DNA of 38,248 bases from Candidatus Zhuqueibacterota bacterium (GTDB taxonomy: Bacteria; Zhuqueibacterota; Zhuqueibacteria; Thermofontimicrobiales; Sulfurfontimicrobiaceae), in NCBI GenBank assembly GCA_016927835.1, contig JAFGMA010000026.1, positions 1-38,248 on the forward strand, in the 5' to 3' direction. Both the position numbers and the translations under genes were made by a program. The notes below the pieces were generated by a model that was given only the letters and a program-made list of their open reading frames with translations, did not search any database and was not told where the DNA came from. Position 1 is the first letter of the stretch. The number at the start of each line of letters is the position of its first letter. Below, in pieces: positions 1 through 38,248 of the stretch.

Positions 1-62
1 CGACGAAGCAATCTACATATTTACAGATAGTTAAAAGATTGCTTCGCTTCGCTCGCAATGAC
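1..62. repeat. Interspersed palindromic repeat at the left window edge
   Basis: GAAGCAATC at 5-13 and its exact reverse complement GATTGCTTC at 37-45 form an inverted pair. The second arm continues into a GCTTCGCTCGCAATGAC-like tail ending near 62. The same family occurs at 38201-38240. Short repeats of this GAAGCAATC / CGCAATGAC type are widespread in bacterial intergenic DNA. No gene is visible from 1 to 271. Confidence 0.6.
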
Positions 63-271
63 AGCTTTTTATGAAATTCTTACCCGTGATTGGTATAACA
101 TGGATTATTTAACGCGAGAGGAACTGCGCGTCAATTAAAATAGGTTCTTTTCCTAAATGAACTTTAACTAATGCCCAATCGAAAATGGCTGATGTATATT
201 GAAAGCGGTGAGACTCAAAAGCTGTAACAGGGCTTCGTTCAGATCGAAGGATGAACCGGCGCCTGCGGATT

Positions 272-3200
272 TCATTTTACAAGCAACATCTTCTGCGTGG
301 CTTCAAAAGTTGGCGTATTCATCCTGAGGATATATATGCCATCAGCCACGCGCCTGCTGGCGTCATTCCGCCCGTCCCAGATCACCTGGTGCAGCCCTGC
401 AGGTTGTTGTGCTTCCAGCAGGATTCGTATGCGTTGACCCAGTGCATTATAAATGCACAGGGTTATCCGGCTGGGTTGGGGCAACGCAAACCGAATCACC
501 GTTTCCGGGTTAAATGGATTGGGGTAATTCCGATAGAGCCTGTAATCAACCGGCACGGCTGTTTCATCAAACGCGCTGAGGCTCCCGGAAAGATTCACGA
601 TGAATTCACTGAGCACCGAAAATCCGTTCCGCTGATACGTTTGCGGTGCATCCGGCTGAAATCGGATCTGAACCGGGTATTCGCAATCGGTCGATTTGCG
701 CCACAGCCGAAATTCATACGCGTCATTCGCCTGAAATCCATCCGCGATTTCGGTGAGAGGATTATCCCCCCAGACTGTCAGCGCTGCTGATGTCTGTTGC
801 CAGCGGATGGCGCCGCAGCACCTTCCGTCGGGGGAAATCACGGCAATCTCATCACCAGTTTCCAACGGATTGCCATCAGAATATCGGGGCTGACACTCTT
901 GAGGAAGCACAACGACAGCGTTTTCACCGGTTTTCGACGCAAATTTAAAATGCTGTGGTACCGGATTTCGCACATTGACGATTCCATTCGATTCCTCGGT
1001 GGTCTTGAACTGGCTGCCGAGTGGGTAGACCAAAGATGCCGCTGCAGTAAGATACACTTCATAGCCCTGTCCCGGCAGCATTTGCCCGATGGTGTTGATA
1101 TGATATTGCGGAATATATGTTTGACCGCTATTATTTTTAGCGATTTTCAATTTATCTTCAATCGTCGCCAGCGCCACTTCCGCAGCCAGCGGCGCATCCG
1201 GCAGGTAGCTGATCATGCCCCAGCCGGCAGCCAGATTGATCGCTGTACCCGGGGCTACTTCCTGTCCCATCACATTCAGCAGCCCGCTTTCATTAAAGTA
1301 AGCCTGATATCCCTCCTTATAATTGAGGCTCCCAATTGTATTGATGCCGTACTGCGGGATGTAGGTCAAGCCGCCGGCGTTTTTAACGATCCTGAGTTTA
1401 TTCACCACCGGTGCCATGATGGAAACGATATCCGCATCCAGGGGAATGACGTTGATCGAGAATATATTCCAGCCCTGTTCGAACTGCAAGGTGATCGTTT
1501 TCGAATCGGAAACATCGAATTTGCTAAGCACCAAAAATGCGCCCGTAACGTATAATCCGTCACCTTCGGAATAGGCAACCGCCACCGATGTCCATTCGCG
1601 CGCAGACGCCAGCCGGTAAACGCGATAATAAATGCGCTCGCTGTTTTTGAAACCGTCGATAGTGCCGGTCAGGTCATCATTTCCCCAAATCGTAATCGAG
1701 AGATTTTGCCCGGACTGCCATCGGGCATGTCCGCAACACAATCCGGCAGGTGTGAAGACGCCCACATAATCGCCATTTTGCAGGGGTACGCCTTCGATAT
1801 TCGGATTGGCACTCACTGGCAGGATCACGGTAGCGTTATTTCCGGTTTTGCTGGTAAAATTCCAGTGATCGGGCAATGTATTTTCATCAAGTGTTCCCGT
1901 ACCGGTCAAGGCGACATCAAGCGGATTATCATTCGGATCATTGGTTTTAAATCTCAGCGTGGTGCTTTTGCTGCCGACATCGGTGGGATTGAAACGCACC
2001 ACAACGGCTTTGGTTTCGCCCGGCTTGAGCATATAAAATTCGTTCCCGCTTTGAATGCTGAATTGCGAAACGGTTCCGCCTTCGAGCGTTGTTGAAATCA
2101 CATTCAAATTCGCTGTGCCGGTGTTGGAAACGGTGAATGTTTTTTCGGCAAAATTTCCCACCCGTACGCTGCCAAAGTTCAACGCGCCCGGGGTTACGCT
2201 GATATTGGGCTCAGGTCCGCTGGTTTTTTTGATAGTGAAAACGTTGGCGCTGCGGTCGTTTGCCAGCGGATTGTCGGCAGCGACAATTTTAATCAGGCAA
2301 TATTCGGAAATATTTTCGACGACCGGGGTGTACGCATATTCTCCGTCGTTGGGTGTCGGCTTGCCGGTTCCGTCGGGCAGCGCCCACCACGAGATGCCAT
2401 CGGTTGTCGAAATGGAAATGACAATATTACCGACGTATTTTTCAGAAGTCCACCGAATGAAATGGGATTGCCCCACCATCCAGGTTTCGCCCCCATTGGG
2501 TTGCGTGAGATTGAGAAGTCGCGGAACCTTGTTCGGTGCAGTAATCAGCACATTATCGAAGCACGCTGAACATTGATATGATGCCAGCGCAATTTTCCCG
2601 CTTTCGAATGTTGCATCCGGGGCAGACATGATTTCAAGCCCGTCCAGCAGCACTTTGATTGTCTCGCCCTGGCGGATGATCTGCAGCAGGTGGTAGGCAT
2701 TATTCATGAGCGTGGGTCCGTTGAAACTGGCTAACAGCACCGTTTGACCATTATGCGTACGATACAGCTTGTTCTCAGGCTCGAAACGGCATAGCTTTAA
2801 ATAATAGTAATTATTCGCATCCTGGTACCCGAACATCACGCCGATATTGGCGGACAATTTCTGGCTAATATCTTCGGTGGTTTTCACTTCCGCGGAAAAT
2901 TCAAAATTGCCGAAAATGAATCCGTCCAACAACGAAAATTCGAGTTCGCTGTAGCCGGATGCCCCAAGGCAGTAGGAAAAATCATTTTCATCCTGAACGA
3001 CCGACCAGTGGCTTGCTGTCAACGGCAACCAGCCATCGGGGACGCCATCTTCGAAGTCATCGAAAAAGTAAGTCGGGTTTTCGGATATCGCCACCAGTTT
3101 CGCTTCTGACCACCCGGAAACGATGCCGGTATGAATCTGGCAGCGTGCCCGTGCCCGTACTGATTTTTCGCCTGAACTCAGAAAATAATGGGTCGCTGTT

Positions 3201-4774
3201 GCAGCGCCCCAACTCGAAAACGTGCCATCACCCCAATCAAATTGATATTCAACCGGATGACCCAGATCGCTGAAGGCGCCGCCGCTCGTGAATGTTAGCA
3301 TTTTTCCGATGACACCGACTGCAGGTCCAAGCGGTGCTGTGGGGATGGTAACAATTTCGGTGACCACGAAATTATCCCCTAACAGCATTTCACCGAAAAA
3401 ATCAGCGTTGCTAAATGCAGGTCCGGCATAAAGCCAACCCACCTGGTGATCCCTCAGGTATTTGCCATTTTCGAACGTTTCATCATCGGAATCGTTGTAC
3501 CAGACGTCCCAGCCGAGAATATCGCCCACGGTTAATATTTTCAATGCATCGGGCAAGTCATCATAAATTGTGAAAGCCGCTTCGCAGGTCCAGTTGCCAT
3601 TGCTGCCGGCATGAACCGCCGTGATGAAATCATTCCCCTGATAAACGGCGCTGGCGGATGGCGTTGGGTAATTGAATAGGTTCCTGATGTTTTCGCCGGT
3701 TACGCGCCACTGTTGTGCGATATCATACCTGCCGACGTAACTGCCGCCGGAATGATCGCCGTCGGTGAAAAATTCAATTGACTCATCAAGGTAGGGATAA
3801 TACGGTTGCTGAGCCGGATTATTGTGGTCGAATGTACCACGAACATCATCGACCACCCGCACCGCAACATACAACCGATTGGTGACCGCGCTCCACAAGG
3901 CTTTCCACGTTACCAGGTTATCGCTCCAATCTGTCCAGGCGATGTTCCACAGATCCGGTTCGCCTCCGACTAACAGCGACTCTTCGTCCGCATAATTCCA
4001 GGTCCATTCATTTAAAACGCCATCAATAGTGGGCACTATCATTTGAGGCGGGATTTTATACGCCGTGTACTGCTTTGTGCCGGTTGATGCAAAGATGGCT
4101 GTGACGGATTTATCGCCATCCATTAAAATGGTTTCCGGATTGGCATTTCCGCCCAGGTCCCCGTCCCAGTGGTCGAAGGCGTAGCCGCTGTTGGCAGAAG
4201 CACTTAGCTTTACGGATTCGTTCGCTTTATAGGCGGTTTTATCCGGATTTTTGTTGACCGTCCCACTGCCAGCCGGAAGGATGCTGATTGTAAGCTTGAA
4301 TCCTTTCACGGCGATTTCTCCATCGCCGGTAGTCGCCAATTGACCTTTCAAACTGAACATGTTGAACGCGAGGGTGGTTTGATCACCGGCGCTTCCCACG
4401 ACATCAAATACGAGGTAAACCAGGGTTCCATTTCCGGTGAGGGGCGGCGATGCCACAAATTGACCGAACAAAAGGTGACCCGCTGTCGGGCTGTTTTGAT
4501 AGTACCCGCTGGTTCCCCAGATCTCGGTCAATGTTCCGGTCTGTACCGCCGCGGGATTGGCAATGACCGAACTATCCCAATTGATGTTGCCAGTATATGA
4601 CGTTACGCCTTTTCCTGCCAGGTTCTCGTCGACGATGATGGGGATGGTCACTTGTGTCTGTGTACTCGGGATTTCAATATCCGGGATATGAATATGCCAC
4701 GGTTGTGCATAAATAGATGTCGCCCATAACAGAAGTGTCCAAATCAAAGCTTGCTGCGTGTATTTTATTTTCAT
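272..4774 (-). CDS. Secreted multidomain T9SS cargo protein (InlB-type repeat, CBM9-like, PKD, LamG-like, ASPM/Hydin-type, sorting domain)
   Basis: This 1500-aa protein starts with a signal peptide (hydrophobic stretch ending near SIYAQP, residues 8-24) and is probably exported and then surface-attached or released. The modules in order are: a cohesin-like beta domain at about 25-160; a divergent InlB-type repeat (GYAFDHWDGD) at about 165-232; a CBM9-like domain starting VPTIDGVLNEW at about 244-470; a PKD-like domain (FDWGDGT) at about 480-565; a LamG/DUF1080-like beta-sandwich at about 570-740; an Ig-like domain (PNGGETW) at about 755-846; and an ASPM/SPD-2/Hydin-type domain at about 857-955. 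Two diverged repeats follow (about 965-1090 and 1272-1400, both with CCG..RWQ), with two shorter repeats containing TYIPQY..NTIG between them. A T9SS type A sorting domain (NYPNPFNPET) ends the protein. No catalytic domain is evident, so the role is probably carbohydrate or surface binding. AGGAAAGGA precedes the ATG. Confidence 0.85.
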   Translation of the reverse strand: MKIKYTQQALIWTLLLWATSIYAQPWHIHIPDIEIPSTQTQVTIPIIVDENLAGKGVTSYTGNINWDSSVIANPAAVQTGTLTEIWGTSGYYQNSPTAGHLLFGQFVASPPLTGNGTLVYLVFDVVGSAGDQTTLAFNMFSLKGQLATTGDGEIAVKGFKLTISILPAGSGTVNKNPDKTAYKANESVKLSASANSGYAFDHWDGDLGGNANPETILMDGDKSVTAIFASTGTKQYTAYKIPPQMIVPTIDGVLNEWTWNYADEESLLVGGEPDLWNIAWTDWSDNLVTWKALWSAVTNRLYVAVRVVDDVRGTFDHNNPAQQPYYPYLDESIEFFTDGDHSGGSYVGRYDIAQQWRVTGENIRNLFNYPTPSASAVYQGNDFITAVHAGSNGNWTCEAAFTIYDDLPDALKILTVGDILGWDVWYNDSDDETFENGKYLRDHQVGWLYAGPAFSNADFFGEMLLGDNFVVTEIVTIPTAPLGPAVGVIGKMLTFTSGGAFSDLGHPVEYQFDWGDGTFSSWGAATATHYFLSSGEKSVRARARCQIHTGIVSGWSEAKLVAISENPTYFFDDFEDGVPDGWLPLTASHWSVVQDENDFSYCLGASGYSELEFSLLDGFIFGNFEFSAEVKTTEDISQKLSANIGVMFGYQDANNYYYLKLCRFEPENKLYRTHNGQTVLLASFNGPTLMNNAYHLLQIIRQGETIKVLLDGLEIMSAPDATFESGKIALASYQCSACFDNVLITAPNKVPRLLNLTQPNGGETWMVGQSHFIRWTSEKYVGNIVISISTTDGISWWALPDGTGKPTPNDGEYAYTPVVENISEYCLIKIVAADNPLANDRSANVFTIKKTSGPEPNISVTPGALNFGSVRVGNFAEKTFTVSNTGTANLNVISTTLEGGTVSQFSIQSGNEFYMLKPGETKAVVVRFNPTDVGSKSTTLRFKTNDPNDNPLDVALTGTGTLDENTLPDHWNFTSKTGNNATVILPVSANPNIEGVPLQNGDYVGVFTPAGLCCGHARWQSGQNLSITIWGNDDLTGTIDGFKNSERIYYRVYRLASAREWTSVAVAYSEGDGLYVTGAFLVLSKFDVSDSKTITLQFEQGWNIFSINVIPLDADIVSIMAPVVNKLRIVKNAGGLTYIPQYGINTIGSLNYKEGYQAYFNESGLLNVMGQEVAPGTAINLAAGWGMISYLPDAPLAAEVALATIEDKLKIAKNNSGQTYIPQYHINTIGQMLPGQGYEVYLTAAASLVYPLGSQFKTTEESNGIVNVRNPVPQHFKFASKTGENAVVVLPQECQPRYSDGNPLETGDEIAVISPDGRCCGAIRWQQTSAALTVWGDNPLTEIADGFQANDAYEFRLWRKSTDCEYPVQIRFQPDAPQTYQRNGFSVLSEFIVNLSGSLSAFDETAVPVDYRLYRNYPNPFNPETVIRFALPQPSRITLCIYNALGQRIRILLEAQQPAGLHQVIWDGRNDASRRVADGIYILRMNTPTFEATQKMLLVK

Positions 4775-4982
4775 GGGTAATCCTTTCCTCTTACAGAAAA
4801 AGCAACTCTCGAAATAATTGACAAAGAAGTCGCCCGTGTTTTAATGCTCTGTTTACGGTACTGCTGCTGCCACTCGTATTGTTTCATCGAATTTAATGTT
4901 AAAATCATTCGGTCATACTGAAAAACCAGACTTTAATAAGTGACCAATCACAGGGGGTAACTGCAAAATGAAAATCAAATTA

Positions 4983-5294
4983 GACAGGATAACAGGATTA
5001 TCAAGATTCACAGGATTAAACGTGGATTATCCTGGTAGATTCGCGTAATCGTTACGAACTTTTATGAGTCTGTTGATCTAATGCTATTTTTCGAATCCCA
5101 ATCCTGTTAGAGATTGTACTTAGAGCCTATCCGAAAACCTATTTTAAGAATTCAATGGATTCCCGATTAACAGATATCGGGAATGATAAGGCGGGTATTC
5201 GGATCGGCTCTTAGACGGTTCAAGTGATACAAAAGTGATTAAATCAGCCGAGTCATTAATCATCCTGTAAATCCGGCATATCCCGTTATCCTGC
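4983..5294. repeat. Inverted pair of ACAGGATTA-type intergenic repeats
   Basis: On the plus strand, 4983-5020 reads GACAGGATAACAGGATTATC followed by another CACAGGATTAA unit. At 5256-5294 the complement-type words ATCATCCTGTAAATCC and GTTATCCTGCC appear. The unit (ACAGGATtA)n is a common bacterial intergenic repeat motif. The two blocks are in opposite orientation and bracket the element at 5120-5213. Confidence 0.5.
5120..5213. mobile_element. MITE-like element A with about 20-bp imperfect terminal inverted repeats
   Basis: The left end reads TTAGAGCCTATCCGAAAACC. The right end, read on the other strand, is TAAGAGCCGATCCGAATACC, so 17 of 20 positions match. An internal perfect 9-bp palindrome pairs ATTCCCGAT (5159-5167) with ATCGGGAAT (5176-5184). 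At 94 bp the element has no coding capacity. Its ends resemble those of the element at 32968-33121. Transposon origin is inferred from the end structure only. Confidence 0.5.
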
Positions 5295-5377
5295 CAAAAA
5301 GAATACTGATTAATTCCCCGAGATTGGATACCTTAATAAGTGTATTCAATCCCACATTCTCAATTCTCTATCCTTCG

Positions 5378-8300
5378 TTATTTAACCTTTATCATTTTTC
5401 GCACGCTATGAAATGTGGCTGCATTAATTTCATAAAAATAAACGCCGGTGGGCACTGAAACGGACCTGTCATCGGTTCCATCCCAGGTGAGTTGATATTT
5501 TCCGCCGGATTGTAGTTTATCGGCAAGCGTTTTCACCAATTCGCCCTTGATGTTATAAATTCGGATCCGCACTTGCGCCGGTTCGCGATTCGCCAATTCA
5601 TACTCGATGATCGTTTCCGGATTGAATGGATTGGGATAATTCTGATGCAGCGCGAAATCAGCCGGAATCTCGATATCCGGTTTCCCCACGGTGAAAACAG
5701 CGCTGGCAGAACGTGCCTGATCCGCATTGATGCGATAACTTTCCAGCGTAAGGTCACCCACATCGCCCATCTGTCCGGCAATATCGAAAACCAGTTCGAG
5801 ATACGTGCCCGGTTCTGTGATGGGTTGCACGCCATAACAGCCCAATCGCAAGTTGCCCGGTTGTTGAAAATTCACGGCAGTCTGGAAATGAGTGCTCAGA
5901 GCGGTGGTTCTCAACTCGACAAAATTCAGGATCGAAGGCTGGTAACTGAATGTAATATCACAAGCATAAATGGTTTCATTCGATCCCGCGCGGATGGGGA
6001 TGATCAGTTTTTCGCCGGGCATACCCCAGAGGTCGGTTAAATCGGAATATGCATTATTTGTACCAATCGATTTTGCCATCGCCGAAAACGGCGTCCAGTT
6101 GCCGTCAACATCGCCCAGCAGGATTGCCGTATAATCCTGGGCAATTTGCTCGGCAAACAGGGCGGAATAGGATCGCGATTCCGGTTCAAACAGCCAGTTA
6201 CCGACTTTCGACTCCGGATTCGGCGCCAATCCCACGGCATGCATGGCGATCATCGATGCGTCGTACATCAGGATGACACCACTTTGATCGACATCGGCGG
6301 CAATCCGTTGATGTTCGGGAGGATCGGGGATGAGCGCCACCGCAATTTGAGCCGTGAGTGAGGCATCGTACATCAAAATCGAGGATGCAGAAATGTCATC
6401 GGTTTTCGATGGCGTAATCGTATAGCTTGAATTGCCCTGGAGATTGGTGAATTGATAATAACCCGCAGCATCGGTCTGCTTCACCACGCTCGCGTCACCG
6501 CTCAATTGCATGTCAGCATTTTGGATGGCAGTGCTGTTGAAATAATAGGTGACATTGCCGGAAATCGAATGCTGCATCGGGCAATAGCCGATACCATCTA
6601 ACCCATTCTGATAATGCTGCTGGATTTCGACAGGCAGTAGCGCGCGTTCATAAACAGCGATTTCATCCAACGCTCCGTTATAATAATAGCCTGCGTGCAA
6701 ATGACCGATTTCGAGCGCGGCATTGGGCGAGGAGAAATTCCCGGTATAATCATGAATCATGCTATTTTCTTCAATGCCATCCACATAAATCAGGTTTTTA
6801 TCCTGGTCTTCATCCCGAACAGCCACAATGTGATGCCACACGCCATCGGTCAGCACCGTGGTACCTGCAATATAGTCGCCATTGCGATTCTCGTCCTTCA
6901 ACTGGAACAGCGCTACTCCTTGCGGTGAACCGGAACACCAGACGCCAATCCACCAGTGGAGGTTTGAGCCGCCGCCATCCCTGCCGATAATCACTTCATT
7001 TGTACTTCCGGTGCAGCCCGTTTCTTTTTTCATCCAGAATTCGATGCTGAAGCTGGCGGCTTTATCCCAGTTGAGCGAAGGGTGGGGGGGAACGTTTATT
7101 TCATTCCCGGTTCCACCGAATTGCTGTGCATTATTCACGATGCCGGCGATCGATGTCGGCGGTTTGGAAGTGCTGGCATCGAGCGTGCCGACAAAATCTT
7201 CATACGGCGGTCCGGCGGTTTCTTCGAGCATCCAGTAATGGGTTATCCCTTCGGGACACGGGAGCGGTTCGCCCACGCTGATTGTGAAATTCTGCGTGTC
7301 TGAGCCCAGGGAATTGCTGGCTTCAACCGTCACATCGACATCTCCCCCGGTTGAAGGCGTCCATTCAATCAGCCCGGTTCCGGCGTTAATCGTCATCCCG
7401 GCGGGATATGTGAGCAACGCATACGTCGGCGCAGGGAATCCGATAGCGGAGACGTCGTAGGTGTAAAGGTCACCAGCGAATCCATCTTCCACCGGCGATG
7501 AAACGATCTGCGGCGCGATTTTTTCGCAATAGCCCTTGCCCATGCCCCCCGCATAATAATGGGTCATAATTTCCTGATCGGATAACGCCCGGTCATAGAG
7601 GGCAATTTCATCCAAAATACCATGATAGCGATAATGCCCGCCAAGATTCAGGTAACCGATATTCAGCGATACATTCGCGCTGAAATCCTGGCTATAATCA
7701 TATAATAATGAATCTATTTTCACACCGTCGACATAAATCCGGTTTTTATCGAGATTGCCATCCCGGACAGCGACGACAAGATGCCAGGCACCATCGTTGA
7801 GTGCGCTTCCGCCACCGATGGCATCACCAGCACCCGATTTATCCCGCAGTTGGAATAAAACGGTGCCGTCGTCTTTGCACCCGATCCACCAGTGCAGATT
7901 GGTTGTGGCATCATCCCTGCCGATGATGACCCGGTTTCCCTGGGTACTTTCGCTGGTTTTCATCCAGTATTCAACGGAAAAGCTCTGGTTGCTGCCCCAA
8001 TCATACGTGCCATCGTCAGCGACATTCACTTCATCGGCTGCGCCATCGAAATGCTGCGCGCCGCTGACGATGCCCGCTACCGGAGACGGACAATTGGTGC
8101 AGATCGCATCATTCGATCCGTAAAAATCTTCAAACGGCGATCCTGTATCATCCAGTTTCCAGTAATGGGACATTGCCGATGGGCAGGCGGGTTCGACAAC
8201 GTGAATCGTAAACGCCTGGGTGTCGCTCCCCTGAGAATTGCTGGCTTCGATGGTTATATCGATATCGCCGGCAATCGCTGGTACCCATTCGATAAGCCCG

Positions 8301-10912
8301 TTGACAGGATCGATCGTCATTCCTGCCGGGTGAACCGTCAAGGTAAAAGCAGGTGATGGATTTCCGCTGGCAGTTACGGCATAGCTGTAGAGCTGCCCCA
8401 CAACGGCTTCGGTGACCGGGGTGGAGATGATTGCTGGCGGCATAACACCGGCTTGAATCGTCAATGTATTCGAGGCATACGTGAGCCCCGCCTCGGCTGC
8501 CGAAAATGGCGTGACCTGTGCCTGCCATTCATCGCCAATATCAGTTTCATTGAATACGATTCTGTTGCCTCCGCTTGAATAGAGCGAAAGAATTTGTGCG
8601 GGTGCGAGCGGATACGGATAAATCCGCACATCATCGATGGCGCCTTTCCACATATAGCCATTGTTTATACCGAACGAACCGATGGATATTGTTCTATCGG
8701 TTACATCGACGGTGACGGTGGCGCGGTCGACTTCAGCGCCATTTTTATATAAAATCATATCATCTGTATCCGCATTATACGTCACCGCAACAAAATACCA
8801 CGTATTCAACGCCAGCGACTGCGCATCCTGAACCGCATTCCAGTTCCCGTTGTGACCGGCTGAAAGTTTGCGATCATACGATTTCGGAGCCCAGAGTGCA
8901 TGCCCTCCGCTATTTTCATCGCCTGAAATAATGTTATTGCCGCTGTTGTTGCCATCGCCTGTCCGGTATACCCAGGCAGCTTTGGTATAGGATGAATTGA
9001 TCGGGAAATTTTCCCCGGCACTCAAGTCATCGTTGCCATCGAAAATAAAGGCGCCAAATCCATCACACCCTTCGGAGGCAGCCCAGGCGGGATCTCCGTG
9101 GGCGATTACCGAGATAGCATTTCCGGAGTAATCTGCAAGGGCATCCTGTGTACCGCCTTCCATTGGCAAATACAGCCCCATCTGTGTCGCACCATTTTTC
9201 AGCCAGGCAGTGGCGGCAGTCACCGAAGTTCCGTCCAGATCATACGTGCAAATCAAATCATCCGTGGTCAGCACATTCGGTGAGGTTGCGCTCAACAGCA
9301 GGTTCGACACTGTTGCTTGCGATGGCTCCGTGTAAATTGTCAATGTATTTGAGGAATGCGATGCACCAATTTCCGATTGAGAGATCGGCGTCACGACCGC
9401 CTGCCATTGTTCGCCTTCAGCGGTTTCGGGGGACATGATTGTATCGATCCCGTTATGAAATAACGTCAGGATTTGATCCGCTGAGAGGGCGCGCTCATAA
9501 ATCCGGGCGTCATCGATCACGCCGTTCCAGTTGTTGTTGCTTTCAAACGCTCCGATCCAGACTTTTCTGTCGCTTGCGCTTTGCGTGGGAACGCCGGTCG
9601 CTCGATCAATTTCGACACCATTTTTATACAGAATCATCTGTCCGGAATTGAAAGCGGGATCGAACGAGACCGCGACAAAGTACCATGTATTCAGTTGCAA
9701 GGCTTCGCTGTCTTCAACGTGCTTGAACCATCCGGGATTGTGACCTGCGGCGAGGAGAAATCCATCACCGGGCGCCCAGAATGCGTGATCGTGGTTGCCG
9801 GAGATGATATTGCAATTACCGGGACCGGTTCGTTTCACCCAGGCTGTTTTTGTATAGGAACCCAACGGCATGATATCTCCCATATCGATATCGGCTTCGC
9901 TGCTGCCATCGAATACGAATGCGCCATTGCCATCATAGCCAGCCAGCGCGTTCCAGGCTGCGCCGGACGCTTTTATGCCCGAATGTGCATTGCCTGAAAG
10001 ATCCAGCACAGCATTTTCAGCGCCTCCTTCGAACGGCAGGTAGAGCGCCATCTCGGGTGCTGCATTTCGAATCCAGGCTATGGCTGCGGTGGTTGCGCTT
10101 CCGGTGAGTTCGAACGTGCAAAAAAGATAATCCGAATTCAACACATTGGGCGATGACGCGAGCAATTCAAGATTGACAAGCTGCGGTGGCAGGAAATTGT
10201 CGAGAGCAGTGAACCAGGCAGCCGCCATCTTCGAATAACCGGTATCATTGGGGTGCAAAGTGTCATCCAAATCGTCGGGATAAACCAGCGCATTTTCTTG
10301 ATCGACAACGATGATATTATCCCCACTTGATACGCGAGTATCGGCAAGGCTTTGGATGGCATCGTTCAACGCAGTGGTCTCCAGTCCCTGGGCGGAGGTA
10401 GGATTGCTTCTGTTGATAATTCGCGCCAGAAAGACCGTAATCATGGTCGAATAATCGGTTTCATATTGATCGATTTTATCCAGAATTTGGTCGATTTCGA
10501 CGGCAATTCCCGCTGCGGTTTCGCCGTGTGAGATATCGTTTGTCCCGATATGAAGCAGGACAATATCCGCCGGATTGTTGACCAACCAGTAATAAACATT
10601 CTCACGAATCTGGTCGGCACGCCAGCCGTCGTGTCCCTCATGGTCGCGATCGAAATCCTGCGGGACGCCATCGGAAAGGTTGCCAACGAAATCGATACTA
10701 TGACCGGCTGTGGTGAGAGATAAGTACAGGGCTCGACGATAGCCCGTATCCTCCGGGCTGCCGGCAGCGCCCCTGGTAATGGAATCCCCGAGAGGCATTA
10801 CCCTGATCGGCGTTTCAGCTTTTAGATTCGCCGGCAATGCAAAAATGAAAATAAGGCTTATGATAATACCGGCAATTTCGCTGAACGTCATTCCGCGTTC
10901 CTTGCAGCGCAT
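5378..10912 (-). CDS. Secreted SGNH/GDSL hydrolase with four LamG domains and T9SS sorting domain
   Basis: This 1844-aa protein begins with a signal peptide (hydrophobic residues about 11-28, ending LPANLKA). An SGNH hydrolase domain spans about 35-245 and shows block I GDSITRG (nucleophile Ser), the block III-like HIGTND and the catalytic Asp/His block DDTLHPND. That is a complete esterase set, probably acting on acylated polysaccharide. Four LamG (concanavalin-like) domains begin near residues 287, 576, 913 and 1224. The first two appear inserted inside Ig-like modules, and He_PIG-type Ig domains separate the later ones. A carboxypeptidase-regulatory-like domain (about 1447-1500), a dockerin-like stretch with two ILMYDAS words (about 1505-1560) and a cohesin-like domain (about 1626-1740) follow. 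The sorting domain contains NYPNPFNPET (about 1757). AAGGAGA lies 5-6 nt before the ATG. The enzyme's substrate is unknown. Confidence 0.88.
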   Translation of the reverse strand: MRCKERGMTFSEIAGIIISLIFIFALPANLKAETPIRVMPLGDSITRGAAGSPEDTGYRRALYLSLTTAGHSIDFVGNLSDGVPQDFDRDHEGHDGWRADQIRENVYYWLVNNPADIVLLHIGTNDISHGETAAGIAVEIDQILDKIDQYETDYSTMITVFLARIINRSNPTSAQGLETTALNDAIQSLADTRVSSGDNIIVVDQENALVYPDDLDDTLHPNDTGYSKMAAAWFTALDNFLPPQLVNLELLASSPNVLNSDYLFCTFELTGSATTAAIAWIRNAAPEMALYLPFEGGAENAVLDLSGNAHSGIKASGAAWNALAGYDGNGAFVFDGSSEADIDMGDIMPLGSYTKTAWVKRTGPGNCNIISGNHDHAFWAPGDGFLLAAGHNPGWFKHVEDSEALQLNTWYFVAVSFDPAFNSGQMILYKNGVEIDRATGVPTQSASDRKVWIGAFESNNNWNGVIDDARIYERALSADQILTLFHNGIDTIMSPETAEGEQWQAVVTPISQSEIGASHSSNTLTIYTEPSQATVSNLLLSATSPNVLTTDDLICTYDLDGTSVTAATAWLKNGATQMGLYLPMEGGTQDALADYSGNAISVIAHGDPAWAASEGCDGFGAFIFDGNDDLSAGENFPINSSYTKAAWVYRTGDGNNSGNNIISGDENSGGHALWAPKSYDRKLSAGHNGNWNAVQDAQSLALNTWYFVAVTYNADTDDMILYKNGAEVDRATVTVDVTDRTISIGSFGINNGYMWKGAIDDVRIYPYPLAPAQILSLYSSGGNRIVFNETDIGDEWQAQVTPFSAAEAGLTYASNTLTIQAGVMPPAIISTPVTEAVVGQLYSYAVTASGNPSPAFTLTVHPAGMTIDPVNGLIEWVPAIAGDIDITIEASNSQGSDTQAFTIHVVEPACPSAMSHYWKLDDTGSPFEDFYGSNDAICTNCPSPVAGIVSGAQHFDGAADEVNVADDGTYDWGSNQSFSVEYWMKTSESTQGNRVIIGRDDATTNLHWWIGCKDDGTVLFQLRDKSGAGDAIGGGSALNDGAWHLVVAVRDGNLDKNRIYVDGVKIDSLLYDYSQDFSANVSLNIGYLNLGGHYRYHGILDEIALYDRALSDQEIMTHYYAGGMGKGYCEKIAPQIVSSPVEDGFAGDLYTYDVSAIGFPAPTYALLTYPAGMTINAGTGLIEWTPSTGGDVDVTVEASNSLGSDTQNFTISVGEPLPCPEGITHYWMLEETAGPPYEDFVGTLDASTSKPPTSIAGIVNNAQQFGGTGNEINVPPHPSLNWDKAASFSIEFWMKKETGCTGSTNEVIIGRDGGGSNLHWWIGVWCSGSPQGVALFQLKDENRNGDYIAGTTVLTDGVWHHIVAVRDEDQDKNLIYVDGIEENSMIHDYTGNFSSPNAALEIGHLHAGYYYNGALDEIAVYERALLPVEIQQHYQNGLDGIGYCPMQHSISGNVTYYFNSTAIQNADMQLSGDASVVKQTDAAGYYQFTNLQGNSSYTITPSKTDDISASSILMYDASLTAQIAVALIPDPPEHQRIAADVDQSGVILMYDASMIAMHAVGLAPNPESKVGNWLFEPESRSYSALFAEQIAQDYTAILLGDVDGNWTPFSAMAKSIGTNNAYSDLTDLWGMPGEKLIIPIRAGSNETIYACDITFSYQPSILNFVELRTTALSTHFQTAVNFQQPGNLRLGCYGVQPITEPGTYLELVFDIAGQMGDVGDLTLESYRINADQARSASAVFTVGKPDIEIPADFALHQNYPNPFNPETIIEYELANREPAQVRIRIYNIKGELVKTLADKLQSGGKYQLTWDGTDDRSVSVPTGVYFYEINAATFHSVRKMIKVK

Positions 10913-11625
10913 ATTCGTCTCCTTTTAATTATTGATTTGCAATGAAGATGCCAGTTTTTTTGAGCATTAAAATGTCGTTATGATGAACGATAAGCTGCCT
11001 GTATTGGTGAAGATATTTCATAAAATTGCACCATCCTGCGGCTAATTTTCTTTTAAACATCCAACATCTGTTTTAATAGCAATCGAAGCAGCCTGAATCA
11101 TTCTGAATCCACACCAGATGCAGAGAGAGGTTTATCGAGGCGACGTTTCGGGAAGAGATTTCAGTGCTGTCGTATCAAAGCTGTCTTTCATTTTGAATTT
11201 AGCAGATAAAAATGAGATGAGTAAATATACAAGATTTTAATCTTACTGTCAATGATAAAAATCACATCCCCCGCTAATAACCAACGAATTTTACTGTGAT
11301 TGAAGGTTTTGTAACCAGTTGCCAATCCTTTGATACGTTAAAAGCGGGATCACCAAAATGAGGTGAAATGTCATATCGAGTGCAATGCTGCAAAATAGGA
11401 CGCTGCTTAAAAAATATGGGGGAATCGTCGATGGTATGACCATTGCGGATAAAAACTTCAAGGAGAGCGGTCATTGTGCGCCGCCCAGCGGGAATTCATT
11501 GTTCAAAAGGTCTAATGAATGCCCAGGGGCGGTACACTGATAGAAGGATTCGGGCATGACAGAACTGGTAAAGTATTTTCTGGTTTTTTATAGATATTCA
11601 AAGGTTGCTGCTTTTCGGATGGGAT
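10913..11625. other. Intergenic region, nothing convincing
   Basis: This AT-rich stretch of about 710 bp lies upstream of the SGNH gene. A 66-codon minus frame at 11274-11474 exists, but it has no ribosome binding site and no recognisable motif. I see no repeat, tRNA or clear promoter. Confidence 0.5.
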
Positions 11626-11988
11626 CTATTTAAAAAAAATCATGTGAATTGCAACCAGTAACATCGCAAAACCAAATATTTTTCTCAAAACATCTGCCGG
11701 AAGCGCAACCGCGATTTTTGCACCGATGTAACCGCCTATGAAAAATCCCAGGCAGATGAAAGCTGCAATTTTAATATCGACGAAGCCTTGCTTGTAATAC
11801 GTCCAGGCTGCCAGCAAACCGATTGGCGGTACCAGCAAGCTGAGGGTTGTTCCCTGTGCCTGGTGCTGGGTCATGCTGAAGAGGTAAATGAGCGCCGGAA
11901 CAATGAGGACGCCGCCGCCGATGCCTATTAATCCGCTAATGGTTCCGATAACCAGACCAAGCAATAAATATAATGCAATATCAGCCAT
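11626..11988 (-). CDS. Short TauE/SafE-family (YfcA-like) membrane permease
   Basis: This is a 120-aa, very hydrophobic protein with the family signature GTISGLIGIGGGVLIVPAL near the N-terminus, followed by about three further membrane segments (LSLLVPPIGLLAAW, AAFICLGFFIGGYIGAKIA, FGFAMLLVAIHMIFF). TauE/SafE proteins are thought to export sulfite, sulfoacetate or related anions. Typical members have two such halves (about 240-260 aa). This one is a single half and would need to dimerise, as other stand-alone halves presumably do. I chose the ATG at 11988 rather than the upstream start at 12072, because a GGGAG box precedes it at proper distance and the extra 28 residues are polar and unlike the family. 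It lacks an obvious operon partner. Confidence 0.75.
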   Translation of the reverse strand: MADIALYLLLGLVIGTISGLIGIGGGVLIVPALIYLFSMTQHQAQGTTLSLLVPPIGLLAAWTYYKQGFVDIKIAAFICLGFFIGGYIGAKIAVALPADVLRKIFGFAMLLVAIHMIFFK

Positions 11989-12377
11989 AATACGAAATCT
12001 CCCGTTTGAGTGAGAAATGTGAAATGAAAATTTTTGCTCTTCCTTTTCGAAGCGATTATTTTTCACTTCCATGAGTGTAATTCATTTAAGGATGCGGGAT
12101 AAAATTAATTACCCTTTTAAATTTCTCAAGTGGCTATTTATCAGAATTATTTTTAAGCAAAATGTCAAACTTATTTTAACCCATCAGCAAAATAGTGGCT
12201 GAACGAAAAGTCAATATTTCTTCACCCTGAGCGGAGTCGAAGGATTATAAGTCCTTTTCAATACGTTATGCTTCGACTCCGCTCAACATGAAAATGTTAG
12301 CTTTCGTTCAAGCACTAAATATTGCTGTAAATACGGCATCGCGGGACGGTCGAATCAGATATTGAGATTATTCGGAA
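11989..12377. other. Intergenic region with a nested palindromic element
   Basis: This 390-bp gap holds the palindromic element at 12193-12317 and otherwise nothing I can name. The N-terminal extension frame of the TauE-like gene (up to 12072) is probably not translated. Confidence 0.5.
12193..12317. repeat. Nested inverted repeat, MITE-like
   Basis: The inner perfect 15-bp arms are TGAGCGGAGTCGAAG (12228-12242) and CTTCGACTCCGCTCA (12271-12285). The outer arms at about 12193-12209 and 12301-12317 are imperfect: TAGTGGCTGAACGAAA against TAGTGCTTGAACGAAA read on the other strand. The word GAGCGGAGTCGAAG is a known widespread bacterial intergenic repeat. The structure can form one long hairpin and might also stop transcription of neighbours. 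Confidence 0.6.
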
Positions 12378-13187
12378 TCATTTCAGATGCTGGGCGAAAA
12401 TACCTTTTATAAACCATCTCCGGAATACGAGGAACAAGACGATTGGCGGGATGATCGCCAGCATTCCAGCGGCAGTAAGCCCTCCCCAATAAGTACCCCA
12501 ACTCCCTAAAAATGACACGATCCCTTGCGGCAGAACGCGAAGCTCTTGTGATGAAATAAAGGCGAAAGCATAGAGGTAATTATTCCAGGCGTTGATGAAA
12601 ATGAATACAGCGACTGCTATCAAGCCGGGTATCATCAAGGGAATCACGATTTTTATCAGCATCCTGAGTCGAGAGCAGCCATCTATCTGGGCAGCTTCTT
12701 CGATTTCTTCGGGATTGGAAAGAATGAAATTGCGCACCATCCAGACAGCGAAGGGCAAATTGAAAATAACGTTGGCGATGATCACCGCCACCAGCGAATC
12801 GTACAAACCCAATTTATGGAAGAACGCCAGAAGTGGTGTCAGTATGGCAACAGGAGGCAGCAGCGGCAGGATGATCAGCATTAGCCCTAATTGATGCCCG
12901 GGAAATTTGAAGCGCGCCAGAGAATACCCGCCAGGGATGGCAAGTACGAGCACAATCGCAATGGCTGCTAATGCAACCAATAAGCTGTTTCTCAGGTAGA
13001 GCAAAAAATATGGACGACTCAGTAGCGCCATATAATGCTCCGCTGTCAGTCGTTCGGGAAACAAATTTGTGTCGCCTCGCGGAGCCAGAGATGTTCGGAT
13101 ACCCCATAAAAACGGTATAGCCACAAATAGGAATATGCCTGTAAATATTGCCCAATATAAAACCGTAATGTTTCGATTTCTTTTCAT
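12378..13187 (-). CDS. Carbohydrate ABC transporter permease, MalG type
   Basis: This 269-aa inner-membrane protein has about six membrane segments. It carries the MalG-class EAA loop (EEAAQIDGCSRLRM followed by IVIPLMIPGL at about residues 180-205), which docks the transporter ATPase. The length fits the family (about 270-280). I placed the start at 13187 (MKRNRN, then a first membrane helix). The frame stays open to a TTG at 13280, and neither start has a good ribosome binding site, so the start is uncertain. No binding protein, partner MalF-type permease or ATPase gene lies beside it, which is unusual because these permeases normally sit in an operon. The partners may be elsewhere in the genome, or this may be a leftover. 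Confidence 0.82.
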   Translation of the reverse strand: MKRNRNITVLYWAIFTGIFLFVAIPFLWGIRTSLAPRGDTNLFPERLTAEHYMALLSRPYFLLYLRNSLLVALAAIAIVLVLAIPGGYSLARFKFPGHQLGLMLIILPLLPPVAILTPLLAFFHKLGLYDSLVAVIIANVIFNLPFAVWMVRNFILSNPEEIEEAAQIDGCSRLRMLIKIVIPLMIPGLIAVAVFIFINAWNNYLYAFAFISSQELRVLPQGIVSFLGSWGTYWGGLTAAGMLAIIPPIVLFLVFRRWFIKGIFAQHLK

Positions 13188-13767
13188 AGGAAATTCAGAG
13201 CACTGTTGTGCATGATATCGGATTCTATTTGGTGGTTTCGACGCGCTCGGAGCCATCAAAATAGCGAGAAACAATCCCAATAAAGCTTACTGATTCATCC
13301 CGTTTTGTCCGCTGAGGCTGTTCAATGAACGAAGGGAATATGAAAAATGTTCCTGGCACCAGCGTTCCAAAGCCGCCCGACCATATCGGGAACGTACACG
13401 CGCATTTTAACCGTTGTCTGAAATTGGTAAAAATATGCTTGTATTTTTCTGCGAATAGTTTTATCTTAACCGGTACAACGAATTCATCATTCAGGAGGCG
13501 GGATAAATTAACCCGGACGTTTTGCTCAAAAAATAATTTTGATAAATGATCCTGTTGATTTAATCAGATTGAACCTTTCAAAGGTTTACGGAAACACAAT
13601 ATGTTGGTCGCAACACGATTTACATCTCAATATTTAGTGTTACGCCTTGAGCATAACCTTTGATAGGTTAACACATCAACGGATTTATAAATAACCACTT
13701 AAGAAATTTGAATGGGTAACTTATTTTTTCCCACCTCCTTAAAGATTACTTTGGAGCCGGTTTGTCA
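13188..13767. other. Intergenic region between divergent genes, possible decayed frame
   Basis: A minus-strand frame without a start codon runs open from about 13560 to a TAG at 13225. It contains GTLVPGTFFIFPSF, which faintly recalls the C-terminal part of 2OG-Fe(II) oxygenases, but the expected metal-ligand His is absent. The region also has two AACCTTT...AGGTT palindromes. It must hold the divergent promoters of the permease and radical SAM genes. Confidence 0.35.
13572..13669. repeat. Two related short palindromes before the radical SAM gene
   Basis: AACCTTTCAAAGGTT at 13572-13586 is a perfect 7-1-7 palindrome. AACCTTTGATAGGTT at 13655-13669 differs at two positions and pairs AACCT with AGGTT. 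They lie about 68 bp apart, 100-200 bp upstream of the radical SAM start. They could be operator sites or copies of a small intergenic repeat; the sequence alone does not decide. Confidence 0.4.
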
Positions 13768-15489
13768 ATGATATTTTCGCGCCGGAATGCGGACCTGATT
13801 TTGCTTCATGCACCAAGTATTTATGATTTTAGAAAAGTGGCGAATTTACTCGGACCTATCAGCGATGTCATTCCGTCTACCCCGGTATTCGAGATGTATC
13901 CCGTCGGATTTTCCTCACTTGCGGAATATTTGGGTGCACACAATGTGTCAGTTCGGATTATCAATCTTGCCTACCGAATGTTAAGCAATCCCGGTTTTGA
14001 TGTGGAAAAGACCATTCGCAAGTTGCGCCCGAAGGCATTCGGGATTGATTTGCACTGGTTGCCCCATGCGCATGGCAGCGTTGAAATTGCAAAAATTTGT
14101 AAAAAATATCACCCGACCGTCCCGGTCATATTTGGCGGATATTCGGCAACGTATTTTCACCGCGAATTGCTGGATTATCATGAGATTGATTTTGTGATTC
14201 GGGGTGATTCCACCGAAGAGAGTTTGCATCAACTCATGCGGCAAGTTGGCGACGGAGGACAAGATTTTGAGCAAATTCCGGGATTGAGCTGGCGCCATCC
14301 GGAGCGAGGGATTGTTGAAAATCCAATGCCTGATCCGCCCGAGTCGCTAAATCAATATATGAATAACTATGTAAATTTATTCAAAATGGCGATCAGATTT
14401 CGGGACATCAAAAGCCTGACAGCGATTCACGATTGGTGGCGCTATCCAATCACGGCAGTTCTGACCTGCCGCGGTTGTACTGAAAATTGTGCGATCTGCG
14501 GCGGCTCGAAATACGCGTTGAAGCATTATGGCAACCGCCGTCAGCCGTCTTATCGCGATCCCGCTTTGATTGTGCAAGATATTTTGAATATCGGGCGATT
14601 CACCCGAGCACCCATTTTCGTCATTGGCGATCTGAACCAGCCAGGCGAATGGTACGCCAACCAGATTTTAAGCGGATTGAAAAAGCGTCCGGTCAAAAAT
14701 CAAATTGTCTTCGAATTATTCAATCCTTCGAAAGAGGACTATTTCAAAGACCTCGGCGACGCGGGCATCAACTTTAATTTTGAAATGTCACCTGAATCGC
14801 ATGCTTATGAGGTTCGAAAGGCAGCAGGCAAATTTTATAAAAATGAAGATATGGAAAATAATATCAAATGGGCGCTGGAGAACGGCTGCCAGAAATTCGA
14901 TATTTTTTTCATGATTGGGCTGCCTGAACAAACATCTGATTCGGTGCTCGAGACGGTTGAGTATTGTGAGTATTTACTGGGGAAGTTCGGCAAACGAGTA
15001 GTGCCATTTATTTCGCCGTTGGCACCATTTCTCGATCCCGGCAGCCTGGCTTATGAAAATCCGGATGCTTACGGTTATCGAATTCTGTTCCACAAATTTG
15101 AAGATTATCGCCGCGCCTTGCTAAAGCCCAGTTGGAAATACATGCTCAGCTTTGAAACGCGCTGGCTGGATCGAGAAGCCATCCTGCAATTGACTTATGA
15201 GGCGGGCAAGCGATTGAGTCGAATCAAACATAAATTCGGTTTAATAGATGATGCTGCGCTGGCAACGATTTTGAATAAGATTGACATCGCCCTTAAAAAA
15301 CACCAGCAGATTGCCCAATCTTATGAAGGAAATGAAGCTGCATTTGAGCGAGAACTTGAATTTCAATTGCAGACCGATATGCGCATCGATAGCATGGCAA
15401 CTATCTGTGGCAAAGAGGAAATTAAATGGCCATCGGCAGCCCAGAATTTTAAATTTTTAAATATTGCCAGGGCGATTTTGTTCGATTGA
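13768..15489 (+). CDS. B12-binding domain radical SAM protein
   Basis: This is a 573-aa cytoplasmic enzyme. The N-terminal part (about 1-170) has the fold pattern of a cobalamin-binding Rossmann domain (VPVIFGGYSATYF, then DFVIRGDSTEESL). The radical SAM domain follows, with CRGCTENCAICGG; the CX3CX2C cysteines C237, C241 and C244 would bind the 4Fe-4S cluster. Later segments VFELFNPS, FEMSPESH and FDIFFMIGLPEQT fit the radical SAM barrel strands. The C-terminal about 130 residues are helical. The overall layout resembles long B12/radical SAM proteins such as the Ta0216 group, but the reaction is unknown. GGAG at 13753-13756 could serve either TTG 13762 or the chosen ATG 13768. The gene is followed after 16 bp by the prenyltransferase, so the two probably form one operon. 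Confidence 0.85.
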   Translation: MIFSRRNADLILLHAPSIYDFRKVANLLGPISDVIPSTPVFEMYPVGFSSLAEYLGAHNVSVRIINLAYRMLSNPGFDVEKTIRKLRPKAFGIDLHWLPHAHGSVEIAKICKKYHPTVPVIFGGYSATYFHRELLDYHEIDFVIRGDSTEESLHQLMRQVGDGGQDFEQIPGLSWRHPERGIVENPMPDPPESLNQYMNNYVNLFKMAIRFRDIKSLTAIHDWWRYPITAVLTCRGCTENCAICGGSKYALKHYGNRRQPSYRDPALIVQDILNIGRFTRAPIFVIGDLNQPGEWYANQILSGLKKRPVKNQIVFELFNPSKEDYFKDLGDAGINFNFEMSPESHAYEVRKAAGKFYKNEDMENNIKWALENGCQKFDIFFMIGLPEQTSDSVLETVEYCEYLLGKFGKRVVPFISPLAPFLDPGSLAYENPDAYGYRILFHKFEDYRRALLKPSWKYMLSFETRWLDREAILQLTYEAGKRLSRIKHKFGLIDDAALATILNKIDIALKKHQQIAQSYEGNEAAFERELEFQLQTDMRIDSMATICGKEEIKWPSAAQNFKFLNIARAILFD

Positions 15490-15505
15490 GAAGGAGGAAA
15501 GATTT

Positions 15506-16426
15506 ATGCGTCGTAAGATTTTGCTGCTGCTAAAAGAACTGCGGGCACCCTTTTTCACAGCGGTGATTGTTCCGACGATTTTGGGCTTAGCCATCGCCAT
15601 CAATCATGGTCTTGAAATCAATTGGGTGCACTTCATCCTGACATTGTTCGGGGTGATATTCCTGCATGCGGGAACCAATATTGCCAACGACTATTTCGAT
15701 CACAAGAGCGGCAATGACGAAGCGAATAATGAATATGCGCGTCCGTTCACCGGTGGCAGCCGGCTCATCCAGAATAACGAATTGAAACCGCGGGAGGTGC
15801 TGTCAGAGTCGCTGTTTTTCTATGTGCTGGGAGCAGCCATCGGATTATATTTCATTTTCACCGTGGGAATCGGTATTTTAATTCTAGGATTCGCAGGTGT
15901 TTTTATCGGCTATTTTTATACCGCGCCACCGTTCAGGCTGGTTTATCACGGTCTAGGAGAACTGGCTGTGGGAGTGAGCTGCGGCATCCTGGTTACATTC
16001 GGCGCGTACTACGTGCAGGCGGGGCATTTTTCATGGGAACCGGTTACGGCGGGGATCCCCATTGGATTTCTCATCGCGGCGGTGCTCTGGATTAATGAAT
16101 TTCAGGATTATCACGCCGATAAAAGCGTTGGCAAAAAACACTGGGTCGTACGAATGGGCAGGCAAAAAGCTGAGAAAATTTATCGCGTCATCATGTTTGC
16201 CGCATATCTTGTTATCGTGGTTGCCAGCGTTGCCGGATGGATTTCGATTTTTGCGCTGATTGGATTAGTCACACTTCCGATTACGGTTAAAGCCATTAAA
16301 ATCGCCTCAAGAGAATATGATAATCCGCGTCAGCTCGTTGGTGCTAACGCAGCCACGATTTCGACACATTTTCTGACGGGGCTTTTGCTTTCGCTGGGTT
16401 ATATGCTGGAGCATTTTCTCGTTTAG
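15506..16426 (+). CDS. UbiA-family prenyltransferase, MenA-like
   Basis: This 306-aa polytopic membrane protein has both aspartate-rich motifs of UbiA-type prenyltransferases. The first is NDYFDHKSGNDE (NDxxDxxxD) and the second is NEFQDYHADKSVGKK (DxxxDxxxGK type). These bind the polyprenyl diphosphate through magnesium. Length and opening (LRAPFFTAVIVPTILGLAIA) fit 1,4-dihydroxy-2-naphthoate polyprenyltransferase (MenA) of menaquinone synthesis, but other UbiA acceptors are possible and no other menaquinone gene is in view. The start at 15506 is set by a perfect AGGAGG at 15492-15497; the in-frame upstream start at 15464 would overlap the radical SAM gene. The short spacing suggests that the upstream radical SAM enzyme works on the same or a related lipid or quinone. 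Confidence 0.85.
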   Translation: MRRKILLLLKELRAPFFTAVIVPTILGLAIAINHGLEINWVHFILTLFGVIFLHAGTNIANDYFDHKSGNDEANNEYARPFTGGSRLIQNNELKPREVLSESLFFYVLGAAIGLYFIFTVGIGILILGFAGVFIGYFYTAPPFRLVYHGLGELAVGVSCGILVTFGAYYVQAGHFSWEPVTAGIPIGFLIAAVLWINEFQDYHADKSVGKKHWVVRMGRQKAEKIYRVIMFAAYLVIVVASVAGWISIFALIGLVTLPITVKAIKIASREYDNPRQLVGANAATISTHFLTGLLLSLGYMLEHFLV

Positions 16427-16599
16427 CAAAAGTCGAGATAGGGTGACTTGCTGCAATCCGAGATATCGCTACAATAACACGATTCCATTCAGGTCGCCCT
16501 GAAACCTATTTGTCTTCCATGCATCCACCTTTGATCTCTTCGACTCACTATCCTCATGTGTATCAAAATATTTCCATTGAATTGAAAGGAAGCAATACA

Positions 16600-16618
16600 T
16601 TGTATCATATAGATACAA
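16600..16618. promoter_or_regulatory. Perfect 19-bp inverted repeat, operator-like
   Basis: TTGTATCATATAGATACAA has perfect 7-bp arms (TTGTATC / GATACAA) around a 5-bp spacer. This is the size and symmetry of a site for a dimeric helix-turn-helix regulator. Function is inferred only from the symmetry and from its place in a long leader upstream of the actin genes. Confidence 0.35.
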
Positions 16619-16942
16619 AAGCAATGTCATGCTAATGCCTACGATTTATTCATTTTGTTACAGCACGGTTATATGTGAAAGAAATTTCCAAAAACCAGTA
16701 ATCCTATGAACGCAAATTTTTAAGAATAAATTCAAATATATAACATGAAATAAAAGAAGTTAACCGACAGGGACATCTTTAATGCAAAGCAATTAAAGAT
16801 TTATACTGTTTCAAATTGGTATAGATTTTGCCTCAAATCCCGAAAACTCTGGTTATAGACTTGAATTGAAGGTTCCTGTCAATCAAGATCACTATCTACA
16901 AAATCAGGTTATAAACCTATCATATTCAGGGGGTGAAATAAG

Positions 16943-16961
16943 ATTCATGAGTTCCATGAAT
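16943..16961. promoter_or_regulatory. Second perfect 19-bp inverted repeat, operator-like
   Basis: ATTCATGAGTTCCATGAAT has perfect 7-bp arms (ATTCATG / CATGAAT) around a 5-bp spacer, the same geometry as the site at 16600-16618 but a different sequence. It lies about 310 bp before the first actin gene. Confidence 0.3.
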
Positions 16962-17274
16962 TTCCGACAATATAAGATTTTAGTTGCATAGATTTAGAGC
17001 GGATGGAAGCATGAATTGCTTAAGATAAGAATGAATCATAGTTTTCCCGCAAATTTTCATCCCTGCATTCGGATAGAGAACTAAATCAATGGAGATTCAT
17101 AAATGGAGTTTTCAGTTCTCTGACCCTATTAGGTGAAAGCACATTTGCCAATATTCTAATTCACATAAAAAATCTTTAGAAGCGATAATATTTGTCCGGG
17201 GCACATCGCCAAACGACCTTTCCTGTACAGGGCAAATATAAAACATTTATTGGGGGCCGATAGGAGGAAGATAC

Positions 17275-19398
17275 GTGTCCAATGAGGCAAACTCTGAAAA
17301 AAATCTAAGCGCAAGCGAAATCTCTCAAGATTCCATAGAATTGGTAGAGCGAATCAATCGGCTTAATGATATTGAAAAGGAAGTTGAGGAAAGAATTGAG
17401 AGCATCATCATCAAAAAAGAGCGATTCCGGGATTGGACAAAGTCGATTGCGGATAATGCAAAAATTCAGGAATTATTTTCACACTTTGATAATGACCTGG
17501 CAAAGGTATTTTTAAAGCTAAAGCACCTCAAGCGGTTACGAGAAATTCTCTCCAATTACTCCGGTCAAGCCGCACACCATAAAGAACAGCATCGTGCGAT
17601 TGCTGCTGAAATCCTTCAAGCCCTGACACATATTAATGAAAAGGCGAACCAAATCCAAAATCTTGGTGAACTTTTTTCAACAGATAAATCAGGCGATGAA
17701 GGAATTACTACAGAATCCGGTGAGAGTGAAAAATTGGATGTCGTCGTCGATGACTCTCCTGAGTCGGCATTTCGACTTGAAAAGCGCAAAGAGGCTGCAA
17801 GAAAATTCGCAGCCTATCAGACGACGACTAAAAACGTTCTTAATCAATTTATTTCTGATAAATTGAAATCGAATGACGCCGGACACAAAAAATCGTCTGA
17901 GAAAATTAGCGGGGAAACCTTTAACATATTCGGAAGAAAAGCAACATCCAGCCCTGGTGAAGATGACGCACTTTGCCCAACTGAAACCGGGGATGACTTA
18001 TCTGAAAATCAGCCAGCGATACCAGCATCCGGAGCATCTTTCGCTGGAGAAGCCGACGATGACAGCAGCCCGACTGCTTCGGGAACGGAAACCAGCTTTC
18101 GCAAAAACATTTCGCCTAAATTACCTGAGAGTCTGTTCCGCAAACAGCAATCCGACGCATCGCCTCAAGCCTCGGAGACCGAAGAATCCGAGCAAAGCCA
18201 GGATGAGGAGAATAAAAGCGAAGGCACACTGCAAAAATTTAAGAACCGTTTTATTCAAAAGAAAAAGAAATCAAAGGAGGCTGACAAAACGATGCAACAG
18301 GAAGTCAACGGAAGCAAATCAGGTGAACAATCACACAGAAGAAAAAGAAGCAAGAAATCTCAAAAAGAGAAACAGCGCTTCAAACCAAGTGCAACCGATA
18401 CTGATGTCCTGTACCTGGGCATTGATTTAGGAACATCACAAACGACAGTGGCTGCAAGCAATGCAGTATGTGAAACAGTCATGAGTGTTGTCGGACTGCC
18501 AAAAGACATCATTTCAGAAAAATTACTGAAGAAAGATAAATTGTTTGGATCAGAGGCTTTGCGGAACAAGCTTTCGCTTAATCTCTATCGACCGCTGGAA
18601 AAGGGAGTTATCAAAGATACGGACGCAGATCTGGAAGCAGCCAGGGAATTATTGAAATATGTGATTAACCTGGCAAAGCCGGAAAAGTATAAAAAAATAT
18701 TTGCGGTAATCGGTGCTCCTGCGCGTTCCAGCTTTGAGAATCAACAGGCACTGATTGATGCAGCACGAGAAGCAGTGGATGCGGTGATGCTGATCAGCGA
18801 GCCGTTCGCAGTAGCCTACGGAGAAGGCAATATATACAACTCGCTCGTCGTCGATATCGGTGCCGGCACAACCAATATTTGCTGCTTGAAGGGAACGATG
18901 CCCTCGGATAGCGATCAGGTAACGCTGCTTAAAGCCGGTGATTACATAGACAACCAATTGATCGAATCCATATCTACTAAAATTCAGGGAGCACAGCTCA
19001 CGAAAGATATTGCCAAAAAATGGAAAGAGAAATTTTCATTTACAATAGAATCTCAGCACCGCGCTGTCGTCGAAATGACAATTGAGGGCAAACCGGCAAA
19101 AGTCGATATAAGTCGAAATATTAAGGAAAGCTGTGAATCGATCATCCCCGAAATTTGTAGAGGGATGAGAAAAGCAATTTCTGCCTTTGATCCTGAATTC
19201 CAAAATGAATTGAAGCAAAACATCATTTTGGCAGGTGGCGGGAGCTTGATCCGAAACATTGATAAATCGTTGATCCAGCAATTGCGTTCGATGGGTGAGA
19301 TTCAGATTTCGCGCATCCCGAATCCTATCACAGCAGCCGCAAAAGGTGCACTCGCGCTTGCGAAAGACTTGACAGATGACTACTGGCGGGCATTTTAA
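17275..19398 (+). CDS. MamK-like bacterial actin with long coiled-coil N-terminal extension
   Basis: This is a 707-aa protein. The C-terminal domain (about 376-707) matches the MamK class of filament-forming actin ATPases: phosphate-1 motif GIDLGTSQTTV, SVVGLPKD, LISEPFAVAYG (catalytic-type E509), phosphate-2 motif VVDIGAGTTN (D527), adenosine motif ILAGGGSLIRNI, and the ending DDYWRAF that resembles YWRAL of MamK. E509 and D527 are 18 residues apart, as E143 and D161 are in magnetotactic MamK. The residue after GAGTT is Asn534, where the neighbouring paralogue and MamK have Asp. The N-terminal extension (1-375) contains predicted coiled coil (about 15-130), an acidic Ser/Pro-rich linker, and a strongly basic Lys/Arg block just before the actin fold. 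A GTG start is supported by AGGAGG seven nt upstream. MamK family members are usually about 350 aa, so this is a fusion or extended form. Confidence 0.85.
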   Translation: MSNEANSEKNLSASEISQDSIELVERINRLNDIEKEVEERIESIIIKKERFRDWTKSIADNAKIQELFSHFDNDLAKVFLKLKHLKRLREILSNYSGQAAHHKEQHRAIAAEILQALTHINEKANQIQNLGELFSTDKSGDEGITTESGESEKLDVVVDDSPESAFRLEKRKEAARKFAAYQTTTKNVLNQFISDKLKSNDAGHKKSSEKISGETFNIFGRKATSSPGEDDALCPTETGDDLSENQPAIPASGASFAGEADDDSSPTASGTETSFRKNISPKLPESLFRKQQSDASPQASETEESEQSQDEENKSEGTLQKFKNRFIQKKKKSKEADKTMQQEVNGSKSGEQSHRRKRSKKSQKEKQRFKPSATDTDVLYLGIDLGTSQTTVAASNAVCETVMSVVGLPKDIISEKLLKKDKLFGSEALRNKLSLNLYRPLEKGVIKDTDADLEAARELLKYVINLAKPEKYKKIFAVIGAPARSSFENQQALIDAAREAVDAVMLISEPFAVAYGEGNIYNSLVVDIGAGTTNICCLKGTMPSDSDQVTLLKAGDYIDNQLIESISTKIQGAQLTKDIAKKWKEKFSFTIESQHRAVVEMTIEGKPAKVDISRNIKESCESIIPEICRGMRKAISAFDPEFQNELKQNIILAGGGSLIRNIDKSLIQQLRSMGEIQISRIPNPITAAAKGALALAKDLTDDYWRAF
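18273..18294 (+). promoter_or_regulatory. Internal Shine-Dalgarno and in-frame ATG in the extended actin gene
   Basis: AAAGGAGG at 18273-18280 is followed after 11 nt by ATG at 18292, which is in frame as codon 340. Initiation here would give a 368-aa protein starting MQQEVNG, close to the normal length of a stand-alone MamK-type actin. The spacing is slightly long. Lys-Glu codons in the linker could make such a box by chance. Confidence 0.4.
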
Positions 19399-19520
19399 AG
19401 AAAGCGCTTTTTAATTCCAATTTATGAATTTAATACAAAGTAAGTGTTAAATTTACTATTTATAAAATAATTACTTAAGTGGTACAAATGCAAAAAAATG
19501 CTTAAGGAGGACTTCAAAAT

Positions 19521-20558
19521 ATGGCAGAGGAAATCGAAAACACGACTAAAAGCGCAGACAATGATGTTTTGTATCTCGGAATCGATCTTGGTACATCAGA
19601 AACTGCTATATCTGCTAGTAATAGCATCAGTGCCAGACGGTTGAGCGTTGTCGGGTGGCCCAAAGATTTAATCTCCCAGAAGCTCTTGAAAAAGGATGTG
19701 CTATTTGGTCAAGAGGCATTGCGGCATAAACTGGCATTAAACATTTATCGCCCGCTAGAAAAAGGTGTTATCAGAGATACGGATGGCGACCTGGAAGCTG
19801 CACGCGAATTGGTCAAACACGTGATTGGCTTAGCCAAACCCAAAAAATATAAAAAAGTCTATGCGGTTATTGGTGCGCCTGCCCGTTCGACATTCGCCAA
19901 TCAACAAGCGATAATTGACGCTGCAAGGGAAGTTGTCGATGCCGTTATGATCGTAAGTGAACCGTTTTCGGTAGCCTACGGAGAGGGCAAAATTTCAAAT
20001 TCGCTGGTGATCGATGTCGGAGCGGGCACGACTGATATCTGCTGTCTGAAAGGCACGATGCCGGAAGACGAAGACCAGGTAACGATCCTGAAGGCGGGTG
20101 ATTACATTGATAACGCGCTGATGGATTCTTTGAAAACCAAAATCCAGGGCGCGCAGTTGACAAAAGATATGGCGAAAAAATGGAAAGAAGAATATTCATT
20201 TGTTCTCGAACCTGAGAAACCCGCTGTTATCGAACTCACTATCGAAGGCAAACCCGTTCGCGTCGATATCACAAAAAATATAAAAGAAAGTTGTGAATCG
20301 ATCGTTCCCGAAATTGTTGCCTGTGTGAAAACGATCATCGCATCATTCGATCCCGAATTCCAGCCGGAACTCAAACAGAATATCATCCTGGCTGGAGGCG
20401 GCAGTTCTATACGCAACATTGATAAGATGTTCACCAGAGAACTCCGATCCCTGGGTGCCGTTCAGGTACACCGCGTGGAAGAGCCATTCATGGCAGGATC
20501 CAAAGGTGCGCTTAGTCTGGCAAGAGATTTGACAGACGATTATTGGAGAGCGCTGTAG
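19521..20558 (+). CDS. MamK-like bacterial actin, short form
   Basis: This 345-aa actin-like ATPase has the normal MamK length. The motifs are GIDLGTSETAI (phosphate 1), SVVGWPKDLI, VSEPFSVAYG with E147, VIDVGAGTTDICCLKG with D165 and D172 (phosphate 2), ILAGGGSSIRNI (adenosine) and the C-terminal DDYWRAL. The catalytic-type E147 and D165 keep the 18-residue spacing of magnetosome MamK. It aligns without visible gaps to the C-terminal about 330 residues of the preceding protein, with roughly two thirds of positions identical by eye, so the pair is a tandem duplication. AAGGAGG lies 10 nt before the ATG. It is followed by a strong hairpin. MamK proteins polymerise into cytoplasmic filaments; here no magnetosome genes are present, so the cargo or structure organised is unknown. 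Confidence 0.88.
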   Translation: MAEEIENTTKSADNDVLYLGIDLGTSETAISASNSISARRLSVVGWPKDLISQKLLKKDVLFGQEALRHKLALNIYRPLEKGVIRDTDGDLEAARELVKHVIGLAKPKKYKKVYAVIGAPARSTFANQQAIIDAAREVVDAVMIVSEPFSVAYGEGKISNSLVIDVGAGTTDICCLKGTMPEDEDQVTILKAGDYIDNALMDSLKTKIQGAQLTKDMAKKWKEEYSFVLEPEKPAVIELTIEGKPVRVDITKNIKESCESIVPEIVACVKTIIASFDPEFQPELKQNIILAGGGSSIRNIDKMFTRELRSLGAVQVHRVEEPFMAGSKGALSLARDLTDDYWRAL

Positions 20559-21153
20559 ACCAGAACCGGATGCACCTGAGCCCCTTGCTCAGGTGCTTAA
20601 TATTCCAATGCATTCGCCTGGAGATTCGAATTCCATGATTGTCTAACGTCAGTTATCAATACTATCGAACCGACGGTAATCATCAAAAGCTGCTCAGGCA
20701 AATTTTATATCGCTTTAAGGAACAAAATAATAGTAATCTAATCGCAATACCGCTGAGCCGGAATCTCATGGCTCATTCAGGAAGCTGGATTAAATACCTC
20801 AATAAACTATAATAGCTGTCTCGAAGAAAATTGAGGCTTCGCGAAGTTAAAAGCAGTTCACTTTATCCCGGATCCCCACAGGGATTTCGGTGTAAATGGT
20901 AGGCGAAATATGTAGTTCAGGCAGATCTCGTCACTTTAAGCGTATCAAGCCAAAGCGTAGCAGTTTTTTAAATCATTTGTGGTGAAGGACATGCGTTTAT
21001 TCCGATTTATCAGCCAGGCACAAACCATGTGCAAATAAGAAATGCAGCCGGCAACGCCAGGGATTGCATCAATCAAAGTATCGCGGATTTATCGGAAAAG
21101 CAATATAATTAACAGGCAAATCTATAAAATGTCTGGATGGAGAGAATACACTG
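20559..21153. other. Intergenic region inside the actin/roadblock block
   Basis: This 595-bp gap begins with the hairpin at 20572-20596 and then shows no credible gene. GGAGAG precedes the next start at 21154. The region presumably carries the promoter of the roadblock/GTPase operon. I looked for a cyclic-di-GMP riboswitch and a tRNA and could support neither. Confidence 0.5.
20572..20600 (+). terminator. Hairpin terminator after the second actin gene
   Basis: GCACCTGAGC (20572-20581) and GCTCAGGTGC (20587-20596) form a perfect 10-bp stem with a 5-nt loop, 14 bp after the stop codon. Only a short T-rich tail (TTAATATT) follows, so termination may be partial. Confidence 0.65.
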
Positions 21154-21999
21154 ATGATTGTAACAGGAAACCTTAAAGATTTTAATCTAACTGAGATCAT
21201 AAAAATGAGTTGCATGGACATCCGAACGTCTCAAATAACGATTAATACAAGCTCAGGTGAAGGGATAATCTTTTTTTCAGAAGGCAATCCTTATCATGCT
21301 CAATTAGGTGATAAAATTGGAGAAGACGCCATTCATTGCTTGCTAGATGAAACAGAAAAAAATGGTGGATTTTTTCGTGTAGAACCGGATGTCACTTTGC
21401 CTCAACGTACTATTTCTCACAGTTGGGAAGATGTACTTGAAAATAGAGGAATGAAGCAATCCGAAGAGCCTCCAGAGCCAAGTTCCTCAAATAGTAAGGA
21501 GGAGAGTCCTATGCTCATAGGCAGAAAAGAAGCCATAACAAAAGTGCTGAAAAGTTTCCAGGAAAAGAATAATTTCAAAGCCCCCAAACGACCGCTGCAT
21601 CAACCTGACACGGATGAAGACCATCTGAAGCCGCTGGGCAGGGGTGAATCGCTTGTTAAAATATTAAATAATTTAAAAGCACGCGAAAAAGAAATTGAAG
21701 GCGCAGCCATCGTCAGCACCGAAGGATTTATCATTGCTTCGGCGCTGCCGGAGGAAATGGAAGAAGAGCACGTAGCCGCGATATCGGCTGTAGTCCTTTC
21801 GATGGGTGAACGCATTACTGATGAACTGGTGCGCGGAACGTTGGAACAGGTTTACGTCCGTGCGGACAACGGATTTGTATTTTTGACCCACGCGGGTCAG
21901 GACGCCTTGCTGATAATTATCACAAATCCTAATATCAAGCTGGGGATGATTTTTCTCGATGCGAAAAAAACGATATCCGAGCTAGTAGATTATCTTTAA
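21154..21999 (+). CDS. DUF4388 (PATAN)-roadblock/LC7 fusion protein
   Basis: In this 281-aa protein, residues 1-100 fit a DUF4388/PATAN domain (GNLKDFNLTEIIKM, then GIIFFSEGNPYHAQLG and GEDAIHCLL). That domain is frequent in bacterial polarity and motility regulators. Residues about 165-281 form a roadblock/LC7 domain (IEGAAIVSTEGFIIAS, then MGERITDEL, ALLIIITNPNIKLGMIFLDA). Such domains dimerise and bind or regulate small GTPases, as MglB does for MglA. A Ser/Glu-rich linker joins the two. It is the first gene of a five-gene run that includes the GTPase at 23003. A strong internal Shine-Dalgarno and in-frame ATG (codon 120) sit in the linker. The start is supported by GGAGAG about 9 nt upstream of the ATG. 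Confidence 0.82.
   Translation: MIVTGNLKDFNLTEIIKMSCMDIRTSQITINTSSGEGIIFFSEGNPYHAQLGDKIGEDAIHCLLDETEKNGGFFRVEPDVTLPQRTISHSWEDVLENRGMKQSEEPPEPSSSNSKEESPMLIGRKEAITKVLKSFQEKNNFKAPKRPLHQPDTDEDHLKPLGRGESLVKILNNLKAREKEIEGAAIVSTEGFIIASALPEEMEEEHVAAISAVVLSMGERITDELVRGTLEQVYVRADNGFVFLTHAGQDALLIIITNPNIKLGMIFLDAKKTISELVDYL
21496..21513 (+). promoter_or_regulatory. Internal Shine-Dalgarno and in-frame ATG before the roadblock domain
   Basis: AAGGAGG at 21496-21502 stands 8 nt before ATG 21511, which is codon 120 of the surrounding gene. Starting here would make a 162-aa protein (MLIGRKEAI...) containing the roadblock domain without DUF4388, comparable in size to the stand-alone roadblock proteins downstream. 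The box and spacing are as good as those of the annotated starts in this operon. Confidence 0.5.
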
Positions 22000-22024
22000 A
22001 AGCTTGCCCCATAGTTCCGCTGAA

Positions 22025-22049
22025 ATGGTGGTGCGCCTGGCACCATCAT
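22025..22049 (+). other. Intercistronic hairpin
   Basis: ATGGTGGTGC (22025-22034) pairs with GCACCATCAT (22040-22049) through 10 pairs, one of them G-U, around a 5-nt loop. There is no T-run after it, so it may act as an RNA stabiliser or weak attenuator between the first two roadblock genes rather than a terminator. Stem and loop sizes equal those of the hairpin at 20572-20596. Confidence 0.45.
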
Positions 22050-22109
22050 GATACAAAAAGCGAACTCATTCAACAACACATTTTTTCAGTTAACTTGGAG
22101 GTGTTAAAA

Positions 22110-22472
22110 ATGGGAACAGGTGCAAAGGATCCCCGAAGAATTTTAAATTTATTGCTGCAGCTTCCTGGTGTATCATCTGTGGCAATCGTAGGGCGAGATG
22201 GATTCGTGATCGATAGTGTTTCTGGAGATGAAGTCGATCTTGATGCCCTGGGAGCAGTCATTTCAACTGGCTTCAGTTCTAAAGAGGTGATGGGAACTGA
22301 ATTGAATCTCGGCTTTCTAACGCATGCCATCATGGAATACGATGTCGGGAAAATTTTGACAGCATCGTGTGGTGAACATATTTTGGCAGTCGTCACCGAA
22401 CCCGGTGCGATTATCGGGCATATACGTCATAACATCAAAAAACACATTATCGAACTCGGGAAGTTGATTTAG
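22110..22472 (+). CDS. Roadblock/LC7 domain protein
   Basis: This 120-aa protein is almost entirely one roadblock/LC7 domain: an N-terminal helix (PRRILNLLLQL), first strand pair PGVSSVAIVGRDGFVIDS, a central helix (ALGAVISTGFSSKEVMG), and a later strand EHILAVVTEPGAIIGHIRH with a final helix. MglB and related roadblock proteins of this size form dimers that act on a Ras-like GTPase. I set the start at 22110 because GGAGG at 22097-22101 lies 8 nt before this ATG; the upstream TTG at 22095 overlaps the box itself. It lies in the same operon as the GTPase gene but is more divergent than the two roadblock proteins that flank the GTPase. Confidence 0.82.
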   Translation: MGTGAKDPRRILNLLLQLPGVSSVAIVGRDGFVIDSVSGDEVDLDALGAVISTGFSSKEVMGTELNLGFLTHAIMEYDVGKILTASCGEHILAVVTEPGAIIGHIRHNIKKHIIELGKLI

Positions 22473-22542
22473 CTTTTAAATCTGTTAATGCTTAGGTGTA
22501 TCTATCTTTGAGTTATACAACCCGCAATGGAGGTTTTTTTTA

Positions 22543-22992
22543 ATGCCCAGAGAAATTAATGATGTGCTAGATGAGGTTTTACAGAACGCACCCGGTGTTA
22601 TAGGAGCTATACTAATCGATGTTGACGGTATCCCAATTTGCATTAGCGGACGTTTCGAGCTTCCCGCCGAAGAATTGGGCGCTTTGCTTGCGGCTTGTTT
22701 CACGTCGTACGCGCAAGTAGGTGCTGATTTGGGGCAAGAGCTCTCTACTGTGATGACTGAATATAAAAATTTAAAATTATATCAGGTGGGAATGCCTCGA
22801 GGCGGGCTAATCATCATTGCCGATAAAAACGCATATCTGGGGATGATCCGATTGGAAGCCAAACGTGCCATTAGAGAATTAACCGACTTAATGAGTGTCT
22901 CGGAAAAATCACGCGAAGAATTAATGACAAGACATAAATTCAGGGCGCCAAGCGAAGATGAAGTAAAGGACCTTATTTCAAAATTCTTGTAA
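22543..22992 (+). CDS. Roadblock/LC7 domain protein, flanks the GTPase upstream
   Basis: In this 149-aa protein, residues 1-115 form a roadblock/LC7 domain (NAPGVIGAILIDVDGIPICI, ELGALLAACFTSYAQVGADL, GGLIIIADKNAYLGMIRLEA). A charged helical tail of about 35 residues follows. It strongly resembles the protein encoded at 23622 (shared pattern PGxIGxxLxDxDGxPIxIxGR and ELGAxxAAC), so the two are paralogues placed on either side of the small GTPase. The stop is only 10 bp before the GTPase start, indicating co-transcription and probably a direct partnership. GGAGG precedes the ATG. By analogy with MglB it could be a GTPase-activating or localising partner; no activity can be proven from the sequence. 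Confidence 0.83.
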   Translation: MPREINDVLDEVLQNAPGVIGAILIDVDGIPICISGRFELPAEELGALLAACFTSYAQVGADLGQELSTVMTEYKNLKLYQVGMPRGGLIIIADKNAYLGMIRLEAKRAIRELTDLMSVSEKSREELMTRHKFRAPSEDEVKDLISKFL

Positions 22993-23002
22993 GGAGAGAA
23001 GA

Positions 23003-23596
23003 ATGAGACTGATTAATGGTCAACTCTATATAAAAATTCTTTTTTTTGGAACGGCGTTGGCTGGCAAAACCACTACATTGAATTGGGTATATCAGAACGT
23101 GATTCCGAATTCCATGAAAAAAACATCGGAAATCAAAAGCATCAATACCTCGTTCGGACAAACCATGCTTTTCGATTTTGTGCCTATCAAGATATCTGAT
23201 AATATTAATTTCAGATTTTTCACCGCAACCGGTCAGGATTATTATGCCGGTACCCGAAAATTGCTCTTTCAGGAGGTTGATGGCGTATTTTATGTCGTCG
23301 ATTCTCAAAAGGCTGAATTGGAACATAATAAAGAATTCGTCGATGAATTCTACCAGCATGTCAATACATATTTTAAAAGCTTGAAAGATATAAGCGTCGT
23401 TGTGCTTTTTAATAAACAGGATTTAGAGGATATTTATAAAGCATCCTTTCTAAAAAAAGAATTAGCACTCGATAAATTTCCTTCGTATGAGACGAGTGCT
23501 GTGACAGGGAAAAATTTGAAGCTGGCTTTCTCCAGAATGATTAAAATTTGCCTGAGGCGGGTCTCTTCGAATCAACTCTACAAAACCATTATTTGA
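23003..23596 (+). CDS. MglA-like small Ras-type GTPase
   Basis: This 197-aa cytoplasmic GTPase has the P-loop G16TALAGKTT24 (GxxxxGKT), an MglA-like LFDFVP segment after switch I, the G3 region TATGQ (T74-Q78), RKLLFQEVDGVFYVVDSQ, base-specificity motif N137KQD140, and a G5-type ETSA motif. MglA proteins likewise have Thr instead of the usual Asp at the start of G3 (TVPGQ) and the RKLI..VDGVVFVADSQ block, so membership of the MglA branch is well supported. MglA is the polarity switch of Myxococcus and is controlled by the roadblock protein MglB. Here the gene is sandwiched between two related roadblock genes and lies downstream of two actin genes. AGGAGAG is close before the ATG. Which cell structure it polarises is unknown. 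Confidence 0.86.
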   Translation: MRLINGQLYIKILFFGTALAGKTTTLNWVYQNVIPNSMKKTSEIKSINTSFGQTMLFDFVPIKISDNINFRFFTATGQDYYAGTRKLLFQEVDGVFYVVDSQKAELEHNKEFVDEFYQHVNTYFKSLKDISVVVLFNKQDLEDIYKASFLKKELALDKFPSYETSAVTGKNLKLAFSRMIKICLRRVSSNQLYKTII

Positions 23597-23621
23597 TGCA
23601 TTAACTTGAGTAGGGTACCCT

Positions 23622-24065
23622 ATGCAGCTAGACGCAAAAGCAACAATTGACCAGACTTTAAACAATATCCCCGGGATCATCGGTGTTATGCTGATGGATC
23701 TTGACGGCAAGCCGATTTATATAAACGGTCGAATCGATATGGCGGTTTCCGAGCTGGGTGCCGTCTCTGCTGCTTGTTATGCCGGCGCAAAAGAAATTGG
23801 CGAGTATCTTGCCCAATCTTCCGATTCGATAACCATCCTGGCAGAATACGATTCATTCAAAATATATCACATCGGATTATCGGGCAATGCCCAACTGATT
23901 ATTCTCACAAAGATTAAAGAATCACGGATGGGAATGCTCCAATCGGAAATTGCTACCATCGAAAAAGAATTCTCTGCATCGATACAGTCGCTTCAAAACA
24001 AGCCCTCCCAGGAATCTGATGAATCCTCACCCCAAAAAATTTCCAACGAAGTTCAAAATGACTGA
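23622..24065 (+). CDS. Roadblock/LC7 domain protein, flanks the GTPase downstream
   Basis: In this 147-aa protein, residues 1-115 are a roadblock/LC7 domain (NIPGIIGVMLMDLDGKPIYI, SELGAVSAACYAGAKEIG, AQLIILTKIKESRMGML). It closely follows the protein at 22543 in the first half, then ends with a Ser/Gln/Glu-rich, probably disordered tail of about 30 residues. It begins 25 bp after the GTPase and closes the operon. The ribosome binding site is weak (TAGGG), suggesting lower expression than its paralogue or coupling to the GTPase. The two flanking paralogues may form a heterodimer that binds the GTPase asymmetrically; this is inference from gene order. Confidence 0.82.
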   Translation: MQLDAKATIDQTLNNIPGIIGVMLMDLDGKPIYINGRIDMAVSELGAVSAACYAGAKEIGEYLAQSSDSITILAEYDSFKIYHIGLSGNAQLIILTKIKESRMGMLQSEIATIEKEFSASIQSLQNKPSQESDESSPQKISNEVQND

Positions 24066-24134
24066 GCCGGTTACCAGGTACCGGGCAATACGGATCGCGC
24101 TTATGTTTAGTCGTATCCATTACATAAATATATC

Positions 24135-24163
24135 TTGACTTTTAACCAAAAAATGATTATTTT
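24135..24163 (+). promoter_or_regulatory. Candidate sigma-70 promoter
   Basis: TTGACT (24135-24140) and TATTTT (24158-24163) are separated by 17 bp. The -35 matches consensus at five of six positions and the -10 at four of six. It would transcribe the phosphofructokinase gene independently of the roadblock operon. Confidence 0.35.
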
Positions 24164-24258
24164 CGGGGGTTTCAGGAAGGGCTATGGAAGTGGTGTGTGG
24201 CATATTTTTTCACACCCTGAACGCGATATCTGCAATCAGGGGGGTGGGATTGAATAAC

Positions 24259-24286
24259 TTGACACTTTTTTGCATTCACTTAAATA
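24259..24286 (+). promoter_or_regulatory. Candidate second promoter
   Basis: There is a perfect -35 TTGACA at 24259-24264, with only a poor -10 candidate TAAATA at 24281-24286 (spacer 16). It lies closer to the phosphofructokinase gene than the other candidate. Confidence 0.3.
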
Positions 24287-24526
24287 AACATAATAAATTA
24301 ATAAAAAAGCACATAGAGCTTATTGTCCCGCCTCATCAATGCCGAATCGTCCAATATGCCAATCGGGTTTGATTTGCATCACCGGACTTGCTTTTTTTCG
24401 TTAAATCGCAGTGCTTTGCTAACGCAAAAATCCGCATCCATCCCCAATGCTCCAGGTCAATCAGAGTATCAAAGTGCATCATAAAAGATTCTGTATCCGT
24501 ATAAATTTTTTTTGGAGGTTCAAGCA

Positions 24527-25816
24527 ATGTCAAATGGAAGTAAAAATCGATCGTCAACGATGGGAATTTTAGTTGGGGGTGGACCTGCTCCCGGCATCAA
24601 CGGTGTCATCAGTGCCGCAACGATAGAAGCAAGAGAACGAGGGCTGAAAGTTATAGGCATTTACGATGGGTATAAATGGCTCGAACAGGGCATCACAGAT
24701 TACATCAAAGAGCTTTATATACCCGATGTGTCGCGAATACATTTCACCGGCGGTTCTATTTTGCGCACCTCACGTGCAAATCCGACCAAAAGCGATAAGA
24801 AGCTGGAATACTGCATCAGCGCACTTAAAAAATTGGGGATCAATTATCTGGTTACAATCGGCGGCGATGATACGGCTTTTAGCGCCAGCCAAATCGCGAA
24901 GAAAGCCAAAGGCGAAATCAGAGTTGCGCACGTTCCAAAAACTATTGATAACGATCTACCATTGCCCAGCAATCTGCCCACATTCGGCTATCAAACCGCC
25001 AGACATGTCGGCGTAAACCTGGTTCATAATCTCATGGAAGATTCCAAAACGAGCAATCGGTGGTACGTCATCGTCTCCATGGGTCGAAAAGCCGGGCATC
25101 TGGCTTTAGGGATGGCAAAGGCTGCAGGCGCAACACTGGCAATGATCGCCGAGGAATTTCCGCCAAAAGCAACCGTAAAAGAGGTGTGCGATCAACTGGA
25201 AGCTGCCATCATTAAGCGCAAAACCATGGGTCGTGACGATGGGGTTGTACTGGTTGCCGAAGGCATTGCGGAAAAATTTACGGAAGATGAACTGAAATCC
25301 ATCCCGGGCGTCATCATTGATTACGATGAATATGGCAATATCCGGCTGGCGGAAGTTGAACTGGGAAAAATCATCAAATTGGAAATTGAACGCCGGTTCG
25401 CTGAACGCGGAGAAAAAATTTCACTCGTTGAAATTAATCTCGGATATGAACTTCGTTGTGCGCCCCCGATTCCGTTCGATTGTGAATACGTACGCGATCT
25501 CGGATTCAGCGCCGTGCGCTTCCTGCTCGATGAGCAATATCGGGATATCCCGAACGCACTTATCTGCGTCGATTCCGGAAAACTGCTGCCGATTCAGTTC
25601 GACGATTTGCTTGACCCGGAAACCGGAAAAACACGCGTCCGATATGTGGATGTCAATACGGATTCATACCAGGTGGCGCAGCAGTATATGATCCGTCTGA
25701 AAAAAGCCGACCTGGAAGATCCGGAACAATGTGCTTTGCTGGCAAGGACCGCAAAAATGACCCCGGATGCATTTAGGGCGAAGTTCGGCTATATGGTTGG
25801 TTACAAAGCCAAGTAA
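24527..25816 (+). CDS. 6-phosphofructokinase, probably pyrophosphate-dependent
   Basis: This 429-aa cytoplasmic glycolytic enzyme phosphorylates fructose 6-phosphate. Phosphate-donor loop VGGGPAPGINGVIS near the N-terminus, G112GDDT116 and K138TIDND143 are the family motifs. Asp115 in place of the ATP-enzyme Gly (GGDGS) and Lys138 in the PKTIDND block are the marks of the pyrophosphate-using type; D141 is the expected catalytic base. The later motifs SMGRKAGHLAL and AEGIAEKF also fit. I chose the ATG at 24527, 8 nt after GGAGG, over the TTG at 24512 that overlaps the box. The gene follows the roadblock operon but has its own leader and terminator, so a functional link to the cytoskeletal genes is not shown. 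Pyrophosphate use would make the step reversible. Confidence 0.88.
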   Translation: MSNGSKNRSSTMGILVGGGPAPGINGVISAATIEARERGLKVIGIYDGYKWLEQGITDYIKELYIPDVSRIHFTGGSILRTSRANPTKSDKKLEYCISALKKLGINYLVTIGGDDTAFSASQIAKKAKGEIRVAHVPKTIDNDLPLPSNLPTFGYQTARHVGVNLVHNLMEDSKTSNRWYVIVSMGRKAGHLALGMAKAAGATLAMIAEEFPPKATVKEVCDQLEAAIIKRKTMGRDDGVVLVAEGIAEKFTEDELKSIPGVIIDYDEYGNIRLAEVELGKIIKLEIERRFAERGEKISLVEINLGYELRCAPPIPFDCEYVRDLGFSAVRFLLDEQYRDIPNALICVDSGKLLPIQFDDLLDPETGKTRVRYVDVNTDSYQVAQQYMIRLKKADLEDPEQCALLARTAKMTPDAFRAKFGYMVGYKAK

Positions 25817-25832
25817 TTCGAAATACCTTGAT

Positions 25833-25868
25833 AAAGCGGCTCGAAATATGGATTCAGCCGCTTTTTTA
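25833..25868 (+). terminator. Rho-independent terminator after phosphofructokinase
   Basis: AAAGCGGCT (25833-25841) and AGCCGCTTT (25856-25864) form a 9-bp perfect stem with a 14-nt loop. The stem runs into a T-run (CTTTTTTAATTTT), 16 bp after the stop codon. Confidence 0.8.
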
Positions 25869-26176
25869 ATTTTGAGTCGATCAGAGCTTAGGTGCTTGCA
25901 CGCAGATCTGAGGGAAACTGATTCATAACCAGGATACTCAAATATCATGTTGCATTTCAAATTATTTTTTAGTATTATTAGCCGCTCGATTTTATAGCTA
26001 GTGCTCGCGCATCTCAAATATTGCAAGTGATATGTGATCTGCTATGAACAGTTCAATCCTTAAAAATTTGATTCCATCACAAATACTAATGAACCTTATT
26101 GACCTGACGAAAGAAGTTAATGTGCAATGTGGCGAGTTGAGATGATTTCGAGCAGTAGGGAAATTGTGAAGATAAT
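25869..26176. other. Intergenic, nothing recognised
   Basis: About 300 bp between the terminator and the antiporter gene shows no repeat or gene. The promoter of the antiporter is expected here, but no good match was found. Confidence 0.4.
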
Positions 26177-27133
26177 ATGCCGGCAAGTATTTTTCAAATC
26201 ATAATCGGTTTGGTGCTTTTGACAATCGGAGCCGAAGCTCTGGTTCGGGGGAGTTCCTCCCTGGCACTGCGCCTCAAAGTTTCGCCAGTGGTGATCGGGT
26301 TGACGATCGTTGCGTATGGTACCAGCATGCCCGAAATGGTTGTCAGTGTAAAATCGGCATTAGCTGATCAGGGCGCGATTGCGATAGGAAATGTCGTTGG
26401 ATCAAATATCTTTAATATTGCTGTCATTCTCGGGCTATCCTCATTGGCTTTTCCTTTGAAAATAAATATCAAGCTACTGCGCTCGGACACGCCAATAATG
26501 ATTATCGCTGCCTTTCTTTTTGCAGTTTTTTTCCGGGATCATAAACTTGGCTTTTTCGAAGGTGCTGTGCTTTTGCTGTTCATTCTTTTTTATATAATTT
26601 ATAATTTCCTTGCGGCAAAACGTGCATCGTCTACAGAATTAGCCCTGATGAAAGTCGAAATTGCTGAATTTAAATATTTTAAAAATATTTACCTGGAAAT
26701 AGTCACAATCTTACTTGGCTTTTCAATTTTAATTTTGGGAGCACATTTTCTCATAAAAGGCTCTGTAAAATTTGCTCAACTAGTAGGCATGAGCGAAGCC
26801 GTAATCGGATTGACGATCATTGCTGTCGGAACCAGCTTGCCTGAATTGGCTACTTCTCTAGTCGCTTCGATTCACAAAAAACCAGACATTGCGGTGGGGA
26901 ACATCATCGGATCGAATATATTCAATATTCTTGGAATTCTAGGCGTTGCCACCCTCATATCTCCCATAAACGGTAAGGGCATAAAATCATTTGATATTTA
27001 CGTGATGCTTGCCGTTTCAATTATCTTATTTCCATTCATGTGGAGTCACTTCGAGATTAAAAGATGGGAAGGATTTGTGCTGGTAGCGATTTACATCGGC
27101 TATATGTTCTATTTGGGAAGCGCAGCAAGCTGA
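26177..27133 (+). CDS. Calcium/sodium antiporter (CaCA family, YrbG-like)
   Basis: This 318-aa inner-membrane exchanger has about ten membrane segments. Both inverted alpha repeats are intact: GTSMPEMVVSV (E53) with GNVVGSNIFN (N72-N80), and GTSLPELATSL (E223) with GNIIGSNIFN. The two glutamates and the Asn/Ser residues are the ion ligands in this family. Length is normal (about 310-325 aa). It probably extrudes Ca2+ using the sodium or proton gradient. The ATG at 26177 has only a weak purine-rich stretch upstream. The gene appears monocistronic, with long gaps on both sides. Confidence 0.9.
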   Translation: MPASIFQIIIGLVLLTIGAEALVRGSSSLALRLKVSPVVIGLTIVAYGTSMPEMVVSVKSALADQGAIAIGNVVGSNIFNIAVILGLSSLAFPLKINIKLLRSDTPIMIIAAFLFAVFFRDHKLGFFEGAVLLLFILFYIIYNFLAAKRASSTELALMKVEIAEFKYFKNIYLEIVTILLGFSILILGAHFLIKGSVKFAQLVGMSEAVIGLTIIAVGTSLPELATSLVASIHKKPDIAVGNIIGSNIFNILGILGVATLISPINGKGIKSFDIYVMLAVSIILFPFMWSHFEIKRWEGFVLVAIYIGYMFYLGSAAS

Positions 27134-28464
27134 TGTGCCTTCGATTTTTTCCCGATGCGCATTTGGCGTCGCAGCGAAGCCGGCATTATTTTCCAAAATG
27201 GAGCCCGTCCAATTCCATTGTATCCGAAGGCTTCCAGCAGATTCATCGAATAATGCTTTCTGCGCGTCACTGAGATAACGCGAGTTGCTGTTAGCTGCCT
27301 CGCTTGATTCAACTTTCCTTTTTATGCTCTCAGCTAGTCCACATTTTGAATCCCTTCTTACCTTTCACAAATTTCTGAGCCATTACTAAAAATACGAGAA
27401 TTTCCTTGCAATCGATACTTAAATGGCTTATTTTATGCCTGGCGCGAATCGACCATCAGATCACGATCCAGTTCGAGCAGCAAAACTTTTTGCGTGCCCA
27501 ATTCCGGAGATGGAACACAACCACCTGCACTGATTTGCTTTTTAGCTTCTTGTCTTTTTTTTGCACAGATCTACCATAAAAAAATACCAATCCGCCTTTA
27601 TAGCGTTTAATGCAATATTTTCGGAAATAAATTATGCCGGTTGCGGATGTAAATAATTTATGATTCGTCTATTATTAGAAGCCATCCGTAAAACAGGCTA
27701 TCCACCAGTAATTTGTTTGACACAAGTACCAAAATTTTAAACGAAAATCCACTTTGAAAAGGTGTGGGTCTTCGCAGGATTGACATCAGGTGGTTTTTCG
27801 ATCAGGTAATTTCAGATGCATGGAATGCAGGCTGAAAGCAGACATTCGATGAATCAACGCATTCAAAAACTATCGCCAATGAATGCCACCAAAATTTGCA
27901 GCCCGGATTCAGCGGACGCATGTCAATGGCATAAGATACCAATGCGGGCTTGCTGTCAGCCGATGTCAAAACGGCTGATCGGGAAAACAACATATCCACA
28001 TGCGCGTTGGCAAAAGTCAGAGATGGAGATCAAGATGGAGCGCCTGAATCAATCGAGTAGTGGTTGCGAATGGAAAGCTCAGGTTTACTTTGCAAACATA
28101 TCAAGATTCAATCGCTCATTTTTTCCGGGAGCCACTTACACCAAACTGGGATTAAAGTCAATTCACCGAAAAAAAATAAGCGCAAAACCTGCTATTCGCC
28201 CGCCATAGGAAATTTATTTTCGTGCAGACACCTCAATATTAATTATGTCCCCGGGCAATTGCACTATTTTTAACGATCACACAACAGAATTATCAAAAGA
28301 TCCTAAAACTCGCACCATGCACTGACATCACGCCACAATAACCGGATCATTTACTCGTGAAATGTAAAGCATCATATTACCCGGAAAATTGGCTCGTATA
28401 TTACGGTTCCGGCACCAAAAAAATCCAATGATTGTTAACCCTTATCAAATCGTGAGGTGTGCTA
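27134..28464. other. 1.3-kb intergenic region without a recognisable gene
   Basis: Open frames here (for example 27816-28208 plus and 27802-27999 minus) lack ribosome binding sites, have shadow-like composition and match no motif I know. No tRNA, palindromic repeat or terminator stands out. It may contain decayed coding sequence or an unrecognised RNA. GTGAGGTG at 28452-28459 serves the next gene. Confidence 0.4.
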
Positions 28465-31400
28465 ATGCGATTCTGCAAAGAGGCGATACGTACAAAACCC
28501 AAATCGATGTTTGAACGGGATATCGCCGGATTTTTGTATACTTTATTGATAAGCATCTTTTTGCTTGTCGGACAAAGCGCAATTGCGGCTGAACAGGATA
28601 AACTGCTAAGCGTGCCACAACCAATCCCGTTGAATGCAGCGGCAAAATGCAATGAAAAGCCTGAAAAAGGCATACTTCTTTCCGCACCGAAAAAAATTTC
28701 CGCTCATAAAACAAAACCACTCAATATCATTTTCAGCGAAGGATTCGAATCATCCTCAAGCGGGTGGAGTATCATTGGTGGAGTGTGGGAAATCGGAACT
28801 CCCACATCAGGTCCTGGTAGCGCGTTCAACAGCAATCGTTGCGCTGCAACCGATTTGAATAATTCATATCCAGCCGGATGTTGGGCAGGACTAATCAGCC
28901 CGTCAATAAACCTGCCAGTGATTACGGACGACCGCATTGAAATCGAGCTCCATTTTTGGACCTGGTATGCAATTGAATCCGGCTACGATTATGGCGTCAT
29001 AAAAATCACCGATGATGATGGTCAAACGTGGAATGATTTGAGTTCGCAATTCGATGGCACAACCGGTGAATGGGAACTTGCAGCGTATGATCTGACCATG
29101 TTTGCCGGATCAACCATCAGGTTGGCGTTCTATCTCTATTCTGACGGCAGCAATGAGTACGACGGTTGGTTTATTGATGATATTCAGATTGATACAGAGG
29201 AAATCATACAATCGGGATCATTAGAGATTGCAGTCAGCGGTAACGGACAATTCACAATGGGTACAACCGATTATGGTCCGATTCTGCTCTATGGTCACCC
29301 ATCTCCCTGGTCATCGGCGACAACTGTTCGAATCGATGGCGAGGATTATTGGAATTATCGCTACCGAACATGGGGAACAGTGGTGTCGGATCCCACCAAC
29401 GATGGTCTGTCCAATTCGACTACCTGGAATGTTGGTCCGGTGAGGTTGAAACAAACACTAACAATCGTATCGGGTTCAACAACCGGAGAGAAAGATACGG
29501 GTGAAATTAAATATACCGTGACCAATGTGGATAATACCGCACACTCTGTCGGGCTTCGGATCATGCTCGATACCATGCTGGCGGATAATGATGGTGCCCC
29601 GTTTCGAATTCCCGGCACTGGTGCGGTTACCACCGAATACGAATATTTGAAAACCGCCATGCCGCTGTACTGGCAGGCGTTTGACGATTTAACCGAGCCA
29701 ACGATACAATCACAGGGAACCCTTGCCGGCGGCAATGCCACTAAACCGGATAGATTCATCACGGTTGGTTGGAACTATATCACCAACGACCCATGGGAGT
29801 ACAATACCGTCTGGGGACGCGATTTTTACACCAGCGGCTATGGGTATGATAGCGCGATTGCAATTTATTGGTACGAGGCTACCCTTGAATCCGGTGAATC
29901 ACGCGATTTTGTTACATATTACGGATTGGGAGGTATCGATGTCGATATTCAGCCGCCACTGGTTGCCGGATTAAGCGCACCCCGTTCCGTTATCGTCAGG
30001 AAATGTCTGGCGAATGAACCATTTACGTTAATGGTTTATTTGAGCAATACCTCACCCGGCGTTACTCGAACCGCACAGGGCGTTTCAACCGTTTTGCACC
30101 TGCCGTCAGGTTTAAGTCTCCTTTCAGGAGAAGCCACACATTATTTACCAGACCTGTCGCTGGGTGCTGATACGCAAACGGATTATCAAATTCAGGCAGA
30201 AGGTACCGTGGGCGGTCGCATCAACTATACGCTGGACGTGAATTCTACCAGTATCTCCTCAAAAACCGTCTCCAAAGATATTTACGTTTTCGGAATCGAA
30301 ACAACACCAGCGGACGAGGCTGAAGTGGGTAGCATGCCAACGATTAGTGCGACTTTCAACCTTGCAATGGATGTCTCCACGATTAATGAATCGAGTTTTT
30401 TGCTCTCCGATGGTGCATCTTATATGCCCGGTACAGTAAGCTATGACGCATCGACAAGAGTCGCCACGTTCATACCCGATAGTCCACTGGAAGCCGAAAA
30501 ATCATATACCGCAATCATGACGACGGATGTGACATCCATGGACAGGGAGCCATTGTCCTACCGGCTTGAATGGCAATTTTCAGTTGTCGAAGGCGATAAC
30601 TGGGGTGACTATTTGACTCAGAAACAAGGCATTATCGATTTTTTCCTGGACGATGCCAGTTTCTATGTTCCGGAAGAAGCCGCAGCACAAGACTATTTGA
30701 CTAAGGTCCAATCAAGATATTCAACCGGAACCGCCAGCGAAATCGAATTGGAGTCGATTGCCAGGCTATGCCTTTCCGAACAACTGGCAAAAGACGCATA
30801 TATGGATGCAGATGAAATAGCTGATATCTCAACTGATGGTCTGTCTGGAAGCCTTAATATCCTGTTTTTTGTCATTTCCAAAACTGGCGGCATTATTAAG
30901 CTGGTGAAAAAGATCCCCTTCATCGGCAATGGTATGGCACATCTCCTGACCAAATTTCAGCAGAAGCTCATCAAGGTGGCAGCCCGCGGGACCAAGGAAT
31001 TTATCACCCGGGTACTGCAGGTAGATCCGAATTATTACAACTGGGGCTGGCGCTATGGAAATGTAGTGATTCCAACTCAGGCAAAATCTCTTCTCGAAGA
31101 CAAAGTTGAAGATTTGTACGAGGAGAGTGCCTCATGGGGATTGGAAACTACATTCGAGCAAATACACGAGTGGATAAAGCAGAATACATTCCTCCCGTTA
31201 TATGAATGGAATTCAAATCAATATGTTGAGAATGGAATAAGTTATGCCAAAACATCACCCCATATTTTCAGCGAAGGGCAATTTAAGCCTGCCAAACAGA
31301 ATGTCGAAGCAACTGCAAGTGAAATGTCCGCTTCGAATACTAATGCCATCAACTATGGCAGAGGTGTGCTAAACGCTGCAGACCTTGTTGATAGCATCGT

Positions 31401-32775
31401 TTTTTGGGGTTCGCTTATTATTTTGATTGGGGCAATTATCGCAGCATGTGCCACTGGGGTTGGAATCCCGGCTGCGATCCTGGGCTTGCTGGCGTTGCTA
31501 TCGAAACTGGAAGTAATATTGGGAGGCGCAAAACTGGGAACTTCTGCCATCTTAACGGGCTACATGACGTTTTTTATGCCACATTATGTCGAAATGGGAA
31601 CCAATCAGGCGTTCGATCAGTCCGCATATTTTGCAGCACTTACCCAAAAAAGCCAGGAGATGCGCGTCGAAATTAATTCTGCCCTCGACGCAGAAAGCAA
31701 ACTGTCGGGCGAAAAACTCACTGGATTTTTGAATACATTGAAACAGCTTGCTCAGGCGGAAAAATATGACCAGATCGAAGGTCTCGTTGACAGCCTTGCC
31801 CCGAAAGCCAACGAGTATGAAGGGGCGACAGATGCAGCTTTTTCACAAATATTAGCCGGATACCCTTATGCAACTGCTGCGGATAGCAAATTTGAGGCAA
31901 AATATTATCAACCATTGAGGGCATCAACCTATGGGTATGATATCCGCTTGGCAGGATTATATCTCGCACTGGCAGCATTCAAGGCAGACCCGGTTTCGTT
32001 TGATACGAAAGCCGCTATAAACGGTCAAATTGATACACTCATGCGTCGGATTGATGAGCAAGTTGCTTCAATAGAAGCCGCAACCAATGAACTGGTGAAT
32101 TTATCGGTCGAAATTCCGCCTTACCTGGATTTTCAGCACGTAGACGCGCCGGTTTTCATCGAGCCGAATTTGGCTTACAAACTGACAGCGACTGTCAGAA
32201 ATTTATCTACAGAACGTGTTGAAGATATTAGCGTCTCTTTGAGCTACCGGGATTCTACCAGGCTATTTGTAGATAAACCTGTCCAGTTTATCGCAGCCCT
32301 GGATGCAAACGAGGGTGTTCCGATAGAATGGGAGTTTGCTTACAAAGGCGTTGATACCACTTTCATAGCCTTTCTCGATATTTCACCGGCATCCGAGGAG
32401 AGCAACTTTAAATCTTTTGCGCCCACGCCGGTTATTCTGACACTTGCATCTGAAAAAACGCCTTCAACTATGGGCAGCCTGGATAATGGGACAATTTATG
32501 CTTATCCGAATCCTTTCAATCCGTCGCTTCAGACAACCACCTTGCGCTACAGCCTTGCTCACGATGCTGAAGTGACGATTAAGCTCTATGATGCCGCCGG
32601 AGACCTGGTTAAAATTCTGTTTGAAAACCGTCGGCAATTTTCCGGGGTTGAGTACGCAGCAACCTGGGACGGTACAAACGAATCCGGTGAAGTCGTGGCA
32701 AATGGTGTCTATTTTTATATGATCAAAACGGCGGCTGGTGAAAAAGCGGTAGGTAAAATCGCTGTGCTGAGATAA
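28465..32775 (+). CDS. Large secreted T9SS cargo protein with MAM-like N-terminus and hydrophobic helical centre
   Basis: This 1436-aa protein begins with a signal-anchor-like segment (FLYTLLISIFLLVGQSAIAA, residues about 23-42). Residues about 86-247 form a jelly-roll domain of the choice-of-anchor/MAM type (SEGFESSSSGW..., then DGWFIDDIQID). A second large beta domain (about 255-494) ends YYGLGGIDVD. A CARDB-like stretch and a Big_5/SbsA-like Ig domain (TTPADEAEVG, about 611-709) follow. Residues about 712-1215 are mostly helical and include a strongly hydrophobic pair of segments (about 974-1022: VFWGSLIILIGAIIAACA and AAILGLLALLSKL), unexpected in a secreted protein. A CARDB-like domain and a T9SS sorting domain with AYPNPFNPSLQ (about 1346-1436) close it. 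The ATG at 28465 fits the GAGGTG box better than the GTG at 28459. The function of the centre is unknown. Confidence 0.82.
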   Translation: MRFCKEAIRTKPKSMFERDIAGFLYTLLISIFLLVGQSAIAAEQDKLLSVPQPIPLNAAAKCNEKPEKGILLSAPKKISAHKTKPLNIIFSEGFESSSSGWSIIGGVWEIGTPTSGPGSAFNSNRCAATDLNNSYPAGCWAGLISPSINLPVITDDRIEIELHFWTWYAIESGYDYGVIKITDDDGQTWNDLSSQFDGTTGEWELAAYDLTMFAGSTIRLAFYLYSDGSNEYDGWFIDDIQIDTEEIIQSGSLEIAVSGNGQFTMGTTDYGPILLYGHPSPWSSATTVRIDGEDYWNYRYRTWGTVVSDPTNDGLSNSTTWNVGPVRLKQTLTIVSGSTTGEKDTGEIKYTVTNVDNTAHSVGLRIMLDTMLADNDGAPFRIPGTGAVTTEYEYLKTAMPLYWQAFDDLTEPTIQSQGTLAGGNATKPDRFITVGWNYITNDPWEYNTVWGRDFYTSGYGYDSAIAIYWYEATLESGESRDFVTYYGLGGIDVDIQPPLVAGLSAPRSVIVRKCLANEPFTLMVYLSNTSPGVTRTAQGVSTVLHLPSGLSLLSGEATHYLPDLSLGADTQTDYQIQAEGTVGGRINYTLDVNSTSISSKTVSKDIYVFGIETTPADEAEVGSMPTISATFNLAMDVSTINESSFLLSDGASYMPGTVSYDASTRVATFIPDSPLEAEKSYTAIMTTDVTSMDREPLSYRLEWQFSVVEGDNWGDYLTQKQGIIDFFLDDASFYVPEEAAAQDYLTKVQSRYSTGTASEIELESIARLCLSEQLAKDAYMDADEIADISTDGLSGSLNILFFVISKTGGIIKLVKKIPFIGNGMAHLLTKFQQKLIKVAARGTKEFITRVLQVDPNYYNWGWRYGNVVIPTQAKSLLEDKVEDLYEESASWGLETTFEQIHEWIKQNTFLPLYEWNSNQYVENGISYAKTSPHIFSEGQFKPAKQNVEATASEMSASNTNAINYGRGVLNAADLVDSIVFWGSLIILIGAIIAACATGVGIPAAILGLLALLSKLEVILGGAKLGTSAILTGYMTFFMPHYVEMGTNQAFDQSAYFAALTQKSQEMRVEINSALDAESKLSGEKLTGFLNTLKQLAQAEKYDQIEGLVDSLAPKANEYEGATDAAFSQILAGYPYATAADSKFEAKYYQPLRASTYGYDIRLAGLYLALAAFKADPVSFDTKAAINGQIDTLMRRIDEQVASIEAATNELVNLSVEIPPYLDFQHVDAPVFIEPNLAYKLTATVRNLSTERVEDISVSLSYRDSTRLFVDKPVQFIAALDANEGVPIEWEFAYKGVDTTFIAFLDISPASEESNFKSFAPTPVILTLASEKTPSTMGSLDNGTIYAYPNPFNPSLQTTTLRYSLAHDAEVTIKLYDAAGDLVKILFENRRQFSGVEYAATWDGTNESGEVVANGVYFYMIKTAAGEKAVGKIAVLR

Positions 32776-32967
32776 ATCCTTAAATTGGAATCATCGGAAG
32801 GAAGAATCAAATAGCTTACCCATCTGATTCGCTTACATCAATTTTGAAAAGAATTACAAAGCGGCGGTTCCCAATGATGATCTGGAAACGTGGGAAACAC
32901 ATTACGTCGTGGAAATATCTGATTTCAGGGGCATTACCGTTCAGAACTCAATTTAAGCAATTTAGCT

Positions 32968-33121
32968 TAATGCCTATCCGAGAACCTATTTATGGGAATG
33001 GAGGAATCAGGCAAAAACGTCATTTGCGTATGTACAGAGAGGGAGTCGATCAATCCCTCTTAATTAATGAATTCCCGATATGGTCTCTGGAAAGACTGGA
33101 AGCATTTTCAGATAGGCGCTT
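32968..33121. mobile_element. MITE-like element B
   Basis: The left end TAATGCCTATCCGAGAACC and the right end read on the other strand, TAAGCGCCTATCTGAAAA, are near-identical inverted termini. They share the core GCCTATCCGA-AA with element A (5120-5213). Inside are an AGAGGGA/TCCCTCT hairpin and the word ATTCCCGATAT that is also found in element A. At about 154 bp it has no transposase; the 96-codon frame at 32844-33134 crosses it and is not a credible gene. The rest of the gap 32776-33190 is featureless. Confidence 0.45.
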
Positions 33122-33190
33122 ATTTCCGCCCTGAATTCATAGTGAAAAAATTATCATTAAACTTACTTGCTCAATCAAAGAGGTAACCTG

Positions 33191-34093
33191 ATGAAAATGC
33201 AAAATTATCTGATTGCCGGGCTATTAATTTTATCAGCGTCGCTGCATGCGGCTGATAGCGATGGCGGATATGCCGGCGCATTCCTGAGAATGGGAGCCGG
33301 TTCACAAGCCGCCAGTCTTGGCAACGCTTTTACAGCAATGACGAATGATGCGAGTGCGTGCTACTGGAATCCGGCGGCTCTCGCAAAACTTGAAAGGGGA
33401 CAACTAACTGCGTCTTTGGCTTTGATGACGCTAGATCGAAGTTATCACTTTGCCGCCCTGGGTATCCCCCTCGGAAAAATGGGTGCGCTGGGCGCGGGAT
33501 GGCTTCAATATGGCGTGGATGAAATCGATGGCAGGGATGAATTTGGTCAAAAGACCGGAGACTTCAGTGATTCTGAAACAGCGATTTTCCTCTCATACGC
33601 GTTTCAGCTTTCATCAAATTTTTCAATAGGTGCCTCCGGAAAGGTTTTGCGGCATTCCCTTGCAAACAATCATGCCACCGGTTTCAGTGTCGATGTGGGG
33701 GCACGCTTTCAAATTTCTCCAAAACTTGTCCTTGGTGTAACTGCACAGGATTTTAACGGTAAATTGAAATGGGACACACAATCCGAATTGGAAGAAGATA
33801 TCCCGCTGAATATCAGAGCCGGAGCAGCAATTTCACCGCTCGAGCTTCCGCTGACTATCGCTCTGGAAGCTGAAAAAAATAGCGAACAGGAAATTAAATT
33901 CCATGCAGGAGCTCAATTTTGGATCTTACAAAAACTTGGTTTACGGCTGGGAGTTAACGATGGTCAATTAACCTTTGGCGGTGGCATCAATCTTCCGCTT
34001 TCGACACTTCAACTGCAAGCAGATTATGCGTATCTGAATGATGTATTTGAAGAGGGAACCATCCACCAACTCGGATTTGTCATCGGCTTTTGA
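33191..34093 (+). CDS. PorV/PorQ-family outer-membrane beta-barrel protein
   Basis: This 300-aa protein has a signal peptide (MKMQNYLIAGLLILSASLHA) followed by the family hallmark GYAGAFLRMGAGSQAASLGNAFTAMTNDASACYWNPAAL. The pattern of G-x-A-x-x-G-x-A-x-x-D-x-x-x-x-x-x-NPA is shared with FadL-like PorV/PorQ proteins. Alternating hydrophobic strands and a C-terminal residue Phe fit an outer-membrane barrel. PorV shuttles T9SS cargo to the attachment complex, which suits the three cargo proteins in this window; the exact type (PorV or PorQ) is not resolved. I placed the start at 33191 because AAGAGG lies 7 nt upstream; the in-frame start at 33167 lacks such a box. It follows the large cargo gene after 415 bp that contain a MITE-like element. 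Confidence 0.82.
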   Translation: MKMQNYLIAGLLILSASLHAADSDGGYAGAFLRMGAGSQAASLGNAFTAMTNDASACYWNPAALAKLERGQLTASLALMTLDRSYHFAALGIPLGKMGALGAGWLQYGVDEIDGRDEFGQKTGDFSDSETAIFLSYAFQLSSNFSIGASGKVLRHSLANNHATGFSVDVGARFQISPKLVLGVTAQDFNGKLKWDTQSELEEDIPLNIRAGAAISPLELPLTIALEAEKNSEQEIKFHAGAQFWILQKLGLRLGVNDGQLTFGGGINLPLSTLQLQADYAYLNDVFEEGTIHQLGFVIGF

Positions 34094-34495
34094 ATCATGT
34101 TTGGCAGCGAAGTATCATTCGTCGAAAAGGCAGACACCCACTGCACTAATAAAGCATTCTGCGACGCCTTGTGATCCGCTTTTCTGGCATAGCCTGATTT
34201 TGCATTCACTGGCTACTATCACCCGCGACGTGTGCGTCGCAGCCGAAAGCATGATTTGCAATTGCATGGGTTAACGCGTCATGGATTTTCAGGTAATTTA
34301 TTAAATTTAAACCGTTTCAATTTTTCATATTTCAATATATTCAATGGCTGCAAATCGGTTGTGGCGAGGCAAACTGACGAATCTGTTTGCAGGCGACAAA
34401 TTCAGCTTCGCACTTCGAAAGGCAGCAGTAATTCGAGGTAATTCATTTTCTGCTTGCATAATCTCGACATCATTTAAAAAGGAGGATCTATCGAG
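34094..34495. other. Intergenic, no gene recognised
   Basis: This 400-bp gap between the barrel protein and the putative lipoprotein has short frames only. An AGGAGG at its right end serves the next gene. No repeat or hairpin worth naming was seen. Confidence 0.4.
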
Positions 34496-35170
34496 ATGAA
34501 TTTTCAACTTCGTCACATCAGTCTGGTTTTGATGATTGTAGTATTCTCTTGTGGCATCTTATCGCAGAAGCAAACAGCCGATGAATTTGCGGAAGCCTAT
34601 TTTAACATTGTAAAGCGGGGAGATATCGAGGCTGCGTTATCCTATCGTTTTACAATTGACGATGAAGCGCTGCTGGTCGAACAAAAACCATCATTAATCG
34701 GCGAAATTAAATATACCGATAGTGATCGTTTCATTGGTGATTTTTTCGAAGAGCGCAGGTCATTATTTCGCGCTTGCGCAACCCGGCAAGAGGTCGTTCA
34801 AATGGACAGTTTGCGTAACCGGGCAGATAAAATCATTGCTGAAAAGGTTGGCGAAATCGAGAAAGAAGCACAATCTCGAGGCATTGACATTGATCGTGTC
34901 AGCCCCGATGTGAAAAATGCTTATTTCAAGAAAGTTTTAAAAATATGGCGCCAGCATAGTTCAGAGGTGGAAGATTTTATGAACGAGAAAATCAGCCACG
35001 CCGAATTTCAGTCCTATGAACGGCGGCGTCCCAAAGTGCTGGGTAAAAATTTGTTTTTCTACAAAAATACGTATATCGTTGCACGCATCAATGAAAATGA
35101 TTTTCATCGGATCGAAGTTGAGAAAGTGTTCGATTGGGGTGGTAAATGGCGCATCACAGAGCATAATTAA
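34496..35170 (+). CDS. Hypothetical exported protein, possible lipoprotein
   Basis: I do not recognise this 224-aa protein. The N-terminus (ISLVLMIVVFSCGILSQ) looks like a signal peptide with a weak lipobox VFS-C, so it may be lipid-anchored at about Cys19. The mature part is charged, with a predicted long helix (about 95-140, rich in Glu, Lys and Arg) and a C-terminal beta strand region (FFYKNTYIVARINENDFHRI). Opening residues DEFAEAYFNIVKRGDIEAALSY recall helical, NTF2-like or DUF4878-type small domains, but this is weak. AGGAGG precedes the ATG by about 10 nt. It lies 130 bp upstream of a membrane protein in the same direction, and the two might be co-transcribed. Confidence 0.7.
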   Translation: MNFQLRHISLVLMIVVFSCGILSQKQTADEFAEAYFNIVKRGDIEAALSYRFTIDDEALLVEQKPSLIGEIKYTDSDRFIGDFFEERRSLFRACATRQEVVQMDSLRNRADKIIAEKVGEIEKEAQSRGIDIDRVSPDVKNAYFKKVLKIWRQHSSEVEDFMNEKISHAEFQSYERRRPKVLGKNLFFYKNTYIVARINENDFHRIEVEKVFDWGGKWRITEHN

Positions 35171-35300
35171 TTTCCAACTGACCTTGCTAACTCGAGTTGA
35201 TTTAAGGAAAGTTTGTTAGCCATCAAGTCAGCATGACTGAAGACCATTTTCCTCCTTAAAGCCCAACACACAATGGATTTATTAAAACATGGGAGGGCGT

Positions 35301-36293
35301 ATGTCAACAGCAGCAGAATTTCGTTTCAAGGATATATTTCTTGCCTTTGGGTACGCATCCAATAGGGAGAAATTAATCGTCGGCGCCGGTGGTTTCCTGA
35401 TTTCGATTCTAATATCAGGAATTTGGATGCTGGTATTCAGCTTCATTTTTACATCCGTCAGGTGGTTAACCGGGATGATGATCTTCAATTTCATCGGGAT
35501 GCTTATTTTTGTCGCCCTGATGTCGGCTACGATCACCGCTGTATCGTACATGGTCCGCAGCGAACTGGACGGCAAAGGGAAGCCTGGCTATTCGGATGTA
35601 TTTCGTTTTATCACAAAGCAAATTGTAACCATTGTGTCTGTGCCGTATGCATTTATCGGCATCCTTTTAGCCTGTGGAATACTTCAGGCGCTCATCGGTT
35701 TGATATGCAGAATTCCCTGGATCGGTGCAATCGTCTATGGCGCTGCTTATGGAATTTTGTTCGCTATTAGTCTTATTATGATCATCACCGTGATGGTATT
35801 CTACCTGGGGATTTTTCTTTATCCGGCGATTATTGCCACCCATGGATACGGATTGGTGGACACCATAAAAACCCTTTTTCGAGCTGTTCGCCAGAAGTGG
35901 ATACAATTGATCGGATATTTGGTGATCGTGGGATTCCTGTCCTCGATTGTTTTCTTTGTGGCATATTTGCTTTTTGGCGCTGCTTTCAGCATTACCACAT
36001 CCATTTCAGCACTGGTGATCGGCAAGAATGCCATATTGACAACATCATCCGTCGCGGGACGAATGCTAAATCCTTTCTTGCATGCCTTGAGGGATATTTT
36101 CCCGCTTTCGGCAGGAAGTTATTATGGTGGCGGTGCCTGGTATCATACAATTGGCGGAATCTTGCAGATGATCTGGCTGGCAGTAATTCTTTCAGTAACA
36201 TTCGCATACCCGCTGGTATTCAATTCGTCTGCCGGTGTGATGGTTTACCACATTTTGATGAAGCCCGGCGGAGCGGAGAAAAAAAAGGAATAA
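35301..36293 (+). CDS. Multi-pass membrane protein of unknown function
   Basis: This 330-aa integral membrane protein has about seven to eight hydrophobic segments, for example VGAGGFLISILISGIWMLVF, FIGMLIFVALMSATITAV, VPYAFIGILLACGILQALIG, ISLIMIITVMVFYLGIFLYP and a last pair near the C-terminus. The pattern RSELDGKGKPGYSDVFRF between segments and FYLGIFLYPAIIATHGYG resemble bacterial DUF4013/YesL-like membrane proteins only loosely, so I give no function. The start at 35301 was chosen because GGAGG at 35292-35296 precedes it; the ATG at 35289 lies upstream of that box. It ends in a Lys/Glu tail and is followed by a convergent gene. Confidence 0.75.
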   Translation: MSTAAEFRFKDIFLAFGYASNREKLIVGAGGFLISILISGIWMLVFSFIFTSVRWLTGMMIFNFIGMLIFVALMSATITAVSYMVRSELDGKGKPGYSDVFRFITKQIVTIVSVPYAFIGILLACGILQALIGLICRIPWIGAIVYGAAYGILFAISLIMIITVMVFYLGIFLYPAIIATHGYGLVDTIKTLFRAVRQKWIQLIGYLVIVGFLSSIVFFVAYLLFGAAFSITTSISALVIGKNAILTTSSVAGRMLNPFLHALRDIFPLSAGSYYGGGAWYHTIGGILQMIWLAVILSVTFAYPLVFNSSAGVMVYHILMKPGGAEKKKE

Positions 36294-36694
36294 TGCCATG
36301 CATAATTTTGCGGCTTTTGCTGCGAATAAAATTAGCGGTAGCTTCTATTTCACGTAACAATTTATCATATCCTGCCTCAATCACCAGATGATGCATCGAA
36401 TTATCTGGTGATGCTATGCCACCAATTCATGCAACTCCCGAATCGATATTTATGGGTTGAACAACCAGAGCAGGCAACAGTGGTGATGCGCTATTAAATT
36501 TTTTATAAGCAAATTCGGGAGTCTGCATGTATATTACGGTGTCTTTCAAAAGACGCGACAGGATGTACTTGATACAAATTCACAGGGGGCTCAACCAGGA
36601 TGGTTCAGTCCCTTTTTTAATAGATTTCAATTTACGCCAAACGCACTTCATAAAAATCCGCACCCGTAACGAGAAGCAACCGCAGATCAATCAC
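36294..36694. other. Convergent intergenic region
   Basis: This 400-bp gap between convergent genes holds the hairpin at 36380-36412 and no convincing gene. The 66-codon frame starting at 36527 has no supporting motif. Confidence 0.45.
36380..36412. terminator. Symmetric hairpin between convergent genes
   Basis: ATCACCAGAT (36380-36389) and ATCTGGTGAT (36403-36412) form a perfect 10-bp stem. No T-run follows on either side, so bidirectional termination is only a guess from its place between convergent genes. Confidence 0.4.
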
Positions 36695-37672
36695 TCAACG
36701 ATTCCAGTCAAAAATAACACCGAGTAATTCTTCGGGCTTGTCCCGCAGTAATTCATATATCCCGGGGGCATTTTCGATGGATTCGATATGCGATATCAAA
36801 GGATTAATCCGAATGATACCATTTGTGATGAAGTGCATTAAAACTCGCAAATCATCCAGTCCAAAATGGCATGATACTTCGATGGAAGCCTCCTTTGAGT
36901 GCAATAATCCCCAGTAGAAAGTCGTGTTTGTGCGCACTGCCTGGCAGCTTATGACTCCGCCATGAGCCAGTAAATTGCCTTCGAAAATATCAAGCATCAA
37001 CGAATTTACCCCGCAGGCGTCAATGATGCAATCGAACGGACCTTCTGCCTGGATGGCACTATTATAGGTGGTTTTTTCCACTTGAATAGTGCGATGAGCG
37101 CCCAGGTCTTCGGCGACCGCCAGACGCTTCGGATTAATATCTGACACGATGACGCGCGCACCTGCTGCCCGTGCTGCTTGTGCTGCGAACTGACCGATCA
37201 CGCCGGCACCGGCAACCCATACATTTTGAGCCGGACCAATTCGGCACCGGCGAACACCGCGCACAGATACGCCCGCAACTCCCATCAACGCGCAAAGCTT
37301 GTAATTAGCTGTCGCTGGCAATAAAAAGCATAAATGCGAATCATTCATAAATGGATTAGCATTTGCCACGTCCTGGATATGCCACCCTCTGTGTCCCACA
37401 TATCGACCATAAAACACCCAATCACCAGGTTTGAATCCTTGCACCTCCTCGCCGACCTTTTCAATTTTCCCGACATGCTGGTAACCATTGCGGCTCGGAA
37501 ATACTCCCTTCCAGCCATGTTCACCCATCAGGGAATGGCGCTCGGTGCCATTGGTGATCCCGGAGAAAGATGTGCGAATTAAAATTTCCGTTGATTTCAG
37601 AGCCGGGGGGGATCCCAGATCATAAAACTGCATTTTGCCGGGAGCTACATATTCGATACCAATATCGCGCAT
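36695..37672 (-). CDS. MDR-superfamily dehydrogenase lacking zinc ligands
   Basis: In this 325-aa oxidoreductase of the medium-chain dehydrogenase type, the N-terminal GroES-like half reads SGITNGTERHSLMG and NGYQHVGKIEKVGEEVQGFKPGDWV. The C-terminal Rossmann half has GAGVIGQFAAQAARAAGA, followed by the acidic strand end VSDINP that favours NAD. The usual catalytic Cys and the GHE motif are replaced (SGITNGTE and GYQHVG), and the structural four-cysteine lobe is missing. It is therefore probably zinc-independent, like the SxISxGTE group that includes BchC-type and uncharacterised sugar or polyol dehydrogenases. AGGAGG lies 5-6 nt before the ATG, just after the stop of the cupin gene, so both form one operon. 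The substrate is unknown. Confidence 0.82.
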   Translation of the reverse strand: MRDIGIEYVAPGKMQFYDLGSPPALKSTEILIRTSFSGITNGTERHSLMGEHGWKGVFPSRNGYQHVGKIEKVGEEVQGFKPGDWVFYGRYVGHRGWHIQDVANANPFMNDSHLCFLLPATANYKLCALMGVAGVSVRGVRRCRIGPAQNVWVAGAGVIGQFAAQAARAAGARVIVSDINPKRLAVAEDLGAHRTIQVEKTTYNSAIQAEGPFDCIIDACGVNSLMLDIFEGNLLAHGGVISCQAVRTNTTFYWGLLHSKEASIEVSCHFGLDDLRVLMHFITNGIIRINPLISHIESIENAPGIYELLRDKPEELLGVIFDWNR

Positions 37673-37681
37673 TTTTGCCTC

Positions 37682-38032
37682 CTATTTATAGCGGTCCAGG
37701 GGAGATTTCTTGACAACCAACGTGGGCAGGTATTGCTCTTTTTCCATGTAGTAATGCCCCGGATCATGTGAACCGACAGGAATGGTTCCGGGAAATGGGA
37801 AAATATCAATTCCGCTTTCCTCAGGATCGCAGCCGTGCTCCACTCCGGCTTCGACCATCCAGATATCGCCCGCTTCGATAGTGAATTCGGCATGTTTTCC
37901 ATCCCGATCAATCATGTACGCCCTGGCTTTGCCGGATGTGATGATCCAGGTTTCATCGTGATCGTGAAAATGCTTTTCCACTGGATTTTCCGGCGTGAAA
38001 TGAAAGGCTTTCGGCTGTTTGTAAAGTGGCAT
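37682..38032 (-). CDS. Small cupin-domain protein
   Basis: This 116-aa single-domain cupin has motif 1 as EKHFHDHDETWIITSGKARAYM (HxHx3-4E type metal ligands) and motif 2 as GDIWMVEAGVEHG with the second-motif His. It probably binds a divalent metal and acts as a sugar isomerase-, epimerase- or dioxygenase-like enzyme or as a ligand sensor; the sequence does not settle this. Its stop is 9 bp before the dehydrogenase start, suggesting joint function on the same metabolite. AAAGGA precedes the ATG. The operon may continue beyond the window only on the downstream side if 36695 is not its end; upstream of 38032 there is about 200 bp of AT-rich non-coding DNA. Confidence 0.82.
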   Translation of the reverse strand: MPLYKQPKAFHFTPENPVEKHFHDHDETWIITSGKARAYMIDRDGKHAEFTIEAGDIWMVEAGVEHGCDPEESGIDIFPFPGTIPVGSHDPGHYYMEKEQYLPTLVVKKSPLDRYK

Positions 38033-38200
38033 GGGGCAGTTCCTTTCGAATGGTTAAGTTTCGTGATAAACGATTTTCTGCACTGCCTGATAGTTTAATT
38101 GATTTCAATGACAATGTCAATCAAAAAATTTAGCTTTTTGTAATGCCTCAGATATCGATTCTTTATATACTCGTTAAGGGTTAAAAAGTAACATTAGTTT

Positions 38201-38240
38201 GTCATTGCGAGTAGCGAGGTACGAGCGACGAAGCAATCTC
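38201..38240. repeat. Interspersed repeat at the right window edge
   Basis: GTCATTGCGAGTAGCGAGGT continues into ACGAGCGACGAAGCAATCTC, the same family as at 1-62. The 14-base word CGACGAAGCAATCT occurs at 1-14 and again at 38227-38240 in the same orientation. No gene is visible between 38033 and the end. Confidence 0.6.
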
Positions 38241-38248
38241 ATAACTTA

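What the first reader, a model, noticed from the sequence alone, without database searches (positions are those of the whole stretch)
17275..24065. Actin-GTPase-roadblock module: two MamK-like actins with four roadblock proteins and an MglA-like GTPase
Two tandem MamK-class actin ATPases are followed on the same strand by a DUF4388-roadblock fusion, two roadblock/LC7 proteins, an MglA-branch GTPase and a further roadblock protein. MamK is known from magnetosome islands and MglA/MglB from motility and polarity. I know of no described locus that puts filament-forming MamK-type actins next to an MglA-type switch with multiple roadblock partners. No magnetosome membrane gene is present. The inference is a filament system whose position or dynamics is set by a Ras-like switch. 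The two halves are separated by 595 bp and a hairpin, so they may be separate transcripts.
Basis: partly seen in the sequence, partly recalled or inferred. Interest (0 to 1): 0.92.

Follow-up and report, generated by a model that had tools for sequence, protein, structure and literature searches.

The report
Actin pair with Ras-like switch
Two related bacteria of a little-studied group keep two actin genes, one with a long flexible arm, beside a Ras-like switch gene and four partner genes in the same order, which suggests a bacterial actin skeleton controlled by its own molecular switch.

Summary
Seven same-strand genes (17275-24065) encode a long and a short MamK-class actin, a DUF4388-roadblock fusion, two roadblock proteins, an MglA-like GTPase and a fourth roadblock protein. 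The link is narrow: actins were found in 2 of 82 genomes of the phylum, and none of 46 MamK-like loci outside it shows a roadblock or GTPase hit in its held flanks. Against a strict unit: one relative (G007) has the GTPase-roadblock operon without actins, and a third actin stands alone in both actin-bearing genomes. New here: the long actin has a predicted helical-hairpin head (about 130 residues) on a disordered arm, a plan shared with the third actin; and this GTPase clade has Gln where all 26 other relatives aligned have the MglA arginine finger. Best reading: an actin filament with side arms, positioned or gated by a dedicated MglA/roadblock switch. Physical interaction is inferred, not shown. 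New variant of a known kind; interest about 0.7.

The parts
17275..19398 (+). ActA: long MamK-class actin, 707 aa, GTG start
   Evidence: NF040964 402.1 bits against cut-off 400, at residues 379-705; 59% identical to the syntenic copy in G001 over 448 aligned residues
17275..17667 (+). ActA head: predicted helical hairpin (helices 4-55 and 62-131), shared with the other long actins
   Evidence: AlphaFold2 model, mean pLDDT of ten-residue blocks 76-90 over residues 21-90; alignment of four heads; the head profile finds four long actins at E below 1e-37 in 7 genomes, and one weak hit in G007 at E 0.005
17668..18405 (+). ActA linker: mostly disordered arm, 246 residues by the model; counted from residue 101 it is 278 here and 825 in G001
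   Evidence: pLDDT mostly below 50, with one weak helix at 163-199; composition on the disordered side of the charge-hydropathy boundary in 4 of 4 long actins
18409..19395 (+). ActA actin ATPase domain
   Evidence: residues equivalent to MamK E143 and D161 conserved
19521..20558 (+). ActB: short MamK-class actin, 345 aa
   Evidence: NF040964 425.2 bits; PDB MamK 5jyg E 9.7e-87; 77% identical to the syntenic copy in G001
20572..20596 (+). hairpin (10 bp stem) after ActB; possible terminator with a poor T run
   Evidence: 7 terminator-like sites found in the region, 7.7 expected by shuffling; no G+C-rich counterpart in G001
21154..21999 (+). R1: DUF4388-roadblock fusion
   Evidence: PF14332 42.8 bits and PF03259 59.6 bits; 53% identical to G001 copy
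22095..22472 (+). R2: roadblock/LC7 protein
   Evidence: PF03259 47.1 bits; 68% identical to G001 copy
22543..22992 (+). R3: roadblock/LC7 protein with C-terminal tail
   Evidence: PF03259 37.3 bits; 80% identical to G001 copy
23003..23596 (+). MglA-like GTPase with Gln53 in place of the arginine finger
   Evidence: PDB MglA matches; residue counts; 69% identical to G001 copy
23622..24065 (+). R4: divergent roadblock protein
   Evidence: no Pfam hit; roadblock-type model, pLDDT 75, and MglB matches; 38% identical to G001 copy

Best explanation
The seven genes form one module: a MamK-class actin cytoskeleton with its own Ras-like switch. ActB and the actin domain of ActA probably co-polymerise (inferred from about 70% identity between them, and intact ATPase residues). 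ActA subunits would place helical-hairpin heads on long disordered arms around the filament, serving as spacer, cross-linker or docking point (inferred from the model). The GTPase and the roadblock proteins would form a nucleotide-switched complex of the MglA/MglB kind that recruits, anchors or releases the filament at one cell site (inferred). Shown here: gene order and its conservation in two genomes, domain make-up, head-and-arm architecture as a prediction, conserved actin catalytic residues, loss of the arginine finger. Not shown: expression, filaments, any contact between the two halves.
For: All seven genes occur in the same order and orientation in G001, at 38-80% identity. Outside them, the window compared with 57.5 kb of the G001 contig gives weak partial hits only (28-34% identity). 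G000 and G001 are different genera of one family. In the phylum the actins occur in 2 of 82 genomes and the close GTPase clade in 3 of 82, and both actin genomes have the GTPase clade. 6 of 6 actins keep the MamK E143 and D161 equivalents. MglA-GTP is reported to act through direct interaction with MreB in Myxococcus (review PMC8144978, passages).
Against: G007 has the GTPase-roadblock operon but no MamK match at E 1e-30 (genome 82% complete). The third actin, with the same head, has no roadblock or GTPase hit in its held flanks in either genome. None of 46 MamK-like loci outside the phylum has one in its held flanks. Only two genomes show the link, and both are draft bins listed with 5-6% contamination; 0 of the 49 genomes of the phylum at least 90% complete and at most 5% contaminated have the actins. 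Gene order between these two genomes is also kept around MreB (4 genes). A 595-bp gap with a hairpin separates the halves here. Complexes could not be predicted with these tools.
Confidence: 0.47

Rival explanations
1. Two independent modules side by side: an actin pair and an MglA/roadblock polarity switch with another output, adjacent because of shared recent history in one bacterial family.
For: G007 keeps the operon without a MamK match; the third actin stands alone; gap and hairpin between the halves; 0 of 46 outside MamK-like loci show the link in held flanks; gene order between the two genomes survives at the MreB region as well.
Against: The conserved stretch has sharp edges: seven genes kept, both flanks replaced, and at the third actin nothing but the actin is shared between the same two genomes. 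So order is often lost between them, yet the two halves stayed together.
Confidence: 0.33
2. The module serves surface motility: the GTPase switch sets polarity of type IV pili or gliding machinery, with these actins as the scaffold.
For: MglA works this way with MreB in Myxococcus (PMC8144978, passages); G000 has PilT-family ATPase matches, best 318.8 bits against a cut-off of 319.1.
Against: G001 (listed 100% complete) has the whole module but no PilT-family match at E 1e-30 (3 of 7 genomes searched have none). Both genomes also keep an MreB gene and further MglA-like GTPases elsewhere.
Confidence: 0.12
3. The actins are a cell-size or organelle-positioning scaffold like the MamK-related Bbp of giant bacteria, and the GTPase operon is a general regulator.
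For: MamK-related actins without magnetosomes are reported in giant bacteria (PMC10580974, abstract and passages); the two genomes are large, 7.3-7.6 Mb.
Against: No cell-size data exist for this family in my calls; no Bbp sequence was compared here; G005, without the actins, is larger still at 7.9 Mb.
Confidence: 0.08

Closest known systems
MamK (magnetosome actin)
   Same: Both actins pass the NCBIfam MamK cut-off; ActB matches the solved MamK at E 9.7e-87; catalytic residues kept
   Different: No magnetosome gene noted among the neighbours scanned; ActA has 378 residues of head and arm; beside a GTPase-roadblock operon. The six f1 actins form one group in the tree (support 99/98)
BeeR (Verrucomicrobiota actin)
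   Same: MamK-related actin with a disordered N-terminus in non-magnetotactic bacteria (PMC11929497, first of two parts of the text)
   Different: BeeR extension is 30-50 aa; here 378-925 residues with a predicted helical head; scores 212 and 228 bits against the BeeR cut-off of 530
Bbp (actin of giant bacteria)
   Same: MamK-like actin in mostly non-magnetotactic bacteria, in a small gene cluster (PMC10580974, passages)
   Different: Reported cluster is actin, hypothetical protein and Kelch protein; no GTPase named there in the passages read; sequences not compared here
MglA/MglB polarity module with MreB in Myxococcus
   Same: Ras-like switch with roadblock partner acting on a bacterial actin (PMC8144978, passages)
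   Different: There the actin is the housekeeping MreB, encoded elsewhere (recalled); here four roadblock proteins and two MamK-class actins share a locus, and the GTPase lacks Arg53
MglA Groups 1 and 5 beside PATAN-domain proteins
   Same: MglA and MglB-type genes near PATAN proteins were reported before (PMC4316618, passages); that DUF4388 corresponds to PATAN is recalled
   Different: No actin genes in those neighbourhoods in the passages read

Membership tests
MamK family (NF040964) | score above the curated cut-off of 400 bits | tested here: met
   402.1 and 425.2 bits; the third actins score 381 (G000) and 397 (G001), just below it
MamK family (NF040964) | ATPase residues E143 and D161 | tested here: met
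   6 of 6 f1 actins; the role of these residues is recalled
MamK family (NF040964) | work on magnetosomes, mam gene context | not tested
   no mam models were run; four window neighbours scanned with Pfam are not of that kind
MamK family (NF040964) | forms filaments | not testable with these tools
   needs purified protein or imaging
BeeR | NCBIfam BeeR cut-off of 530 bits | tested here: not met
   211.9 and 228.1 bits
Bbp | place within the Bbp branch of the actin tree | not tested
   no Bbp sequence was at hand
MglA GTPase family | Thr in place of a highly conserved residue (Thr78 in MglA) | tested here: met
   Thr74 here, Thr in 29 of 29 GTPases aligned; definition from the start of the abstract of PMC3000849 as listed
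MglA GTPase family | arginine finger Arg53 | tested here: not met
   Gln in 3 of 3 of this clade, Arg in 26 of 26 others aligned; role of Arg53 from PMC6876712 passages. Group 2 MglA also lacks a conserved arginine finger (PMC4316618 passages)
MglA GTPase family | adjacent MglB-type roadblock gene | tested here: met
   R3 ends 10 bp before it and R4 starts 25 bp after it
Roadblock/LC7 | Pfam Robl_LC7 or roadblock fold | tested here: met
   R1-R3 by Pfam; R4 by model and Foldseek only

The most novel reading that the evidence does not exclude
A bacterial actin cytoskeleton with side-arm-bearing subunits and its own dedicated Ras-family switch and regulators encoded in one locus: a bacterial counterpart of the Rho/Cdc42-actin logic that arose separately by joining MamK-class actins to an MglA-type GTPase operon.
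Probability: 0.38. Interest if true: 0.88.

Novelty: new variant of a known kind. Interest (0 to 1): 0.7.

Why it matters
Control of actin by small GTPases is a hallmark of eukaryotic cells. In bacteria the example I know of is MglA acting on MreB, an actin that also serves cell-wall growth. A locus that pairs dedicated actins with a dedicated switch would let that logic be studied in isolation. The head-and-arm actin would also be an unusual subunit architecture: it suggests a filament with built-in side arms, which electron microscopy could test directly.

Tried and rejected
Single-sequence scan of genome contigs found no relative. The alignment scan gave 40 loci: 2 belong to G001 itself, 31 are MamK-like (40-49% identity), and 7 (L079-L085, 22-26% identity) were dropped as other actin-fold proteins; none of those 7 had a roadblock or GTPase hit either.

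Flanks vary: of the 31, 18 have at least 5 kb on both sides and all have it on one; of the 16, 9 and 15. Absence means absence in the held flanks only. The roadblock profile was built from 12 sequences of this clade; as a control it found the distant roadblock proteins in L044 and L045.

MreB loss was considered because the first search showed no strong MreB in G000; rejected, MreB is present but carries an insert. A weak head-domain hit in G007 (E 0.005) was not followed. Type IV pili as the necessary output: G001 shows no PilT match. A conserved terminator between the halves: not seen in G001.

The check bears that out, but also shows four genes kept in order at the MreB region; for this I lowered the best explanation from 0.50 to 0.47 and the novel case from 0.40 to 0.38, and raised the first rival from 0.30 to 0.33.

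Searches of the paper library (listings only, except for the passages cited) showed no description of a MamK-class actin beside an MglA/roadblock operon; most subscription papers are not held. Complexes could not be predicted (single chains only). A fold search of ActA was not run, because 321 of its 707 residues are below pLDDT 50. In one search a wrong P-loop pattern left 3 GTPases in the profile; mended (29 sequences: 3 of this clade and 26 from the 27 loci L016-L042; L021 gave no frame through the filter).
Full report
What is there. The window is one whole contig of a 7.58-Mb draft genome (G000; 452 contigs, listed 93% complete, 5.1% contamination). Two contigs of its relative G001 have exactly the lengths (91,008 and 76,764 bases) of two records titled Caldithrix sp. 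isolate SulCav_AS07-7_41_26, so the group is probably Calditrichota; this label is inferred. Seven genes lie on the + strand at 17275-24065: ActA (707 aa), ActB (345 aa), R1 (DUF4388-roadblock), R2 and R3 (roadblock), an MglA-like GTPase, and R4.

Domain evidence. ActA and ActB pass the NCBIfam MamK cut-off (402.1 and 425.2 bits against 400). ActB matches the solved MamK at E 9.7e-87. R1, R2 and R3 pass the Pfam roadblock cut-off and R1 also the DUF4388 cut-off. The GTPase matches MglA structures best. R4 has no Pfam hit, but its model (mean pLDDT 75) has the roadblock element order, and MglB and other roadblock chains are its top Foldseek hits.

Conservation. In G001 the same seven genes occur in the same order and orientation, at 59, 77, 53, 68, 80, 69 and 38% identity for ActA (448 aligned residues), ActB, R1, R2, R3, GTPase and R4. 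The window compared with 57.5 kb of the G001 contig gives, besides these seven and frames antisense to them, weak partial hits of 28-34% only. So the module kept its order while its surroundings did not. As background, two other regions of these genomes were compared: around the third actin nothing but the actin is shared, while around MreB four genes keep their order. Kept order alone is thus not exceptional between these genomes; the sharp edges of the module are the stronger sign.

The operon without actins. In G007, of another family of the same order and listed 82% complete, an operon R1, R2, a 365-aa protein, R3, GTPase, a 127-aa protein and an R4-like protein exists (GTPase 67%, R3 68%, R2 47%, R1 39%, R4-like 35% identity). 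No MamK profile hit is on its held 12.0 of 12.4 kb of contig or, at E 1e-30, in the genome. The 365-aa and 127-aa proteins have no Pfam family above cut-off. The GTPase-roadblock operon can therefore exist without the actins; whether the actins joined it later or G007 lost them is open.

Distribution. MamK-class actins at E 1e-50 occur in 2 of 82 genomes of the phylum, G000 and G001, both listed with more than 5% contamination; 0 of 49 at least 90% complete and at most 5% contaminated have them. Because two independently assembled bins hold the same module, contamination by a foreign contig is an unlikely source, though not excluded. The close GTPase clade occurs in 3 of 82. More distant MglA-like GTPases are nearly universal: 58 of 60 genomes (G000 included) have a match at E 1e-10, other than this clade at 27-37% identity.

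Outside the phylum, 31 MamK-like loci of one collection (marine Poseidoniales-type archaea, methane-cycling archaea, Geobacteraceae and relatives) and 16 of 395 genomes drawn from the phylum of one Geobacteraceae genome have MamK-class actins. None of these 46 distinct loci has a roadblock or GTPase hit in its held flanks (flank lengths). Of 15 genomes searched whole (15 of the 31), 5 have an MglA-like GTPase at E 1e-10, at 28-33% identity. Tandem MamK-class pairs occur in 5 of the 16 (G241, G291, G306, G336, G397), so the pair is not special; the switch operon beside it is.

The long actins. G000 and G001 each hold a third actin on another contig with the same plan as ActA: head, arm, actin domain, and with no roadblock or GTPase hit in 17.4 and 20.0 kb. 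The extensions before the actin domain measure 378, 925, 425 and 523 residues. The heads align over about 100 residues with 9 invariant positions, and a head profile finds these four proteins at E below 1e-37 in 7 genomes, plus one weak hit in G007. The AlphaFold2 model of ActA (6 sequences in the alignment, mean pLDDT 56, pTM 0.40) shows two long helices (4-55, 62-131), a weak helix (163-199), a stretch to residue 374 almost wholly below pLDDT 50, then the actin domain at mixed confidence. The arms lie on the disordered side of the charge-hydropathy boundary in 4 of 4. In the 46 outside loci the actin frames are 332-435 aa, apart from broken or truncated ones, so no such arm was seen. A maximum-likelihood tree of 39 actins puts the six family members together (support 99/98), with ActA, ActB and the third actin each pairing across the two genomes (94/72, 97/96, 92/83). 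This suggests that the duplications predate the split of the two genera. The placement against MamK and BeeR is unsure because those branches are long.

The GTPase. In an alignment of 29 GTPases, the three of this clade keep Thr54, the MglA-type Thr (position 74) and the switch-2 Gln (78), as do the other 26; but at 53 the three have Gln and the other 26 Arg. In MglA, MglB works by moving Arg53 towards the active site (PMC6876712, passages). That mechanism cannot run unchanged here. It may be a slow switch, or be activated by another partner; inferred. Two further GTPases of G000 have Arg there.

Mechanism. The best-supported reading is a filament of ActA and ActB with head-bearing arms, controlled by the GTPase with its roadblock partners. 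The arms could keep filaments apart, as proposed for the short extension of BeeR, whose removal causes bundling (PMC11929497, part 1 of 2 of the text), or carry docking heads. The switch could place or release the filament at one site, as MglA does with MreB (PMC8144978, passages). Each of these steps is inference; what is shown is gene order, its conservation, and predicted architecture. I put about 0.47 on functional control of the actins by the switch, and about 0.33 on two neighbours with separate outputs.

Against the reading: only two genomes; the halves occur apart in G007 and for the third actin; a gap and hairpin here; kept gene order also at MreB; no contact tested. The presence of the whole module in G001 without a PilT-family match at E 1e-30 speaks against a type IV pilus output as the general one.

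Known context. PATAN-type proteins near MglA and MglB genes were reported (PMC4316618, passages). MamK-related actins without magnetosomes were reported as BeeR and Bbp. I found no paper describing a MamK-class actin with an MglA/roadblock operon in the listings. I file it as a new variant of a known kind: known parts, new combination, plus an unusual actin subunit architecture.

Noticed in passing
L010:6448-7722 (-) and L095:1066-2334 (-), MreB of G000 and G001: MreB of both family members has an insert of about 78 residues in the region of subdomain IIB (subdomain name recalled); the Pfam MreB profile matches positions about 180-250 twice and the insert faintly resembles the preceding segment, so it may be an old internal duplication. 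Four other relatives aligned have none. A BLAST self-comparison did not detect the repeat.
   Followed up: partly
L057:10349-13813, L058:11027-11626: In two of two methane-cycling archaeal loci scanned (of four held), the MamK-like actin is directly followed by a protein with an Arch_fla_DE (archaellum D/E) domain, 1155 and 200 aa.
   Followed up: no
L070, L071, L072, L073, L074 (Geobacteraceae-type loci): A related protein, 796-896 aa where listed whole and in fragments elsewhere, lies just downstream of the MamK-like actin in 6 of 9 loci of that group; the one scanned has only a weak Pfam hit (Lebercilin, below cut-off).
   Followed up: no
L048-L056, L059-L063, L067, L068, L076, L078 (Poseidoniales-type loci): The MamK-like actin of these marine archaea sits in a conserved neighbourhood; a related protein (312-353 aa in the six listed) precedes it in 17 of 18 loci.
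   Followed up: no
L119, L120, L124, L125, L131: Tandem MamK-class actin pairs in 5 of 16 actin-bearing genomes of another phylum.
   Followed up: partly
L043:7767-8864 (-) and 6378-6761 (-): Two proteins without a Pfam family above cut-off lie inside the G007 roadblock-GTPase operon.
   Followed up: no
window 272-4774 (-), 5378-10912 (-) and 28459-32775 (+): Three very large proteins (1500, 1844 and 1438 aa) share a C-terminal YPNPFNP motif of secretion-sorting type (recognised from recall).
   Followed up: no
window 13762-16426: A B12-binding radical SAM protein and a UbiA prenyltransferase overlap, as longest frames, just upstream of the module.
   Followed up: no
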